Below are positions 1 through 64,000 of a stretch of DNA of 64,000 bases, piece after piece. Source of the DNA: Mycobacterium sp. BK086 (GTDB lineage Bacteria > Actinomycetota > Actinomycetes > Mycobacteriales > Mycobacteriaceae); assembly GCA_004362315.1 (NCBI GenBank), contig SNWL01000007.1:124001-188000 (forward strand), given 5' to 3'. The number at the start of each line of letters is the position of its first letter. Within the stretch, counting starts at the first letter, position 1. Made by a program: the position numbers and the translations under genes. The notes beneath the pieces are model-generated. The model did not search any database and was not told the origin of the DNA. It was given only the letters and a program-made list of their open reading frames with translations.

Positions 1-2
1 GC

Positions 3-1391
3 TACCGCGTCGGCATGCGACTGGGCGAACCACGCATGGCCGCGCTGCTGGTGTCGCACCACCGGCCAGGTTTCTACTGCCGGGTGCTGGCCGAGGGGGA
101 ACTGGCGGCCGGACACGACGTGGTCAAGATCGCCGACGGCCCACAGCGGGTCAGTGTCGCCGAGATCGACGCCCTGCTCTACCTTCCCGGTCATCCGCGC
201 GACGCCCTGCAACGCGCACTGGAGATCCCGGCGTTGAGCCAGGGCTGGAAAACATCGCTGCAGAGTCTGCTCGACCAGGGTTCAGGATCCGGTAACAGTG
301 GGCTCATCGGAGTCGCGGCGCCGCCGCCGGCGTGGGCGGGGTTCCGGCCGCTGAAGGTCACCGCGATTCAGGACGAGAGTCGAAACGTCCGCTCGGTACT
401 GCTGGCCGACCCTGACGGGACGCCTCTGCCGAAATGGCTTGCCGGGCAATCGATCGTCGTGCGCGTTTCGGCGGATCCCGCGGGAGCGCCGCAGGTACGC
501 AACTACTCGTTGTCCAACGAACCTGGTTCGGCGCAGTACCGCATCGGCGTCAAGCGTGAGCCGCTCGGGACGGTCAGCGCCTACATCCACGAGCATGTGA
601 GCGTCGGAGATCTCATGGAGGTGGCCGCGCCGCGGGGCAGCTTCTTCCTCGACGACGGTTCGCATCCGGTGGTCCTCATCTCGGCGGGCGTGGGCGTCAC
701 GCCCGTGCTGTCGATGCTGCACTGCGTGGCCGCCCGCGCACCACGTCGCGCCATCTGGTGGCTGCACAGCGCTCGCAACAGTGCCGAGCAGGCATTCGCA
801 ACCGAGGCCCATGACCTGCTGAACCGACTGCCGCACAGCCGATCTCGCATCTTCTACAGCAGTCCGAGTGCCGCCGACCGCGAGGGCACCGATTACGATC
901 GGTCAGGACGACTGTCCGCGGAGTCGCTGGGGGAGCTGGGGCTTCCAATCGAGTCCGAGGTCTACGTGTGCGGACCGGAGCCGTTCATGGATGCCGTGAC
1001 GAACGGCCTCGTGGCGTACGGGATCAGCACCCGCAGCATCCACACCGAGCGGTTCGGCGCACACGCCGCGATCACCCCTGGCATCGCCACCGCGACATCG
1101 CGACCGCCTCACGTGCCGGATGGGCCGACGGGGACCGGACCGAACGTGCAGTTCGCGCGCAGCGCGCTGTCGGCTCCGTGGCGGCCCGGCGACACAAGCT
1201 TGCTCGAGTTCGCCGAAGCCTGCGACGTGCCGACCCGGTGGTCGTGCCGCACCGGGGTCTGTCACACCTGCGAGACCGCGCTGCTGTCCGGACGGGTCGG
1301 GTACGACCCCGAGCCACTCGAACCGCCCGCCGACGGGAACATCTTGCTGTGCGTCGCGACCCCGGCCGAGGACGTCGTCCTCGATCTGTAG
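3..1391 (+). CDS. MOSC domain-ferredoxin reductase fusion (5' truncated by window edge)
   Basis: The reading frame is open to the first base; the residues just before the first ATG (YRVG, then MRLGEPRM) continue a YiiM-type MOSC domain, so the true start lies outside the window. Order seen: end of MOSC and its 3-alpha tail (about the first 85 residues), a linker, an FAD-binding ferredoxin-reductase barrel with RNYSLSN, an NAD-binding lobe with VCGPEPFMD, and a C-terminal plant-type 2Fe-2S domain with CRTGVCHTC plus a later Cys near nt 1350. This is the architecture of phthalate-dioxygenase-reductase-like oxidoreductases fused to MOSC. MOSC domains bind molybdenum cofactor, so the protein probably passes electrons from NAD(P)H through flavin and 2Fe-2S to a Moco centre or to an oxygenase. 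The physiological substrate cannot be told. Confidence 0.85.
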   Translation, partial: YRVGMRLGEPRMAALLVSHHRPGFYCRVLAEGELAAGHDVVKIADGPQRVSVAEIDALLYLPGHPRDALQRALEIPALSQGWKTSLQSLLDQGSGSGNSGLIGVAAPPPAWAGFRPLKVTAIQDESRNVRSVLLADPDGTPLPKWLAGQSIVVRVSADPAGAPQVRNYSLSNEPGSAQYRIGVKREPLGTVSAYIHEHVSVGDLMEVAAPRGSFFLDDGSHPVVLISAGVGVTPVLSMLHCVAARAPRRAIWWLHSARNSAEQAFATEAHDLLNRLPHSRSRIFYSSPSAADREGTDYDRSGRLSAESLGELGLPIESEVYVCGPEPFMDAVTNGLVAYGISTRSIHTERFGAHAAITPGIATATSRPPHVPDGPTGTGPNVQFARSALSAPWRPGDTSLLEFAEACDVPTRWSCRTGVCHTCETALLSGRVGYDPEPLEPPADGNILLCVATPAEDVVLDL

Positions 1392-1951
1392 AACCGGTTC
1401 ATTCGGGGCGTAATTGTGTGATCGCTGTGAAATTCAAAGGCCGATCGTTGACAATTCAGCAACCTAATTCGACTTTGTTGTCGTGTTCGTCAATTTGCCG
1501 AGAGCAACCTTCGCAACCGTAGGTTTCATGCGGTTGATCGGGTGGGCGGTCGGGTGGCAGAAACGCGCTCCCCAGCGGAAACGGCCCGAGTCCGAAGCCG
1601 GCCGCAACAGCGACGACGCGGGGCACGAGTACTTGATTGCTGAAAGACGCTGTTGCTGAACGAATATGTCCTGCTTGCTGTGGCCCGCGCGGAGCCGAAC
1701 GGGTAGCCGCACGCGGCGAAAGAGTGGCACCCATGTCCCTACTTATGTAGCACGGGGCGCCAGATCGGCCTGGGGCATCAAGTCGGTCAGTTAACGCCCT
1801 GTGCCCGGCAGGCGACGGCATGTAGACGCGACCCATCAATTTTGAGCAAATTATAGACGCGTTAGTTAGTTAGCCTTATGCTCCAGTCTGGCTGCCAGGT
1901 GCCTGTGAGCCGGCGGTGAAATCACATGGCTACTAACGGGGAGTTGCCGAT
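1392..1951. other. 560-bp intergenic region
   Basis: No convincing gene. It separates the MOSC-reductase gene from the PGRS protein and is somewhat richer in A+T than its flanks. Just before the PGRS gene lie a short AT-rich run (about 1838-1856) and a TTAG triplication (1862-1873). I could not define a promoter with confidence, though the length suggests regulatory content for the large secreted protein downstream. Confidence 0.5.
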
Positions 1952-4900
1952 ATGCGTTCGACCGATCGAATCGAGTCCCAAGACCTGCGAATGCTGCCGG
2001 CCGAGTACGGCGGCCATCTCAAGATGCTGACGTGGATCGGGGCATCGGCCGTCGCGCTCGGTGTCGGTGCCGCGATCGCGTCGGTGCCTGCGGTGGCGTC
2101 GGCCGACTCGACCGGTTCGGCGGGCCCGAAGGGTTCGACGTCCTCGAGCAGCTCCTCATCCGACGGCAAGTCGTCGGCGCACGCGGGACCCGCACGGCAA
2201 AAGCCGCGGGCATCGGTCGCGGGCAGCCGAACCCCCAAGCCGGCCAAGAAGACCGCCGCCGCACCGGCGGAATCGGTGAGCCCGACGTCATCGGTATCGA
2301 AGGTTCCGGCTGCCGCGGCATCGGTGGCGAAGACACCGACTTCAGCGGCGGTCGGCGTCGGCGGTGGCCTCGAGACGCTGGTGAGCTTCTTCTTCGGCAA
2401 CGGCACCGCCGCGCATCCCAACGGCGGCATCATCATCGGCAACGGCTACTCCTGGACCGCTGACACCTGCGCTGCTGCCACCAAGTGCACCGGCGGCAAC
2501 GGCGGCATTCTCGGTAACGGCGGCAATGGCGCCAATGGCGGAAACGGCGGCGCCGCAGGCTGGTTCGGCAACGGCGGCGAGGGTGGCGACGGTGTGGTCG
2601 CGGTCAACGGTGGCCGCGGTGGCAACGGTGGCCGCGGCGGTCTGGTGCAGGGCAACGGCGGCGGCGGCGGAAACGGTGCCGAGTCCGTCGAGGGGCACAT
2701 CAGCGGCGGCAACGGTGGCTCGGCCGGTCTGAACGGCAACGGCGGTGCCGGTGGTAAAGGCGGCGTCGCTCAGACGAATGGCGGCCCCGTGCCTGCCGGG
2801 ACCAAGGGCGGAACCGGTGGCGTCGGCGGTGCCGGCGGTCTGATGTACGGCAACGGTGGCGTGGGCGGCGACGGCGGGGACGGGTACGGAATTGGAGCCA
2901 ACGGCGGCGACGGTGGCCGCGGCGGCAACACCGGCATGTTCTCGCTCAAGGGTGACGCCGGCGATGGTGGCTCGGGTGGTGGCGGCACGCTCGGTGGCAA
3001 CGGCGGCAATGGTGGCGACGCCGGCCCGATGTCGGTGTTCGCCAACGGCGGCAACGGTGGCAAGGGCGGCGAAGGTCCGGAGACTTCCGAGAATCCCGGC
3101 AAGGGTGGCAACGGCGGCAATGGCGGGACCGCCGGACTGTGGATGGGCAACGCCGGCGACGGCGGAGCCGGCGGCTACGGGGGCGGCGACGGCGGCAACG
3201 GCGGCAACGTCGGCCTGCTGTCAATCCTCGGTGCCGGTGGCGACGGCGGCGAGGGTGGCGCCGGCCAGAAGGGTGGCTTCGGCATCAACGGGGCGGTCAC
3301 GAACGTCGACGGCACCCCTGGCAACCCGAACGGCACGGTTGGAAAGGCCGGCGGGGCAGGCGGAAGCGGTGGCAATGGCGGCAACGGCAGCGTCATCATC
3401 GGTGTCGGCGGCAGCGGGGGCGCCAGTGGTACGGGCGGTGCCGGCGGAGATGGTGGCCGTGGCGCCAACCAACAGAAGGGCGCGGTCACCGGTGACGGTG
3501 CCGCCGGTGGCAATGGGGGTGACGGCGGTGTCGGCGGGGCCGGCGGTCAGCACAGTGGGGAGGCCGGCACGGGCAAGTACTTCCTCGTCATCTCGTCCAA
3601 CGGTAAGACCGGCAGCAGCGGTAACGGTGGCGCCGGCGGGAAGGGTGGTGGCGGCGGCGTCGGTCAAGATACCGCTGATACCAACGGAACCGGCGGTGCC
3701 GGCGGCAAGGGCGGCACGGGCGGCGCCGGTGGAACCGGCGGGGCGGCGACCAACACCGCGGCTGCGGGCAATGGCGGCGAGGGCGGCGTCGGCGGCGCCG
3801 GCGGCAATGGTGGCTACGGCGGCTGGTCGAACGCGAACTCCGAAGCGCCGGCCGTCGGGATCGGTGGAACCCCGGGAACTTCGGGTGACGGCGGGCGCGG
3901 TGGCAATGGCGGAGCCGGATCGAGCACCCAGACCAGTGGGATGGGCGGAACCGGCGGCGTCGGAGGTAAGGGCGGCGACGGCGGCTCGGGCTTCAACGGC
4001 GTCGACGGGGGCGACGGTGGCAAGGGCGGTGACGGGGGCGACGGCGGCGTCGACGGCGGTGCAGGCACCGAGACCGGAGGCTACGGGGGCCAGGGCGGCG
4101 GGTTCGGTGAGGCCTCCTATCCGGCCACGGGCGGCACGACCGCCGACAACGGTGCGATCGGCAAGGCCGGCAACAACGGCACCCCGGCCCCGCCGACACC
4201 GAACGCCGCGTTGGCGAGGGTCGATGCCGCTCAAGTTCCTTCCCCCCAAGCGATGTGGAAGGACATCAGCGACCGGCTGACCTACATCTTCTTCAACGAT
4301 GGCCCGAGCATGGACCCGCGTCTGAGCGCGGGCGAGGGGCCCGGCAAGCCGGTCAGTATCGACGTCAACGCCGAGGCCAATGGCGCGTACGGAGTGACCT
4401 ACGAGGTCACCACCCAACCGAAGTACGGGACGGTCACCCGCGAGGCGGACGGCAGCTACACCTACCGCGTCGATTCGGCGCTGGTGAAGCCCGGGATCAA
4501 TGACTCCTTCGTCATCACCGCGGAGAACGGAAGCGGAGCGAAGCTGCCGGGCGTGGCGGGTCAGATCCAGAACGTGTTGCACTCCTGGGCTGTCGACATG
4601 GGTCTCGCGAAAGCGGACACGTCAGAGATCGTGGTCACGGTCAAGATCCAGGGCGATGGCGTGTACGGCACCCCGGCGGTGAACTCGCAGTACTACGTCC
4701 AACAAAACTACGAGAACTGCATCTTGATGGCGGCGGCGATGGTTGTCGGGCAACTCCGTGGTGACAAATCCCTGCAGCCGACCGAAGCCGAAATCGTCGA
4801 GTTGGCCAAGACCACCGACAGTGTGAGTAAACCGGGCCGCAAGATCTACATCAACGAGAACAGCGCGGACGGCGCCAACGCTCCAGATACCGCGGCGCTG

Positions 4901-5350
4901 CTGAACATTCACTTCGGCCAGTACCTGCACGCGGAGCTCAAGGTGTACCAGCCAGATGAGGGCCAGCAAGCGCTCCTCGATTTGGAGGCGGCCGTCGCTC
5001 GGGGTGAAGCACCCATCGTCGGTCTCAATGCCCAGACGCTGTGGGCGGCCGTCGAGTGCGCCAAGGGCGACTGCGAGAAGCTCGACGGCGGGATCAAAGA
5101 TTTCCAGGAGGCCAACCACGGCGTCGTGGTGATCGGTGTCGACACCGCGAAGGGCATCGTCTACCTCAACGACAGTGGGAGCAGCGCCCAGGAGGAGTTG
5201 GTCGACAAGGTCGTCACCGACCCGGACGGTAACCCCGTCACGATCAAGGTCAAGCGGTTCCCGAAGGGCGAGCCCATCACGATCGGTGCGTTCATGAGCG
5301 CGTGGGCGACCGACAACTACGAGACGATCTACGTCTCGAAGGTTGAGTGA
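1952..5350 (+). CDS. Secreted PGRS-type glycine-rich protein with C-terminal C39-like cysteine peptidase domain
   Basis: A 1132-residue protein. Residues 1-51 hold a hydrophobic export segment (MLTWIGASAVALGVG, ending ASVPAVASA). Next come a Ser/Pro/Ala/Lys-rich stretch to about 150, a long GGNGG/GGxGG region from about 180 to 740, an Ig/cadherin-like beta module (about 790-900, containing YGTVTREADGSYTY), and a C39-like peptidase fold from about 915. Candidate catalytic residues are C923 (QQNYENCILMAAAMV), H1056 (ANHGVVVIGVD) and N1073/D1074 (YLNDSG), the Gln/Cys/His/Asp(Asn) order of C39-like family 2. There is no PE domain at the N terminus. It is probably exported and surface-held by the glycine-rich part. 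Peptidase activity and substrate are inferred only. The chosen ATG is followed by a 24-residue polar leader; the internal Met 25 is an alternative start. Confidence 0.85.
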   Translation: MRSTDRIESQDLRMLPAEYGGHLKMLTWIGASAVALGVGAAIASVPAVASADSTGSAGPKGSTSSSSSSSDGKSSAHAGPARQKPRASVAGSRTPKPAKKTAAAPAESVSPTSSVSKVPAAAASVAKTPTSAAVGVGGGLETLVSFFFGNGTAAHPNGGIIIGNGYSWTADTCAAATKCTGGNGGILGNGGNGANGGNGGAAGWFGNGGEGGDGVVAVNGGRGGNGGRGGLVQGNGGGGGNGAESVEGHISGGNGGSAGLNGNGGAGGKGGVAQTNGGPVPAGTKGGTGGVGGAGGLMYGNGGVGGDGGDGYGIGANGGDGGRGGNTGMFSLKGDAGDGGSGGGGTLGGNGGNGGDAGPMSVFANGGNGGKGGEGPETSENPGKGGNGGNGGTAGLWMGNAGDGGAGGYGGGDGGNGGNVGLLSILGAGGDGGEGGAGQKGGFGINGAVTNVDGTPGNPNGTVGKAGGAGGSGGNGGNGSVIIGVGGSGGASGTGGAGGDGGRGANQQKGAVTGDGAAGGNGGDGGVGGAGGQHSGEAGTGKYFLVISSNGKTGSSGNGGAGGKGGGGGVGQDTADTNGTGGAGGKGGTGGAGGTGGAATNTAAAGNGGEGGVGGAGGNGGYGGWSNANSEAPAVGIGGTPGTSGDGGRGGNGGAGSSTQTSGMGGTGGVGGKGGDGGSGFNGVDGGDGGKGGDGGDGGVDGGAGTETGGYGGQGGGFGEASYPATGGTTADNGAIGKAGNNGTPAPPTPNAALARVDAAQVPSPQAMWKDISDRLTYIFFNDGPSMDPRLSAGEGPGKPVSIDVNAEANGAYGVTYEVTTQPKYGTVTREADGSYTYRVDSALVKPGINDSFVITAENGSGAKLPGVAGQIQNVLHSWAVDMGLAKADTSEIVVTVKIQGDGVYGTPAVNSQYYVQQNYENCILMAAAMVVGQLRGDKSLQPTEAEIVELAKTTDSVSKPGRKIYINENSADGANAPDTAALLNIHFGQYLHAELKVYQPDEGQQALLDLEAAVARGEAPIVGLNAQTLWAAVECAKGDCEKLDGGIKDFQEANHGVVVIGVDTAKGIVYLNDSGSSAQEELVDKVVTDPDGNPVTIKVKRFPKGEPITIGAFMSAWATDNYETIYVSKVE
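2487..4170 (+). repeat. PGRS-like GGC-GGN coding repeat
   Basis: About 1.7 kb of imperfect tandem repeats based on GGC-GGN-AAC-GGC codons, encoding GGNGG, GGAGG and GGDGG units. It is typical of mycobacterial PGRS sequence: low complexity, prone to length change by recombination and to assembly error. Long antisense open frames here (Pro- or Ala-rich) come from this composition and are not genes. Confidence 0.9.
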
Positions 5351-5362
5351 TCGCAGGCGGAT

Positions 5363-6448
5363 TCAGGGCCGGGTGAGGTAGCGCTGCCAGCGCCGCTGCG
5401 TGGTCGCCGATGGCGACCCGTCAGCGGGCTGCAGCGCCTCGGCCATTCGGGTGCGGGCGGCCGCGGTATCGAAATGGGTGCCGATCGCCACGAGGTGGCT
5501 TTTCGATCCCGATGACGGCGCACCGCGCGCGATGTGGACCGCAGGACCGACGACGTTGACCACAAAGCCGTGAACCCCTCCGCGATGTCGCACCGACACC
5601 CGGCCCTTCATCCGGTACACCCCGGCGGGCGGAAACTCGAGCAGTTCCATGAGCCGCTCCGGATCGACTGCCCCGTCGGCGGTCACCGTCACCGACTCGG
5701 CGTGGACGTGGGCGTGCACAGCCGGCTCGTCGAACATCGCTTCGCGGAACGACAGCTGGCCCGCTTCGTCGGTGGCCGCGGCCACGTCGTACAGCAGGGC
5801 AGGATCGATCTGTCCGTTCACAGCCCCGATGATGTGGGCCCGCGAATTGCGTTCCCGCACCCTGGCTTCGACGCGACGTAGCATCGCATCACGATCTGCG
5901 TCCTGGATCTGATCGAGCTTGTTCACCACCACCAGCGTGGCCGCGCCGTACCGTGCAGGTGCAACACCGCCGTTGTCGACAGTGTCGAAGTGCTGCACGG
6001 CGTCGACAACGTCGACGACGCCGCCGTCGCGGATGCCACCGATCTCGCTGAACCCGATGATGCGAGCCAGCGCCGCTGGATCGGCGAGGCCGCTGGCTTC
6101 CACGATGATGGCGTCCAGCCGAAGCTTGGGGTCGGCCAGCCGGGCCAGCGCGGTGTCCAGCTGGCCGTCGTCGGGCAGGCAGCAGATGCAGCCGCCCGCG
6201 ATCGACGCGGGCTCGTCGATTTGTCCGCTGATCAAGCCGGCGTCGACGTTGATCTCCCCGAAGTCGTTGATTACCACTCCGATTCGGGCGTGCGGAGTGC
6301 GCAGCACGTGATTGAGCAACGTGGTCTTGCCCGCGCCGAGATGGCCGGTGAGTGCGATCACCGGGATCGTCGACCCGCGTTCGGTTGCCGTCCGTGACAC
6401 CACCTGGCGATGGTGCCATACCGGGCGGACATCCTCGCGACACGCCAT
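5363..6448 (-). CDS. CobW/COG0523-family metal-chaperone GTPase
   Basis: A G3E GTPase of about 361 residues. Walker A GHLGAGKTT is at 35-43, the metal-binding CICC motif at 87-90, followed by a DxxxxEASGLADP segment. The C-terminal CobW_C domain contains PPAGVYRMKGRV. Members deliver Zn, Co or Fe to client enzymes using GTP. The gene converges on the PGRS gene with a 12-bp gap. No Zur-like palindrome is seen upstream, unlike the mrf locus at 30.8 kb, so zinc control is not supported. Neither the ATG at 6448 nor a GTG at 6400 (VSRTATERG) has a good ribosome site; the GTG would give a more typical N terminus. Confidence 0.85.
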   Translation of the reverse strand: MACREDVRPVWHHRQVVSRTATERGSTIPVIALTGHLGAGKTTLLNHVLRTPHARIGVVINDFGEINVDAGLISGQIDEPASIAGGCICCLPDDGQLDTALARLADPKLRLDAIIVEASGLADPAALARIIGFSEIGGIRDGGVVDVVDAVQHFDTVDNGGVAPARYGAATLVVVNKLDQIQDADRDAMLRRVEARVRERNSRAHIIGAVNGQIDPALLYDVAAATDEAGQLSFREAMFDEPAVHAHVHAESVTVTADGAVDPERLMELLEFPPAGVYRMKGRVSVRHRGGVHGFVVNVVGPAVHIARGAPSSGSKSHLVAIGTHFDTAAARTRMAEALQPADGSPSATTQRRWQRYLTRP

Positions 6449-6738
6449 GGGGAGTTTGCTGGAACCTATGAATCCGCCATGTGCCGAGCGGCGAAACCCG
6501 AGGCCGTCAGGCCGCTGTAAACCCTTGCCGCAGGATGTGATTGAACCAGGTCAACGTCTGAAACATTGCTGCCCGAATAGGGCCGAAAGATAGTGTCCAA
6601 CCCGGATTTCACCGGCGTAGAGTGCCTGTGGCAATCGCATCTTCCCGGTCAAGCTGGATCGACTCGTTTGCTGTGCAGAAAAACGGTCGCGCAGGGTCGC
6701 GCGCACCATAGTTGGTCTCTAGCTCGGGGGGAAGAATC
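6449..6738. other. Divergent intergenic region
   Basis: About 290 bp between the CobW GTPase and the GH2 glycosidase, which diverge. It must hold both promoters. No palindrome or clear sigma-factor motif stood out. A short direct repeat GTCGCGC occurs near 6687-6701. Confidence 0.4.
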
Positions 6739-8703
6739 TTGACCGACGACCTTGCGCCGCGTCCTCGCGGACGCCGCCACCGCCGTCGCCTCTGGGCCAG
6801 CCGCTGTACCGCAGTCACCTTGGCTCTGTTGGTTTTTGCCATGATCGGAACCGCTCCGGCCAACGCCGTCGTCATGTGGCATCCCAAGCCCGCACCTCTG
6901 CCGACGCCGTGGACCAAGCTGGTGGGACCGGATAACGCGCTGCCCGAGTACCCGCGCCCGCAGATGACCCGGTCCGCGTGGCTGAACCTCAACGGCGTGT
7001 GGAACTACATGGGCCGGTCGGCGGGCGCGGTCCTCAAGGCCCCGCCGCCCGTGGCCGCCTACCGCGAGCAGATCCTCGTCCCGTATCCCGTCGAGTCAGC
7101 CCTGTCCGGCATCGCGCGGCACGACGACGAGATGTGGTACCGCAAGATGGTCAAGCTGCCGAGCAACTGGCTGGGACAGCATGTGCTGCTGCACTTCGGC
7201 GCGGTGGACCAGATCGCGACCGTGTGGGTCAACGGCCAAGAGGTGGCCCACCACGAGGGCGGCTACACCGAGTTCAGCGTCGACATCACCAAGGCGCTGC
7301 GGGGGCCGGGCGCGCAAGAGATCACCGTCCGGGTTCAAGACCGCAACGAGGCCAACCCCTTCCCGATCGGCAAGCAGCGCAACGGTCCCAAAGGACTGTT
7401 CTACACCGGCGCATCCGGGATCTGGCAGACGGTGTGGATGGAACCGGTGCACGCCGCCTATATCGACAAGCTCGACATCTCCACCGATCTGACGAGTATG
7501 TCCGTCACGCCCCGAGTTGCCGGGACCAGGGGTCAGCGCGCCGTGGTGTTCGTGTCCGAGCCCGGCGGCCGGGTGATCTCGGTGGCCTCGTCCGGTGCGG
7601 GCGACACGATCCGCCTGCCGATCCCCAATCCGCACGTGTGGACTCCCGATGACCCGCACCTGTACGACCTGCAGGTCGCGCTGGTGGACCCGTCGGGCAA
7701 GGTCGTCGATGCGGTCGGCAGCTACGCCGGACTGCGCACGATCGGCACCATGCCCGATCCGCAAGGCAGGCCGCGAATTGCGTTGAACGGCAGGATCACC
7801 TTCTTGCACGGCCCCCTGGATCAGGGCTACTGGCCGGACGGAATCTATACCGCGCCAACCGATGACGCGCTGAAATCCGACCTGCTGCGGATCAAGGATC
7901 TGGGCATGAATTTCGTGCGCAAGCACGGCAAGGTGGAACCGGCGCGCTGGTACTACTGGGCGGACAAGCTGGGATTGATGGTCTGGCAGGACATGCCCTC
8001 TCTCGATGTGTCCCTGGCCATCCCGGTCGGTCCCGCCCCGGAGCCGGCTCCGGCCGCGAAGGTCAACTTCGAGAAGGAACTGCTGGCGATGATCGACCAG
8101 CTGCGCAGCGTGACCGCGATCGTCGGCTGGGTGCCCTTCAATGAGGGTTGGGGTGAGTTCGACACCGCCCGGATCGCAGGCGTCGTCAAAGCCGCGGACC
8201 CGACTCGGATGGTGGATGCCAACAGCGGAGTGAACTGCTGCAAGTCGCGCGGGGACACCTTGGCCGGCGACATCTACGACGATCACACCTATGTCGGCCC
8301 CGGCGAGCCCCAGATCCATGACGACCTGATGAAAGCCCACTCGAAAGGCCCCGTCCCCATCGACAATCGGGTCAGGGTCGACGGCGAGTACGGCGGGCTT
8401 GGGCTGGTACTCGACGGCAACCGTTGGCCCGGGAAGCCGGAGGCCTACGAGATGGCCGACAGCCCTGCGCGTCTGACCGATCGCTATGTCGAGGTCAGCC
8501 GCAGGCTCGAGGACATCGTCCGCAGGACCGGCCTGTCCGCGGCGATCTACACCCAGACCACCGATGTCGAGAACGAGGTCAACGGGTACCTCAGCTATGA
8601 CCGCTGGCAGGTCAAGATGCCGATTCCGATTGTGGCGGAACGAAACCGAGCAGTGATAGCCGCAGGCACCCCGGGAATGGTGCCGCCGGACGTGCGGCGC
8701 TGA
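6739..8703 (+). CDS. Secreted glycoside hydrolase family 2 (beta-galactosidase/glucuronidase-like)
   Basis: TTG at 6739 is preferred because GGGGGGAAGA lies directly upstream; a TTG at 6712 lacks one. This gives 654 residues. An Arg-rich n-region and hydrophobic core ending PANA form a signal peptide or anchor. Then follow the GH2 sugar-binding jelly roll (NLNGVWNY, YRKMVKLP), an Ig-like sandwich and a TIM barrel. Acid/base candidate is E469 in PFNEGWGEFD; nucleophile candidate is E550 in VDGEYGG. Family members hydrolyse beta-linked galactosides, glucuronides or mannosides; the exact sugar cannot be read. It probably acts in the envelope or outside the cell. A small secreted protein follows with overlap. 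Confidence 0.88.
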   Translation: MTDDLAPRPRGRRHRRRLWASRCTAVTLALLVFAMIGTAPANAVVMWHPKPAPLPTPWTKLVGPDNALPEYPRPQMTRSAWLNLNGVWNYMGRSAGAVLKAPPPVAAYREQILVPYPVESALSGIARHDDEMWYRKMVKLPSNWLGQHVLLHFGAVDQIATVWVNGQEVAHHEGGYTEFSVDITKALRGPGAQEITVRVQDRNEANPFPIGKQRNGPKGLFYTGASGIWQTVWMEPVHAAYIDKLDISTDLTSMSVTPRVAGTRGQRAVVFVSEPGGRVISVASSGAGDTIRLPIPNPHVWTPDDPHLYDLQVALVDPSGKVVDAVGSYAGLRTIGTMPDPQGRPRIALNGRITFLHGPLDQGYWPDGIYTAPTDDALKSDLLRIKDLGMNFVRKHGKVEPARWYYWADKLGLMVWQDMPSLDVSLAIPVGPAPEPAPAAKVNFEKELLAMIDQLRSVTAIVGWVPFNEGWGEFDTARIAGVVKAADPTRMVDANSGVNCCKSRGDTLAGDIYDDHTYVGPGEPQIHDDLMKAHSKGPVPIDNRVRVDGEYGGLGLVLDGNRWPGKPEAYEMADSPARLTDRYVEVSRRLEDIVRRTGLSAAIYTQTTDVENEVNGYLSYDRWQVKMPIPIVAERNRAVIAAGTPGMVPPDVRR

Positions 8704-9020
8704 TTGCCCGCGACGTTACGTTCGCGGCCGCGCTGATCTTCGGTGCGACGGGCACCGCGCATGCCGCGCCGCCGCCGCCGACTCCGGATCAGGCCAGCGC
8801 CGAATGGACGGTCACCGACGGCTATTTCGTCAAGCAGATCGGCTGCACCCCCGAAACCCCGGGTGATCCGCAGTCCATCACCTGGGATCCGCCGGGTTTC
8901 ATCCCGGGCATCGGCGGGCAGGGGATGATCAACGACGCCAATCCGGCACTGGGCGGGCACTTCTCGGCGTGGTGGAATCCGGTGCCCGGCTTCTGGGACG
9001 TTCAGTACGAATTCTGCTGA
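8703..9020 (+). CDS. Small secreted protein with non-canonical start
   Basis: An open frame runs from 8601 to the TGA at 9018-9020 with no ATG, GTG or TTG before its signal-like segment (VTFAAALIFGATGTAHA). The first residues after cleavage would be APPPPTPDQ, and the mature part is about 80 residues with two Cys. The most likely initiation is ATT at 8703, overlapping the TGA stop of the GH2 gene (8701-8703), or CTG at 8700; both would be translationally coupled. The length would be about 105 residues. A sequencing error or a recently damaged start codon is the alternative. Function unknown; it is probably co-expressed with the glycosidase. Confidence 0.6.
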   Translation: MARDVTFAAALIFGATGTAHAAPPPPTPDQASAEWTVTDGYFVKQIGCTPETPGDPQSITWDPPGFIPGIGGQGMINDANPALGGHFSAWWNPVPGFWDVQYEFC

Positions 9021-9025
9021 GCCGG

Positions 9026-10393
9026 TCAGCCGGCCAGTAGCCGATCCGCGCTGCGGATCGCCAGCGCCGCCCCGGTGAGCGTCGGGTTGACCGCCAACGC
9101 ATTCGGAATGACGCCGACCGTGGCCAGGTAGAGGTTCTCGGCGCCCCACACCTGCCCGAACTCATCGGTGACACAGGTGCCGTCGTCGCGGGAACCCATG
9201 CGACAGGTGCCCATGACATGCGCGAAGCCCAGCGTCATCCACTGCGGTTCGAGACCGGCGCGGAAGCGACCCAGTGCGGTGCTCAGCTCCTGCTGATCGG
9301 CAACCGCCGCGGCCATCCGGGCCTGATCGGCCTCGCGCAGTGGGACATCGAAGCGCACGGAGCCGTCATCGGTGATGGTCATCGTGTTGTCGGGGTGATT
9401 GTCGACCGGGCAGAAGGTCTGCATCTCGACGAGTCGTTCCGCGGGCACGTCGACATCGGGCGGTGCCGGCGGCACCGGATTGGTGTCGCGCAGCACCATC
9501 GTGTTCCACGGTGCGCCGGGCGCCGGCGGGATCCACAGCCGCGGCGGCAGATCACCGGGGTCACCGCATAGCGACGGATCGAGCACCAGCTGTGAATACA
9601 GCACCGGATGGTAGGTCAGGTAGCGGCCCAGTGCCGGTGGTCGAATTCCCGAGCGGTGCAGCAGTATTGGCGTATCGAAGGCGCCCGCGGCCACCACCAC
9701 CGCCGAGGTCTCCATCGTCGTGCCGCCGGCGAGCCGCACGGCACGCACGCGGCCCTGCTCGACGATGACGCGCTGCACGTCGCCGAAGTCGATCCGGACT
9801 CCGGTACCGGCGAGAATATCGCTGGTGGCGACGTAGTGGATGGTGGCGGGATCGACGAGGCGGCGGGCAGGAGCGGAGCGACCCGGGATATCGACAAGGT
9901 GACCGGCCATCGGCTGTGCGCGGATCTCGCGGCCCGCCGTGGCGAGCGTCGGACCGAGTCGGTCCAGGATGCGTTGCTGGCGAACCGATCCGGCGAACGT
10001 GTCGTCGGCGACGCCCAGATAGCGCTCCGCATCGTCGAGGTAGCGGTCCCACTCGGCGTCCGACAGGAGCCCGCCGCGCTCGGGCGCCGTGGGCCGTGGG
10101 CAGTTGTTGGTCCACAGCACGCCCTGCCCGCCGACGGCGGCGGTGACACAGGCACCCGGCAAGCCGGGCGGCGCGGCCGCGTCGTCGAAATAGCGGAAAT
10201 CCGAGGCGATTCCCGCGAAGTACGAATCCGGTTCGCGGGTAAACCGGGCCTGGTTGCGCACATGCGAACCTGGCGGATCGGAGATCGCCGGCCCGGATTC
10301 CAGTACTGTCACAGCCCGGCCGGCCTCGGCGATCCGGCGCGCGACGACGGCCCCGATCGGGCCGCTGCCGACCACCACCACTGGGCTCTCCAC
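9026..10393 (-). CDS. GMC-family FAD oxidoreductase
   Basis: 455 residues. The N-terminal dinucleotide-binding motif is VVVGSGPIGAVVARR. A GGQGVLW stretch resembles the GMC flavin site, and the C terminus has the GMC_oxred_C signature AHVMGTCRMG followed by NALAVNPTLTGAALA. Members oxidise alcohol groups (sugars, sterols, choline) using FAD and oxygen or another acceptor. The substrate is not evident. The gene converges on the small secreted protein with a 5-bp gap. The neighbouring small secreted paralogue at 10418-10744 runs in the same direction upstream. Confidence 0.85.
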   Translation of the reverse strand: MESPVVVVGSGPIGAVVARRIAEAGRAVTVLESGPAISDPPGSHVRNQARFTREPDSYFAGIASDFRYFDDAAAPPGLPGACVTAAVGGQGVLWTNNCPRPTAPERGGLLSDAEWDRYLDDAERYLGVADDTFAGSVRQQRILDRLGPTLATAGREIRAQPMAGHLVDIPGRSAPARRLVDPATIHYVATSDILAGTGVRIDFGDVQRVIVEQGRVRAVRLAGGTTMETSAVVVAAGAFDTPILLHRSGIRPPALGRYLTYHPVLYSQLVLDPSLCGDPGDLPPRLWIPPAPGAPWNTMVLRDTNPVPPAPPDVDVPAERLVEMQTFCPVDNHPDNTMTITDDGSVRFDVPLREADQARMAAAVADQQELSTALGRFRAGLEPQWMTLGFAHVMGTCRMGSRDDGTCVTDEFGQVWGAENLYLATVGVIPNALAVNPTLTGAALAIRSADRLLAG

Positions 10394-10417
10394 GGCGATG
10401 AGGATAGGTCGTCGTGC

Positions 10418-10744
10418 CTATCGGCGGGAGCAGTTCAACGACACCGTGATCGTGCGATTGACCACGATCGGCACCAGGATGTCACGGCCGCGGCCGCGGT
10501 CGATCTCCACCAGCTGAGTTTGATTCTGGGGATTGCGAACACTGGTGACGGTGCATTGATCCAGCGGTGCGGACCCGACCCGGTCGATCTTGACGTCAAA
10601 GCCCTGTGCCTCCAGTTGGCCGATCGTGACGACCGCCGACTCCGCGTGCACCGGGCTCGCGAGACTCAGCAGCAGTCCGAGCGCCGCGGTCGCGCCGGCA
10701 GCGGTCACCGCGAGGTGATATGTGAGAGTGCGGGTCAGTGCCAT
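10418..10744 (-). CDS. Small secreted protein, paralogue A
   Basis: 108 residues from an ATG preceded by AGGAGG. A signal peptide ends ASPVHA. The mature domain has IGQLEAQGFDVKIDRVG, QCTVTSVRNP and a terminal TVSLNC. It shares this pattern and two conserved Cys with the proteins at 10958-11248 and 25220-25531. It is probably a small disulfide-bonded exported protein; function unknown. It lies 24 bp upstream of the GMC gene and diverges from paralogue B. Confidence 0.8.
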   Translation of the reverse strand: MALTRTLTYHLAVTAAGATAALGLLLSLASPVHAESAVVTIGQLEAQGFDVKIDRVGSAPLDQCTVTSVRNPQNQTQLVEIDRGRGRDILVPIVVNRTITVSLNCSRR

Positions 10745-10833
10745 TGTGAAACCTCCTGTGCGGGCGAGCCATTGCGCTCGCGACTCCGTGATGACTTCGA
10801 GAATCGCGGCACGGCGCACTCGCGGCTTGGAGG

Positions 10834-10916
10834 TTCTGTGGAGATTGGCTGGAGATCGGCGACCGGCGCGCACCCGGGGATCCAGCGGGCGAAATCTCCA
10901 CCGAATCTCCACGGAA
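10834..10916. promoter_or_regulatory. Symmetric operator of four phased heptamers
   Basis: Two 23-bp arms (10834-10856 and 10894-10916) form an inverted repeat matching at 20 of 23 positions across a 37-bp spacer. Each arm contains two copies of TGGAGAT spaced exactly 11 bp apart (10839, 10850; complement at 10894, 10905). Helical phasing of direct repeats is typical of OmpR-type response-regulator sites. The element lies between divergent paralogues A and B and could control both. The regulator is unknown. Confidence 0.6.
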
Positions 10917-10957
10917 TGTCCAAGTACGCGGGCACGATGCGCGGCGATGCTGTGGCC

Positions 10958-11248
10958 ATGAAAACACTCGTCATCACCACGGGCGGAGCCGCGATCGTCG
11001 CCGCCACCGCCCTCACCCTGGCCCCAGCCGCATCCGCCGTCCCGCTGGAGGGTGGCCCGGCCGATGTCGTCGTCTCGACGCTTCAGGCGCGCGGTTTCAC
11101 CGTGCAGATCAACGGATCGGTCCCCAACGGTTTGTCCCGGTGCACCGTCACCAGCATCAACGGTCTGCGGGGAACCGAGGACGGGGGAGAACCCATCGAC
11201 CGCGACATCGCGACGACGGTGTTCGTCTCGGTCGATTGCCTGCACTGA
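10958..11248 (+). CDS. Small secreted protein, paralogue B
   Basis: 96 residues from the ATG at 10958; an in-frame ATG at 10937 is possible, and neither has a strong ribosome site. The signal peptide ends PAASAVP. The mature part has VVSTLQARGFTVQING, SRCTVTSINGL and a terminal VSVDC, matching paralogues A and C in order and in the two Cys. It is transcribed away from paralogue A across the heptamer operator. Function unknown. Confidence 0.75.
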   Translation: MKTLVITTGGAAIVAATALTLAPAASAVPLEGGPADVVVSTLQARGFTVQINGSVPNGLSRCTVTSINGLRGTEDGGEPIDRDIATTVFVSVDCLH

Positions 11249-11267
11249 TCGCGGGCGGACGCCCCCG

Positions 11268-11540
11268 CTACTGGTTGCGCGAAGCCAGCCCGGCGGGGGC
11301 GTGCCCGATCGCCCGGTGGATCGCGTCGGCAAGGGCCAGCGCGCTCTCCTCGGTGAGCTCGAGAGCCACCCGTGCCGCCGGTCCCAGGGCCGGATTGAGC
11401 ACGTCGATGTTGACCGTGTGGGTGTATGGGGCGTGCACGGCGTGGTCGATATAGACCGTGGCCCGGTCGGCGCCGAACCATCCGGTGGCGCCCTTGCCGC
11501 TGCCCTCGATGACGACGCGTTCGGTGAGATAGGTGCACAT
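11268..11540 (-). CDS. DUF6295 family protein
   Basis: 90 residues beginning MCTYLTERVVIEGSGKGATGWF and containing ATVYIDHAVHAPYTHTVNID, which I recognise as the small actinobacterial DUF6295 family (often starting MCT). It is cytosolic with no signal peptide; function unknown. It starts 12 bp after the dienelactone hydrolase stop, so the two probably form an operon. Confidence 0.75.
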   Translation of the reverse strand: MCTYLTERVVIEGSGKGATGWFGADRATVYIDHAVHAPYTHTVNIDVLNPALGPAARVALELTEESALALADAIHRAIGHAPAGLASRNQ

Positions 11541-11552
11541 TGTTTGGCGGAC

Positions 11553-12308
11553 CTAGCCTTTCAGGTGAGTGGCGAAGAAATAATCGATGTGGCGCCAGCC
11601 ATCCACCGCCGCCTCGACGCGATATGCCGGCCGGTCGACGGAGAAGAACGAGTGCCCGGCGCCCTCGTAGCTGTGGAACTCGTGCGGCTTGCCCAGCCGG
11701 GTCAGCTCGGCGTCCAGGGTGGCCACCGCTTCCGGCGTCGGGAACCTGTCCTCGGCGCCGAACAGTCCGAGCATCGGGGCGCTCAGATGTGGCGCCAATT
11801 CGAGGATCGGCTTCATCGTCTTGGGCATCCCTTCGGGCGGGTCCTCGACGATGAACGCGCCGTAGCAGTTCACCACGGCGTCGAAGGGCAGGGAGCACGC
11901 CGCCAGAAAAGCGTGCCGCCCGCCCGAGCAGTGTCCGATGACGCCGAACTTCCCGTTCGCCCCGGGCAGCCCGCCCAGATGGGCCACCGCGCCAGCGACA
12001 TCGCCGACCAGCCGTTCGTCCGGGACACCGCCCGCGGCCCTTGAGGCTGCTGCGGCGTCGTCGGGATCGGCGCCGGGCGCCTCGCGCGAGTACAGGTTGG
12101 GGCAGACGACGTGATAGCCGGTGACGGCGAGCCGACGGGCGAATTCCTTGGTCTCGCGGTCGTAACCCGGCATGTGGTGGATCCAGACGATCCCGCCCCG
12201 GGAGCCGTCGGCCAACGGGCCGGCCCGGTAGGCCTCGATCTCGTCGCCGCCGTGCCCGGTGATCGTGATCGTCTCCGCGCGAATCGCATCCGAGCCAGAT
12301 CGAGTCAT
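11553..12308 (-). CDS. Dienelactone hydrolase family protein
   Basis: 251 residues from the ATG at 12308. An alpha/beta-hydrolase with nucleophile C127 in GVIGHCSGG (the Cys nucleophile typical of dienelactone hydrolases), acid in FGAEDRFP and His in GAGHSFFS. Family members open dienelactones during chloroaromatic breakdown, but many act on other esters, so the substrate is open. An upstream in-frame ATG (12362) would overlap the divergent DUF427 gene. Forms an operon with the DUF6295 gene. Confidence 0.85.
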   Translation of the reverse strand: MTRSGSDAIRAETITITGHGGDEIEAYRAGPLADGSRGGIVWIHHMPGYDRETKEFARRLAVTGYHVVCPNLYSREAPGADPDDAAAASRAAGGVPDERLVGDVAGAVAHLGGLPGANGKFGVIGHCSGGRHAFLAACSLPFDAVVNCYGAFIVEDPPEGMPKTMKPILELAPHLSAPMLGLFGAEDRFPTPEAVATLDAELTRLGKPHEFHSYEGAGHSFFSVDRPAYRVEAAVDGWRHIDYFFATHLKG

Positions 12309-12354
12309 TGGGTCATCATGGAAGGTGACGTGATCCACGGCAAGGGAGTCCAGC

Positions 12355-13149
12355 GTGAGCACAGCATCCGAGCAGCCCGTAAGCGACTACCCGCAGGCCG
12401 CCGCCGCCCGGGGCCGCATTGAGCCCTCGCCTCGCCGGGTCCGTGGTTTCCTGGGCAGCCAGCTGGTTTTCGACACCACCTCGGCCCGCTATGTCTGGGA
12501 GACGCCGTACTACCCGCAGTACTACATCCCGCGGGCCGACGTCTCCGACGAGTTCTTGCGCGACGAGGACCACCCGCAGCACGTGCAGTTCGGTGCATCC
12601 CGGATGTTCACCGTGGCGGGGGAGTCGGAGACGCACCCTTCGGCGGCGCGGGTGTTCGATGACGGCGACGGCCCGGTCGCGGGATTCGTGCGCTTCGACT
12701 GGTCGGCCCTGAGTTGGTTCGAGGAGGACGAGCCGGTCTACGGCCACCCCCGTAACCCCTATGTCCGGGTGGATGTGCTTCGGTCCCATCGGCACGTCAG
12801 GGTCGAACTGAACGGTGTGTTGCTGGCAGACACGACGAGCCCCGTATTGCTGTTCGAAACCGGCCTGCCGACGAGGTACTACATCGACCAGACCGACGTC
12901 GCGTTCTCCCATCTCGAGCCGTCCGACACGCAGACACTGTGTCCGTACAAGGGCGTGACGTCGCAGTACTGGTCGGTTCGGGTGGGTGAGCGGGTAGCAG
13001 AGACAGCACATAAGGACCTGGCCTGGACCTATCGCACCCCGCTGCCGGCAGTGGCGGCGATCGCCAACATGGTCGCGTTCTACAACGAGAAGCTCGACAT
13101 CGCCGTCGATGGAAGATTTCTGGACCGGGCGCACACCCATTTTTCCTAG
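12355..13149 (+). CDS. Tandem DUF427 protein
   Basis: 264 residues from a GTG. Two DUF427 modules: one near 35-125 (VFDTTSARYVWETPYYPQYY), and a second near 135-250 (RVELNGVLLADTTSPVLLFE, then YWSVRVGE, then AWTYRTPLP and FYNEKLDI). DUF427 proteins are small beta folds of unknown biochemical role, common in actinobacteria. It is divergent from the dienelactone hydrolase, and the 5' ends are only 46 bp apart, so the promoters must overlap. Confidence 0.8.
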   Translation: MSTASEQPVSDYPQAAAARGRIEPSPRRVRGFLGSQLVFDTTSARYVWETPYYPQYYIPRADVSDEFLRDEDHPQHVQFGASRMFTVAGESETHPSAARVFDDGDGPVAGFVRFDWSALSWFEEDEPVYGHPRNPYVRVDVLRSHRHVRVELNGVLLADTTSPVLLFETGLPTRYYIDQTDVAFSHLEPSDTQTLCPYKGVTSQYWSVRVGERVAETAHKDLAWTYRTPLPAVAAIANMVAFYNEKLDIAVDGRFLDRAHTHFS

Positions 13150-13220
13150 GCGATGCTTGCACAATCAGCAATCGGAGCAAAGATTTGGGCTTTGGTTCGC
13201 TCTCGTTGCAAAAATCGTCC

Positions 13221-13226
13221 TATACT
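13221..13226 (+). promoter_or_regulatory. Possible -10 element
   Basis: TATACT, 71 bp before the GGDEF gene start, in a locally AT-rich stretch. No convincing -35 partner is present at the usual spacing, so this is only a weak promoter guess. Confidence 0.25.
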
Positions 13227-13297
13227 TTGCCAGGACTCGCCGTCAAAAAGCGACATGAGTTGCGACCTTGGGGGCGCGGGGGCTGCCGGAGGTACTC

Positions 13298-14359
13298 ATG
13301 ACGGTCGATGTCTCGATCGAAGCGGACTACACGCAACGTATGGAGCGGCTACTCCAAGCCGTGCAGGAATTGTCGCTGGCGCGCAGCCTGCCGGAAATCC
13401 AGGTGGTCGTGCGGACCGCGGCCCGCGAGCTGACCGGGTGTGACGGAGCATCCTTCGTGCTCAAGGACAACGGGTACTGCTTCTACGCCGACGAGGACGC
13501 CATCGCTCCGCTCTGGAAGGGCAATCGCTTTCCCCTGGAGAACTGCGTCAGCGGGTGGGCGATGCATCACCGTGAGTCGGTGGTGATCCCGGACATCTAC
13601 GTCGACGACCGCGTCCCCCACGACGCCTACCGGCCCACGTTCGTCAAGAGCATGGTGATGGTCCCGATTCGCAAGGTCGACCCAATCGGGGCGATCGGCA
13701 ACTACTGGGCCCATCCGCGCGAAGCGACCGAGAGGGAGGTCTTCCTGCTACAGGCACTGGCCGACTCGACGTCCGTCGCGATGGAGAACGTGGCGCTCTA
13801 CGCCGAGCTCGAACAGCGGGTGCAGGACCGCACCGCCGAACTGGAAAAGGCCAACGACGAGATCCACAAGCTCTCGATCACCGACGAACTGACCGGGCTG
13901 AACAACCGGCGCGGTTTCTACCTGAGATCGGATGCGGCACTGCATGCAACCCGGCGGCAGGGTGGCTCCTGTCTGCTGGTGTTCCTCGACGTCGACGGTC
14001 TGAAGCTGGTCAACGACGCGCAGGGGCACGAGATGGGTGACGCGCTGCTGGCCGACGTCGCTGATCTGCTCACCGGCACGTTGCGCGAGTCCGACGTCAT
14101 CGCCCGTATCGGCGGCGACGAGTTCTGCGTCCTGATCATCGAACCGGATTGCGATCAGGCGGCGCTCCGCAACCGTCTGCTCGCTGCCTTCGGACAGTTC
14201 AACGAAAACAACGACCGGACTTACATGCTGTCGGCCAGCATTGGCATGGTTCCCGTGCAGCCGGCCGATCAAGACACCATCGACGAACTGCTGTCCCGCG
14301 CCGACGAGCTGATGTACGAGGAGAAGAAGGGCAAGCCGACCTCACGTCGGCCTGCCTGA
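13298..14359 (+). CDS. GAF-GGDEF diguanylate cyclase
   Basis: 353 residues; ATG 13298 is chosen for the GGAGGT just upstream. An N-terminal GAF domain (about 20-170, GNRFPLENCVSGWAM) is followed by a short coiled coil (ELEQRVQDRTAELEKAND) and a GGDEF domain. The active motif GGDEF is intact at 272-276, and an inhibitory I-site RESD sits at 263-266, five residues upstream. It should therefore make cyclic di-GMP from GTP and be product-inhibited, with a signal sensed by GAF. No EAL domain is present. No transmembrane segment, so it is cytosolic. Confidence 0.9.
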   Translation: MTVDVSIEADYTQRMERLLQAVQELSLARSLPEIQVVVRTAARELTGCDGASFVLKDNGYCFYADEDAIAPLWKGNRFPLENCVSGWAMHHRESVVIPDIYVDDRVPHDAYRPTFVKSMVMVPIRKVDPIGAIGNYWAHPREATEREVFLLQALADSTSVAMENVALYAELEQRVQDRTAELEKANDEIHKLSITDELTGLNNRRGFYLRSDAALHATRRQGGSCLLVFLDVDGLKLVNDAQGHEMGDALLADVADLLTGTLRESDVIARIGGDEFCVLIIEPDCDQAALRNRLLAAFGQFNENNDRTYMLSASIGMVPVQPADQDTIDELLSRADELMYEEKKGKPTSRRPA

Positions 14360-14362
14360 TCC

Positions 14363-14785
14363 TCAGTCGTCGGTGACGGTCAGCTTGACGTCGATATTGC
14401 CCCGGGTGGCGTTGGAGTACGGGCACACCTGATGGGCTTTCTCGGCCAGCGCGACGGCGGCTTCGTGGTCGACGTTCGGTAGCACCACTTCGAGCTCGAC
14501 GGCCAGGACGAAACCGCCGGCGTCGTTGCTGCCCAGCGAAACCTTCGCTCCCACAGCCGAATCCGTGACATCAGCCTTCTCCTGGCGGGCAACCAGCCGC
14601 AAGGCGGAGTGATAGCAGGCGGCATAGCCGACGGCGAACAGCTGCTCGGGATTGGTCCCGACGCCCGAACCGCCAAGTTCCTTCTGGATGCTCAGATCGA
14701 GGTCGAGCTTGCCGTCGGAGGTGCGCCCGTGGCCATCGCGGCCCTCGCCGGTGGCCAGTGCCTCCGCGACGTACAGAACATTCAT
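14363..14785 (-). CDS. ohr: Organic hydroperoxide resistance protein Ohr
   Basis: 140 residues from an ATG with AGAAGGGAAA upstream, the normal Ohr length. An OsmC/Ohr fold with the redox pair C57 (GYAACYHSAL) and C121 (HQVCPYSNATRGN) and the N-terminal Ala-Thr-Gly-Glu-Gly motif. It reduces organic hydroperoxides using dithiol (lipoyl) electrons in the cytosol. It lies 31 bp downstream of a secreted-protein gene in the same direction and converges closely on the cyclase gene. No MarR/OhrR regulator is beside it. Confidence 0.9.
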   Translation of the reverse strand: MNVLYVAEALATGEGRDGHGRTSDGKLDLDLSIQKELGGSGVGTNPEQLFAVGYAACYHSALRLVARQEKADVTDSAVGAKVSLGSNDAGGFVLAVELEVVLPNVDHEAAVALAEKAHQVCPYSNATRGNIDVKLTVTDD

Positions 14786-14816
14786 GCCGTTTCCCTTCTG
14801 GGTTGGTTGCTCGACG

Positions 14817-15275
14817 TTAGAAACCGCTGGCTTGCCAGGAATCATCCGGGTAGGGCGGAACCGTGCCTGCGAAGGCGCCGTCGGTGATCGCGCACAGCAC
14901 GTTGTCGATCGTGCCGGCGTTGGCCTTGGGGATCACGGTGCCGTCGTCGGCGACGCGCGCGACGACGGCTTGCCAGAAGTAGGTGATGCCGCCGTGCTCG
15001 TACCAGAGGAACCAATCCTTGTCGCGGTGGCCGGCGCGGATCAGCCGCCGAAACGGCAGCGACGGGTCGTCCACGTCGTCCGTGCTGTTGAAGGGCGCGC
15101 CGATGTCGGCGATCGGCCCGATCATCGTTTTCAACGGGGCCGGGAGCTGTCCCAGACCCGACACGTCGGTGACCGGCGTGCTCAGCTGGCAATTGGTGTC
15201 GGGTGCCGCGCCGGCTGGGGCCGCGGCCGTCGTCGCAACGATGAGCCCGGCGATACCCGCGACGAATGCCTTCAT
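14817..15275 (-). CDS. Secreted protein of unknown function
   Basis: 152 residues. A signal peptide (MKAFVAGIAGLIVATTAAAPAGA) precedes a mature domain with two Cys (TNCQLSTPV and NVLCAITDG) and an aromatic patch DWFLWYEHGGITYFWQA. I recognise the general type of mycobacterial exported proteins, but no defined family. It is upstream of ohr with a short gap and may share its transcript. Confidence 0.7.
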   Translation of the reverse strand: MKAFVAGIAGLIVATTAAAPAGAAPDTNCQLSTPVTDVSGLGQLPAPLKTMIGPIADIGAPFNSTDDVDDPSLPFRRLIRAGHRDKDWFLWYEHGGITYFWQAVVARVADDGTVIPKANAGTIDNVLCAITDGAFAGTVPPYPDDSWQASGF

Positions 15276-15347
15276 CGAAGCCAACCTACGCGTCCCTTGC
15301 CCGGATGTCTGTGGCTCGACACTTTCCACGCGGCACTCGGCGGATAG

Positions 15348-16121
15348 TCAGAGGACCTTCGACAGAAACTCCTGCAGCCGAGGGCTTTTGGGGTTGCCGA
15401 ACACTTCGTCAGGGGAGTCGTCCTCGACAATGTTGCCGTCGGCCATGAAGATCACTCGCGAGGACACCTCCCTGGCGAAGCCCATCTCATGGGTGACCAC
15501 CACCATCGTCATGCCGCCCTCGGCCAGGTCGCGCAGCACCTGCAGCACGTCGCCGACCATCTCAGGGTCCAACGCGCTGGTGGCCTCGTCGAACAACATG
15601 ATCGATGGACCCATCGCCAACGCGCGGGCGATCGCGACGCGCTGCTTCTGGCCACCCGACAGCGTGGACGGCTTCACGTTGGCCTTCTCGGCCAGTCCGA
15701 CCTGACTCAGAAGTTCCATTGCCTTCTTCTCGGCGGCCGCCTTGTCCATCTTCTTGGTCGTCAGCGGCGCCAGCGTGACGTTCTGCAGCACGGTCATGTG
15801 CGGGAACAGATTGAAGTGCTGGAACACCATGCCGATGTGTTGGCGCACCTTGTCCAAATCGACCTTGCGGTCGGTGAGGTCGAACTTGTCGACGACCACC
15901 TTGCCCGCGGTGATGTCCTCCAACTTGTTCAGGCAGCGCAGAAACGTCGACTTCCCGGACCCGGACGGGCCGATGACGCACACCACCTCACCCTGCTTGA
16001 TATCGGTGGTGATGCCGTCGAGGACGACCAGCTCGCCGAACGCCTTCTTGAGATTCTCGATGTGGATCATCACCGTCCCTGCGGGTTCGGCCGCAGCGGA
16101 ATCGGGAACGAGGTTGGTCAT
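15348..16121 (-). CDS. Polar amino-acid ABC transporter ATPase (GlnQ-like)
   Basis: 257 residues. Walker [10 protein letters not shown], a Q-loop in [15 protein letters not shown], signature [15 protein letters not shown], Walker [15 protein letters not shown] and a switch His in VTHEMGF. This is the ATPase of a PAAT-family amino-acid importer. Its ATG overlaps the stop of the upstream permease gene by 4 nt (ATGA), so the two are translationally coupled. Confidence 0.92.
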
Positions 16122-17587
16122 TTCACGATCCTTTTCTCAAGGCGGTCCGAGAGTTTGGTGAGTGCCATGATGACGATGAAGTAGATGATGCCGATGATCA
16201 GCCACATCTCGAATGACTTGTAGTTGCCTGCGATGATGATGCGCCCGGTCTGGGTCAACTCCGCGATCCCGATCACTGACAGGATCGAGGTGTCCTTCAG
16301 CGTGATCACGAACTGGTTGATGTACGACGGGATCATCGTCCGGATAGCCTGCGGCAGAATGACTTTCCGCATCGTCGGCAGGTAGCCGATGCCGAGGCTG
16401 CGAGCCGCTTCCATCTGTCCCTTGTCGACGGATTGGATACCGCCGCGGACGATCTCGGTCATGTAGGCGCCGGCATTGAGTGACAGCGTGATGACGCCTG
16501 CCGTCAACGCCGACATCTGGAAATCGAGGGCTGTCGGGATTCCGAAGTAGATGAAGAAGGCCTGCACCAGTAGTGGTGTGCCACGGAAGATGTCGACGAA
16601 CGTCGTGCCGATGCCCCGCAGCACGATCGACCGCGACACCCGCAACAGACCGAAGATGATGCCGAGAATCAGTGCGAAGAAGATCGAGATGACCGTCAGG
16701 AATACGGTCATCTTCAGGCCCTCGAGCAGCAGTGGGTAAGTGCTCTTGATCAGGCCGAAGTACGAGGTGTCGTCGGTGTTGGCCTTCTCACTGAGGTAGG
16801 TGTTGATGATTTCGTCGTAGCGGCCGGATTTCTTGAGGTTGTCCAGGCCGGCATTGAATTTCTCGAGCAACTCGGCGTTGCGGCCCTTGTTCACCGCGAA
16901 GCCGTAACCCGTCGGGTCCTCCTTGGGTCCCACGGTCTTGAATCCGCTGCCCTGCGCGATGTTGTAGAGCAGAACGGGGTAGTCCTCGAAGGCTGCCTGC
17001 GAGTTGCCGGTCTTCACCTCGTCGAACATCGAGGACGAATCCGCGAACGAGACCACCTGGAAGCCGTACTTGTCCTTGATCGAGTTGGCGAACGTCGCGC
17101 CCTGGGTTCCGTTCTTGACCGCGACCTTCTTGCCGCGCAAGTCCTCGTAGGACTTGATGTCGTTGTTGTTCTTCAGCACCGCCATCTGGATACCGGACTC
17201 GAAGTACGGTTCGGAGAAGTCGAAGACCTGCTTGCGCTTGTCGGTGATCGACATGCCGGCGATCACGCCGTCGACCTGATTGGCCTGTACGGCCTGCAGC
17301 GCGGCGTCGAAGCCGAGCGGCTTGATGTCCACCGTGAACTTCTGATCATCGGCGATCGCGCGGATGAGGTCCATGTCGATCCCGACGAATTTGCCTTGCT
17401 TGTCTTGGAATTCGAACGGCGCGAAGGTGGTGTCGGTCGCGATCGTGTAGTTTTCACCGTCAGCCGACGCCCTGGCGGGGGCAAAGAAATTGGCGGCAAA
17501 CACCATCAGCAGGGCGGCCACTGCCACGGTGGCAGCAGTCCACCCTGTCGCTCGTCGAGAAATTCGCCGTAACCATCTGGTTGGCAT
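16118..17587 (-). CDS. Fused substrate-binding protein and permease of an amino-acid ABC importer
   Basis: 489 residues from the ATG at 17587, which has GGGAGGGAA upstream. An N-terminal signal/anchor is followed by a type II periplasmic binding domain (about 45-270: [36 protein letters not shown]). A permease domain (about 290-489) carries the EAA loop ([23 protein letters not shown]). The binding domain stays tethered to the membrane, as in GlnPQ-type systems. Likely substrates are polar amino acids (Gln/Glu/Asp type), inferred from family. It pairs with the ATPase at 15348-16121. Confidence 0.9.
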
Positions 17588-17722
17588 GCGGTTCCCTCCC
17601 ATTGCCCGATTGCTCGCGTGTGGTTCACGCTACTTCCGCGGCTCGTGGTGTGCTTGCGTTTGGCTGCGCTGTGACCCGATGTGGGTCAGGCTGAGGCGCA
17701 ACCACTGACGACGAGGAGTGCC

Positions 17723-18172
17723 ATGACTGTCCGGGGATTGACCGTCGCGGGGATCGCCACCACGTTGTGCGCAGCGCTGTCTGCCCCGGCGGCCGGCGCG
17801 ACACCTCCCGACGGCGACGCCACGCGCACCGACCTCGCCAAGGGCGCCACCGAGACGCCGGTCTCGATCACCACCGACGGCCCGACGACGCTGATCGTGC
17901 AGAGCCTCGCCCTACAACCCGGCGCCTCCAGCGGCTGGCACACCCACCCCGGCAGCGAACTGTCGGTGATCACCGGCGGCGCGGTGGCACTGCAAACCGC
18001 CACCGCGTGTGGCCCGGTGACTTACGGTGCGGGGCAGGCGGTGTTCATCCCGGCGGGTGTGCCGCACCGGGTGGCCAACCAGTCGGGATCCGAGGCGGAG
18101 GTGGTGCTCACTTACACGCTTCCCGTCGATGCTCCGGTTCGCGGGGACGCTCCCGACGCCTGCGCGAAGTAG
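17723..18172 (+). CDS. Secreted cupin-domain protein
   Basis: 149 residues; the ATG follows ACGAGGAG. The signal peptide ends PAAGA. A single cupin has the metal-binding pattern GWHTHPGSELSVITGG with a second His in GVPHRVANQ. Enzyme versus binding role is not known. The stop is 2 bp from the GTG of the following CoA-ligase-like gene, suggesting one transcript. Confidence 0.8.
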   Translation: MTVRGLTVAGIATTLCAALSAPAAGATPPDGDATRTDLAKGATETPVSITTDGPTTLIVQSLALQPGASSGWHTHPGSELSVITGGAVALQTATACGPVTYGAGQAVFIPAGVPHRVANQSGSEAEVVLTYTLPVDAPVRGDAPDACAK

Positions 18173-18174
18173 GG

Positions 18175-19527
18175 GTGGAGTTGTCGAACCCGCGCTCGGA
18201 CTACGAGCGAGTCCGCGCCGCGCATCTGGCGGAGGTTTCGGCGGCACTCGAGGACCACCTCGGTCGGCTGGAATGGTCACGCGCACAGATCGAACGGCAC
18301 CGTGACGCCCGGTTGCGGGCCCTGCTGGCCTACGCCAAAGAGCGTTCGCCGTTCCACGCCGAGCGCCTGCGTGGCATCGACAACCTGACCTCGGCGCCGA
18401 TCATGACCAAGCAGCAGGCTCAGGAGCATTGGGACGCGGTGATCACCGTGGGGGATCTGGACCGCGCCGGGGCCGAGCGGATACTGGCTGAGCAGCAATG
18501 GTTTTCATACACCGTGCACGATCAACAGGTCTTCAGCTCGGGTGGATCCAGCGGGGTGCGTGGCGTCTATGTCTGGGACTGGCCGTTTTTCGTCAGTGCC
18601 GCCTGCCTGGCCTGGCGGATGCAGGCCCGTGACGAGCGGCGTGCGCCGACGACCGGCAGCCGGTTGGCCGTGCTGACGGCCGCTCTGCCACCACACGCCA
18701 GCACCCCGCTGTTCGATGTGCCGACCGTCGAGGGGATGCAGACGACGGTGATCGAGGCGGGGGCGCCGTTCGAACAGGTGCTGGCCGACGTGGCCGCCGT
18801 AGCGCCGACACATCTCGTCGGCTACGCAACCGTGATCGGCCGCCTGGCCCGCGCGACACTGGCGGGTGAACTGGCGATCCGGCCGCGTCGGGTCAGCACC
18901 AACTCCGAACCACTGTTGCCCGAAGACCGCGACGCGATCGCGCAGGCGTGGGGTGCGAGGATCCACAATCTTTGGGGCTCAACGGAGATCGGTGTTCAAG
19001 CCGTCGGCTGCGGCCATGGCGAAGGGCTGCACGTGTGCGAGGACGAGGTGATCCTCGAACGCGTCGACGCCGACGGTGTCCCGGTCGGTCCCGACGAACC
19101 GGCGGCCCGCACGCTGGCCACCGGCCTGGCCAACCGAACCTTTCCGTTCATCCGCTACGACCTTGGCGACGAGATCGCCTTCCTGCCGGGCCAGTGCCCG
19201 TGCGGCAGCGCGTTCCTGCGGGTCGCCGACGTCGCCGGGCGCCGCGACGACGACTTCTCCTACGGTGCGATCACGGTGCCGGCCAGTGCATTTCGGCATG
19301 TGTTGGGCACTGACCCACGCGTCACCGAATATCAGGTCACGCAGACAACGGCCGGTGCGGAGATTCTGGTCGTCGGCGCCCCGGATCTCGACGCGCTGAC
19401 CGCCGACGTCGTGGCCGCGGTGCGGCGCTACGGTCTGCGGCAGCCGCAGATCACCATCGCGGTCGTCGAACGGCTCCAACGCAACCAGGCCACCGGCAAG
19501 CTGACCCGATTCGTCCCGCTGCGCTGA
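18175..19527 (+). CDS. Phenylacetate-CoA ligase-like AMP-binding enzyme
   Basis: About 450 residues from GTG 18175 (TTG 18181 is an alternative). ANL-superfamily motifs: FSSGGSSGVRG (phosphate loop), NLWGSTEIGVQ (adenine/A5 region), RYDLGDEIAF (ribose-binding A7-like) and a C-terminal QATGKLTRFVP. It is closest in style to PaaK-type ligases, which activate aryl or short acids as acyl-AMP and then CoA. Two CxC-type Cys (GQCPCGS) resemble the PaaK zinc region. The substrate is unknown. It directly follows the secreted cupin gene. Confidence 0.8.
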   Translation: MELSNPRSDYERVRAAHLAEVSAALEDHLGRLEWSRAQIERHRDARLRALLAYAKERSPFHAERLRGIDNLTSAPIMTKQQAQEHWDAVITVGDLDRAGAERILAEQQWFSYTVHDQQVFSSGGSSGVRGVYVWDWPFFVSAACLAWRMQARDERRAPTTGSRLAVLTAALPPHASTPLFDVPTVEGMQTTVIEAGAPFEQVLADVAAVAPTHLVGYATVIGRLARATLAGELAIRPRRVSTNSEPLLPEDRDAIAQAWGARIHNLWGSTEIGVQAVGCGHGEGLHVCEDEVILERVDADGVPVGPDEPAARTLATGLANRTFPFIRYDLGDEIAFLPGQCPCGSAFLRVADVAGRRDDDFSYGAITVPASAFRHVLGTDPRVTEYQVTQTTAGAEILVVGAPDLDALTADVVAAVRRYGLRQPQITIAVVERLQRNQATGKLTRFVPLR

Positions 19528-19530
19528 TCC

Positions 19531-20202
19531 TCAGTCCTGTTGGACGGTGTTGTCGAAGCCGGACTTGGTGATCTTCGGCGAGCCGCCACGATAGGTGACC
19601 TTGTTGTCCATCCCGGAGGCATCGATCGAGTCGGCGGTGTCGAGGGTCACGACGTTGTTCATGCCGGACACCTCAACGCGCGTGCAATGTCCGGTGATCG
19701 TCACCGTGTTGTCCATACCGCTGATGGTGACGGAGGTGTCGTCGCACGCGATCCTCTTGTTCTCGTTGACGCCGGCAACGCTGACGTTGCCGCCAGGCGC
19801 CGGAGTCGCCACCGTGCCAGCCGAACTCGACGGGGCGGTAGGAGTCGGGGCAGTGGAGGTTCGGCTGGGCCGGGTTGCCGTGGTGAACGTGCCGCCGCCG
19901 CCGGAGATGGTGGGGGTGCCGGCGCGATTGACGGCGAACAGCGAGGTTGCCACGATCGCGCCACCGCCGATCACCAGCCCAACGACCAGCAGCGCCAGCA
20001 CAATCCAGCCGACGCGCATGCCCGAGGACGGCGACGGGACCGACGGCAGAGGCATCGGCGGTCCGTAGTAGCCCGGTGGGGGTGGCGGCGGGGGCGGTGG
20101 CCAGGCAGCGGTGGTGCCCGTGGTCCCCAGCTCACGGGCCTGGTCGGTCAGTGGACGCTCGAGGTCCCGGATGCGCTTCTCGGGATCGTCGTCTGGGTTC
20201 AT
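19531..20202 (-). CDS. DUF3060 membrane-anchored protein
   Basis: 223 residues from the ATG at 20202 (GGAG upstream). Order: a charged N terminus, a Pro-rich tract (PPPPPPPPPGYYGPP), one transmembrane helix (VGWIVLALLVVGLVIGGGAIV), a Thr/Ser/Pro linker and a DUF3060 right-handed beta module with repeated SGMDNTVTI, SGMNNVVTL and SGMDNKVTY units. DUF3060 occurs in mycobacterial envelope proteins of unknown role. The beta-repeat domain would face outward. Divergent from the MFS gene. Confidence 0.85.
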   Translation of the reverse strand: MNPDDDPEKRIRDLERPLTDQARELGTTGTTAAWPPPPPPPPPGYYGPPMPLPSVPSPSSGMRVGWIVLALLVVGLVIGGGAIVATSLFAVNRAGTPTISGGGGTFTTATRPSRTSTAPTPTAPSSSAGTVATPAPGGNVSVAGVNENKRIACDDTSVTISGMDNTVTITGHCTRVEVSGMNNVVTLDTADSIDASGMDNKVTYRGGSPKITKSGFDNTVQQD

Positions 20203-20275
20203 CGGCTCCCGCTCCTCGGTCAGGTCGATGATCAGACTATTGCTAGGTAGGCGTCCAGTCGGCAATATCCCCCGG

Positions 20276-21508
20276 GTGGAGGTTGCCTATCGCGCGCTGC
20301 TCACGCAGGGCACGCTGTACACCACTGGCACTCAGCTGGCCAACGTGTCGGTGGTGCTGCCGTTCATCTGCGCCCAGGAGGGCTATTACTGGGCGGCGGG
20401 CTTGCTGTATCCGGCCTACTGCATCGGCATCGTCGGCGGAAACTCGCTGTCGCCCTATGTGCTTGCCCGCGCTCGTCATCTCAAACACCTGGTGATCGCC
20501 GCCACCACGCTGGTGATGGCCACCCTGGTGGTGGTCAGCGCGTTCTCGGCGTGGACCAAATTGTTCATCGCCGGAATCTTCCTCGCTGTGTCGCTGGCCA
20601 CCGGTGTGGTTGCCGGGATATCGAAAGTTGCTTTTTCCGAAGTAGTTTCGAGCAAGCTTGACGACCACCGCCGCAACGATCTGGTGCTGACGCAGGGCGC
20701 GATCGGTGCGATTCTGGCGATCGGCACCACCTTGGTGCTGGTGCCGTTTCTGGCCGAGCGCGACCCGGCGCACAGCCATCTCGACGTGCTCTGGCTGGGC
20801 TCGTCGGGCCTGCTCGCCGCGGCGATCGCCGCCGTTTTCATCGGGCCGGTACAGGCCTCGGAGGTCAGCCGCGTGACGTTCCGGGAGACCTACCGCGACG
20901 GCGTGCGGGTGGCGAGATCCGAGTCATGGTTCCGCCGGTACGTCGTCATCCAGTTGCTGTTCGTTCCGGTCAGCCTGGGTACGTCGTTCTACAGCATCCA
21001 CGCGTCGGTGAACCACAGCGACTCCGCGGGCAGCCTGCACGTGTTGGTGATCTCGTCGTCCATCGGCATGGTGGCCGGTTCGCTGTTCTGGCGCTTCGTC
21101 AGCCGCGCTCTGGGTGTGCGCGGAATGTTGATCAACAGTGCACTGCTGGGGACGGCGGCGGCCGCGATCTGCGTGGTGATGGAGTACCGCCAAGACCTCA
21201 ACCACATCTGGATCTACGGCATTGTGTTCATCCTGGCGACGATGGCCTATCAGGCGATATTCAGCGCCGGGTTGGCCTGGGTCGGGGCGTTCGCCGCCGA
21301 ACGGCACCGGGCGACCTTGCTGGGTTTCGGCTCACTGCTGATCGCCGTCGAGTCCTCGGTACTCGGCGCGGCACTGGGTGCGGTGGCGCAGAGCGAGGCG
21401 GTCGTCGGTCCGATACTCACCCTCCTGGGTCTCAACGTCGTCGCCGGGTTCGCCGCGGTGTGGGTCGCGCCGTCGAAGCAGCGGTTGGATTCAGTTCGGG
21501 AGGAGTAG
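20276..21508 (+). CDS. MFS-type membrane transporter
   Basis: About 410 residues from GTG 20276 (an ATG at 20228 in frame is possible). About 12 hydrophobic helices, for example MATLVVVSAFSAWTKLFIAG, with Arg-rich cytosolic loops (FRETYRDGVRVARSESWFRR). It resembles the major facilitator fold; the substrate is unknown. Its 3' end overlaps the convergent TetR gene by 18 bp. A second Arg/Glu loop lies after helix 10 (AAERHRATLLG). Confidence 0.75.
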   Translation: MEVAYRALLTQGTLYTTGTQLANVSVVLPFICAQEGYYWAAGLLYPAYCIGIVGGNSLSPYVLARARHLKHLVIAATTLVMATLVVVSAFSAWTKLFIAGIFLAVSLATGVVAGISKVAFSEVVSSKLDDHRRNDLVLTQGAIGAILAIGTTLVLVPFLAERDPAHSHLDVLWLGSSGLLAAAIAAVFIGPVQASEVSRVTFRETYRDGVRVARSESWFRRYVVIQLLFVPVSLGTSFYSIHASVNHSDSAGSLHVLVISSSIGMVAGSLFWRFVSRALGVRGMLINSALLGTAAAAICVVMEYRQDLNHIWIYGIVFILATMAYQAIFSAGLAWVGAFAAERHRATLLGFGSLLIAVESSVLGAALGAVAQSEAVVGPILTLLGLNVVAGFAAVWVAPSKQRLDSVREE

Positions 21509-22087
21509 CCGTACGGCGTAGCCGACGACGGCATCGACATCGTCCCCGAGGGTGCCGGCCAGCCATTGCTGAGCCAACTCGGCCATCGCCCCGGCGTACA
21601 TGGCTGCGCCGACTTCGGTTGCCACCCGGTCGGATTCGGGCGCGGTGCGGCGCTGCTCGTCGAGGACGAGCTCGCGCACGTGATCCTGTGCGATGGAGCG
21701 TCGCGCGGCCAGCACCGGATTGGTCCGGGCCTCGGTGAACAGGATCTTGCCGCGGCGCGGGTCCGCCGAGCTGAAATCGAGCACCGCGCGGATCCCGGCC
21801 CGCAGCCGGACCCGCTCATCGCGAGCGCTCGCCATCACCGCGGTCAGAATGCCGCCGAGTTCGAGTGCCACCTCGTCGTAGACCGCACCGAGGAGCGCGT
21901 CGGTGTCGGTGAAGCTCTCGTAGAAGTAGCGGGTGTTCAGTTCGGCCGCCCGGCACACCGACCGCACCGACACCGCGGCTTCGCCGCCATCACCGAACAG
22001 GCCGAAGGCGGCCCGAACGAGCAGCGTGCGCCGCTCGGCCTGGCGATCGGCGGGGGACACCCCGGCCCACCTGGTGGCACTCGGCAT
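21491..22087 (-). CDS. TetR-family regulator
   Basis: 198 residues. The N-terminal helix-turn-helix (about 20-65) has AAFGLFGDGGEAAVSVRSVCRAAELNTRYFYESF in several segments, a standard TetR DNA-binding pattern; the rest is a ligand domain. It is divergent from the DUF2236 gene with a perfect 24-bp palindrome between them, so it most likely represses that gene and itself. The inducer is unknown. Confidence 0.88.
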   Translation of the reverse strand: MPSATRWAGVSPADRQAERRTLLVRAAFGLFGDGGEAAVSVRSVCRAAELNTRYFYESFTDTDALLGAVYDEVALELGGILTAVMASARDERVRLRAGIRAVLDFSSADPRRGKILFTEARTNPVLAARRSIAQDHVRELVLDEQRRTAPESDRVATEVGAAMYAGAMAELAQQWLAGTLGDDVDAVVGYAVRLLLPN

Positions 22088-22126
22088 TCGCTGAGGATAT
22101 ACCGGCCGGCGGCGCTTGCCGTGCTA

Positions 22127-22150
22127 TTTTGGTTACGGGCGTAACCAAAA
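22127..22150. promoter_or_regulatory. Perfect 24-bp palindromic operator
   Basis: Arms TTTTGGTTACG (22127-22137) and its exact complement (22140-22150) around a 2-bp GG centre. It lies 39 bp upstream of the TetR start and 31 bp upstream of the DUF2236 start. Size and symmetry fit a TetR dimer or paired dimers. Confidence 0.85.
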
Positions 22151-22181
22151 TTCCGTACCGCCGGTTAAGGAGCCAGCCGAG

Positions 22182-23186
22182 ATGAAACTGCTGCTGCCGC
22201 ATCAACTTCTCGAGAACAAGGTGCGATCCGACTTCGACAAGAACATTCGCAGCCAGTTCTTTCGTGGCCTGGAATTCGCCGGCCCCGAGGGAGATCCGGG
22301 CTGGTTCGGTCCCGGCAGTGCGGTCTGGCACGTGCACTCGCACACCCCGGCGCTGATCTTCGGCCTGCAGTGTGCGGCTTTCATCGAGCGTTTCGATCCG
22401 AGCATCTTCTGGATGGGATCCGATCACTCCCGCGTCGTCCAGCACGACGAGGACGGCAACCCGACAGGCAAGCTGGACCTCAAGGGTTCCGGTGTGCGGC
22501 TGGCTCATTCGGTGGCGTTCTTCATCGGGACCGCGTACGGGTCCACCGCCACCGCCGAGCGGGTCGCCCAGGCGGTGCGGGCCATGCACCACACCATCAA
22601 GGGTGTTCGTCCCGACGGCCTGCCGTACGACGCCGACGATCCGGAATGGCTGCGCTGGAACTATGCCACCGTGGTCTGGGGGATCGCGACCGGCCATGAG
22701 CTGTACCACCCCAGTCCGCTGCGCAACATCGACCGGTATTACGGCGAGTTCGTCCGGGTCGGCCACGCCCTCGGCGGTACCGACCTGCCCGCGACGAAAG
22801 AGGAGACGCTCGACTGCCTGCGCTCGTATCTGCCGCGCCTGGCCCTGACTCATGGGGCCGCCCAGTTCACCGGGCCCAATCTGATGGAGAACCCCGACGT
22901 CCCCCAGGAGGCCAAGTTCTTCGACTGGGCGATTCGCGACAGCATGCCGGACTGGGCGGCGGACATGATCGCCTATCGTCCGCCGCATCCGATCGAACGG
23001 GCCGCCCGGCGTGCGGCCACTTGGGCGGCGCTGAACACAGCGTGGGCGGCGATGGGTCCGCTTGTGGAGTTCAAGCAGGCCCAGCAGCGGGTCGCGGGCG
23101 GCACGACCGTCGCTCACACCGAGCCTGCCTACGTGCTTGGCAGCGATCCGGTGCGCAGCCGCGACACCGTCGAGCAGATGGTGTGA
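22182..23186 (+). CDS. DUF2236 (MpaB/rubber-oxygenase-like) protein
   Basis: 334 residues; the ATG follows AAGGAG. It contains the DUF2236 core: HVHSHTPALIFGLQCAAF, RLAHSVAFFIGTAYGS, and a His-rich helix (AMHHTIKGV) that in this family binds haem b in latex-clearing-type oxygenases. It also has NYATVVWGIATGHELYH. Function is inferred as an oxidoreductase of unknown substrate. It is probably repressed by the divergent TetR protein through the palindrome at 22127-22150. Confidence 0.8.
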   Translation: MKLLLPHQLLENKVRSDFDKNIRSQFFRGLEFAGPEGDPGWFGPGSAVWHVHSHTPALIFGLQCAAFIERFDPSIFWMGSDHSRVVQHDEDGNPTGKLDLKGSGVRLAHSVAFFIGTAYGSTATAERVAQAVRAMHHTIKGVRPDGLPYDADDPEWLRWNYATVVWGIATGHELYHPSPLRNIDRYYGEFVRVGHALGGTDLPATKEETLDCLRSYLPRLALTHGAAQFTGPNLMENPDVPQEAKFFDWAIRDSMPDWAADMIAYRPPHPIERAARRAATWAALNTAWAAMGPLVEFKQAQQRVAGGTTVAHTEPAYVLGSDPVRSRDTVEQMV

Positions 23187-23308
23187 TCTGGGCCACTAGC
23201 GAATTGCTGAGATCGGCTCGCTAACCATGCGGATCAGCGAACTTATTTGGCATCAAGATCGAGAGGCCGACTACCTGCCCGCGTGAGGGTGCCATACCCG
23301 TCAATAAT

Positions 23309-23325
23309 TTAAGGACTTTCCTTAA
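23309..23325. promoter_or_regulatory. Palindrome TTAAGGA-CTT-TCCTTAA
   Basis: Perfect 7-bp arms with a 3-bp centre, flanked by two direct copies of AATAATTTA (23303 and 23324). It could be an operator or weak hairpin; the bound factor is unknown. Confidence 0.4.
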
Positions 23326-23444
23326 TAATTTAGACGCGACTGAGGCATTGTGATTTCGGCCTCTTTTGGCTCCGCCGAGATAAGAAAATCTAAGCCCAGT
23401 AGATCTTCAAGCGCGTGACTTGTGATCTTGGATTCAACCAAATC

Positions 23445-23460
23445 TGCACGTCAACGTGCA
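23445..23460. promoter_or_regulatory. Palindrome TGCACGT-CA-ACGTGCA
   Basis: Perfect 7-bp arms with a 2-bp centre, in the long gap upstream of the beta-propeller gene. A possible operator with no identified regulator. Confidence 0.35.
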
Positions 23461-23602
23461 CTTTTGTTTGTCTCGAACCCCATTGCAACGAATTGATAAC
23501 GATCGTCGCCTTAGCACTTACTGAGATTTGTGGCGTGCTGCGAATTGGTGTGCCGAAAGGCCCTAATTCTCTGTCAATGTCGTCGCTACACTCGACGCAG
23601 GC

Positions 23603-23620
23603 CGTTACCACCAGGTAACG
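23603..23620. promoter_or_regulatory. Palindrome CGTTACC-N4-GGTAACG
   Basis: Perfect 7-bp arms, 56 bp upstream of the beta-propeller start, a position suited to a repressor site or a short leader hairpin. The factor is unknown. Confidence 0.4.
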
Positions 23621-23675
23621 CGGAACTGACTAAAACAAGACGCGGCCACATCAAGGCCGACGGAGGTACGAGCTC

Positions 23676-24815
23676 ATGGCAAACACAACGGGAGTGACGG
23701 AAGGGTCTAAAGGCACCGGTGTTGCGGTGGCCGAGCGGGTCGCCGCAGAACGCCCGCTGTGGCTGTCGTCGCTGCCCTCGATCCGGCGCTCGCCGATCGG
23801 TGATCTGCTCCCGCAGCTGCTGGGCGGCGCCGAATTGGAACCGCTGACCGAGCCGATCGCGGCGCCGGTCGTCACCGTCGCCAAGAAGCTGGCCCCGGGC
23901 CATGGCCCGGTCAGCGACATGGCTGTCAGCCCTGACGGCCGCTTCCTCGTCACCGCGCACTATGGCGCCGATGTCGTCTGTGTCGTTGACGCTGCCACTC
24001 TGACGGTGACCGCCACCATCGACGGCCTGTCCGAGCCCTACGCCGCCGTGGTCGTCGCCGACCGCGCGTATGTCAGCGCAGCCTCCAACGACGTGGACGC
24101 GGTGGTTGCCGTTGACACCCGCACCGGCATGCCGTTGGCGGCCAAGACCTTTGAGATGACGGCCGGCGGAATGGCGGTCAGCCCGACCGCTGATGTGCTC
24201 TATGTCGCGCGGACCGCCGGCGACACCGTCGACATCGCCGCTGTCGACATCGAGACCGGTGCCGTCACCGCCATCGAGATCCCGGCCGCACCAGGAGCTT
24301 CCGTCGAGGCGCTGTGTATCAGCGCCGACGGCGCCCGCCTGTTCGCGTCGCTGACCACCCCCGCCGGTGGCCTGCTGGCGATCGTCGACACCAAGAGCCG
24401 TGCGGTCCGCGATGTGATCGCGATCGACGGATCGATCGGAGACATCGCGGTTATGCCCAACGGGCGCACAGTGTTTGGCACCGGATGCGACGCCGAATTC
24501 GGCGGCGCGATCCACGTCATCGACGTCGCGGGCGCCCGGGTCACCGACACCATCGCGATGGGCGGTGTGCCCACTCAGCTCGTCCTGGGCCGCGGTGGCA
24601 ACTGCGCCTACATCGTCGATCGCAACGAGATCGTCGTCCTGTGCACCGCCACCACCGAGATCGTCGACAGTGTCGTGATCGGCCCGCAGTTGTCCTGCGT
24701 GGCGCTCGACCCGGTGCGCAACCGGCTGTACGCGGCCGACTACGCCGGGACGATCACCGCCCTGCGTCTGGACACCGCGGCCGTACAGCCGCCGTTGGCT
24801 ATCGCGGCATCCTGA
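23676..24815 (+). CDS. YVTN-type beta-propeller protein
   Basis: 379 residues; GGAGGT precedes the ATG. After a polar N terminus of about 75 residues, repeated propeller blades appear: DMAVSPDGRFLVTAHYGADVVCVVDA, split as AVSPDGR and VVDAATLT, then GGMAVSPTADVLYVA, EALCISADGARLFAS, DIAVMPNGRTVFG and CVALDPVRNRLYAAD. There is no clear signal peptide, so location is uncertain. Such proteins are binding scaffolds; the partner is unknown. It lies just upstream of an F420-type oxidoreductase in the same direction (22-bp gap). Confidence 0.8.
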   Translation: MANTTGVTEGSKGTGVAVAERVAAERPLWLSSLPSIRRSPIGDLLPQLLGGAELEPLTEPIAAPVVTVAKKLAPGHGPVSDMAVSPDGRFLVTAHYGADVVCVVDAATLTVTATIDGLSEPYAAVVVADRAYVSAASNDVDAVVAVDTRTGMPLAAKTFEMTAGGMAVSPTADVLYVARTAGDTVDIAAVDIETGAVTAIEIPAAPGASVEALCISADGARLFASLTTPAGGLLAIVDTKSRAVRDVIAIDGSIGDIAVMPNGRTVFGTGCDAEFGGAIHVIDVAGARVTDTIAMGGVPTQLVLGRGGNCAYIVDRNEIVVLCTATTEIVDSVVIGPQLSCVALDPVRNRLYAADYAGTITALRLDTAAVQPPLAIAAS

Positions 24816-24836
24816 ACCGCCTGCCACGATGGGGTC

Positions 24837-25223
24837 ATGGCTTTGACTCCTCGGCAGCGCGTCGTCAACCTCATCCAGCGCCACATCGCCAACCCGGTGA
24901 TGCGCGCGGTCCCCATTCAGACTCTGCTGGAGACGACCGGGCGTAAATCGGGCCAACCACGCCGCACCCCGATCGGGGGACGGCTGGCCGGCAACGAGTT
25001 CTGGCTGGTCTCGGAGTTCGGCGACCGATCGCAGTACGTCCGCAACATCGAGGCCGACCCGCGAGTGCGGGTCCGCGTTCGTGGGCGCTGGCACAGCGGC
25101 ACGGCCACCCTGCTACCCGACGACGATGCGCGGGCCAGGCTGGCCGTCCTTCCGCGGATGAACAGCGCCGCGGTACGCGCGATGGGAGACAACTTGCTCA
25201 CCATCCGCGTCGATTTGGATTAG
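24837..25223 (+). CDS. Deazaflavin (F420)-dependent nitroreductase-family protein
   Basis: 128 residues with the DDN/Rv3547-like split-barrel pattern: LLETTGRKSGQPRRTPIGG, then EFWLVSEFGDRSQYVRNIEADPRVRVR. Members bind F420 and reduce quinones or nitro compounds in mycobacteria. The substrate is unknown. The stop overlaps the convergent paralogue C by 4 nt. Confidence 0.85.
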   Translation: MALTPRQRVVNLIQRHIANPVMRAVPIQTLLETTGRKSGQPRRTPIGGRLAGNEFWLVSEFGDRSQYVRNIEADPRVRVRVRGRWHSGTATLLPDDDARARLAVLPRMNSAAVRAMGDNLLTIRVDLD

Positions 25224-25531
25224 TGCGCGCTGCAGTCCAGTGACACCGAGATCGTCTGGCTGGTCACAACCGGCACCAGGATCGTGCGGTCGCCGTTGCG
25301 GCCTGGACCCGTGTACGGCACCCACTGGGTGAGGGTCTGGGGATTGCGCACGTTGGTGACCACGCACTTCGACATCGGACCGGTGCCGATGCGGTCGATG
25401 TTGACGGTGTAGCCCTGCTGCTGCAGCTGGCTGATCGTGCTTTGTGCGGAATCGGCCCACGCTGTCGCGGCCGGGCCCGCGATGATGCCGCCGACTGCCG
25501 CCATCGCGGCAAGTGCCAATGCGGTACGCAT
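25220..25531 (-). CDS. Small secreted protein, paralogue C
   Basis: 103 residues; GAGGAGG precedes the ATG. The signal peptide ends ATAWA. The mature part has ISQLQQQGYTVNIDRIG, SKCVVTNVRNPQ and a terminal TISVSLDC, closest to paralogue A (10418-10744) and sharing both Cys. The TGGAGAT heptamers found between A and B are absent upstream, so regulation may differ. Function unknown. Confidence 0.8.
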   Translation of the reverse strand: MRTALALAAMAAVGGIIAGPAATAWADSAQSTISQLQQQGYTVNIDRIGTGPMSKCVVTNVRNPQTLTQWVPYTGPGRNGDRTILVPVVTSQTISVSLDCSAH

Positions 25532-25672
25532 ACCGCGCCTCCTCGTTTCCGCCCCCAATATTCCTCCAATTACATCGTCCTTGCCGCGCGAAACGTTCCG
25601 CGACCGGGGGACCTTTTCGCTGGCAGAGAAATCAGCACGGCGGCCCGAGCGAATTGCCTTCTGCCTGGGGTT

Positions 25673-25697
25673 GTTTAGCCCCGAAATCGTCGGGAAC
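25673..25697 (+). promoter_or_regulatory. Putative SigF/SigB-type promoter
   Basis: GTTT at 25673-25676, a 15-bp spacer, then GGGAAC at 25692-25697. This fits the mycobacterial SigF pattern GTTT-N15-17-GGGTA(T) except at one or two -10 positions. It sits about 97 bp upstream of the CsbD-like stress gene, the kind of gene normally under general-stress control. Confidence 0.5.
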
Positions 25698-25793
25698 CCG
25701 TAGTCCGGGCGGGTGACGCCGCCTTCACAGCAGGATCGACGGGTGCTCACGCGCCGCGTCCTGCACGCACCCACAGCCAGTTGAGGAGGACTC

Positions 25794-26024
25794 ATGGGTA
25801 ACAGCGGACCCGAAGAAGGCATCAAGGGCGTCGTCGAAGACGTCAAGGGCAAGGCCAAGGAGGCCGTCGGCACTGTCACCGGACGAGACGACCTGACCGA
25901 GGAGGGCAAGGCCCAGCAGGACAAGGCCGACGCTCAGCGTGATGCCGCGGCCAAGGAAGCCGAGGCGGACAAGGCTCGCGCCGAGGCCAAGGCCCAAGAG
26001 AAGCGCCAAGAGGCGAACCAATAG
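25794..26024 (+). CDS. CsbD-like microaggregate-binding protein 1 (Mbp1)
   Basis: 76 residues; GAGGAG precedes the ATG. Begins MGNSGPEEGIKGVVEDVKGK and continues with a CsbD core and a Lys/Ala/Glu helix to the end. It matches the mycobacterial Mbp1/CsbD-like family, small abundant stress-associated proteins of unclear function. No signal peptide; no Cys. Followed by a strong terminator hairpin. Confidence 0.85.
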   Translation: MGNSGPEEGIKGVVEDVKGKAKEAVGTVTGRDDLTEEGKAQQDKADAQRDAAAKEAEADKARAEAKAQEKRQEANQ

Positions 26025-26034
26025 TGAGCAGCGC

Positions 26035-26064
26035 GGGACCCGGTCGGTGCACCGACCGGGTCCC
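26035..26064. terminator. Hairpin between convergent genes
   Basis: A perfect 13-bp stem (GGGACCCGGTCGG with its complement) and a TGCA loop, without a T-run. It lies between the CsbD gene (+) and the YnfA gene (-) and can serve both strands, as is common in mycobacteria. Confidence 0.8.
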
Positions 26065-26072
26065 TGTGCGAG

Positions 26073-26408
26073 CTAGCCGCCGCGTGGGGCGTACATGATC
26101 AGCGCCACGCCCAGCATGCAGATCAGCGAACCGGTCACATCCCAGCGGTCCGGACGGAAACCGTCGGCCGCCATTCCCCATACCAGTGAGCCCGCCACGA
26201 ACACGCCGCCGTAGGCCGCCAGGATCCGGCCGAAATGCGCGTCGGGCTGCAGCGTGGCCACGAAACCATAAGCACCCAAAGCGATTACGCCGAACCCGGC
26301 CCACAGCCAGCCGCGGTGTTCGCGAACTCCCTGCCACACCAGCCAGGCGCCGCCGATCTCCAGAAGTGCCGCGGCGACGAACAACGCGATCGATTTGAGC
26401 ACAACCAT
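26073..26408 (-). CDS. YnfA/UPF0060 small membrane protein
   Basis: 111 residues with four hydrophobic helices. Family motifs: [44 protein letters not shown] and [18 protein letters not shown]0060 proteins resemble small multidrug-resistance transporters; efflux is proposed for some but not established here. It converges on the CsbD gene across the terminator and diverges from the damaged hydrolase. Confidence 0.9.
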
Positions 26409-26467
26409 CGCCGAACAGTAGCGAAGAACACAGTGTGCCAGTCGGTTCTGCGGTGAACCCCCACTCG

Positions 26468-27473
26468 ATGACAACGACAGCGCCGTCGCGCAGCCGCGTC
26501 CGGCTCAGCCATCAGGTGCTGCGCCTCGAGGACGGGCACCGCGTCAGCGTCTGGACCGGTGGTCACGGAGTACCACTGGTATTCCTGCACGGCTACGGGC
26601 TCAACGGTCGCGCGTATCTTCGTCTGCTGAGCCGGCTGGGTGGGCTCGGTTTCACCGTGATCGCGGTGGATGCCGCCGGCCACGGCCGCACCCCGACTCT
26701 TCCCGCGGCGACCACCCTCGAAGACCGGGTGGATCTGACGCTGCGCGCCCTTGATGTGCTCGGAATCGACAAGGCCGTGTTCCTCGGCCATTCGATGGGT
26801 GGGCGGATGATCGTCGACCTCGCGGCGCGGGCACCCGAGCGGGTGCTCGCCGCGGTGCTGCTGAATGCGGCCGCCGGCGCGCCGTTCGACGAGTCGATCG
26901 CTCCCGGTCGTCGCTCGCCACGGGCGATCGCGGCCCGTCTGGTCGCCGCGGCCGTCGACGCCCAGGGTGACCCAAGGGGACTTTCTACTGCTGAGCTGGT
27001 CGGCTATGCGCGGCTGATGACGGGGCGTGCTCACCCGAAATGCCCGCGCGCCGCTGGGATTGACCAGGGCGCTGCGTGCGCTCCTCGGTTCCGGCGACTT
27101 CGCCGCCAAGCTCGCCACGATGCGCGACCACGCGGTGCCGACGATCGTCGTGCACGGTGAGAGGGACGGTGTGGTGCCGTTCGACAACGCCTACGACATG
27201 GCTGAGCGGGCCGACGCGTCGTTGTATTGCGTGCCCGGCGCGCACCATTCCTGGATGCTGGCCCATCCTCGCCAGGCCGCCGACATGATGCGCCAGCTGC
27301 TCAGGGCCGAGCTCGGCCATGCGCTGGCCGCGGTGAACCGGCGCACCGATGCCGACGAGCTCGGATCCGACGAGACCGATCCTGTCGAGCTCGAGCTGCT
27401 CCGGTCGCCGACACCGCGCCGCCACGCGCACCGTCGCCGTTTCACTCTTCGGTGGTTGCGTTTGACCGGGTAA
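26468..27473 (+). pseudogene. Alpha/beta hydrolase broken by a one-base frameshift
   Basis: The first part (26468 to about 27025) encodes VFLHGYGLNGR, DAAGHGRT and the nucleophile elbow FLGHSMGGRM. The second part, in another frame from about 27027, encodes HGERDGVVPFDNAYD (acid) and PGAHHSWMLAHP (His). Removing one base (C at 27026) joins the frames as MTG-VLTRNARAPLG and restores a full hydrolase of about 335 residues with a complete Ser-Asp-His triad. It is either a recent pseudogene or a sequencing error. The C-terminal tail is unusually Arg/His-rich. The substrate cannot be inferred. Confidence 0.85.
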
Positions 27474-27519
27474 GCCATCTTCGGCCTGCGACGTTGCCCG
27501 CCACGATAGATTCGGGCGC

Positions 27520-29131
<1,612 letters not shown>

Positions 29132-29148
<17 letters not shown>

Positions 29149-29401
29149 CGCTGCGCGCGATTGCGCGCATCGCGAGTCGTTCTCTGGGGCTGGTCGCTCC
29201 CCAAATGCCGTGCTGTTCATCAATTTCCATGGCATAGGACAGGCAGCGCTGCCGCACGGCGCAGGACCGGCAAATCCGTTTGGCCGCGTCTTCGTGATCC
29301 ATCCGCCGGGCGCCCTTCTCGGTGGAGGCGACGAAAAAGATCTCAAGCGGTAGCCCGCGGCATCGGGCCCGCAGGCGCCACTCGGGGTCCGAGTACGCCA
29401 T
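29132..29401 (-). CDS. WhiB-family iron-sulfur regulator in the Zur operon
   Basis: 89 residues with four Cys: C14, C44, C47 and C53 (C-X2-C-X5-C for the last three), then the beta-turn GIWGATSPRER followed by a basic tail (RLAMRAIAR). This binds a 4Fe-4S cluster and, in the family, partners the housekeeping sigma factor SigA. Its ATG directly abuts the TGA of rpmE2 (no gap), so it is the third gene of the mrf-rpmE2-whiB operon and should respond to zinc. Which WhiB subgroup it belongs to is not clear. Confidence 0.85.
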
Positions 29402-29656
29402 TCACGCCCGGCCGTAGCGCCGTCGGAACTTCTCGACTTGCCCGGCCGCGTCCATGATCCGGCGCTCACCGGTCCAGAACGGGTGCGAATCCGAGCTGAC
29501 TTCCACCACGACGAGCGGGTAGGTGCGCATGCCCTCGGCCGTCTGGATATCGATGGTGCGGGACGTGGTGGCGGTGGACCGGGTCAGGAACGTCTTGCCG
29601 GTGGTTGCGTCTTGGAAGACAACCGGACGGTAGTCGGGGTGGATACCGGGCTTCAT
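29402..29656 (-). CDS. rpmE2: Alternative 50S ribosomal protein L31, type B
   Basis: 84 residues; GGAGAGAACCG precedes the ATG. Starts [20 protein letters not shown], has SDSHPFWTG, and contains no Cys, so it lacks the zinc site of primary L31. In bacteria this C-minus form replaces zinc-binding L31 during zinc shortage. Its ATG overlaps the mrf stop by 3 nt, showing translational coupling, and it is followed directly by whiB. Confidence 0.95.
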
Positions 29657-30849
29657 CGGTTCTCTCCGTAGTTGGTTGTGGACGTGGGTGATTCGGTGTG
29701 CGAGGCGCCATCGGCGCACGGTTCTTCATGCCAGTCACCGAACGGGTCGGGGTAGTCGGGCCAACAGTGGGGATGGTTCATCTCGTCATCGGTCAGCAGT
29801 GCGCTTTCCAAGGCTTCCTGGATCTGGATATGCTCGGCTCCGCAGACCAGGATCACCAGCGACGTTCGGCGATCGCCGTGCTGGTCGTCCCACGCCAGTC
29901 CGGCCAATGCGCGGCGTTCCGGTTCGACGTAGACGATCTCTGAATCACTCATCGCGGCAAGCCATTTCCCGGCGACGCTCGTCCGCAGACCGCCACCGGC
30001 GGACTCCAGATACATCACCTGTTCGGGCTGATTGGCCAGCCAGACACGGCCGCGGGTGCGCACCACACCGGTCAGCAGGACGTCGAGTGCATCATGAAAG
30101 CGCTGCGGATGAAACGGGCGGGCTGCCGCGAATTCGATGATGGCGACCTCGCCGTCGACGGCCAGTGGCGGTTCGCCCGCCAACAGCGGTCCGAGCGGAT
30201 CGGTGCTTCGACCGCGTCGGGCGTCGCGGTCCAGATTCGCGAGCGCCTCCTCGACATGTTCGGGCAGTTGCACGATCCACGCCCGGGGAGCGAGCCGGCG
30301 CAGCACGGCCACGCCTGCGCGATCCACCCGTGGGGCCAGGACGACATCGGCGAACTCGGTCTGCCCGACAACGACCTGGGCCACGGTGCGCCCGTCATCC
30401 AGCTCGTCTTCGCTCAACGTCTGCGCAAGCCAGCTCGAGGAATCCAGACAGGTGATGACACCGGTGATTTCGACATCGCGCGCCGCCGGGCCGTCGACGT
30501 AGCCAAGACCCAGGCGGGTGCGGACGTGGTTGATGGCCCAGCAGATCGGCTCGGGCTCGAGCCACGGCGCGAGGTGCACGACGATCCGGTCCACGTCGGT
30601 GCGACGGTGCAGCCTGCGCAATAGAAACAGCAGATCGTTGCGGACCGTGCACGCAACGCAGCCGTGCTCCAACTCGATGAGGCAGTCGGCGGTGACGGGG
30701 ACGCCGTCCTGCACGCTGGTCACCATGCGGTGCACCACGCGGCCGTCGAACCGGTGATGGACGACCACCGTGCGTTCTTGTCGCAACAGATTTCTGGCGA
30801 CGGATTCGGTGTCATCTTGGCCCGCGACCAGCAGTACCGGCGTCCGCAC
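29653..30849 (-). CDS. mrf: Ribosome hibernation factor-recruiting GTPase Mrf
   Basis: 398 residues. GTG 30849 is chosen: GGAGG lies 4 nt upstream, while the ATG at 30861 contains that site inside its codons and the ATG at 30879 falls in the Zur box. CobW-like fold with a degenerate P-loop region ([17 protein letters not shown]), a conserved CxxC (C64, C67 in GCVACTVR), and a CobW C-terminal domain ([18 protein letters not shown]). The acidic His/Cys-containing C terminus ([19 protein letters not shown]) may bind zinc. In M. smegmatis Mrf brings the hibernation factor to zinc-starved ribosomes. Zur box directly upstream; coupled to rpmE2 downstream. Confidence 0.88.
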
Positions 30850-30862
30850 CGCACCTCCCATA

Positions 30863-30881
30863 TTGAAAACGATTTCCATTA
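30863..30881. promoter_or_regulatory. Zur box upstream of mrf
   Basis: TTGAAAACGATTTCCATTA: an imperfect palindrome (GAAAAC-G-ATTTCC) close to the mycobacterial Zur pattern TGAAAAT-N-ATTTTCA. It is 14 bp upstream of the preferred mrf start, so bound Zur-Zn would block transcription. Confidence 0.8.
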
Positions 30882-30916
30882 GTACCCTGCACACGCTACA
30901 GTCCGAATCGGCGCTT

Positions 30917-30937
30917 GTCGAAAATCATTTTCAATAA
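30917..30937. promoter_or_regulatory. Zur box upstream of rpmB
   Basis: Contains the perfect palindrome GAAAAT-C-ATTTTC (30920-30932), the core of the mycobacterial Zur operator. It is 24 bp from the rpmB start and 55 bp (centre to centre) from the mrf box. Together they should make the divergon zinc-repressed. Confidence 0.92.
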
Positions 30938-30960
30938 CAGAACGAGACGGAAGGTCCTCG

Positions 30961-31197
30961 ATGTCAGCACGGTGCCAGGTCACCAGCCGCGCACCGGGTT
31001 TCGGTAACTCGGTGTCGCACTCGCATCGCCGCACCAAGCGGCGTTGGTCACCCAATATCCAGCTCAAGACGTACTACCTGCCCTCGGAGGGGCGGCGCGT
31101 CCGGCTTCGTATCAGCGCCAAGGGCATCAAGATCATCGATCGTGACGGGATCGATGCAGTGGTGGCGCGGCTGCGCCGGGAAGGACAGAAAATCTGA
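30961..31197 (+). CDS. rpmB: Alternative 50S ribosomal protein L28
   Basis: 78 residues. Starts [23 protein letters not shown], with [28 protein letters not shown] spread over the middle ([24 protein letters not shown]). Only one Cys is present (C5), so no zinc knuckle can form; this is the C-minus form used under zinc limitation. First gene of the Zur-controlled ribosomal operon; its stop overlaps the rpmG ATG by one base (TGATG). Confidence 0.94.
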
Positions 31198-31361
31198 TGG
31201 CACGCAATGAGATTCGCCCGACCGTGAAGCTTCGGTCGACGGCAGGTACCGGCTACACATACGTGACCAAGAAGAACCGGCGCAACGACCCGGACCGGAT
31301 CGTGCTGCGAAAATACGACCCGGTGATCCGGCGCCACGTCGAGTTCCGCGAGGAGCGCTGA
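31197..31361 (+). CDS. rpmG: Alternative 50S ribosomal protein L33
   Basis: 54 residues: [20 protein letters not shown], then [19 protein letters not shown]. No Cys, so a C-minus, zinc-free version of L33. Overlaps rpmB by one base; rpsN starts 1 bp after its stop. Part of the zinc-starvation ribosome set. Confidence 0.95.
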
Positions 31362-31362
31362 G

Positions 31363-31668
31363 GTGGCCAAGCGATCCAAAATCGTCAAGAACGACCAGCG
31401 GATAGCCGTCGTGGCCCGCTATGCCGAGCGCCGCGCGGAGCTCAAGCGGATCATCCGCTCGCCGCAGAGTTCAGCCGACGAGAAGATAAGCGCTCAGCAG
31501 GAACTGGCGCGTCAACCCAGGGATGCCAGCGCCGTGCGGGTGCGCAACCGCGACGCCGTCGATGGTCGCCCGCGCGGGCATCTGCGTAAGTTCGGGCTGT
31601 CGCGGGTGCGGATGCGGGAGCTGGCTCACCAAGGCCAGCTCCCCGGAGTGCGGAAGGCGAGTTGGTGA
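31363..31668 (+). CDS. rpsN: Alternative 30S ribosomal protein S14
   Basis: 101 residues from GTG 31363 (GAGGTG context). Begins [20 protein letters not shown] and ends with the S14 signature [21 protein letters not shown]. The zinc CxxC-CxxC motif of short S14 is replaced by a longer Cys-free segment ([20 protein letters not shown]), the C-minus form. Overlaps the next gene start by 4 nt (GTGA). Confidence 0.95.
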
Positions 31669-31910
31669 AGGCCAAGAATCGCAATCGCGGCCCAGCGCCG
31701 GACGCGGCCAAGCCCCGGCGCAACATGCTCACCGGTCTGGGGCTGAGCGAAGTCGACTACAAAGACACCGCGACCTTGCGGGTGTTCATCTCCGAACGCG
31801 GAAAGATCCGATCGCGCAGGGTTACTGGGCTCACGGTGGGCCAGCAGCGCCAAGTCGCGACCGCCATCAAGAACGCCAGGGAGATGGCGCTCTTGCCGTA
31901 TCCCGCATGA
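31665..31910 (+). CDS. rpsR: Alternative 30S ribosomal protein S18
   Basis: 81 residues from GTG 31665 (a TTG at 31662 is possible). [20 protein letters not shown], then [24 protein letters not shown], the S18 core. The N-terminal Cys pair of zinc-binding S18 is replaced by RRNMLTG, so C-minus. Last ribosomal gene of the operon; its stop overlaps the ATG of the Cys-rich small protein (ATGA). Confidence 0.94.
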
Positions 31911-32161
31911 CCACACCGTTCACCGTCGTCGTATGCACGGGTTGCGATGCGGGCACGTCAGCGTTGGACGCGCTGCGGGCAGTGGTCCGCGAGTGCCCGG
32001 GCGGGATGCTGGTGTCCACGCCCTGTCTCCTCGGACCGCAGGGATGTCAGGCTCGCAACGGCGGCGCGATTGCGATGCTCCAACCGTGTTGGCCCGACCG
32101 CTCGCCGGTCGGTCCTGCTCGCTTGATCGACGTCAGCGCTCTGCGCGCTGATAGGCGGTGA
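31907..32161 (+). CDS. Small Cys-rich protein co-transcribed with the Zur ribosomal operon
   Basis: 84 residues with Cys at 10, 13, 30, 40, 47 and 61. It starts [20 protein letters not shown] and has [15 protein letters not shown], a spacing like that of thioredoxin-fold 2Fe-2S ferredoxins (paired N-terminal and C-terminal Cys after a beta-alpha-beta unit). It could instead bind zinc. Coupled to rpsR by a 4-nt overlap, so it should be induced on zinc starvation; a Cys-rich protein is unexpected among Cys-poor ones. Overlaps the convergent thiolase by 29 bp. Confidence 0.65.
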
Positions 32162-33332
32162 CAACCGCCGCCCCGCCCAGCCCGATGTTGTGCTGCAGTG
32201 CGGCACTGACGTTGTCCACCTGGCGCTTGTCGGCGGTGCCGCGCAGCTGCCAGGTCAGCTCGGCGCACTGCGCCAGGCCGGTCGCGCCGAGCGGATGGCC
32301 CTTGGAGATCAGGCCGCCTGAGGGGTTGACCACCCAGCGCCCGCCATAGGTCGTGTCGTCTTTGTCGATCAGCGCCGGCGCTTCACCGGGACCGCACAGG
32401 CCGAGGGCTTCGTACAGCAGCAGCTCGTTGGCCGAGAAGCAGTCGTGGAGTTCGATGACCTGGAAGTCCTCGGGGCCGAGCCCGGACTGGTCGTAAACCT
32501 GTTGTGCAGCCTGAACATTCATGTCATAGCCGATGATATTGGCCGCGCTGCCGTCGAAGGTCGAGGCGAAGTCGGTGGTCATCGCCTGCCCGACGATCTC
32601 GACAGCCTGCCCGGCCAGGCCGTGCTTGTCGACGAACTCCTCGCTGACCACGATCGCCGCACCCGAACCATCCGACGTCGGCGAGCACTGCAGCTTGGTC
32701 AGCGGATCGGAGATCATCTTGGCGCCCAGGATGTCATCGAGGGTGTACTCGTCCTGGAATTGTGCGTACGGGTTGTTCACCGAATGCTTGTGGTTCTTGT
32801 AACCGATCTTCGCGAAATGCTCCGCGGTGGTGCCGTACTTCTTCATGTGTTCGCGGCCGGCCGCACCGAACATCCACGGCGCCACCGGAAACGCCATCGG
32901 ATCGGTCTCGTTGAGCGCGACGATGTGGCGCATCAGCGGGGACTCGCGGTCCTCGGCGCCGCCGCCCAGCGAACCGGGCTGCATCTTCTCGAAGCCGAGC
33001 GCGATCGTGCAGTCGGCGAGTCCGCCGCGGATGGCCTGCGCGGCCAGGTACAGCGCGGTCGATCCCGTCGAACAGTTGTTGTTCACGTTCACGATCGGGA
33101 TGCCCGTCATGCCGAGCTCGTAGAGCGCACGCTGCCCGGAGGTGGAGTCACCTGAGCAGTAGCCGACGTAGCCCTGCTGCACTTGCGAGTAGTCGATGCC
33201 GGCGTCGGCCAATGCCTTGTTGCCGGATTCGTTGGCCATCTGCGGGTAGTCCCAGCCTTCGCGGCGACCCGGCTTTTCGAACTTGGTCATCCCCACCCCG
33301 ACGACGAACACGCGATTCTTGGCGCTGGCCAT
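32133..33332 (-). CDS. SCP-x/lipid-transfer-type thiolase
   Basis: 399 residues; ATG 33332 with GGAAGGAATCAGGAC upstream. Nucleophile C87 in [22 protein letters not shown], and [12 protein letters not shown] at the C terminus mark an SCP-x-like thiolase. Such enzymes cleave or retro-aldol beta-keto/hydroxy acyl-CoAs, often with a DUF35 partner, in sterol side-chain breakdown. No DUF35 gene is adjacent. The KstR-type box 49 bp upstream supports a role in sterol metabolism. Confidence 0.88.
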
Positions 33333-33380
33333 GTCCTGATTCCTTCCGTCCACGCTGACGATCCGGCTAGTGTAGACCGC

Positions 33381-33396
33381 CTAGAACCTGTTCTAG
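33381..33396. promoter_or_regulatory. KstR-type operator
   Basis: CTAGAACCTGTTCTAG: perfect 7-bp arms with a CT centre, containing TAGAAC-N2-GTTCTA, which fits the KstR consensus TnnAACnnGTTnnA. It lies between the divergent thiolase (49 bp) and dehydrogenase (21 bp) genes. KstR represses cholesterol genes in mycobacteria. Confidence 0.85.
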
Positions 33397-33416
33397 TTTC
33401 CCACGGAGGTGCAGCA

Positions 33417-34475
33417 ATGGCGTTGCGGGTCGTGCAGTGGGCCACCGGCGGAGTCGGGGTCGCGGCCATCAAGGGTGTGCTCGAACACCCCGAGCTCGAA
33501 CTGGCCGGCTGCTGGGTGCATTCCGCCGACAAGGCAGGCAAGGACGTCGGCGAGATCATCGGCACCGAACCGCTGGGAGTGACGGCCACCAACAGTCTCG
33601 ACGAGATCCTCGCGCTGGACGCCGACGTGGTGATCTACGCTCCGCTGCTGCCCAACCTCGACGAGGTGACCGCGCTCCTGCGGTCGGGAAAGAACGTCGT
33701 CAGCCCGATCGGCTGGTTCTACCCCAGTGAATCCGAGGCCGCCCCGCTGGAAGCCGCGGCTCGCGAGGGCAATGTCACCCTGCACGGCGCAGGCATCGGA
33801 CCGGGTGCGGCCACCGAACTGTTCCCGCTGCTCCTGTCGGTGATGTCCACCGGCGTGACCTACGTGCGCGCCGAGGAGTATTCCGACCTGCGTACCTACG
33901 GTGCCCCCGATGTGCTGCGGCACGTGATGGGGTTCGGTGGAACACCGGAGAGCGCACTGACCGGACCGATGCAGAAACTGCTCAATGGCGGCTTCTTCCA
34001 ATCGGTTCGGCTGATCGTCGACCGCCTGGGGTTCGCCGCCGAACCCAAGATTCGCACCTCCCAGGAAGTCGCGGTGGCGACCGCGCCCATCGACTCGCCG
34101 ATGGGCGTGATCGAGCCCGGCCAGGTGGCGGGCCGGCGCTTCCACTGGGATGCCGTAGTGACGAACACCGTCGTCGTCCGGATCACCGTCAACTGGCTGA
34201 TGGGTGAGGAAAACATGGACCCCGCATGGTCTTTCGGCCCGGCGGGGGAGCGCTACGAGATGGAGGTGCGGGGCAACCCGAACACCTTCGTCACCGTCAA
34301 GGGCTGGCAGCCGGAGAGTGTCGAGGAAGGGCTGGTGAGCAACCCGGGCGTGGTGGCCACCGCCGCGCACTGTGTCAACTCCATTCCCGCGACGTGCGCT
34401 GCCGAGCCGGGTATCGCCACCTTCTTCGACCTGCCGCTCATCACCGGACGCGCAGCGCCGCAGCTGTCGCGCTGA
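33417..34475 (+). CDS. Dihydrodipicolinate-reductase-like NAD(P)-dependent dehydrogenase
   Basis: 352 residues; ACGGAGGT precedes the ATG. The N-terminal Rossmann motif RVVQWATGGVGVAAIKGVLE matches mycobacterial proteins annotated as dihydrodipicolinate reductase-like or amine-dehydrogenase-like. Active-site-like HGAGIGPGAATELFP follows. It lacks the usual DapB C-terminal motifs, so lysine biosynthesis is unlikely. KstR-box control suggests a role in lipid or sterol catabolism. The exact reaction is unknown. Confidence 0.8.
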   Translation: MALRVVQWATGGVGVAAIKGVLEHPELELAGCWVHSADKAGKDVGEIIGTEPLGVTATNSLDEILALDADVVIYAPLLPNLDEVTALLRSGKNVVSPIGWFYPSESEAAPLEAAAREGNVTLHGAGIGPGAATELFPLLLSVMSTGVTYVRAEEYSDLRTYGAPDVLRHVMGFGGTPESALTGPMQKLLNGGFFQSVRLIVDRLGFAAEPKIRTSQEVAVATAPIDSPMGVIEPGQVAGRRFHWDAVVTNTVVVRITVNWLMGEENMDPAWSFGPAGERYEMEVRGNPNTFVTVKGWQPESVEEGLVSNPGVVATAAHCVNSIPATCAAEPGIATFFDLPLITGRAAPQLSR

Positions 34476-34489
34476 CTATCATCGGCGGG

Positions 34490-34963
34490 ATGGCTCATCC
34501 CGTCGTCGTCGAGCAGTCCCGCGCGATTCCCGTCGCGGTATCGGATGCGTTCGCCAAAACGCTGCCGATGCCGCTGCCCACGTTGTTCAACCGCTGGTAT
34601 GGCCCCATCCCGCCGATCAAGGCCGTGCACGACCAGACCGGTGACTGGTCCGCGGCGGGGCAGACCCGCACCGTCGCCTTGGTCGGTGGCGGCGGCATGC
34701 GGGAGACACTGACCCGAGTGGATGCCCCACATGTCTTCGGCTACACGCTCACCGATGTCCGCGGCGCGATGTCACCGCTGATCGACCACATCGAAGGAGT
34801 CTGGGAATTCAGCCCGCACGGCACTGGAACGAAGGTGACGTGGCAGTGGACGCTGCACCCGAAATCGGCGCTGACCGCTCCATTGTTGCCGGTGTTCGCC
34901 AGGATCTGGCGCGGCTACGCGGACAAGGCGCTGGCGACGCTGTCGGATTACCTTCTGCGTTGA
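34490..34963 (+). CDS. SRPBCC-family protein
   Basis: 157 residues. START-like helix-grip fold signature at the N terminus (VVVEQSRAIPVAVSDAFAKT) and a C-terminal amphipathic helix (LLPVFARIWRGYADKALATL). These proteins bind hydrophobic ligands in a deep pocket. It follows the dehydrogenase by 14 bp in the same direction, so it may share the KstR-controlled transcript. Ligand unknown. Confidence 0.78.
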   Translation: MAHPVVVEQSRAIPVAVSDAFAKTLPMPLPTLFNRWYGPIPPIKAVHDQTGDWSAAGQTRTVALVGGGGMRETLTRVDAPHVFGYTLTDVRGAMSPLIDHIEGVWEFSPHGTGTKVTWQWTLHPKSALTAPLLPVFARIWRGYADKALATLSDYLLR

Positions 34964-34974
34964 GCCCGACGGCA

Positions 34975-36843
34975 TCACGGGCCGCCGACGACACGTGTCG
35001 TCGATTGAAATCCACCCGCGAGAGCGGACACCGTTGCGCCCGGGATCAGCGGGATCACCGCGACACCTTCGTCGTTGGTGGTGACAGTGACAGGACCTAT
35101 CGACACGGTTGCCCCGCGCACCGGTCGAGCCTGCGGATCCTCGGGAATGGTGGCGGTGACCAAGACTCGGCCCCCACCGGCGGGAAACGAGATCGACAAC
35201 GGCGGCTGAGATCGCGCGGGACAGTTCGCCTGAGTGGGGATGCCGGCGAGCTTCACGCCGTTGATGGCCGACTCCACGCCGCCCAGGTAGTTGCTATCCG
35301 GTCCGACGACGACCAATCCACGCAGATAGCCTTTGCGAGCACCAGAGCTCGTCAGATTGGCGCTCCAGGTTGCAGTGAGCGGAGCCAGAACCACCAGGAC
35401 GGTCTCCACGCCGTCCAGGAACGTCACGCCATCGTCAGAGTAATGGGCGTATGAGACCGAAAACCGGCCCGATGCGTACGCGCCGAAATACGACAGCAGG
35501 GCGGTCCCCGAGTACTTCCCCTTCAACAGCCGCACCGGCCGAATGCGGCCCATCAGGGGGTTGAAGTCCTTGACCGGAACCGACCATTGCGCGATCTTCG
35601 CCGGATCCTGGTGTATTGGCGTTTGGGGCACCGTTGGTGTGCGGGCGGGAAACTTGAGAATACTTATCCGCGTTTGCTTTCCACTGCCGCCCGGGCCGGG
35701 CTGTTCGTTGACAAGCGCTCGGGTGGAATCGTCGAACCAGCTCCAGCCGCGGATGGTCCAAGCCGGGTCGATCACGATCGGCTGGCCCGAGTATCCGTCC
35801 TCCTGCTGACCGATCGCCGTGTTCATCAGCCAGGGCTCGTTCATGCATCGTCGGTTGTTCCAGAGACTTACCCGCCCAATCTGACCGAAGCTGGCGCTGT
35901 CGATCAGCGCGGGGCGGACCAACTGCGTGAAGACCGTCATCCGATTCAGCCCGCGTGCCGAACTGAAGTAAGTGGTTCTGCCGTCAGGCGCGATTTCGCC
36001 TGCCTCGTTGTAGTCGAGGTCGCTGGTCAACGGGCGCCGATTGCCCGTGGCTGTGTCGAGCAGCCAGATGTCGTAATTCAGTCCGGTGCTGGTGGTCTGG
36101 TACTTCAGGGTTCGTCCGCCATCGTTCCAACTGGCGCCTTCGTAAAAGTGTGCGGCGTTCGCGAGATCCGCGGCGAAGTCGGTCTTCTTCACCCAAGACG
36201 GGTTGAAGATGCGTTGATCGGTGAGTACGTACTGGTCGCCGTTGAGAGTGAGTCGCGCGATGCTCATCCTGGTTCCCTCAATGGGATTGACTTCGTTCCA
36301 GGTGACGTACTCGCCGTACCAGTCTGGTTTGGCTTCCCGGTTCTGACCGGTCAACAGGCTACCGCCGGCCGGAAACTGCACTTTCTTACTCGTCTTGGTC
36401 TGGCAGTCGTAGATCGAGGGGGCGCACTCCAGAATCTGGTAGTCGATATGGCCGGCTCCGCCGCCCTGTTGACCGGAGGTGTTGGCAAACCACACTCGCT
36501 TGCTGTCACCCATCGCCTTGATTTTCGTGGCGTTGGTTGCCATGCCGCACGAGATGCATTGGTAGTTACCACCATTGAGATCAGTGGTCGCGATCTGCGA
36601 GCTGCCCGATATCATGACCTCGACCACGAGATGCTGGTCGTCGGGTGCGATGTCGGCAGAGTCGACGGTCACGCCCGGCGGAACGGAGAAGCTCAGCACC
36701 CGTTCGACTTCGAAGGGCTCGAGCGAGGGGGATGGGTCCGCCGACGCGACGATTGGCGGGCTCATCACGACGGCCGCGACGGTCGTTGTCATGACGAGCA
36801 GGATCGACAGCAGCCTGCGCCGGACTGAACCGTGAAGCATCAA
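34975..36843 (-). CDS. Secreted TolB-like beta-propeller protein
   Basis: 622 residues. The signal peptide is an Arg-rich start (MMLHGSVRRRLLSILLVM) and ends PIVASADP. Propeller-type repeats follow (DIAPDDQHLVVEV, YDIWLLDTATGNRRPLTSD, GEIAPDGRTTYFSSARG), with Cys pairs (YQCISCGMA, ECAPSIYDCQ) likely forming disulfides. A C-terminal carboxypeptidase-regulatory-like/Ig module is present (ARPVRGATVSIGPVTVTTNDEG). It resembles exported WD40-like proteins; no enzyme motif was seen. Its start overlaps the upstream small gene by 4 nt. Confidence 0.75.
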   Translation of the reverse strand: MMLHGSVRRRLLSILLVMTTTVAAVVMSPPIVASADPSPSLEPFEVERVLSFSVPPGVTVDSADIAPDDQHLVVEVMISGSSQIATTDLNGGNYQCISCGMATNATKIKAMGDSKRVWFANTSGQQGGGAGHIDYQILECAPSIYDCQTKTSKKVQFPAGGSLLTGQNREAKPDWYGEYVTWNEVNPIEGTRMSIARLTLNGDQYVLTDQRIFNPSWVKKTDFAADLANAAHFYEGASWNDGGRTLKYQTTSTGLNYDIWLLDTATGNRRPLTSDLDYNEAGEIAPDGRTTYFSSARGLNRMTVFTQLVRPALIDSASFGQIGRVSLWNNRRCMNEPWLMNTAIGQQEDGYSGQPIVIDPAWTIRGWSWFDDSTRALVNEQPGPGGSGKQTRISILKFPARTPTVPQTPIHQDPAKIAQWSVPVKDFNPLMGRIRPVRLLKGKYSGTALLSYFGAYASGRFSVSYAHYSDDGVTFLDGVETVLVVLAPLTATWSANLTSSGARKGYLRGLVVVGPDSNYLGGVESAINGVKLAGIPTQANCPARSQPPLSISFPAGGGRVLVTATIPEDPQARPVRGATVSIGPVTVTTNDEGVAVIPLIPGATVSALAGGFQSTTRVVGGP

Positions 36844-37232
36844 GAGGTCTCGCCTTCCGATCCAGGGTTCGCTCCCCGAAACCTGCTGTTCCAGTTGAAG
36901 AGTCGTTGCGCTCGCACTGGCCGTATCAGTTTGCGGACAGCGCGCATCAGCGGCGACGCGTGCGGCATCGGCTGTCCCATCGAAGCCGCGACCGCGGCCG
37001 CCTGGCCGAAATCGTTGTCGCCATTCGGTGATACTCCCCAGAGTTCGACGATGGTCAGCACCGGTTCATCGGTGCTCGGGCCGATGAGCCTCGATGGCCC
37101 GACGACTTCGGTTCTTGGTGCCGGCATTGGAAGTCCCCAGATCTGCTCGACAGACGCGATGACGATCAGCACGAACGTGGCGATGACAGGGCGGAAACCA
37201 CAGGTCATACCGCCGTCGCTGCCCGCCATCAC
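36840..37232 (-). CDS. Small membrane or secreted protein, coupled to the beta-propeller gene
   Basis: 130 residues. One hydrophobic segment (CGFRPVIATFVLIVIASVEQIWG) near the N terminus, then a Pro-rich region and a basic C terminus (RAVRKLIRPVRAQRLFNW). No recognised family. Its stop overlaps the start of the secreted propeller gene (ATGA), so the two are probably made together. The N-terminal Met choice (37232 or a few residues later) is uncertain. Confidence 0.55.
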   Translation of the reverse strand: MMAGSDGGMTCGFRPVIATFVLIVIASVEQIWGLPMPAPRTEVVGPSRLIGPSTDEPVLTIVELWGVSPNGDNDFGQAAAVAASMGQPMPHASPLMRAVRKLIRPVRAQRLFNWNSRFRGANPGSEGETS

Positions 37233-37390
37233 ACCGCTCCGTCCGAATCAATTGCATGCATAGTAGAACGTAACTATGTCACGCCGACGAGCAGGCGCGC
37301 CGTAATAGCCTCTGGAGCTGCTATTTACGGGGACTATTTACCTACGGATGGGCAGGTAGTACGTGAACAGGGGGTGTGGGTGTTGTTGCG

Positions 37391-38563
37391 TTAAGGCTCC
37401 AGCACCGCTGCCGGTCCGCGCTGCATCAGCTGGCGGCCGATGATGATGCGCTGAATCTCGCTGGCGCCCTCCCAGATTCGCTCGACGCGCAGCTCGCGGA
37501 ACATCCGCTCGGCGACGTTCTCGCGCATGTAGCCGCGCCCCCCGAAGACCTGGACGGCCCGATCGGCGACCCGGCCGGCCATCTCCGAGCAGTACAGCTT
37601 GGCCATCGACGCCTGCCCGTGCAGCGCCTTGCGATCCAGCCCGGCATCGATCCCGCGGGCCACTTCGTAGAGCAGGCTGCGTGCGGCGAACAGCTCGGTG
37701 GCGCTGTCGGCAAGCATGCCTGCCACCAGTTGATGCTCACCGAGTGGTTTGCCGTCGACGATGCGTTCGGATGCGAAGGCGGTCATCTCGTCGACCAGGC
37801 GCTGGGCGGCTCCCACGCAACGGGAGGCCACCATGATCCGCTCGAAGCGGAACCAGTCCTGGGTGAACTGCATGCCCTCGCCTTCGGCGCCGACCAGGTG
37901 GCTGGCCGGCACCCGCACGTCGGTGAACGACACGATCGGATGCTCGTCGGGAATGTTGTGCGAATAGTGCGGCGTTCGCACCACCTCCACCCCGGGCCAC
38001 GGCAGGTCCACCACCAACAGCACGTGGTCGCCTTCGTGCGGCCCGCCCACCAGCACTGCCTGGACGAAGACGTACTCGGCCAGGTTGAACGACGTGACGT
38101 GCCACTTGATCCCGTTGATGACGTACTCGTCGCCCTCGAGGCGCGCCGTGGTCTCCAGTGCCGATACGTCCGACCCGGCGAATTCCTCGGTGATGGCGTA
38201 GGCCTCGTGCTTCTCACCCCGCACCGCGGGCAGCAGCCAGCGCTGCTTCTGGTAGTCGGTGGCCACCTCGGCCCACCACTGCGGCGGGGTGTGCATCACC
38301 CAGGCGATCCCGTTGGTGCACCGGCCGACCTGTTCCTGCACCAGAACCTGTTGCAGCGCAGTGAATCCCGGACCGCCCACGGAGGCGGGCATGTTGGTCG
38401 CGTACAGGCCCAGCTCGATGGTCTTGGCGTGGTGTTCGGCGGTCAGCTCTTTGGGCAGCTGGCCGCCCGCCATTTCAGCCTCGGCTTCGTAGGGGATCAG
38501 GGTGTCGACGAACTCGCGCGCGGTCTCGCGGATCCGTAGGTCTTCGGCTGTCAACCCGTACAT
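37391..38563 (-). CDS. Acyl-CoA dehydrogenase
   Basis: 390 residues. FAD-binding motifs: YAITEEFAGSDVSALETTA, ING-I-W-H-V-T-SFN region, and QVFGGRGYMREN; the C-terminal EGASEIQRIIIGRQ carries the probable catalytic Glu (position typical of short-chain/isovaleryl-type enzymes). It removes two hydrogens from an acyl-CoA, passing electrons to ETF. It is divergent from the DAO-type oxidase across the palindromic operator at 38595, so part of the amine island regulon. Confidence 0.9.
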   Translation of the reverse strand: MYGLTAEDLRIRETAREFVDTLIPYEAEAEMAGGQLPKELTAEHHAKTIELGLYATNMPASVGGPGFTALQQVLVQEQVGRCTNGIAWVMHTPPQWWAEVATDYQKQRWLLPAVRGEKHEAYAITEEFAGSDVSALETTARLEGDEYVINGIKWHVTSFNLAEYVFVQAVLVGGPHEGDHVLLVVDLPWPGVEVVRTPHYSHNIPDEHPIVSFTDVRVPASHLVGAEGEGMQFTQDWFRFERIMVASRCVGAAQRLVDEMTAFASERIVDGKPLGEHQLVAGMLADSATELFAARSLLYEVARGIDAGLDRKALHGQASMAKLYCSEMAGRVADRAVQVFGGRGYMRENVAERMFRELRVERIWEGASEIQRIIIGRQLMQRGPAAVLEP

Positions 38564-38589
38564 TCGCGGTGCTCTCTGCTCGCTGGAAG

Positions 38590-38617
38590 CTATTGACTGA
38601 GCGTTCAGTCTATGCCA
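38590..38617. promoter_or_regulatory. TetR/BetI-type operator, copy 1
   Basis: Palindrome GACTGA-GCGT-TCAGTC at 38595-38610, inside a 28-bp block (38590-38617) identical to that at 47225-47252. It lies between the acyl-CoA dehydrogenase and the FAD oxidase genes, 32 bp and 20 bp from their starts. Probable binding site of the BetI-like regulator at 43976. Confidence 0.8.
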
Positions 38618-38629
38618 CGGTCTTGAGGT

Positions 38630-39826
38630 ATGACCAGCAGTCGCAATGCGGACGTCGTGGTCGTCGGAGGCGGAACAGTCGGGGCGTGGACGGCGGTCCA
38701 GCTAGCCGAACGCGGGGCCGGCCGCGTCGTGCTGCTCGAAGCCCAGACGCTGGGCGACGGCGCCAGTAGCCGTGCCGCGGGCATGGTCCGCGCGCAAGGT
38801 GGGACCGAGACCGCCATCCGCCTCGGCCTGCGCAGCCAGGAGTTCTACAGCGCCAGCGGGGACCGCTATCCGCTCGATTGCGGCTTCGTTGCGCAGGGCT
38901 ATCTGATGCCGTGTTTCACGGATTTCGAGGTGCAGCAGGCGCGCGAGCGAATCGCGCTGCAGCACAGCCTCGGCCTGTCGGTCGAATGGTTGTCGGGCTC
39001 CGATATCGACGGCCGCAATACAGGTTTGGCTCCGGGCGTGACGGCCGGCGGCTCGTACGCGCCGGGCGACGGGTACATCAATGCGCCGCGCAATGTGCTG
39101 GCCTACACCGCCGCGCTGACCGCGCACGGGGTCGATGTCCGAGAACGGTGTGCCTTCACGGGGCTGCGAGTGGCGCAGGGCAGGGTGATCGGTGTCGACA
39201 CCGCCGACGGTCCAATCGACACCAATCTGGTGGTGCTCACCGGTGGCCCGATGCTGGGTGAGGTCGGCGTGACGGCCGGTGGCCGGATCCCGGCAGGCGG
39301 TACCCGACACCAGGTCGTGGTCACCGAACCGCTGCGTGACGCGAACATCGACGAACTGCCGATGGTCTTCGATGTCAGTGAGGGAATCTATTGGCGGCCA
39401 GGCGAATACGGCGGCGTGCTGTGGGGGATGAGCAACCCTGACGAACAACCGGGCGAGGCAAGAGAGTTCGACTGGACCTACTACCAGAAGGCGCTGGCCC
39501 GTATCGAATCGCTGTTCCCGCCGGTGCGCGGGCTGGGGCTTCGGCGCACCTGGGCGGCGACGATCGACTACACGAACGATCATCTGCCGATCCTCGGTCC
39601 GCTGCTCACCGACGACGGTCCGGTCGATGGCACCGTGGTGGCCTGCGCGGCCGGGCACGGGATGATGTGGGGTCCCGCGGTGGCCGAGGCGGCCGCCGAC
39701 GTCACGCTCACCGGCCAATGTGACTGGCTCGACCTGACCGATCTCGGGCTGGACCGCTTCGACGCCGACGGAAACAGTCGGTTGGAGCCCGAGCCGATTT
39801 CTCTTCCGTTCCCCGAACACGCTTGA
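38630..39826 (+). CDS. DAO-family FAD oxidoreductase (sarcosine oxidase-like)
   Basis: 398 residues. Rossmann motif DVVVVGGGTVGAWTAVQLAE, followed by DAO-type GASSRAAGMVRAQGG. The C terminus has DYTNDHLPILGPL and ACAAGHGMMWGPAVAE, the usual DAO FAD-closing motif. Enzymes of this class oxidise secondary or tertiary amines, or amino acids (sarcosine, dimethylglycine, glycine). Substrate inferred as an amine from the island context. Followed 19 bp later by a DUF861 cupin; operator copy 1 just upstream. Confidence 0.88.
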   Translation: MTSSRNADVVVVGGGTVGAWTAVQLAERGAGRVVLLEAQTLGDGASSRAAGMVRAQGGTETAIRLGLRSQEFYSASGDRYPLDCGFVAQGYLMPCFTDFEVQQARERIALQHSLGLSVEWLSGSDIDGRNTGLAPGVTAGGSYAPGDGYINAPRNVLAYTAALTAHGVDVRERCAFTGLRVAQGRVIGVDTADGPIDTNLVVLTGGPMLGEVGVTAGGRIPAGGTRHQVVVTEPLRDANIDELPMVFDVSEGIYWRPGEYGGVLWGMSNPDEQPGEAREFDWTYYQKALARIESLFPPVRGLGLRRTWAATIDYTNDHLPILGPLLTDDGPVDGTVVACAAGHGMMWGPAVAEAAADVTLTGQCDWLDLTDLGLDRFDADGNSRLEPEPISLPFPEHA

Positions 39827-39845
39827 TGCGAAAGGTTTTGGTGCT

Positions 39846-40193
39846 ATGACCGCTGCAGTTCTGACCGCCGTCCTGGCCAATGCGGCCGATGCCGAACTCG
39901 AGGACTGGGGTCCGCTGGAGGAGGCCACCGGCGATCCGATGGCCACGCACGGGCTCGAGGTCTGGGTCGACGGCGACAAGTCGGGCGGCATCTGGCAATG
40001 TGCCCCAGGCCCGTCACGTTGGACGCTTGACACGAACGAAGTGATCTACGTGGTGTCCGGGCGGATGACCGTCACCCCCGATGGCGGTGAGCCCAGTGAG
40101 GTCGGTGCCGGCGACCTCGCAGTCTTCCCGCTGGGCTGGACCGGCACCTGGGTGATCCACGAGACCCTGCGCAAGGCCTACGCGATCTTCTAG
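39846..40193 (+). CDS. DUF861 cupin protein
   Basis: 115 residues. Single cupin with NEVIYVVSGRMTVTPDGGEP and AGDLAVFPLGWTGTWVIHE, the DUF861 (EutQ-like/ureidoglycine-hydrolase-like) pattern. These small cupins often sit beside DAO-type amine oxidases. Enzyme versus chaperone role is unknown. Its TAG stop shares the CTAG tetramer with the convergent ligase stop. Confidence 0.8.
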   Translation: MTAAVLTAVLANAADAELEDWGPLEEATGDPMATHGLEVWVDGDKSGGIWQCAPGPSRWTLDTNEVIYVVSGRMTVTPDGGEPSEVGAGDLAVFPLGWTGTWVIHETLRKAYAIF

Positions 40194-42241
40194 CGCGGGA
40201 TCACCAAGGCGTCGACGGCCACCACCCCATTGGGTGTCGCGATCACGGGGTTGGCCTCGACGGCGTCGAGGTGATCGCCGAGTTCGACTGCCAATTGCGA
40301 GAATCCGACGATGGTGTCGGCCAATGCGTCCATATTCACCGGCGGGGCGCCGCGCCAGCCGGCCAGTAGCGGCGCGGTGCGCAACGACCGCAGCAGTGCC
40401 ACGGCCGCCTCGTGAGTCACCGGCGCGCAGGCGACCGCGCGATCGGCCAGCAGCTCCACCAGCGTGCCGCCCGCGGCCACCACGATGAGCGGGCCGAAGT
40501 TGTCGTCACGCACCACGCCCAGCGAGATCTCCACACCCGCAGGGGCCATCGCGTCGACGCTGACATCAGGCCCCAATCGCGCGGCCAGCTCCTCATAGGC
40601 CACCCACAGCGACTCGCGGTCACTGATGCCGAGAACCACCCCGCCGACGTCGCTCTTGTGCTCGCTACCAAGAGTTTTGAGTGCGACGGGATAACCGACA
40701 TTCGCCGCGGCAGCGAGTGCCTCGGCGGCGTCGTGGGCGGTACGCGACTGGGTGACCGGGATGCCGTAGTCGGCGAGCAGCGCGAACGCGGTGGGGGAGT
40801 CCCAGCCGGGTTCGGCCAGCCGGGCCGTCCAGCGCTGTGCACGCTCGCTGTCGATCTCGGGGGCCGCCACCGAGACCGGTTGCGGCCAGCGCGCGAGGTG
40901 CCCCAGGGCCGCGATACCGCTGCGGGTGCCTTCGAGGACCGGAATACCGTTATCGCGCAGTCGCTTTGCCGTCGGCGGGTCGATGGCCGACGGTACCGAT
41001 GCCAGCACCGCCAGTGGGGCATCGCTGCCGGCCGCGATGTCCAGGACGGCGTCAGCGTAGGCGGTGTCGTCGTCGAATTCGGTGACCAGGTCGACGGCCA
41101 GTGCGGTCACCGCGACGCCGGGGTCGTCGACGATCGCGCGCAGACAGCCGCCGAACAGCTCGCGGGTGTCGGCACCGGTGCCCCAGACGTCGAGCGGGTT
41201 GGCAGGGGACAGGCCGTCGTCGAGCAGCTCGCCGATCGCGGCCAGCGTCGGGGCGGCCAATTCGGCGAAGTCCACGGCGAGGTCGTGGGCGATGTCGGCG
41301 CACAGCGCTCGTTCGGCCCCGGAGTCGTGCACCGTGGCGATCCCGTGTGATCCGGGCGTGCGGCGCCTACCCGCCTCGAAAAGTTCGATGGTATCCGCAA
41401 ATTCGGCCATGTCGGAGACCCGGACAGCGCCGGTCTCGGCACGGAATGCCTCCCAGCCCGCGGCATCGCCGGCCAGCGCGCCGGAGTGCGCGGCGACCAT
41501 CGCGCGTCCGCGGGGTGAGTGGCCGACCGGCAGGAGCACCACCGGGATGTCGCGCTGCGCGGCACGGCGCAGCCCGGCCCGCAGCCGGCCCACCGATCGC
41601 GGGGTCTCCAGCAGCAGCGCGATCAACGAGGTGCCCGGGTCGTCGACGATGTAGTCGACGTAGTCGGCAGTGTCGGTGACCAGTTCCTGGCCCGACGAGA
41701 CCGCCAGCCGGAATCCGAACCCCCGCCGCGCCCGCAGGATGGTCGAGAACGCCGACCCCGAATGTGTCACGAGGGAAACCCCGCCCGGCGGTAGCGGATC
41801 GGGTTCGAGGTAGCCGAGCGCGCGCAGTCCGGTGGCGTTGTTGACGAATCCCATGCAGCCCGCGCCGCACACCGCCATCCCGGCCTCGGTCGCGGTCTCC
41901 GCGACGGCCTGCCGCAACGCGGTACCGTGCGCAGAGCCGAAGATCACCGCGGACCGAGCACCCACTGCCGCAGCGGCTTTCAGCTCGTCGACCAATGCGG
42001 CATCGGGTACGCCGAGCAGCACCAGATCGACCGGCTGATCGAGCGCGGCGAGCGATGGTGCGCAGGCGAGCCCGTCGATGATGTCGTAGCGCGGGTTGAC
42101 CAGATGCATGCGCGCAGAGCTACGGCGCGCCTCGATGATCATCCGCTCGCCGAAGCTTCCCGGTTTTGGGCTGGCCCCGACGAGTGCCACCGAGCGGGCC
42201 CCCAGCATGGCGGCGACGGCCGCCCGGCGGCTGTCGGTCAT
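40190..42241 (-). CDS. NDP-forming acyl-CoA synthetase (acetate-CoA ligase family)
   Basis: 683 residues from the ATG at 42241. N-terminal CoA-binding domain (RSVALVGASPKPGSFG), succinyl-CoA-ligase-like middle with GAGCMGFVNN and a phospho-His candidate in HSGALAGD (VAAHSGAL), and a C-terminal ATP-grasp half (YPVALKTLGSEHKSDVGGV, LLAGWRGAPPVN). It interconverts acyl-CoA and acid with ADP/ATP. Coupled to the upstream PYROXD2-like gene by 4-nt overlap. Its role is probably to activate or release an acid made from the amine's carbon chain. Confidence 0.88.
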   Translation of the reverse strand: MTDSRRAAVAAMLGARSVALVGASPKPGSFGERMIIEARRSSARMHLVNPRYDIIDGLACAPSLAALDQPVDLVLLGVPDAALVDELKAAAAVGARSAVIFGSAHGTALRQAVAETATEAGMAVCGAGCMGFVNNATGLRALGYLEPDPLPPGGVSLVTHSGSAFSTILRARRGFGFRLAVSSGQELVTDTADYVDYIVDDPGTSLIALLLETPRSVGRLRAGLRRAAQRDIPVVLLPVGHSPRGRAMVAAHSGALAGDAAGWEAFRAETGAVRVSDMAEFADTIELFEAGRRRTPGSHGIATVHDSGAERALCADIAHDLAVDFAELAAPTLAAIGELLDDGLSPANPLDVWGTGADTRELFGGCLRAIVDDPGVAVTALAVDLVTEFDDDTAYADAVLDIAAGSDAPLAVLASVPSAIDPPTAKRLRDNGIPVLEGTRSGIAALGHLARWPQPVSVAAPEIDSERAQRWTARLAEPGWDSPTAFALLADYGIPVTQSRTAHDAAEALAAAANVGYPVALKTLGSEHKSDVGGVVLGISDRESLWVAYEELAARLGPDVSVDAMAPAGVEISLGVVRDDNFGPLIVVAAGGTLVELLADRAVACAPVTHEAAVALLRSLRTAPLLAGWRGAPPVNMDALADTIVGFSQLAVELGDHLDAVEANPVIATPNGVVAVDALVIPR

Positions 42242-43860
42242 CGCCTGCGGAAACGCTTCTTCTTGGTGTCTGCCAGCGCGGCTCGCGCTGCCTGCCAGCC
42301 GGGAATGCCGCAGACGCCGCCGCCGGCGTGGGTGCCTGAACTTCCGTTGTAGAGCCCCGCGATCGGCGTTCGGTAGTCGGCGTAGCCCGGTGCGGGCCGC
42401 ATGTGGAACAGCTGCTCCAGCGAGAGTTCGCCGTGGAAGATATTGCCGCCGATGAGGCCGTACTCCTGCTCCATCTCGTGTGGCCCGACGATGTCGCGAT
42501 GCAGGATGGAGGATTTGAATCCTGGAGCGACCTGGTCGTAGAGGTCGATCAGACGGTCGGCGTAGGCGTCCAGTTCTTCGGTGTGCGGGGCGTCGGCCCA
42601 AGCCGCGGGCACCCACTGGGTGAACAGCGACATGATGTGCGTGCCATCGGGATTCAGGGTCTTGTCCAGGGTGGTGGGGATGACGCCGTCACTGAACGGC
42701 ATCAGCGCGGGCCTACCGACCCGGGCGTCCTGGAACGCGGCCTCGATGTACTCCATCGTCGGCGCCATCTCGACCGAACCGGTGTGATGCTCGGCCTGCC
42801 CGTCGCTGGGATCGGCGGTGAAATTCGGCAGCTCGCCCAGGGCGAGGTTGATCTTGACGACACCGCTGCGGGTCTTGAAGTGCTCGATGTCGGAAACGAA
42901 CTCCGCAGGCAGTTCGCCCCGCGGAATATGGTCCAGGAAGGCGATTTTCGGGTGCAGTGTGGTGACGACCAGCGGGGCACGCAGCTCGTCGCCGTTCTCC
43001 AGGACCACGCCTTCGACGCGCCCGCCCCGCACCAGCATCCTCGACACCCGGGCTTTGGTCCGTATCTCGGCACCGAAGCTGCGCGCCGAGCGCGCGATGG
43101 CTTCCGAGACCGCGCCCATGCCGCCCTCGGGGTAGCCCCAGCTGCCGAGCTGGCCGTCGCCGACGTCGCCGATGGAGTGATGGGCCATCACGTAGGCGGT
43201 GCCCGGCTCGTAGGGTCCGGCCCAGGTGCCGATGACGCCGTTGACGGCGAGTGCCCCTTTGATTTGCGGTGATTCGAACCAGTCGTCGAGCAGGTCGGCG
43301 ATGCTCATGGTGAGCAGCCGGGTGACGTCACCCATCATCCGGGTGGTCATGCCCCGCTGGCTCCAGCCCAGCTTCGCGAGCTCGAAGAGATCGGCGGGCT
43401 TGTGCGATCCGATGTTCGGCGGCACCTGGGTCAGCAGCGGACCCATGACATCGGCGATGCCCTCCAGCCAGGCGTTCCACTTGGGCCAGGTGTCGGCGTC
43501 CTTCTTCGAGAACTTGGCCAGCTGTTCATGGGTGCGGGCCGGGTCGTCCTCGTAGATGGTCAGCGAGCCGCCCTCGGGAAATGCCTGGTAGTAGGGGCCC
43601 ATCGGGTGAACCTTGTAGCCGTGACGCTCGAGGCTGAGATCCCGCACGATCGTCGGCGGCATCAGACTCATCACGTACGACAGCCGCGTGACCCGAAGAT
43701 GCGGTGCGTCCTCCCATGGCGCTTCTGTGGTGGCCGCCCCGCCCAGCGCACCCCGTGACTCCAGGACGACGGTTTTGGCGCCCGAGCGTGCGAGATAGGC
43801 GGCCGAGACCAGTCCGTTGTGTCCGCCGCCGATGACGATGGCGTCGTAGGTGTTCGACAT
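42238..43860 (-). CDS. PYROXD2/phytoene-desaturase-like FAD oxidoreductase
   Basis: 540 residues. N-terminal FAD motif YDAIVIGGGHNGLVSAAYLA and a nearby GGAATTEAPW. The C terminus has GLYNGSSGTHAGGGVCGIPG, the CrtI-type end. Related proteins oxidise amines or desaturate carotenoids; here amine context favours the former, but this is inference. The island regulator diverges from it, with operator copy 3 between them. Start and the ligase gene are translationally coupled. Confidence 0.85.
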   Translation of the reverse strand: MSNTYDAIVIGGGHNGLVSAAYLARSGAKTVVLESRGALGGAATTEAPWEDAPHLRVTRLSYVMSLMPPTIVRDLSLERHGYKVHPMGPYYQAFPEGGSLTIYEDDPARTHEQLAKFSKKDADTWPKWNAWLEGIADVMGPLLTQVPPNIGSHKPADLFELAKLGWSQRGMTTRMMGDVTRLLTMSIADLLDDWFESPQIKGALAVNGVIGTWAGPYEPGTAYVMAHHSIGDVGDGQLGSWGYPEGGMGAVSEAIARSARSFGAEIRTKARVSRMLVRGGRVEGVVLENGDELRAPLVVTTLHPKIAFLDHIPRGELPAEFVSDIEHFKTRSGVVKINLALGELPNFTADPSDGQAEHHTGSVEMAPTMEYIEAAFQDARVGRPALMPFSDGVIPTTLDKTLNPDGTHIMSLFTQWVPAAWADAPHTEELDAYADRLIDLYDQVAPGFKSSILHRDIVGPHEMEQEYGLIGGNIFHGELSLEQLFHMRPAPGYADYRTPIAGLYNGSSGTHAGGGVCGIPGWQAARAALADTKKKRFRRR

Positions 43861-43896
43861 GGCGCTCCACTTTCGTCAGCCCGAACGGGCATCTTT

Positions 43897-43912
43897 GACT
43901 GACTGTTCAATC
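43897..43912. promoter_or_regulatory. TetR/BetI-type operator, copy 3 (variant)
   Basis: GACTGACTGTTCAATC matches GACTGAGCGTTCAGTC at 13 of 16 positions and shares the flanking TT and TA. It lies between the PYROXD2-like gene (37 bp) and the TetR gene (64 bp), so it fits autoregulation with weaker affinity. Confidence 0.65.
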
Positions 43913-43975
43913 TAACCAAGTGTTAGGCTTTCAACAAGTGCCAGCGCAGGCACGGCTGAAGGGGAGTACGACACG

Positions 43976-44629
43976 ATGGCAGATCCGGCACCGGCGACCG
44001 AGAACAACGAGGCGCGGCGCATCCAGATGTTGCGCGCCGCAGCTGAGCTCATTTGCGAGCGCGGCTTTTCCGAGACGCGGATCTCCGATGTCGCCAAGCG
44101 GGCCGGCGTCAGCTCGGCGTTGGTGATCTATTACTTCGGTACCCGCGATCGGTTGCTCGTGGACGCCCTGCGCTACTCCGAGGAATCGTTCTACGAGGCG
44201 GCCGAACAGATGCTGGCCGAAGTGCCGTCCTTGCGCGACCGGCTCTCGCTGCTGATCCAATGGACCTGCGTTCCTGAGGGGACCAACGAGATCCCCGGCG
44301 CCTGGGGTCTGTGGTTTGACCTGTGGGCGCAGGCCTTCCGGCACGACGAGGTCAAGGCGGGCCGAGTGGAGCTCGACGCGCGCTGGCGGCGGATGATCGT
44401 CGACGCGGTGGAATCGGCCGAGCTGGAATCCGACGTGGACGCGCGGATCTTCGCCCTGGAGTTCTCCGCTCTGCTCGACGGTCTGTCGATTCAGGTCGCC
44501 CTGGAGGATCCGGAGGTCGACTCGAAGGTGGCCTACGACATCGCGATGCGCTTCGCCGAGCGGGAACTGGATCTGCCGCGGGAGAAGCGCCGTCCGGTGT
44601 CGGCCGGCCGGGGCAGGCGCTCCCGCTAA
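43976..44629 (+). CDS. BetI-like TetR regulator of the amine island
   Basis: 217 residues; AAGGGGAG precedes the ATG. The N-terminal HTH (about 15-60) has LRAAAELICERGFSETRIS, then VAKRAGVSSALVIYYFGTRD, close to the BetI type. The C domain (LFDL-type WGLWFDLWAQAFRHDEVK) resembles TetR_C_6/BetI ligand domains. E. coli BetI sites also contain a GAACGTTCAAT-like core, comparable to the palindromes found three times here. The inducer is probably the imported amine or its oxidation product. Convergent with the PotA-like gene, overlapping 4 nt. Confidence 0.85.
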   Translation: MADPAPATENNEARRIQMLRAAAELICERGFSETRISDVAKRAGVSSALVIYYFGTRDRLLVDALRYSEESFYEAAEQMLAEVPSLRDRLSLLIQWTCVPEGTNEIPGAWGLWFDLWAQAFRHDEVKAGRVELDARWRRMIVDAVESAELESDVDARIFALEFSALLDGLSIQVALEDPEVDSKVAYDIAMRFAERELDLPREKRRPVSAGRGRRSR

Positions 44630-45768
44630 GCCGGGTTGGCGACGAGTTCCACCGCAGGATCGGTGACGACGGTAGCGGCGCTTCGCGCAAGCACCCGCAC
44701 CGCGTCCTGCGTGCACACACACGTCACCGCCATCCCGGCGGCGTAGGCCACCGAGCCGGGCCCGGACTGATTGGGGACGTCGACGACGAGCGCGGTGGGC
44801 TCGCCGACGTTGACGTGAACCTGAGTCGAGGCCCCGTGATAGACCACCTGCGCCACGGTGCCGTTGATCGCGTTGTGCCCCGGGGAGACCGGGTCGTCGG
44901 GGGACTGAATCGTGATGCGTTCGGGGCGGATGACGATGGCGGCGGGGCCGGGCTGGCATGAGGTGTCCACCGCGGCGCCCAGCCGGGTCGCGAGTGCTGA
45001 ACACAACGCCGATCCGTCGTCATTCTGCAGCACGTCGGCGTCGAAAATATTTGCCGCACCGAGGAATCCGGCCACATAGGTGGTCGCCGGAGCGGAGTAG
45101 ATCTCCTGTGGCGGACCGACCTGCTCGACGCGCCCTTCGGCCAGCACCGCGATCTGGTCGCTCATCGTCAGCGCCTCGTCCTGGTCGTGGGTCACGTAGA
45201 CGAACGTGATCTCGACTTCGCGCTGCACCGCTCGTAACTCCAGCTGAAGTTGCCTGCGCAGCTTGGCATCCAGTGCGCCGAGCGGCTCGTCGAGCAGCAA
45301 CACCCGCGGCTGCAAGACCAGTGCTCGGGCCAGTGCCACCCGCTGCTGCTGACCGCCGGACAGCTGGGTGGGCTTGCGCTTGGCGTACCCGCTCATCCGG
45401 ACCAGATCCAGTGCTTCGCCCACGCGGCGCTTGGTCTCGTCCTTGGACGTCTTCTGGTACTTCAAACCGAAGGCGACGTTGTCCCAGACCGTCATGAACG
45501 GGAACAGTGCGTAAGTCTGGAACACGGTGTTGACCGGACGCTTGTGCGGCGGATCCTGCGCGACGTCACGGCCGTCGAGTTCGATGCGCCCCGAATCCGG
45601 CTTCTCGAATCCGGCGATCATCCGCAGCGTGGTGGTCTTACCACACCCGGAGGCGCCCAGAAGCGAATAGAACTGTCCCGCCGGAATATCCAGATCGATA
45701 CCCGTCACGGCGGGAACTCCGTCGAACGCCTTCGCCAGCTGGTGCAGGCGGATCGCGCCGCCGGTCAC
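44626..45768 (-). CDS. Polyamine-type ABC transporter ATPase (PotA-like)
   Basis: 380 residues from GTG 45768. Walker A LLGASGCGKTTTLRMIAGFE, Q-loop FQTYALFPFMTV, signature LSGGQQQRVALARAL, Walker B LLLDEPLGALDAK, His-switch THDQDEAL. A C-terminal TOBE domain (about 285-370) follows, as in spermidine/putrescine importers. It is expressed after the aminotransferase gene (25-bp gap) and should energise the permeases at 48546 and 49448 encoded on the other strand. Confidence 0.92.
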   Translation of the reverse strand: MTGGAIRLHQLAKAFDGVPAVTGIDLDIPAGQFYSLLGASGCGKTTTLRMIAGFEKPDSGRIELDGRDVAQDPPHKRPVNTVFQTYALFPFMTVWDNVAFGLKYQKTSKDETKRRVGEALDLVRMSGYAKRKPTQLSGGQQQRVALARALVLQPRVLLLDEPLGALDAKLRRQLQLELRAVQREVEITFVYVTHDQDEALTMSDQIAVLAEGRVEQVGPPQEIYSAPATTYVAGFLGAANIFDADVLQNDDGSALCSALATRLGAAVDTSCQPGPAAIVIRPERITIQSPDDPVSPGHNAINGTVAQVVYHGASTQVHVNVGEPTALVVDVPNQSGPGSVAYAAGMAVTCVCTQDAVRVLARSAATVVTDPAVELVANPA

Positions 45769-45793
45769 CGGCGGCCCTCCGCACAGCAGGCGG

Positions 45794-47170
45794 TCAGGCC
45801 GCCACCGCCGAAGCGAGCCGGGCGAAGTTCGCGGCGAAGCGGTCTACGTCGGCCTCGTCGTGCTGAACAGATAGCAGCCATTGCTCCACCTTGCCCCAAG
45901 GCGGCAGGAAGACACCGCCGTTGTGCTGCATGAGCCAGTGCAGATGGCCCAACCGGTCGTCGATCTGGAGAAAGTCGCGGAAATCGTGGACCGGCTCGCG
46001 TTTGAACGTCACACAACCCTTGGCCCCGACACTCACCACGTGCCAACCGTAACCGTGTTCGGTCACCGTCGCTTCCAAAGCGCCGCGAAGTCGCTGAGCC
46101 AGGGCCTCCATGCGCGTGTAGGCGGCCGGCGTGAGAACCTCGGCCAGGGTGGCTCTGGTGGCCGCCATCGCCAACGGGTTCCCATTGAAGGTGCCGACCT
46201 GTTCGTAACTGCCGTCGGCGATCGCCGACATGACGGCGGTACTGCCGCCGATCGCCGCGACCGAGATACCGCCACCCAAAGCCTTTGCCAGACAGACGAT
46301 GTCGGGAGTCACGCCCGACATCGCGGTGATGCCGCCGGGCCCGGTGGTGAAGCCGGTCTTGACCTCGTCGTAGATCAGCAGGGCGCCCTCGGCGTGCACC
46401 AGGTCGCGGATCGTGGCCAGGTAGCCGTCGTCGGGCGGAATGATGCCGGCGTTCATCATGACCGGCTCGACGATCATCGCCGCCACCTGTCCGCGGTGCT
46501 CGGCCAGCGCCCGGGCGACCGCCTCGGGATCGTTGAACGGCACCACCACAACCAGATCTCGGATCGCCTGAGGAATACCGCTGTTGCCGGGCACGCCGAT
46601 CGGATGATCGCGCGGGCCGACCTGATCGGCCTCCGGCAGCACCGAGACCTCCACCGAGTCGTGATGGCCGTGGTAGCAGCCCTCGACCTTGATGATGAGG
46701 TCCCGCCCGGTCACCGAGCGGGCCAGGTGCACGGCGTCCATCGTGGCCTCGGTCCCGGAATTGGCGAAGCGCCACAACGGCAGATCGAACCGGCGGGCCA
46801 ACTCTCCGGAGATCCAGATCGCGTCCTCGGTCGGCTGGGCGAAATGGGTACCGCGGCGGACCTGCCTGCTGACGGCGTCGACGATCGCGGGATGGGCGTG
46901 CCCGGCGATGGATGCGCCGTAGCCGCCGTGCATGTCGACGTACTCGGTGCCGTCGACGTCGTAGACCTTGGAACCCGCACCGTGGCTCATCCAGACCGCC
47001 TGCGGTTGGGCGATCTGCCAGTTCGACGTCGCCCCGCCCGCGAGGTGTTCGCGTGCGCGACTGATCATTTCGGTGCTGCGCGGCTGGCGCGCCAGGAACA
47101 CCTTCTCCTCATCGGCGATCAATTGGTCGACCGCGTCGTGAACCGGGCTCTCGATAATCGGCGAAGCCAC
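45794..47170 (-). CDS. Class III PLP aminotransferase (GSA-like)
   Basis: 458 residues; GTG 47170 with GGAAGG upstream is preferred to an ATG at 47224, which lies at the operator. Motifs: YVDMHGGYGASIAGHAHP, ANSGTEATMDAVHLARSVTG, LIYDEVKTGF, and the PLP Lys in CLAKALGGGISVAA. Related to glutamate-1-semialdehyde aminotransferase but outside a haem locus. In this island it likely moves the amino group of an imported amine or its aldehyde product. Operator copy 2 is 60 bp upstream. Confidence 0.9.
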   Translation of the reverse strand: MASPIIESPVHDAVDQLIADEEKVFLARQPRSTEMISRAREHLAGGATSNWQIAQPQAVWMSHGAGSKVYDVDGTEYVDMHGGYGASIAGHAHPAIVDAVSRQVRRGTHFAQPTEDAIWISGELARRFDLPLWRFANSGTEATMDAVHLARSVTGRDLIIKVEGCYHGHHDSVEVSVLPEADQVGPRDHPIGVPGNSGIPQAIRDLVVVVPFNDPEAVARALAEHRGQVAAMIVEPVMMNAGIIPPDDGYLATIRDLVHAEGALLIYDEVKTGFTTGPGGITAMSGVTPDIVCLAKALGGGISVAAIGGSTAVMSAIADGSYEQVGTFNGNPLAMAATRATLAEVLTPAAYTRMEALAQRLRGALEATVTEHGYGWHVVSVGAKGCVTFKREPVHDFRDFLQIDDRLGHLHWLMQHNGGVFLPPWGKVEQWLLSVQHDEADVDRFAANFARLASAVAA

Positions 47171-47224
47171 GGGGAAACCTTCCACTCGATTGCTGTGCGG
47201 ACCTGCGAAGAAGCGCCGCGACAT

Positions 47225-47252
47225 CTATTGACTGAGCGTTCAGTCTATGCCA
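47225..47252. promoter_or_regulatory. TetR/BetI-type operator, copy 2
   Basis: Palindrome GACTGAGCGTTCAGTC at 47230-47245; the whole 28-bp block is identical to copy 1 at 38590-38617. It sits between the aminotransferase and the binding-protein gene, so it can control both the importer and the aminotransferase-PotA operon. Confidence 0.82.
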
Positions 47253-47304
47253 GAGTCCAAGGTGCAGACAAGACTCGAGAAGACTCGAAACCACGGAGGC
47301 GCGG

Positions 47305-48546
47305 ATGCCAGCACCGACAGGACCCGGCCCGAATCGTCGACAGTTCTTGCAGCGGGCCGCCCTATTGGCGGCTGGAACCCCCGCGCTCGTGGCATTCCTC
47401 GATGCGTGTTCCAAAGGCGGACAGTCGAGTTCGGCACCGACACTCAAAATCGCATCCCCACAGAATCCGGTGAAGTGGGATATCCCGAGCGACAACAAGC
47501 CGATCGCCGACGGGCTGGCCCCGGAAAAGGGTGCCACGCTCCAGCTGTACAGCTATGCCGACTACATCGCGCCTGATGCGATCAAGTCGTTCGAGGACAA
47601 GTATTCGACCAAGGTGCAGGTGTCGACGTTCAACGACACCGATGAAGCCATCACCAAGATTCGCGGCGGCAACGTCGACTACGACATCTACTTCCCCAGC
47701 TACGACCAGATCAGCCGACTGGTCAATGGTGGCCTGGTACGTCCGCTCAACCACAGCTACATCGGCAACATCACCAATGTCTGGCCGGTCTTCTCGAACC
47801 CCTGGTACGACCAGGAGTGGCGGTTCACGGTGCCCTACACCGTGTACACCACCGGCCTCGGCTGGCGCACCGACCAGGTGCCCGCCGATATCGGCGCACT
47901 CAAGAATCCCTATGAGGCGCTGTGGGATCCGGCCTACAAGAACAAGACCGCGGTCATCGACGACTGGCACACCGCGATGGCGATGGTCCTGCTGAAGCTG
48001 GGCATCACCGATGTCAACACCTCGTCGGCCGACGACCTGAAGAAGCTCGGCGATCAGCTGACCGAGCTCGTGAAGGCGACGTCGCCGAAGGTCACTGTCA
48101 CGATGTACAGCGACCTGCCCGCCGGCCAGATCGGCTTGTCACAGATGTGGTCCGGCGACGTCATCAACGCCGTCAACTACCTGCCGGAGGGCACCGGACC
48201 GGAGATCCTGCGCTACTGGTTCCCGTCCGACGGCAAGGGACTGGTCGACAACGATCTGATCGTCCTGCTGCGCGGCGGCAAGAATCCGGTGCTGGGGCAC
48301 CTGTTCCTCAACCACATGCTCGAAACCGAGGTGGCCAAGCAGAATTTCCAGCAGATCGGTTACCAGCCGCCGCAGGTCTCGCTCAATCCGGATGCCCTGG
48401 TTTCCGACGGGCTGGTCCCGGAGAACCTGAAGAGCGCGATCGTGCGGCCGGAGTACTTCGACGTCGGATACCGTCTGCTCGAGCTCGACGCCACCAATGA
48501 CGCTGCCTGGCACAATGTCTGGCGCGCCTTCAAAGCCGGGGGATAG
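47305..48546 (+). CDS. Polyamine/amine-binding lipoprotein of an ABC importer (PotD/PotF-like)
   Basis: 413 residues. The N terminus combines a Tat-like motif (NRRQFLQRAALL) with a lipobox ending FLDAC, so the mature protein is a membrane lipoprotein. The type II binding fold has LQLYSYADYIAPDAIKSFED, DYDIYFPSYDQI and WSGDVINAVNYLPEG, as in spermidine/putrescine-binding proteins. The ligand cannot be told exactly. Overlaps the permease gene by one base. Confidence 0.9.
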   Translation: MPAPTGPGPNRRQFLQRAALLAAGTPALVAFLDACSKGGQSSSAPTLKIASPQNPVKWDIPSDNKPIADGLAPEKGATLQLYSYADYIAPDAIKSFEDKYSTKVQVSTFNDTDEAITKIRGGNVDYDIYFPSYDQISRLVNGGLVRPLNHSYIGNITNVWPVFSNPWYDQEWRFTVPYTVYTTGLGWRTDQVPADIGALKNPYEALWDPAYKNKTAVIDDWHTAMAMVLLKLGITDVNTSSADDLKKLGDQLTELVKATSPKVTVTMYSDLPAGQIGLSQMWSGDVINAVNYLPEGTGPEILRYWFPSDGKGLVDNDLIVLLRGGKNPVLGHLFLNHMLETEVAKQNFQQIGYQPPQVSLNPDALVSDGLVPENLKSAIVRPEYFDVGYRLLELDATNDAAWHNVWRAFKAGG

Positions 48547-49451
48547 TGCTTCAGAAAAAGCCGACACGCAACAGTGGGCTGTGGCCGCTGCTGGCCATGC
48601 CCGGTGTCGTGTGGTTGGCGGTGTTCTTCCTCGCCCCGCTCTATGTGGTGCTGGCCATCGTGTTCGGCCAGATCGATCCGATCTTCCGCACCCCGATCCC
48701 GGTGTGGAACCCGTTGGAGTGGAACCCTTCTCAGTTCACCTATGTCCTTACCCACATCGTGGGCGACAACGGCGTGTTCGGGCCCGCCCTGCTGCGCACC
48801 GCGGTCTACGTCGTCCTGGCCAGTGTGCTGTGCCTGCTGATCGCGTTCCCGGTGGCCTACTACACGGCGCGGCTGTCGGGACGCTGGGCCGGCGTGCTGC
48901 TCGCCGCGTTGATCGCACCGTTCTGGATCAGCTACATGATGCGAATGCTGGCCTGGGTCAACCTGCTTCAGGACGACGGCATGGTCAATCGGCTGTTCAG
49001 TCTCGGCGGACTGTTCGACGTCAACGTGCACTGGTTGACCGGCCAGCCTGTGGTGGTGGTGCTCGGGCTGGTGTACGGCTATGTGCCGTACATGATCCTG
49101 CCGCTCTACGCGGGCCTCGACCGGCTGCCGCAGTCGACGCTGGAGGCCGCTCGCGATTTGGGGGCCAACCGGATCGAGTCGTTCTGGCGGGTGACGTTGC
49201 CGATGTGCCGGCCCACGATCGTGGCCGGTGTCCTGCTGACCTGCCTGCCGATGCTCGGTGACTACTTCACCTCCGACATGCTGTCGGCCTCGCCGAAGAC
49301 GGCGATGGTGGGCAACCTCATCAACGACAGCGTGCAGTCGCCAGGGCAGACCGGGCAGGCGGGCGCGTTCGTGATGCTGGTGTTGATCGTGACCGTGGTG
49401 CCGATGTTCTACTACGTGCGGGTGACCGCGCGCGGCGAGGTGTCGACATGA
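48546..49451 (+). CDS. ABC permease 1 (PotB-like)
   Basis: 301 residues from GTG 48546. About six transmembrane helices and the EAA loop (LEAARDLGANRIESFWRVTL). Standard binding-protein-dependent permease of the polyamine type. Coupled on both sides: one-base overlap with the binding-protein gene and ATGA overlap with permease 2. Confidence 0.92.
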   Translation: MLQKKPTRNSGLWPLLAMPGVVWLAVFFLAPLYVVLAIVFGQIDPIFRTPIPVWNPLEWNPSQFTYVLTHIVGDNGVFGPALLRTAVYVVLASVLCLLIAFPVAYYTARLSGRWAGVLLAALIAPFWISYMMRMLAWVNLLQDDGMVNRLFSLGGLFDVNVHWLTGQPVVVVLGLVYGYVPYMILPLYAGLDRLPQSTLEAARDLGANRIESFWRVTLPMCRPTIVAGVLLTCLPMLGDYFTSDMLSASPKTAMVGNLINDSVQSPGQTGQAGAFVMLVLIVTVVPMFYYVRVTARGEVST

Positions 49452-50326
49452 GGGGGCCGGTCGCCTGGTGGAAGGACCCGTGGCGGCCGCCGCGGATTCT
49501 GCAGGCGGTCACCGCCGGTTACCTGATCTGGTCGCTGCTGCCGGTGCTGATCGCGGTGATCTTCTCGTTCAACGACGGCAGGTCGCGGACCAATTGGCAG
49601 GGTTTCTCGTTCCGCTGGTACTGGGGCGATGCGACCAAATCGGTGTGGCACGACGCCTCGCTGCACACCGCGCTCCTGCAGACCCTCAAGCTCGGCGTGA
49701 TCACCACTCTGATCACGGTGCCGTTGGGCGTGCTGTTCGCGATCGGAATCGACCGCTGGCGGGGGCGGCTGCCCGCCGGCGCCAACCTGTTGATGCTGGT
49801 GTCGTTCGTGGTTCCCGAGGTGCTGCTGGCCGTCGCACTGCTGTTCGTGATGACATCGTTAGCGCTGCCGATCGGGCTGGGCACCTCCGCACAGGTGATC
49901 GGCCTGGTGACGTTTCAGATCGCCTATCCGGCGGTCCTCGTGCGGGCCCGACTCGCCACGATCGGCAACCAATATGAAGAGGCCGCAATGGATTTGGGGG
50001 CGTCGCCGATGGAGGCGCTGCGACGGGTGACGGTGCCGATGTTGTTCCCGGCGATCTTCGCCAGCACGGTGCTGGTGTTCGCCGACGTCATCGACGACTT
50101 CGTGTTGGTGCGCTACCTGTCCGGCAACGCCTCCACCGAGCCGGTATCGGTGAAGATCTACAACACCGCCCGTGCGGCGCCGACCCCGGCGCTCAACGCG
50201 CTGGCCACCCTGCTGCTGTTGGCCGCGCTGGTCGCGGTGACCGTCGGATATCTGGTGTACCGCCGCATGACTCGCGGCGACGACCGTACGCGCGGTGGGA
50301 TTGCCGCGTTCGCAGGCGAGGCATAG
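49448..50326 (+). CDS. ABC permease 2 (PotC-like)
   Basis: 292 residues. About six transmembrane helices and the EAA loop (EEAAMDLGASPMEALRRVTV). Completes the importer with permease 1, the lipoprotein and the ATPase at 44626. The Rieske gene starts 9 bp after the stop, suggesting one transcript for uptake and oxidation. Confidence 0.92.
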   Translation: MRGPVAWWKDPWRPPRILQAVTAGYLIWSLLPVLIAVIFSFNDGRSRTNWQGFSFRWYWGDATKSVWHDASLHTALLQTLKLGVITTLITVPLGVLFAIGIDRWRGRLPAGANLLMLVSFVVPEVLLAVALLFVMTSLALPIGLGTSAQVIGLVTFQIAYPAVLVRARLATIGNQYEEAAMDLGASPMEALRRVTVPMLFPAIFASTVLVFADVIDDFVLVRYLSGNASTEPVSVKIYNTARAAPTPALNALATLLLLAALVAVTVGYLVYRRMTRGDDRTRGGIAAFAGEA

Positions 50327-50335
50327 GCTGACTGT

Positions 50336-51484
50336 ATGTTCAAACAGACTCCGGCGCCGGTGCCTGCCGACGATCTCGCCCTGTCCCTCGCGCCGTTCGG
50401 GCAGTCCCGGATGCTGCCGCGGGAGGCCTACGTCAACGCCGAGGTATTCGAATGGGAGAAGCACAACATCTTCTCCGGCTGGCACTGCGTGGGTCACGCG
50501 AGCGACCTCGACGGTGTCGGCGCCCAGAAGGCCGTGGGCTCGGGTGCTGACGGCATCCTGCTGGTGCGCGGCGAGGACGACACAGTGCGTGCCTTCGCCA
50601 ACGTGTGCCGTCATCGCGGACACGAGATGCTGGCGTGCGGCGCCACCGCCAAACGGCGCGGCATCGTATGTCCGTACCACTCCTGGTCCTACAAGCTCAA
50701 CGGTGAATTGCGCAGGGCGCCAACCTTCGACGCTGCCGAAGGGTTCGATGCCGGGCAGTTCGGTCTGGCCGAGCTGCGGCTGGTGGACTGGCACGGGTAC
50801 CTGTTCGTCGACCCCAGCGGTAGCGATGTCGATTTCGACTCCCACGTCGCCGGCATGGAAGACGTCATCGGTCCCTATCGGCCGGAAGACCTGACCGTGG
50901 TGGCTCGGCACTCCTACGAGCTGGCAACCAACTGGAAGGTGATCGTCGAGAACTACCAGGAGTGCTACCACTGTTCGACGATCCATCCCGAGCTCTCCAA
51001 GATCAGCCCGCCCACCAGCGGCGAGAATCTCGACTTGCCCGGCGACTGGATCGGCGGCTGGATGGGCATGATCGACGAGGCCGAGACCATGTCGCTCAGT
51101 GGGCGCAGCGGTGGCGTCGCGATCAAGGGCCTGTCCGAGCAGGAACTTCGCACCGTGATGTACCTGGTCGGATTCCCCAACTTGCTGGTGAGCCTGCACC
51201 CCGACTACGTCATGACGCACCTGATGACGCCGTTGGCGGTGGACCGCACGCACGTCGAATGCGCTTGGGCGTTCCCGAAAGAGGCGTTGGACAAGCCCGA
51301 TTTCGACCCGTCGTACGCGGTGGATTTCTGGGATCTGACCAACCGGCAGGACTGGACGGCGTGTGAGTCGGTGCAGCGCGGGCTGAGTTCCCCGCATGCC
51401 CGCCCCGGACCGCTGGCTCCCGACGAGGACGGTGTCTACCAGTTCGTGACCCGGGTTGCCCGGGCCTACAGCGGGTCTCGCTGA
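50336..51484 (+). CDS. Rieske non-haem iron oxygenase, alpha subunit
   Basis: 382 residues. Rieske cluster ligands C91/H93 (CRHRGHE) and C112/H115 (CPYHSW). The mononuclear iron site is in NYQECYHCSTIHPEL (His-x4-His type), with the third ligand near the C-terminal FWDLTNRQDW. It resembles choline/carnitine monooxygenases and glycine-betaine demethylases, which cleave C-N bonds of quaternary amines. It needs a reductase; none is adjacent. Being in the importer operon, it probably acts on the imported compound. Followed by a terminator-like hairpin. Confidence 0.88.
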   Translation: MFKQTPAPVPADDLALSLAPFGQSRMLPREAYVNAEVFEWEKHNIFSGWHCVGHASDLDGVGAQKAVGSGADGILLVRGEDDTVRAFANVCRHRGHEMLACGATAKRRGIVCPYHSWSYKLNGELRRAPTFDAAEGFDAGQFGLAELRLVDWHGYLFVDPSGSDVDFDSHVAGMEDVIGPYRPEDLTVVARHSYELATNWKVIVENYQECYHCSTIHPELSKISPPTSGENLDLPGDWIGGWMGMIDEAETMSLSGRSGGVAIKGLSEQELRTVMYLVGFPNLLVSLHPDYVMTHLMTPLAVDRTHVECAWAFPKEALDKPDFDPSYAVDFWDLTNRQDWTACESVQRGLSSPHARPGPLAPDEDGVYQFVTRVARAYSGSR

Positions 51485-51510
51485 ACAGCCGAAGAGCTGG
51501 TAGCGTCCGG

Positions 51511-51534
51511 GTCGGGCGCGCAGGACCGCCCGAC
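51511..51534 (+). terminator. Terminator-like hairpin
   Basis: Stem GTCGGGCG / CGCCCGAC (8 bp) with an 8-nt loop, 27 bp after the Rieske stop. No T-run. Likely ends the importer-Rieske transcript. Confidence 0.6.
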
Positions 51535-51639
51535 GTCCGCTCGAAGAGGCTCAGCCTCCCTGCTCTTCACGACTGACACCTGACCGACCTCCTTCTCGGC
51601 CCGGCCTCGCGGACGCAGGGCATGTGAGAGGAGGCCGCC

Positions 51640-52863
51640 ATGGCCAGCGCCCTGCCCGATAATCCGTCACTCGACCGGCTGCGCACTGATGCGCGCACTC
51701 TGCAGCGCGGCGTTCTGGCGAACGATCCCGAAGCGCTCGACGCGATCCGCCGTCATCACCCCCGCCCCGACCTTGCGCTGCAGCGCTTTCGGCTGCACGA
51801 CGCGCAACTCGCGATCGCCCGTCGCTATGGGTTCAGTGGCTGGCCGGCACTCGTCGAGTACCTGTCGATCGCCGATCAACTCTCGGTGGATCCGGGCCGA
51901 GTCGACGAGGATGCGTTGGTGCCGGCCGACCACTTCTGCGCGCTGTCGTCGCTGCGCTATGACGAGACCGACGCCCCGCCGCGCTGGCAGGCGGCCGCCG
52001 ATCTGTTGCAGGCGAATCCTGCTGTGCCGCAACATCATGTGTGGGCGGCCGCCTCGGCTGCGGATCCAGTGGCGCTGGCCCGTCACCTCAAGGCCCGGCC
52101 CGGGCTGGCGACCACTGCGGGTGGCCCGTTCGGGTGGGTTCCGCTGATGTATCTGTGCTATTCACGGGTTCCGTTGCTGCGCAACGAAGATGACGTCGTG
52201 ACGGCAGCGGTCGCATTGCTCGACGCCGGCGCCGATCCCAACTCCGGTTATCTGTGGCGGGGCATGTCGACTCCGTTCACCGCGCTCACCGGGGTGTTCG
52301 GCGAAGGCGAACAGGGCCCCGGCCGTCAACCGCGGCACCCGTTCGCGCCGGCGTTGGCCCGGCTCTTACTGCAGCGCGGCGCGCATCCCGTCGACCAGCA
52401 GACGCTCTACAACCGGATGTTCCGCGCCGACGATTCGCATCTGCACCTGCTCTTCGAACACGGCCTCGCCGACGCGGGCCCCAGCCCGTGGGAGCAGCGC
52501 CTGGGCGAGGCGATGGAAACCCGCGAGCAGATGTGGCGACGCCAGATCGACTGGGCTGCCGAACACGGATTCGGCGACCGGCTGGCCCTGCTCGCCCGCC
52601 ATGGCATCGACGTCTCGAACGCCGAACTGGTCGAGCAAGCGTTACCCAGAGATCCGAACGCGCGCGACCACGAGGGGGCCACGCCCCTGCACCACGCGGC
52701 GTGGAGCGGCGACCTGGACCTGATCCGCCGGCTCCTGGACGCCGGCGCCGACCCCCGCGTCGTCGACCTCCGCTATGGCACGACACCGCTGGGCTGGGCA
52801 CAGCACGCGTACCAGACCGAGGCCGCCGCCTATCTGGACGGCTGGCAGACTCGCACGCTGTGA
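51640..52863 (+). CDS. Ankyrin-repeat protein
   Basis: 407 residues; GAGAGGAGG lies upstream. Two regions of ankyrin-like helices: VALLDAGADPNSG near 195-210, and the C-terminal DHEGATPLHHAAWSGDLDLI with RRLLDAGADPRVVD. No signal peptide, so a cytosolic binding protein; partner unknown. The stop overlaps the patatin GTG by 4 nt (GTGA), a translationally coupled pair. Confidence 0.8.
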   Translation: MASALPDNPSLDRLRTDARTLQRGVLANDPEALDAIRRHHPRPDLALQRFRLHDAQLAIARRYGFSGWPALVEYLSIADQLSVDPGRVDEDALVPADHFCALSSLRYDETDAPPRWQAAADLLQANPAVPQHHVWAAASAADPVALARHLKARPGLATTAGGPFGWVPLMYLCYSRVPLLRNEDDVVTAAVALLDAGADPNSGYLWRGMSTPFTALTGVFGEGEQGPGRQPRHPFAPALARLLLQRGAHPVDQQTLYNRMFRADDSHLHLLFEHGLADAGPSPWEQRLGEAMETREQMWRRQIDWAAEHGFGDRLALLARHGIDVSNAELVEQALPRDPNARDHEGATPLHHAAWSGDLDLIRRLLDAGADPRVVDLRYGTTPLGWAQHAYQTEAAAYLDGWQTRTL

Positions 52864-53711
52864 CGACGAAACGAGCCCTCATCCTGGCCGGCGGCGGACT
52901 TGCCGGGATCGGCTGGGAGACCGGCATCCTGCGCGGAATCGCCGACGAAGCCCCCGACACCGCGCGGGCGCTGCTGGCCTCCGACGTCCTGGTCGGAACC
53001 TCGGCCGGGTCCACCGTCGCCGCCCAGATCAGCAGCCCGCTCTCGCTGGAGGAGCTCTTCGATATCCAGACCGGCGACACGTCGTCGGAAATCGAATCCG
53101 GTGCCGACTTCGATGCGATCACCGCGCTGTTCCTGTCCGCGGTGGCGCAGCCGGGCGAGGTCAAGGAGAAATTGCAGCGCATCGGGACCGTCGCCCTGAA
53201 CGCACCGACCGTCACCGAGGCTGCCCGCCGGAAAGTCATCGAAGGCCGGCTGCCCTCGCACGACTGGCCCGCGCAGGAACTGCGGATTACCGCGATCGAC
53301 ACCGCGACCGGGGACCTGCGGGTGTTCGACTCGTCGTCCGGGGTCGACCTGGTCGACGCGGTGGCCGCCAGTTGCGCGGTGCCCGGGACCTGGCCGCCGG
53401 TGACCATCGGTGGCCGACGCTACATGGACGGTGGGGTCAGCAGTTCGGTGCATACGGCGGTGGCCGAGGACTGTGCGACGGCCGTGGTGCTGGTGCCGGC
53501 CAGTGAATCCACCCCGTCGCCGTTCAGCAGCGGCACCGCGGCCGAGATCGCGGCCTTCGGCGCACGGACATTCGCCGTTTTCGCCGACGACGCGTCGCTG
53601 GCGGCTTTCGGCCCGAACCTGCTCGATCCGCGCTGCCGCCGGCCATCGGCGATCGCCGGGCGCGACCAGGGCCGTCGGGTGGCGGCGGCGGTCACGGAGT
53701 TTCTGGCGTGA
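52860..53711 (+). CDS. Patatin-like phospholipase 1
   Basis: 283 residues from GTG 52860. Oxyanion GGGLAGIGWE, nucleophile S48 in VGTSAGS, and the catalytic Asp in RYMDGGVSS. It matches the Rv1062 position in the M. tuberculosis gene order. Patatin enzymes release fatty acids from lipids by a Ser-Asp dyad. Coupled to the ankyrin gene upstream; its end overlaps the convergent second patatin by 20 bp. Confidence 0.88.
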   Translation: MTTKRALILAGGGLAGIGWETGILRGIADEAPDTARALLASDVLVGTSAGSTVAAQISSPLSLEELFDIQTGDTSSEIESGADFDAITALFLSAVAQPGEVKEKLQRIGTVALNAPTVTEAARRKVIEGRLPSHDWPAQELRITAIDTATGDLRVFDSSSGVDLVDAVAASCAVPGTWPPVTIGGRRYMDGGVSSSVHTAVAEDCATAVVLVPASESTPSPFSSGTAAEIAAFGARTFAVFADDASLAAFGPNLLDPRCRRPSAIAGRDQGRRVAAAVTEFLA

Positions 53712-54711
53712 TGATGATCTCCGGTCCGGTGTTGCGGTAGCCGTCCAGCGCTTTGGCGGCCAGTTCGCGACCGAGATCGATCATCTCGGCGGCGCGGTGG
53801 AATTCCAAACTGCGGCAAGCGGTTCGGGGCACCTCGATCAGGAGGTCGGGCGGGTAGGCCGCCATCTGATGGCGGGCCAACGCGGCCTGGGCGATGTCGA
53901 TGGTGCGGTTCATCACCGCAAAGCTGCCCAGCTTGGGAATCGGCTGGGGATCCTCGAGAGGGTTCTCAGCCTCCTCGGCGTCCGAGCTGGTGCCGAACCG
54001 GCTCAGCATCGAGCGAGCCGCGGGGGTGTCCAAGATGGAGCGCGCGGTGTTGGTGTCGAGCAGGCCTGATGTGCTGCGCAGCAGCCGGCCGAGCCATTCG
54101 GTGGTGGGGGCGGCCCCGGGATCGGCCGGGGTGCCCTCGTCGGCGGGCGCTGGGCCCGAGAGGCTGACCGCGATGGTGACGTCGGCCTTGACCGCGGAGA
54201 TCGGCGCCATCGGCAGCGGGTCGAGGATTCCGCCGTCGGCGAGCAGTCGGCCGTTGAGCACGTGCGGGACGATGACGCCGGGGATGGCGATCGAGGCCCG
54301 GATCGCCGCGTCGACCGGCCCGCGCTGGAGCCACACCGATTTGCCCGCGATCAGGTCGGTGGCCACCGCGGTGTAGGGGATCGGCAGGTCCTCGATGGTG
54401 GCGTCGCCGAGCATGTCACGCACCGTGTCGAGGATCTTCTCGGCGCGCAGGACCCCCGCGGCGGTGATCGACGGGTCGAGCAGGCGCAGAACGGCCCGCT
54501 GGGTCAAAGTCTTGGCCCAGTCCGCGAATTCGTCGAGAGACCCGCCGGCGTGCAGGCCGCCGACCAATGCGCCCATCGACGAGCCTGCGACACCGACGAT
54601 GTCGTAGCCGCGGTTGCGGAGTTCGTCGATCACGCCGATATGCGCATACCCCCGGGCGCCGCCGCTGCCCAGCGCCAGTGCGGCCCGGCCAGTCGGGGAT
54701 TGTTCGACCAT
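53692..54711 (-). CDS. Patatin-like phospholipase 2 (RssA-type)
   Basis: 339 residues. Oxyanion GSGGARGYAH, nucleophile S45 in VAGSSMGALVGG, Asp in LADGGILDPLP. Matches the position of Rv1063c. A C-terminal stretch of about 140 residues (PIPKLGSFAVMNRTIDIAQAAL) is typical of the bacterial RssA/NTE-like group. Likely cytosolic or membrane-associated lipid esterase. Converges on patatin 1. Confidence 0.88.
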   Translation of the reverse strand: MVEQSPTGRAALALGSGGARGYAHIGVIDELRNRGYDIVGVAGSSMGALVGGLHAGGSLDEFADWAKTLTQRAVLRLLDPSITAAGVLRAEKILDTVRDMLGDATIEDLPIPYTAVATDLIAGKSVWLQRGPVDAAIRASIAIPGVIVPHVLNGRLLADGGILDPLPMAPISAVKADVTIAVSLSGPAPADEGTPADPGAAPTTEWLGRLLRSTSGLLDTNTARSILDTPAARSMLSRFGTSSDAEEAENPLEDPQPIPKLGSFAVMNRTIDIAQAALARHQMAAYPPDLLIEVPRTACRSLEFHRAAEMIDLGRELAAKALDGYRNTGPEIIITPETP

Positions 54712-54741
54712 TGCTCCATTCTGCTCACTGCGTCCCAACGG

Positions 54742-54771
54742 GGAAGGGCACCCCTTGCGGGATGCCCTTCC
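54742..54771 (-). terminator. Hairpin terminator after small secreted gene
   Basis: A perfect 9-bp stem GGAAGGGCA / TGCCCTTCC with a 12-nt loop, 28 bp beyond the stop of the 54800-54985 gene. No T-run. Confidence 0.65.
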
Positions 54772-54799
54772 GTCGTCGGTGCGCGTCGTCGCGCTCCGG

Positions 54800-54985
54800 T
54801 TAGTCGCGCTGGACTGCGTCGATGGTGCCGAGCTTGTCGCTGCCCACCGTGTATCCCAGCGAATCGAATGTGGTGTTGCGGGTGTCACCGGACCCGCTAG
54901 GGGCGGCGGCCGCGGGAGCGGCCAGGCCGATGACGACCGCGCTCATCGCTGACCCCAGCAGGGTGGCGACTGCGAACTTGGTCAT
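54800..54985 (-). CDS. Small secreted protein
   Basis: 61 residues; AAGAAGG precedes the ATG. The signal peptide (FAVATLLGSAMSAVVIGLA) ends PAAAAPSG, leaving a 30-residue mature peptide (FDSLGYTVGSDKLGTIDAV). No Cys. Resembles short mycobacterial exported proteins; function unknown. Followed by a terminator hairpin. Confidence 0.6.
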   Translation of the reverse strand: MTKFAVATLLGSAMSAVVIGLAAPAAAAPSGSGDTRNTTFDSLGYTVGSDKLGTIDAVQRD

Positions 54986-55126
54986 TTTGCTGCCTTCTTT
55001 TCGAGTTTCTCCAGTTACAAGGGAGTAAACCGCGAGGTCAGGCAATTAATTCCATTGGCAGGAACTGACTGGCGGCTGGCAGGAACTCGTCGTCGGGGTG
55101 ACTTTTGCTAGCCGTGATTCCAACGC

Positions 55127-55558
55127 TCAGCAGCCGCCCTCGGCGGCCGCGCGGACCGCGATGATCACCGCGGCCTGCTGGGCCGTCGACAACTCGCCCC
55201 ACGTCTTGTTGAACGTCGGGGGACCGGGCGGCGCGTTGCCCTGCAGCTCCTTGAGGAAGGGCTCGACCAAGGCAGCCGGATCGCCGCCCTTGGCTTCCAT
55301 CCACGCCTTGGTAGCCATGCAGGCCTGCCCATATTGTTCTTCGGTCGATTCTGCGGGCACGTCAATCTGGGTGGTCACCCCGTCGGGGGACATCGCGCTG
55401 GTGCCCGAGGGTGAGGCCGTCTCGCCGGACTTCTGCACACTGCTCGACGGGGCCGGCGTCGCCGGTGTGCTGTGCCCGCCACCCCCCGACGAGCACGCGG
55501 CCACAGCCGCGACACTCGCCACTGCGGCGAACAGGGAGCGACTTCGGTGCCAGCGCAT
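55127..55558 (-). CDS. lpqV: Lipoprotein LpqV
   Basis: 143 residues. The signal peptide ends with lipobox AVAAC (lipidated C22), then a Ser/Thr/Pro linker and the conserved domain GVTTQIDVPAESTEEQYGQA, then CMATKAWMEAKGGDPAAL and LSTAQQAAVIIAVRAAAEG. It matches the M. tuberculosis LpqV (Rv1064c) in sequence pattern and in gene order. A membrane lipoprotein of unknown role. Confidence 0.88.
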   Translation of the reverse strand: MRWHRSRSLFAAVASVAAVAACSSGGGGHSTPATPAPSSSVQKSGETASPSGTSAMSPDGVTTQIDVPAESTEEQYGQACMATKAWMEAKGGDPAALVEPFLKELQGNAPPGPPTFNKTWGELSTAQQAAVIIAVRAAAEGGC

Positions 55559-55674
55559 GGATTCCAATCTATGCAACACTGGCGGCCATGACGGAGCGCA
55601 CCAGGTCTCGGGAGTGTTGTTAGGCGCAAGCCGACCCCCGCTTTGACCCTGCAATCTGCTGAAAGTTCCTCGTC

Positions 55675-56235
55675 ATGCCGTATTCGGGCGCTGCCCTTTC
55701 CCTTGCCACATTTCCCTCCACCGCTCCAGCCGTCTCGGCGCCGACCCGCCTGCGGCTGCCTGACCTGTTGCATGCCACCGACCAGTACGCCGATGAGGTG
55801 CTGCGCGGTCGGTTCAACGACCTGTTGCCCGCCGGGGGGCCGCCGGCCGACGAGCGGTGGTTCACCCGGCTGTATGCCGACGACGAGCTCGACGTCTGGC
55901 TGATCAGCTGGGTGCCTGGCCATTTCACCGAACTGCACGACCATGGCGGTTCGCTGGGTGCGCTCACCGTGCTCTCCGGTGCCCTGCACGAATATCGTTG
56001 GGACGGTGAGCGTCTGCATCGCCGTCGCCTCGACGCAGGGGATCAGGCCGCGTTTCCGCTGGGCTGGGTGCACGACGTGGTCCGTGCGCCGGTCGCGACG
56101 ACGCCCGCCGCGACGACGCTGAGCGTGCACGCCTACTCGCCGCCGCTGTCGGCGATGTCGTATTACGAAGTGACCGAACGCAACACGCTGCGCCGCACGC
56201 GCACGGAGCTGACCGACGAACCCGAAGGATCGTGA
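55675..56235 (+). CDS. Cupin/cysteine-dioxygenase-like protein
   Basis: 186 residues. Motif FTELHDHGGSLGALTVLSGAL with metal-binding His in HDHGGS and a second His region (GWVHDVVRA), then HAYSPPLSAMSYYEV. This is the CDO type I-like fold; whether it oxidises a thiol is not shown. Corresponds to Rv1065 in order. Just upstream of the rhodanese gene (4-bp gap), hinting at sulfur metabolism. Confidence 0.85.
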   Translation: MPYSGAALSLATFPSTAPAVSAPTRLRLPDLLHATDQYADEVLRGRFNDLLPAGGPPADERWFTRLYADDELDVWLISWVPGHFTELHDHGGSLGALTVLSGALHEYRWDGERLHRRRLDAGDQAAFPLGWVHDVVRAPVATTPAATTLSVHAYSPPLSAMSYYEVTERNTLRRTRTELTDEPEGS

Positions 56236-56239
56236 CCCG

Positions 56240-56704
56240 ATGACCAGCCGTATCGATCGCATTCTGACTGTCGCCCGGGAGCGGCTGCACCGCTTGGAAG
56301 CCAGTGACGTCCCCGCGGCGCTGCGCCGCGGTGCGATTCTCGTCGACATTCGCCCCGCGGCCCAGCGCGCTGTCGAAGGGGAGACGACAGCAGCGTTGGT
56401 GATCGAACGCAATGTGCTGGAGTGGCGCTGCGATCCCACCAGCGACGCCCGGCTGCCGCAAGCGAAAGACCACGACGTGGAGTGGGTGGTGCTGTGCTCG
56501 CAGGGCTACACCTCGAGCCTGGCGGCGGTCTCCTTACTGGACCTCGGTCTGCATCGGGCCACCGACGTCATCGGTGGTTACGAGGCACTGGTCGAGGCAG
56601 GCGTGCTCGCGGAACTCACTCCGGCGCTTGAACGATTCCCCGCAGACGATCGGTCTTCTCGGCCGTCCACCCCGGCGGCTGCAGGATCCCTGCCCACGCG
56701 TTGA
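56240..56704 (+). CDS. Rhodanese-domain protein
   Basis: 154 residues. Rhodanese fold with LVDIRPAAQRA and the catalytic C86 in VVLCSQGYTSSLAA, a standard six-residue active loop. Moves sulfane sulfur. It follows the CDO-like gene by 4 bp, so the pair may handle thiol sulfur together. Corresponds to Rv1066 but has an extra tail of about 25 residues that overlaps the convergent membrane hydrolase gene by 89 bp. Confidence 0.85.
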   Translation: MTSRIDRILTVARERLHRLEASDVPAALRRGAILVDIRPAAQRAVEGETTAALVIERNVLEWRCDPTSDARLPQAKDHDVEWVVLCSQGYTSSLAAVSLLDLGLHRATDVIGGYEALVEAGVLAELTPALERFPADDRSSRPSTPAAAGSLPTR

Positions 56705-58340
56705 CCACGTCGCGCACATAGCGGTGCCCGTGCCCGTCGGGCACGTCGACGGCGACCGCCATGTCCGCGGACACCTGAAGGAACGTCACGATCGGGATCC
56801 AGTCCATGTCCGGTGACACGTCGTAGCCGCGCGGCTCGCGCAGCCAATCCGGTTCGGTGAACAGCAGATTGGGGTTCCACCAGGTGATCGGATCCGACGC
56901 GTGCTGCAGGTAGACGATCCGCGGGTAGCCCCATGATTTCTCGGGGCGGCCCAAATTGTCCGGGCGCGCGGCGAATCGGATGTTCTCGCCCTGGTCGTAG
57001 ATCGGCAGCCACATCGGGGAGTCATCGTCGCGATTGACCGTGACGTCGTCCCACATCGTGTTGTTGAACGTCGGACCGGAGAACAGAGCGCCGTCGGTGC
57101 GGGCGATGATGTTGTTCGGGCTCAGGAACGGCGCCTCACCGCCGAAGCTGCCCAGGCTCTCGCCGAACACCACGATTTTGGGCCGCTTCGCTTCGGGCAT
57201 CTCGCGCAGTCGCGCGTCGACCGCCTCGAACAGTGCTTGACCGGCCTGGCGGGCGTTCTCCTTGTCCACCAGGAACGACAACCAGCTCGGGAGGAACGAG
57301 TACTGCATGCTCACGATCGCGGTGTCGCCGTTGTACATGTACTCCAGAGCGGAGGCTTCGGCCTCGTTGATCCAGCCGGTGCCCGTCGTCGTCGCGACCG
57401 CGATCACCTTGCGCTGGAATCCACCGGTCCGCTCCAGTTCACGCGCGGCAAGCGCGGCGGCCGCCTTGATTCCGTCGGCGGAGTTCTTGCCGGCGTAGGC
57501 GCGGATCGGTTCCACCGCGGGTGCCCCGTTGAATTTCGTCAGCTGCTCGACGGTGGGACCACCGGCGACGAACACCCGGCCCTGATGCCCGACGGTGTTC
57601 CACGGGACCAGTGAGCCGGGCCCGCCCGAGCGCAGCGACGTGGTCGGTGCTGGATTGTCGGGATCCATCTCGTCGTTCACCGAGGCGAAAGTACTGTTCA
57701 GGAAGCTCATTCCGCCCCTGATCACGACGCCGTTGAGCACGGCGATGGTCACGCTCAGCAGGATCGCCATCACCACGACGGCTGAGATACGCGGCGGCGC
57801 AAAGCGATTGAGCTGCCGAACCAGGTACCTGACGAGTTTGCCTACCAGCTGGCCGATTTCGACGAAGACGAACAGGACGATCACGCCGATGATGGCTGCC
57901 TGCGGGTAGTTGTACCAGGTGAGCCGCGGCACGCCCATCAGGTCGCGCACCTGGTCTTGCCAGACGTGGAAGTAGTAGATCGCGAAAACCAGGCCGATGA
58001 TGCCGACCACAACAAGCACCGGCCAGGCCCACCGCGGCGCGTGCGGACTGTTGTCCCGCGACAGCATGAACTGGACGACCCAGACTGCGAATACCCCGAG
58101 GGCATAACCGATGGCGCCGGCGGCGCCGGAGACCAGCCCTTGGAACAGCGGCCCGCGCGGCAGCAGCGACGGGGTCAGCGACAGCCACAGGAACAGCAGT
58201 GCCACTGCGGTTCCGGTGAAGGTGTAATGCCGCTGCCACCAGTCCTGGCGGGGGGCGGTTTCGGGCTCCGGTGTAGGTGGCTGCTCGGTAGCGACCGCCG
58301 AGTCGGTGGGTTCGGACTGCTCCGGCTCGGCTTCGCTCAC
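56616..58340 (-). CDS. Membrane-bound alpha/beta-hydrolase family protein
   Basis: 574 residues from GTG 58340. An acidic N terminus, about four to five transmembrane helices (FLWLSLTPSLLPRGPLFQGL; WPVLVVVGIIGLVFAIYYFH), then a large catalytic domain with nucleophile elbow VVFGESLGSFGG and a C-terminal HGHRYVRDVV. This matches the Rv1069c family (alpha/beta-hydrolase with an N-terminal membrane part). Substrate unknown. Its C-terminal coding end overlaps the rhodanese gene antisense. Confidence 0.85.
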   Translation of the reverse strand: MSEAEPEQSEPTDSAVATEQPPTPEPETAPRQDWWQRHYTFTGTAVALLFLWLSLTPSLLPRGPLFQGLVSGAAGAIGYALGVFAVWVVQFMLSRDNSPHAPRWAWPVLVVVGIIGLVFAIYYFHVWQDQVRDLMGVPRLTWYNYPQAAIIGVIVLFVFVEIGQLVGKLVRYLVRQLNRFAPPRISAVVVMAILLSVTIAVLNGVVIRGGMSFLNSTFASVNDEMDPDNPAPTTSLRSGGPGSLVPWNTVGHQGRVFVAGGPTVEQLTKFNGAPAVEPIRAYAGKNSADGIKAAAALAARELERTGGFQRKVIAVATTTGTGWINEAEASALEYMYNGDTAIVSMQYSFLPSWLSFLVDKENARQAGQALFEAVDARLREMPEAKRPKIVVFGESLGSFGGEAPFLSPNNIIARTDGALFSGPTFNNTMWDDVTVNRDDDSPMWLPIYDQGENIRFAARPDNLGRPEKSWGYPRIVYLQHASDPITWWNPNLLFTEPDWLREPRGYDVSPDMDWIPIVTFLQVSADMAVAVDVPDGHGHRYVRDVVNAWAGILQPPGWTAEKTDRLRGIVQAPE

Positions 58341-58349
58341 GACAGCACC

Positions 58350-59135
58350 TTAGCGGTGCGTGAAGTTCGGAGTGCGCTTCTCGGTGAAGGCCGCCATGCC
58401 CTCGGTCTGGTCGTCGGTGGCGAAGGCGGAATGGAACAGGCGGCGCTCGTAGAGCAGGCCTTCGGTGAGGGTGGACTCGAAGGCGCGGTTGACCGCTTCC
58501 TTGGCCATCCGCGCGGCCGAGCGCGACATCTGCGAGATCGTCGTCGCGACCGCCTTGGCCTCGGTGAGCAGGTCATCGGCCGGCACCACCCGCGACACCA
58601 GTCCGCTGCGCTCGGCCTCGGCGGCGTCGATCGTGCGGCCGGTCAGGATCAGGTCCATCGCCTTGGCCTTGCCGATCGCACGGGTCAGGCGTTGCGAGCC
58701 GCCCATGCCCGGCAGCACGCCCAACTTGATCTCGGGCTGGCCGAACTTCGCGGTATCTGCGGCGATCAGCACGTCGCACATCATCGCCAGCTCGCAGCCG
58801 CCGCCGAGGGCGTAACCCGCCACCGCCGCGATGGTGGGCGTGCGAATCGCGGCGAGCTTGCCCCAGGCTGCGAAGAAGTCGGCGTCGAACACCTCGGAGA
58901 ACGACAGCGTCGCCATCTCCTTGATGTCGGCGCCGGCCGCGAACGCCTTGGCGCTGCCGGTGATGACGATGGCGCCGATACCGGGATCGGCATCGAATTC
59001 GGCGGCGGCCGTGGTGACCTCGACCATCACCTGGCTGTTGAGGGCGTTGAGCGCCTGGGGGCGGTTGAGCGTGATGGTGCCGACCCGCTCGTCGCGGTCG
59101 ACCAGAATGGTTTCAAAGTTCTCGGGGCTCATCAT
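58350..59135 (-). CDS. echA8: Enoyl-CoA hydratase
   Basis: 261 residues. Crotonase motifs: [44 protein letters not shown] and [15 protein letters not shown] with both catalytic Glu in place. Hydrates 2-enoyl-CoA in fatty-acid beta-oxidation. The gene order next to echA9 and the sequence match Rv1070c. Follows echA9 by 4 bp, so one operon. Confidence 0.93.
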
Positions 59136-59139
59136 GTCC

Positions 59140-60180
59140 TCACTTGAAGGTCAGGTCCGGGTCTGCCGGCGCGAAGTACTGTTCCACATCCTCGTCGGTC
59201 ACCGCTGCCAGCGACGGCGGGTCCCACGTGGGGTTGCGATCCTTGTCCACGAGCTGCGCGCGGATACCCTCCACGAGGTCGTGGGAGTCGAGCGACGCCG
59301 AGGACACCCGGTACTCCTGCACCAGAACGTCTTCCAGCGTCGCGAGGTCGGCTGCGCGGCGCACCGATGCGAGCGTGACGGACGCCGCGATGGGGGAACG
59401 CGAGGCGATCAGCTCGGCGGCCTTCTGGGCTTCCTCGTTGTCGTGACCGCGCAGGGCGGCGATGATATCGGCGATGCTCTCGCCCGCGTAGCATTCGTCG
59501 ATCCAATCCCGCTGGGCCACAAGGTGACTCGGTGGGGGATCGGCGGCGAAGGCCTTGACTGCCGCGTCCACGCCGTCGGCGACGATCGCCGCCACGAATC
59601 CCTCGAGCTGCACATGCGGGATGTAGTGGTCGGCGAATCCGAGCGCGATGGCATCGGCCGCGGAGAACGGGGCGCCGGTCAACGCGGCGTGCAGTCCGAG
59701 CCCGCCGGGGGCGCGAGACAGCAGATAGGTGCCGCCGACGTCGGGGATGAAACCGATACCGACCTCCGGCATGGCGATCTTCGAGGTGTCGGTGACCACG
59801 CGGACGCTTCCGTGCGCGGCGACGCCGACGCCACCACCCATCACGATGCCGTCCATGATCGAGACGTAGGGCTTCGGGTATTCCGCGATCTGCGCGTTGA
59901 GCCGGTATTCGTCGAGCCAGAACTGGCGGGCTTCGGAACCGTCGGCGCGGGCGCTGTGATAGATCGCCACCACGTCGCCGCCGGCGCACAGGCCGCGCTC
60001 GCCGGCGCCGGCGAGGATCACCGCGCGCACGTCGTCGTCATTCGCCCAGTCGGTGATCGCCTTGGCGATGATCGTGACCATGTTGTGGGTCAGCGAGTTG
60101 ATGGCCTTGGGCCGGTTGAGCGTCAGGAAGCCGATGCCGCCCTCGATATAGGTCACGACTTCGTCGGATTCAGCCGTCAC
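59140..60180 (-). CDS. echA9: Crotonase-fold 3-hydroxyisobutyryl-CoA hydrolase-like protein
   Basis: 346 residues from GTG 60180. Motifs [49 protein letters not shown], and [19 protein letters not shown], typical of 3-hydroxyisobutyryl-CoA hydrolases (valine breakdown), longer than true enoyl-CoA hydratases. M. tuberculosis names this position echA9 (Rv1071c). First gene of the echA9-echA8 operon; palindromes upstream may be its operator. Confidence 0.9.
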
Positions 60181-60200
60181 GGCAGCGAGGTCCTTCCGTC

Positions 60201-60246
60201 GGTAAAAGGTTGGATGTCCTAGTTTTACCAGTCGACGAAAGTTCGT
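60201..60246. promoter_or_regulatory. Paired palindromes upstream of echA9
   Basis: GGTAAAA at 60201-60207 with its complement TTTTACC at 60223-60229 (15-bp spacer), and a compact palindrome ACGAA-AG-TTCGT at 60235-60246. Both are in the divergent gap between echA9 and the BI-1 gene, so they are candidate operators; no factor is identified. Confidence 0.4.
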
Positions 60247-60390
60247 GACCCGCCGGATACCGTCCACAGGTAAGGTCAGGCTTTGTAACGCCGGACACGC
60301 CGGGAAAAAAGTTGTGGACTTCCTGGGAACCGGTTCCAGACGCCGTTCGTTGACGGTGCGTTACGCGACTTCCAGGAGAGGATTCCGACG

Positions 60391-61239
60391 GTGCGGGAGA
60401 CCAGCAACCCGGTATTTCGTTCGCTGCCCAGGCAGCAGGGCGGATACGCACAATTCGGCACCGGTGTCGCCGGTGCCCAGCAGGTGGCATACCAGGCTGA
60501 CCCTTACGTGGGCGCCTACCAGCCGCAGACCGGCGTCTCGCGGCCCATGACGATCGACGACGTCGTCACCAAGACCGGCATCACCCTCGGTGTGCTGTCC
60601 GTGGTCGCCGTCATCTCCTACTTCATCGTGTCGGCGAACCTCGCGCTGGCCATGCCGCTCACCCTGATCGGTGGACTCGGCGGCCTGGTCCTGGTGCTGA
60701 TCGCCACGTTCGGCCGTAAGCAGGACAACCCGGCCATCGTGCTCAGCTACGCGGCGCTCGAGGGCCTGTTCGTCGGCGCCATCTCGTTCGTCTTCGCCAA
60801 CGTCGTCGTGTCCGGTGCCAACGCCGGCGTGATGATCAGCCAGGCGGTGCTGGGCACCATCGGCGTGTTCTTCGGCATGCTCGTCGTCTACAAGACCGGC
60901 GCCATCCGGGTGACCCCGAAGTTCACCCGCATGATCGTCGCTGCGATGGTCGGCGTGCTGGTGCTGATGCTCGGCAACTTCGTGTTGGCGATGTTCGGTG
61001 TCGGTGGTGGCGAGGGCCTCGGCCTGCGCAGCGGCGGCCCGGTGGCCATCATCTTCTCGCTGTTCGTCATCGCGCTCGCGGCGTTCAGCTTCCTGATCGA
61101 CTTCGACGCCGCGGACCAGATGATCCGCGCCGGTGCTCCGGAGAAGGCGGCCTGGGGCGTGGCCCTCGGCCTGACCGTGACGCTGGTCTGGCTCTACATC
61201 GAGATCCTGCGACTGCTGTCGTACTTCCAGCAGCGCTAG
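60391..61239 (+). CDS. Bax inhibitor-1/YccA family membrane protein
   Basis: 282 residues from GTG 60391 with CAGGAGAGG upstream. A polar N terminus (RQQGGYAQFGTG) is followed by seven hydrophobic helices of the BI-1/YccA fold, ending FLIDFDAADQMIRAGAPEKAAWG with the acidic residues expected for the proton/calcium-linked pore. Corresponds to Rv1072. Probably a membrane ion leak or protease-associated protein; role unproven. Followed by a strong terminator. Confidence 0.88.
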   Translation: MRETSNPVFRSLPRQQGGYAQFGTGVAGAQQVAYQADPYVGAYQPQTGVSRPMTIDDVVTKTGITLGVLSVVAVISYFIVSANLALAMPLTLIGGLGGLVLVLIATFGRKQDNPAIVLSYAALEGLFVGAISFVFANVVVSGANAGVMISQAVLGTIGVFFGMLVVYKTGAIRVTPKFTRMIVAAMVGVLVLMLGNFVLAMFGVGGGEGLGLRSGGPVAIIFSLFVIALAAFSFLIDFDAADQMIRAGAPEKAAWGVALGLTVTLVWLYIEILRLLSYFQQR

Positions 61240-61250
61240 CTGTCTTCACG

Positions 61251-61289
61251 AACAAAGCCCCGGCCTTCGCAGGCCGGGGCTTTGTTTTT
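61251..61289 (+). terminator. Strong intrinsic terminator
   Basis: Stem AACAAAGCCCCGGCCT (61251-61266), loop TCGC, and its perfect complement (61271-61286), then a T-run to 61289. A textbook rho-independent terminator for the BI-1 gene. The T-run runs directly into the first long palindrome. Confidence 0.95.
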
Positions 61290-61355
61290 GCGTCGAGTGT
61301 GCGTGCAGATCCAAAAATCGTGCGGTTTGGCGATCTGCACGCACACTCGACGCAA
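61288..61355. repeat. Long palindrome upstream of the DUF559 gene
   Basis: 24-bp arms, 61288-61311 and 61332-61355, are perfect inverted copies (core TCGAGTGTGCGTGCAGATC) around a 20-bp loop. The same core recurs as an inverted pair at 62275-62336. A possible mobile or dispersed palindromic element. Confidence 0.9.
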
Positions 61356-61442
61356 TCCACAGCCTGGCGCGCATCCACACGGTCCGTCGAACCCTGCCTT
61401 CGCGAGTCCATCGGGGTCAGAGACACCTTCGACTCTGGCCGG

Positions 61443-62309
61443 ATGGAGAGGCCCTTTGTCGGCAGTCGTGCGCTCGCCAACGGCGACGTCGTGAACAAAT
61501 ACCGACTCCGCAACAGCTACCGCGCCGTTTTCCCAGACGTTTACTTGCCCAACGACGGCACAGTCCCGACGTTGCGACAGCGGACTGAGGCCGCGTGGCT
61601 ATGGTCTGGTCAACAGGGGATCGTCAGCGGCGTCGCGGCGTCGGCCCTGCACGGAGCCAAGTGGGTTCACGACGACGCGGCCATCGATCTCAACCATGCC
61701 AATCCGCGTGCCCCGCGCGGCATCATGACGCATCGCGATGCTCTCTCTCCTGAAGAGCGTGTGCTGATCGCCGGTATGCCAGTAACCACGCCCGCTCGTA
61801 CCGCCTTCGACCTGGGCCGTTGGTTGGCCAGAAACGACGCTGTCGGCAGGCTTGACGCACTGGGCCGCGCAAGTGGATTCAGTCAGGAAGAAGTACTTGA
61901 GGTGATGCGGCGGCACCCGGGTTCGCGACATGTCCGCAGGCTGAATGCCGCACTGGCACTGCATGATCCAGGTGCGCAATCGCCACAGGAGACGTGGTTG
62001 CGGCTATTGGTCATCGACGCGAAATATCCCCGCCCGCGCACGCAGATACCGATCGACTGCGGCGACGGTTTTCCGCGGTACTTCCTCGATATGGGCTGGG
62101 AGGACGCGATGATCGCTGTTGAGTACGACGGCGCGCATCATCGCAGCGATCCAGAGCAGGCCCGCCACGACATCGTTCGGCACGAAGTGTTGGCCGAACT
62201 GGGCTGGATCGTGATCCGCGTGGTCGCCGGCATGCACCGAACCGAGATCCTGCGACGACTCGACCGCGCATGGTCATCGAGTGTGCGTACAGAGCGAAGA
62301 ATCGCGTGA
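61443..62309 (+). CDS. DUF559 endonuclease-like protein
   Basis: 288 residues from ATG 61443. The N-terminal half has a winged-helix-like region (YRLRNSYRAVFPDVYLPND, then LHGAKWVHDDAAIDL, GMPVTTPARTAFDLGRWLA). The C-terminal half is a DUF559 nuclease-like fold with the conserved FLDMGWEDAMIAVEYDGAHH, a D...E-D-G-x-H pattern shared with Vsr/PD-(D/E)XK nucleases. Corresponds to Rv1073. Its 3' end is inside the second palindrome. Function unproven; DUF559 proteins are scattered and multicopy in mycobacteria. Confidence 0.8.
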   Translation: MERPFVGSRALANGDVVNKYRLRNSYRAVFPDVYLPNDGTVPTLRQRTEAAWLWSGQQGIVSGVAASALHGAKWVHDDAAIDLNHANPRAPRGIMTHRDALSPEERVLIAGMPVTTPARTAFDLGRWLARNDAVGRLDALGRASGFSQEEVLEVMRRHPGSRHVRRLNAALALHDPGAQSPQETWLRLLVIDAKYPRPRTQIPIDCGDGFPRYFLDMGWEDAMIAVEYDGAHHRSDPEQARHDIVRHEVLAELGWIVIRVVAGMHRTEILRRLDRAWSSSVRTERRIA

Positions 62310-62336
62310 TTCACGGATCTGCACGCACACTCGATG
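62275..62336. repeat. Second palindrome, overlapping the 3' end of the DUF559 gene
   Basis: Left arm 62275-62294 and right arm 62317-62336 are inverted copies matching at 18 of 20 positions, with the same core as the element at 61288. The left arm encodes the last residues of the DUF559 protein; the right arm ends 7 bp before the fadA3 stop. Confidence 0.85.
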
Positions 62337-62342
62337 CGGAAG

Positions 62343-63560
62343 CTACGAGAGCCGCTCGACCACCATCGCCATGCCCTGGCCGCCGCCGACGCACATCGTC
62401 TCGATGCCGAACGTCTTGTCGTGGGTCTGCAGGTTGTTCAACAGCGTGGCCGTGATCCGCGCGCCCGTCATGCCGAACGGGTGCCCCAGCGCGATCGCGC
62501 CGCCGGAGACATTGAGCTTGTCCTCGTCCATGCCCAGCGCCCGCGCAGAGCCGAGCACCTGGACCGCGAACGCCTCGTTGATCTCGTACAGGTCGATGTC
62601 GGAAATCGACATCTTCGCCTGCGCCAGCGCCTTCTTGACGGCCTCGATCGGGCCCAAGCCCATGATCTCCGGCGACAGCCCGGACACCCCGGTCGACACG
62701 ATGCGGGCCAGTGGGGTCAGCCCCAGTTCCTTGGCCTTGGTGTCGGACATGATCACGACGGCGGCGGCGCCGTCGTTCAGCGGGCAGGCATTGCCGGCCG
62801 TGATTGTGCCGTTGGGCCGGAACACCGGCTTGAGCTGGCTGATCTTCTCGTAGGTGGTCCCGGCGCGCGGGCCGTCGTCGGTGCTGACGACGGTGCCGTC
62901 CGGCAGCGTGACGGGCGTGATCTCCCGCGCGAAGAAGCCGCTGTTGATCGCTTCCTCGGCACGGTTCTGCGACCGCACACCCCAGTGGTCCTGATCCTCG
63001 CGGCTGATGCCGGTGTGCAGCGCCACGTTCTCGGCGGTCTGGCCCATCGCGATGTAGACGTCCGGGATCAGGCCGTCTTCGCGCGGGTCGTGCCACTCCT
63101 CGGCACCGGCGGACGCCGCCGTCGACCGCTCCTGCGCCTCGCCGAACAGCGAGTTCTTGGTGTCCGGCCAGCCGTCGGCACTGCCCTTGCCGAACTGCGA
63201 GACGGTCTCGACCCCGGCGGAGATGAATGCATGGCCTTCGCCCGCCTTGATCGCGTGGAAGGCCATCCGAGTGCTCTGCAGCGACGAGGAGCAGTAGCGG
63301 TTCACCGTGGTGCCCGGCATGAAGTCGTAGCCCAGTTCGACGGCGACGACACGGCCGATGTTGAAGCCGGACTCACCGCCGGGCTGGCCGCAACCCATGA
63401 TCAGGTCGTCGATCTCGCGGGGATCCAGCGCGGGCACCTTGTCCAGGGCGGCGCGCACCATCTGCGCGGCCAGATCGTCGGGGCGGATGCTGACCAGCGA
63501 CCCCTTCTGCGCGCGCCCGATCGGCGAGCGGGCAGTGGAAACAATGACGGCTTCGGGCAT
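62343..63560 (-). CDS. fadA3: Acetyl-CoA acetyltransferase (thiolase)
   Basis: 405 residues; GAGGAGCC precedes the ATG. Thiolase motifs: nucleophile C90 in VNRYCSSSLQ, NEAFAVQVLGS, GGAIALGHPFGMTGAR (His) and MCVGGGQGMAMV (second Cys). Performs thiolytic cleavage of 3-ketoacyl-CoA or condensation of acetyl-CoA. Length and place match Rv1074c. The adjacent SGNH hydrolase lies upstream on the same strand. Confidence 0.93.
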   Translation of the reverse strand: MPEAVIVSTARSPIGRAQKGSLVSIRPDDLAAQMVRAALDKVPALDPREIDDLIMGCGQPGGESGFNIGRVVAVELGYDFMPGTTVNRYCSSSLQSTRMAFHAIKAGEGHAFISAGVETVSQFGKGSADGWPDTKNSLFGEAQERSTAASAGAEEWHDPREDGLIPDVYIAMGQTAENVALHTGISREDQDHWGVRSQNRAEEAINSGFFAREITPVTLPDGTVVSTDDGPRAGTTYEKISQLKPVFRPNGTITAGNACPLNDGAAAVVIMSDTKAKELGLTPLARIVSTGVSGLSPEIMGLGPIEAVKKALAQAKMSISDIDLYEINEAFAVQVLGSARALGMDEDKLNVSGGAIALGHPFGMTGARITATLLNNLQTHDKTFGIETMCVGGGQGMAMVVERLS

Positions 63561-63616
63561 GAGACAGGCTCCTCGTGAGGTATGCAGCTTGGGGTGCAGC
63601 GAGACTGCACACGAAC

Positions 63617-64000
63617 CTAGCTCGCGGTCACCACGATCGGTGCGGGGACCCCGGTGGTCCTCCTGCGGAGCAGCCGCATCAGCGGTCCGAGCCGGTCGGT
63701 CAGTGCCCGGACTTCCGCGCGGGTGGCCCACGGCAGATCGGGAACGGTCGCCCCGGTCCACTCGCCGAGGGCGTGGCACAAGGCGGGCAGCAGCTGGTTG
63801 GCGGCCAGCGCGTATCCGGCCGCCGACGGGTGATAGCGGTCTTCGGAGAACATCAGCTCGGGCGCCTGCAGGAAGTTCGGTGCGAGCAGGTCGGCCAGCG
63901 GCACCGGGACGCCACCGGCGGCGCGCACCGCGTTCGCCTGCGCGCGCGCCAGCCGCAGCCCGCGCGAGCGGGCGGTCAACCGCAGCGGCTGCGGGATGTC
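63617..64000 (-). CDS. SGNH/GDSL hydrolase, 3' part (truncated by window edge)
   Basis: The frame is open to the last base of the window (DIPQPLRLTARSRG continuing upstream). It ends with the SGNH block V-like motif SEDRYHPSAAGYALAA, where D and H complete the catalytic triad, then a C-terminal tail. The nucleophile Ser block is outside the window. Matches Rv1075c in gene order, an exported esterase. It may share a transcript with fadA3 (56-bp gap). Confidence 0.8.
   Translation of the reverse strand, partial: DIPQPLRLTARSRGLRLARAQANAVRAAGGVPVPLADLLAPNFLQAPELMFSEDRYHPSAAGYALAANQLLPALCHALGEWTGATVPDLPWATRAEVRALTDRLGPLMRLLRRRTTGVPAPIVVTAS

Follow-up and report, generated by a model that had tools for sequence, protein, structure and literature searches.

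The window analysed here, a stretch of 64,000 nucleotides from Mycobacterium sp. BK086, carries a 12-gene island that is probably a self-contained catabolic regulon, controlled by one TetR protein and directed at a quaternary or N-methylated ammonium substrate. The arrangement of 12 genes with a shared switch recurs in many environmental mycobacteria and in some more distant relatives. No paper on the cluster or its operator was found among the matches listed in the open-access literature. If true, the assignment would define a quaternary-amine diet for environmental mycobacteria, enlarge the group Va Rieske enzymes by one branch, and provide a metabolic setting for the poorly understood CrtO/PYROXD2-like flavoprotein family.

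A previous sequence-only reading reported two GACTGA-N4-TCAGTC palindromes identical over 28 bp, a 13/16 variant next to a TetR gene, and a palindrome in each of three divergent promoter regions; all of this agreed with the letters when the window was re-read. Site 1 (38595-38610) lies in the gap between the acyl-CoA dehydrogenase (ACAD) and DAO genes and site 3 (47230-47245) in that between the aminotransferase (AT3) and PotD genes. Both read GACTGAGCGTTCAGTC, a perfect palindrome, and sit inside a 28-bp repeat, CTATTGACTGAGCGTTCAGTCTATGCCA, whose copies at 38590-38617 and 47225-47252 match at 28/28 positions. Site 2 (43897-43912, GACTGACTGTTCAATC), a one-mismatch palindrome in the PYROX/TetR gap, agrees with sites 1 and 3 at 13/16 positions, with one mismatch among the 12 arm bases, and is the probable autoregulatory operator of TetR. 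Genes on the two sides of each of these gaps are read divergently. The earlier reading missed a weaker, degenerate operator-like element, site 4 (50330-50345, GACTGTATGTTCAAAC), which contains the Rieske start codon. The four sites are given without strand. A consensus scan of 37300-52000 revealed no sigma-70-type promoter.

The first genes of the island encode ACAD (37391-38563, minus strand; PF00441, 1.2e-44), a sarcosine/glycine-oxidase-like FAD oxidoreductase of the DAO type (38630-39826, plus; PF01266, 2.3e-59), whose best solved relative, 1y56_B, is named sarcosine oxidase, a EutQ-like cupin of the Cupin_3 family (39846-40193, plus; PF05899, 1.2e-23), and an NDP-forming acyl-CoA ligase, ACS (40190-42241, minus; PF13549, PF13607, PF13380). 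They are followed by a CrtO-like flavoprotein, PYROX (42238-43860, minus; NF045689, 9.9e-73, 245.5 of a cut-off of 1000), a TetR regulator with a BetI-type C-terminal domain (43976-44629, plus; PF00440, PF13977), a PotA-type ABC ATPase (44626-45768, minus; NF006987, 390 of 482), and AT3, a glutamate-semialdehyde-aminomutase-like class III aminotransferase (45794-47170, minus; PF00202, 8.4e-63), whose start is uncertain given an in-frame upstream ATG at 47224. The remaining genes, all on the plus strand, encode a PotD-type substrate-binding protein (47305-48546; PF01547, 5e-10; PotD/PotF by Foldseek, model pLDDT 71), PotB-type (48546-49451; PF00528, 4e-12) and PotC-type (49448-50326; PF00528, 3.1e-12) permeases, and a Rieske oxygenase (50336-51484; PF00848, PF00355). 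Gene names from the earlier reading were thus upheld at family level, except that PYROXD2 is a label of that reading alone, the profile match being CrtO-like.

By both sequence and fold, the Rieske oxygenase best matches Stc2, CntA, and TM1040_3219 (model pLDDT 68), which places it nearer CntA/Stc2 than ring-hydroxylating oxygenases by match ranking rather than by a tree. According to a passage in PMC7948474, the position of CntA Y203 is aromatic in group Va and Asn in Vb; a passage in PMC10952381 describes some group V members as having a Cys-X-X-Cys pair where the mononuclear iron is bound. In CntA/Stc2 alignments the motif ENYQECYHC of the island enzyme places Y207 at the CntA Tyr, where Stc2 has Asn, and supplies the Cys pair in C210-Y-H-C213; Y207 and both Cys residues are invariant in 15/15 aligned sequences. 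The enzyme shares with CntA and other group Va oxygenases the Tyr at the Y203 position, the Glu at 205, and the Cys-X-X-Cys pair, but it is 25-27% identical to CntA in fold alignments and has different neighbor genes. CntAB also has a reductase beside the oxygenase, whereas none is present among the 12 island genes. No Rieske reductase was recognized either in 30 extra ORFs of L048, L059, L094, L143, L145, L146, L147, L174, L175, L177, and L179, picked greedily by length, partly to find one, with L173, L176, and L178 left out; several of these ORFs matched no family, which leaves room for wrong-strand picks among them. We infer that the island Rieske protein is group Va-like, of the quaternary-ammonium oxygenase kind exemplified by CntA.

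These residues, together with the neighbors seen in distant relatives, suggest that the substrate is a quaternary or N-methylated ammonium compound, which backs and narrows the earlier term "amine-catabolic." Outside the genus, some distant relatives adjoin folate demethylase-like or carnitine-type enzymes; L146 has DAO-GcvT and GcvT proteins, and in L180 and L181 aminomethyltransferase-family proteins lie next to PYROX relatives. As a special case, the substrate might be gamma-butyrobetaine, carnitine, or a trimethyllysine-type trimethylammonium acid, with ligase and ACAD yielding an enoyl-CoA betaine from which the Rieske enzyme would free trimethylamine as CntA does. We regard this as possible but rather doubtful. 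It fits the CntA-like tyrosine and locus L185, where PotA, ligase, and PYROX relatives (33-43% identical) accompany carnitine-type genes, the families of which score below their cut-offs. Against it, L185 has no match at 1e-4 for Rieske, AT3, ACAD, or TetR, and the 12 island genes include no hydratase. Carnitine 3-dehydrogenase (NF005716) has only two weak matches in the genome itself, at 80.9 and 76.8 bits for a cut-off of 592, and a carnitine route there was dropped.

The importer was described earlier as PotABCD-type, and its gene set and binding-protein fold are indeed those of PotABCD polyamine transporters. A genuine local TetR regulon might then serve polyamines or other amines of the primary or secondary type, with the Rieske enzyme acting on a different kind of molecule. 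PotA exceeds the polyamine ATPase subfamily cut-off (TIGR01187, 383.7 vs 355.6 bits), the PotD fold resembles PotD/PotF, and a class III aminotransferase with DAO suits amine use. PotD itself, however, scores far below the polyamine-receptor equivalog cut-offs (86.0 vs 636 bits and 83.4 vs 582 bits), and in alignment with its PDB relative 4gl0 a Glu of the latter is replaced by Thr and its W-x-D by V-D-N, residues that presumably bind the amine. The group Va tyrosine likewise speaks against this reading, which we consider unlikely, and polyamine is not favored as the importer cargo.

In the 6.93-Mb genome, sites 1-3 are the sole places within one mismatch of TTGACTGANNNTTCAGTC, so the sequence is not common genome-wide; the earlier reading had named a palindrome common across the genome as refuting. 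At up to two mismatches there were seven rows, namely sites 1-3, two of these on the opposite strand, and two other two-mismatch places; a control pattern scanned in the same way had no matches. The regulator's promoter and the target promoters thus share a palindrome that is absent elsewhere in the genome, as in a local TetR regulon. At up to three mismatches there is no excess in the window (15 found vs 24.7 expected), so the evidence is carried by the near-exact sites. When 180 permuted arms were compared in the window, GACTGA gave two matches, GATCGA one, and all others none; of spacer lengths 0-8, only 4 produced matches. Across 13 of 14 non-genus loci (L096 left out), which had not been picked by palindrome, GACTGA matched 18 times and any other of the 180 arms at most twice. 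The corresponding count for L038-L069 is circular, as these loci were largely picked by the palindrome, and the site-4 columns of the permutation run, aligned on GACTG, are partly so.

Among 198 genomes of the genus, the palindrome at up to one mismatch is present in 35/35 with the Rieske gene vs 17/163 without (within these 17, G030, G063, G148, G149, G169, G188, and G190 were viewed only at the matching place). TetR ortholog and exact palindrome occur together in 34 genomes, TetR alone in 5, palindrome alone in 4, and neither in 155 (Fisher p = 1.8e-28). Sites 1-3 keep their own class in 158/159 distinct intergenic regions, while the left flanks vary: site 1 is exact in 40/40 ACAD/DAO intergenics, site 3 in 59/60, with one mismatch in the remaining one, and the best site of the site 2 region has one mismatch in 59/59, L094 and L143 among them. 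Site 4 shows 2-3 mismatches in 49/51 distinct Rieske start regions, a count anchored on the gene start. As to whether matches stay within the gene set, a check proposed earlier, exact palindromes without the cluster occur in G107, G122, and G196; the sequence is therefore not private to TetR 43976. Four cluster-bearing genomes have one extra one-mismatch match outside the cluster.

Outside the genus, 14 loci were chosen by TetR protein alone, and 13 of them carry the palindrome at up to one mismatch, 10 exactly; these counts leave out 14 weak TetR matches (L148-L161, 28-44% identity). L096, with a TetR 35% identical, has no palindrome, and the sole site of L146, with one mismatch, lies in the ligase/ACAD gap and not next to TetR. 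The PYROX/TetR gaps of L175, L177, L178, and L179 contain the exact palindrome. Transporter genes are visible in 8/14 loci; those with no close PotB/PotC are L173 and L176, on short contigs, and L095, L096, L146, and L174, which are not short. L177 and L179 have rearranged transporter genes and retain the palindrome at PYROX/TetR and ACAD/DAO. An OYE-type ORF in L179 gave generic matches only. The peptide patterns used for relatives fit the mycobacterial rows, and the wrong-strand row L089 was left out of the later alignment A4.

Comparison thus supports the adjoining TetR 43976 as the likeliest regulator; co-occurrence and rarity of the palindrome favor the single local regulator suggested earlier. 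It has the BetI-type C-terminal domain but falls under the cut-offs of both BetI profiles (TIGR03384, 90.7 of 201.3; PRK00767, 83.3 of 118). The BetI/bet system for conversion of choline to glycine betaine is alike in having such a TetR protein and in placing palindromic boxes at quaternary-amine pathway promoters; it differs in that the island lacks betA and betB among its 12 genes. The BetI1 box given in an excerpt of PMC12442346, ATTGACG*CGTCAAT, differs from the island operator. A different protein might bind the conserved palindrome, TetR being a bystander or one of several regulators, as palindromes of this kind outside any such cluster in G107, G122, and G196 would allow. We find this improbable: TetR and palindrome persist together in 13/14 TetR-picked loci outside the genus, and G136 has lost Rieske and AT3 and kept TetR with site 2. 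G166 has a 75% identical TetR and no site, Rieske, or AT3. That the repeats are chance or recent copies without function, as the 28-bp identity of sites 1 and 3 might suggest, is hardly credible given the permutation control and the retention of both sites in many species and other families with diverged left flanks.

In the predicted scheme, which covers TetR binding, repression, inducer, order of steps, and substrate class, a TetR dimer (43976-44629) would sit on GACTGA-N4-TCAGTC over the promoters of the three divergent gene pairs and keep importer and enzymes off until it was released by the compound taken up or by one of its early products. Perfect sites 1 and 3 would impose tight shut-off of ACAD/DAO-cupin and aminotransferase-PotA/PotD-B-C, the weaker site 2 would serve TetR autoregulation and PYROX-ligase control, and site 4, the weakest, may add local control over the Rieske start codon. 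The quaternary or N-methylated ammonium compound would enter through the PotABCD-type transporter and be opened by the Rieske oxygenase; DAO, PYROX, and the class III aminotransferase would handle the amine parts, and the carbon acid would pass to the CoA ligase and then ACAD. Since the operator is conserved, a single protein and four short DNAs would suffice to test the regulon.

More tentatively, the island may represent an undescribed aerobic pathway for quaternary or N-methylated ammonium compounds, combining a group Va Rieske enzyme with a PotABCD-type importer of the compound and a CrtO/PYROXD2-like flavoprotein. Alphaproteobacteria and Actinomycetes would have a reduced form of it in common, and in the latter it would stay under a single TetR operator code whose sites are graded, one of them overlapping a start codon. 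Plasmid loci of Fuscovulum ytuae and Shinella zoogloeoides (TetR-AT3-PYROX-aminomethyltransferase-Rieske-PotABCD) carry genes annotated as TetR, aminotransferase, Rieske, and ABC, with PYROX 43% and PotA 49-51% identical to the island proteins. They differ in the lower identity of TetR, AT3, and Rieske (24-36%), in having a second FAD enzyme and an aminomethyltransferase, and in giving no ligase or ACAD match at 1e-4. Plasmid tblastn searches with the Rieske and aminotransferase proteins returned only matches below 60% identity.

Larger clusters contain an insert of ~6 kb. It was set aside, having no further palindrome and genes of sugar type, in L059 a BPD_transp_2 permease, two ROK proteins, and a xylose-isomerase-like protein.

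The island at 37391-51484 holds twelve genes, as established by gene calling and family searches. The acyl-CoA dehydrogenase (ACAD) gene diverges from those for DAO and a cupin; the genes for an NDP-forming acyl-CoA ligase (ACS) and a CrtO-like flavoprotein (PYROX, labelled PYROXD2 in the sequence-only reading) diverge from the gene for a predicted TetR regulator (43976-44629); and PotA and a class III aminotransferase (AT3) diverge from PotD-PotB-PotC-Rieske. When the sequence is read directly, a palindrome of the GACTGA-N4-TCAGTC type is found in each of the three divergent gaps. Sites 1 (ACAD/DAO) and 3 (AT3/PotD) are GACTGAGCGTTCAGTC, with identity extending over 28 bp, and site 2 (PYROX/TetR) is the variant GACTGACTGTTCAATC, bearing out the earlier description of three divergent promoters with matching palindromes.

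The palindrome is not common across the genome. A search of all 6,929,846 bases with TTGACTGANNNTTCAGTC, allowing up to two mismatches, returned the three sites (two of them read again on the opposite strand) and two other places, each with two mismatches; a control pattern gave zero matches at the same threshold. Among 180 permuted arms scanned in the window, GACTGA gave 2 matches, one other arm gave 1, and the remainder gave none. Matches in the window occurred at the 4-base spacer only. At three mismatches the window contains 15 matches against 24.7 expected, and because there is no excess, such weak matches carry no meaning.

We fetched 48 stretches from the genus (L038-L085) and tabulated gene maps for 29. 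All twelve genes were present in 25. In L056, L059 and L068 genes are missing where the fetched stretch or contig ends; in L060 this holds for Rieske, and the cupin is absent as well. Among 47 loci with a TetR 74-98% identical, titled mostly as mycobacteria and in a few cases merely as actinobacteria, the twelve genes are complete within the flanks in 22. Among the named carriers are M. sphagni, M. rhodesiae, M. chubuense and M. iranicum; in M. litorale and M. agri the cluster is only partly visible within the flanks. In L059 (2999-9890), and likewise in other larger clusters, a sugar-type gene block is inserted between cupin and ligase, and no further palindromes were found in this block.

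Intergenic regions were compared as distinct sequences of 16-600 bases for which both gene starts were found, others being left out. The palindrome is exact in 40 of 40 ACAD/DAO sequences and in 59 of 60 AT3/PotD sequences, the remaining one having one mismatch; in PYROX/TetR the best site has one mismatch in all 59. Most left-flank positions carry less than 1 bit, and to the right a conserved stretch continues, starting with CTATG (sites 1 and 3) or CTAA (site 2). The sites therefore look selectively retained.

Across 198 genus genomes, 52 had a palindrome match (at most one mismatch), 39 a TetR ortholog (1e-30) and 35 a Rieske ortholog (1e-100). All 35 Rieske genomes carried the palindrome, against 17 of the 163 without Rieske. 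Ten of the 17 were inspected beyond the matching place: G136 retains TetR with site 2, G008 and G070 have clusters on broken contigs, and no cluster surrounds the palindrome in G034, G037, G065, G107, G122, G184 or G196. TetR and the exact palindrome were found together in 34 genomes, TetR only in five, the palindrome only in four and neither in 155 (p = 1.8e-28). Of the TetR-only genomes, G127 has exact arms and a single mismatch in the wider pattern. Genome-wide searches of the other four found neither a Rieske nor an AT3 ortholog, nor an exact palindrome: in G004 TetR is split in two pieces and site 2 is a 2-mismatch version; in G054 the cluster has decayed and site 2 is kept; G136 has a solo TetR gene (L057 8001-8722) with site 2 intact, a predicted orphan regulator; and in G166 TetR is 75% identical, with no site within two mismatches. 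As for the palindrome-only genomes, that of G111 does sit in a cluster, on a short contig, and G107, G122 and G196 have an exact palindrome without the cluster, followed in G107 by a short TetR-like match. Four Rieske genomes (G009, G043, G053, G156) have one further 1-mismatch match each outside the cluster. Palindromes of the GACTGA-N4-TCAGTC type occur in L170, L171 and L073, where the cluster is absent (in L171 a short TetR-like match follows), and TTGACTGAGGGTTCCGTC and TTGACTGAGCATTCCGTC, in two genomes each, recur outside the cluster near 5001 in L074, L075, L076 and L077.

Outside the genus, 14 loci were chosen by TetR search, without use of the palindrome: L094-L096 (order), L143 and L145-L147 (named), and L173-L179 (class). 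The palindrome is exact in ten and has one mismatch in L095, L146 and L147; L096, whose TetR is 35% identical, has none within two mismatches. PotB and PotC relatives of at least 49% occur in eight (L094, L143, L145, L147, L175, L177, L178, L179) and were not found in L095, L096, L146 and L174; the short contigs L173 and L176 have none at that level in the fetched sequence. DAO, cupin, PYROX, ACS and ACAD differ from locus to locus. In L177 and L179 PotA and PotBCD are rearranged, with the palindrome still at ACAD/DAO and PYROX/TetR. Between PYROX and TetR, L175, L177, L178 and L179 have a perfect site, against a single mismatch in L094 and in L143, the latter in the mycobacterial form. L178 contains two PotD-like stretches (8181-9215, as two overlapping pieces, and 14009-15289).

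A fourth candidate TetR site, GACTGTATGTTCAAAC (50330-50345), spans the Rieske ATG. The best palindrome match in 51 distinct Rieske start regions has two mismatches in 4, three in 45, four in 1 and five in 1; for L038 and L104, among the 45, the listed window is an equal-score neighbour and CTGACTGTATGTTCAAAC is still present. The non-coding half, TGACTG, is retained in L143, L145 and L094, where Rieske proteins are just 58-65% identical; conservation of the coding half may also come from constraint on the protein. Ranked by quality (1 = 3 > 2 > 4), the sites suggest graded control, in which the importer and catabolic genes would be tightly regulated and autoregulation would be looser. Because sites 1 and 3 start with TTGACT and a consensus hexamer (CA.cGT or.AgAGT) follows 17 bases on, binding of a TetR dimer could mask a -35 region to one side as well as TAGACT, a candidate -10, to the opposite side. 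The second hexamer is not kept at site 3 of L143, and a consensus scan of 37300-52000 gave no sigma-70-type promoter.

By sequence, the nearest matches of the Rieske protein are Stc2 and CntA; a fold comparison with its model (pLDDT 68) puts Stc2, TM1040_3219 and CntA at the top. According to excerpts of PMC7948474 and PMC10952381, group V Rieske enzymes act on quaternary ammonium substrates, some members having a Cys-X-X-Cys pair, and the position of CntA Y203 is aromatic in group Va and Asn in group Vb. In the alignment the window protein reads ENYQECYHC, with Tyr at this position and both Cys present; all three residues are conserved in every one of the 15 aligned relatives. The group Va-type Tyr and the Cys pair favour a quaternary ammonium compound as substrate.

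Amine catabolism, as first proposed, is upheld to that extent by the Rieske residues, and the gene context of distant relatives agrees in part. L146 encodes a DAO-GcvT fusion and a GcvT protein, and PotABCD and AT3 relatives were not found at this locus. At Fuscovulum and Shinella zoogloeoides plasmid loci an aminomethyltransferase lies beside related PYROX and PotA genes, and relatives of TetR, AT3 and Rieske reach merely 24-36%. A Shinella sumterensis plasmid (L185) carries a carnitine-type gene set together with genes for an ABC transporter, a cupin, an NDP-forming ligase, a PYROX-like protein and GcvT, its PotA, ligase and PYROX relatives being 33-43% identical. For two of its proteins the top match is carnitine 3-dehydrogenase (449 and 468 of 592 bits) and for one it is crotonobetainyl-CoA hydratase (274 of 500 bits), all below cut-off, as is a 3-keto-5-aminohexanoate-cleavage-type protein. 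A genome-wide family search found no good carnitine 3-dehydrogenase in the BK086 genome itself, which speaks against plain carnitine use. The PotD model resembles polyamine receptors in fold, and PotD scores far under their cut-offs. L180 has a palindrome-like TTGATTGACAACTCAGTC between TetR and AT3; L181, L184 and L185 have no palindrome at one mismatch.

Regulons under a local TetR, PotABCD importers and group V Rieske enzymes each belong to kinds already described. Their combination with this operator was absent among the matches listed in the open-access literature, and publication elsewhere is possible.

An ankyrin-repeat protein gene (51640-52863) immediately follows the Rieske gene and is retained in some relatives (L047, L048, L049, L055). 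Two convergent patatin-like phospholipase genes (PF01734; 52860-53711, plus strand, and 53692-54888, minus strand) adjoin the island; L057 and L080 have lost the island and still carry relatives of the second gene at this position.
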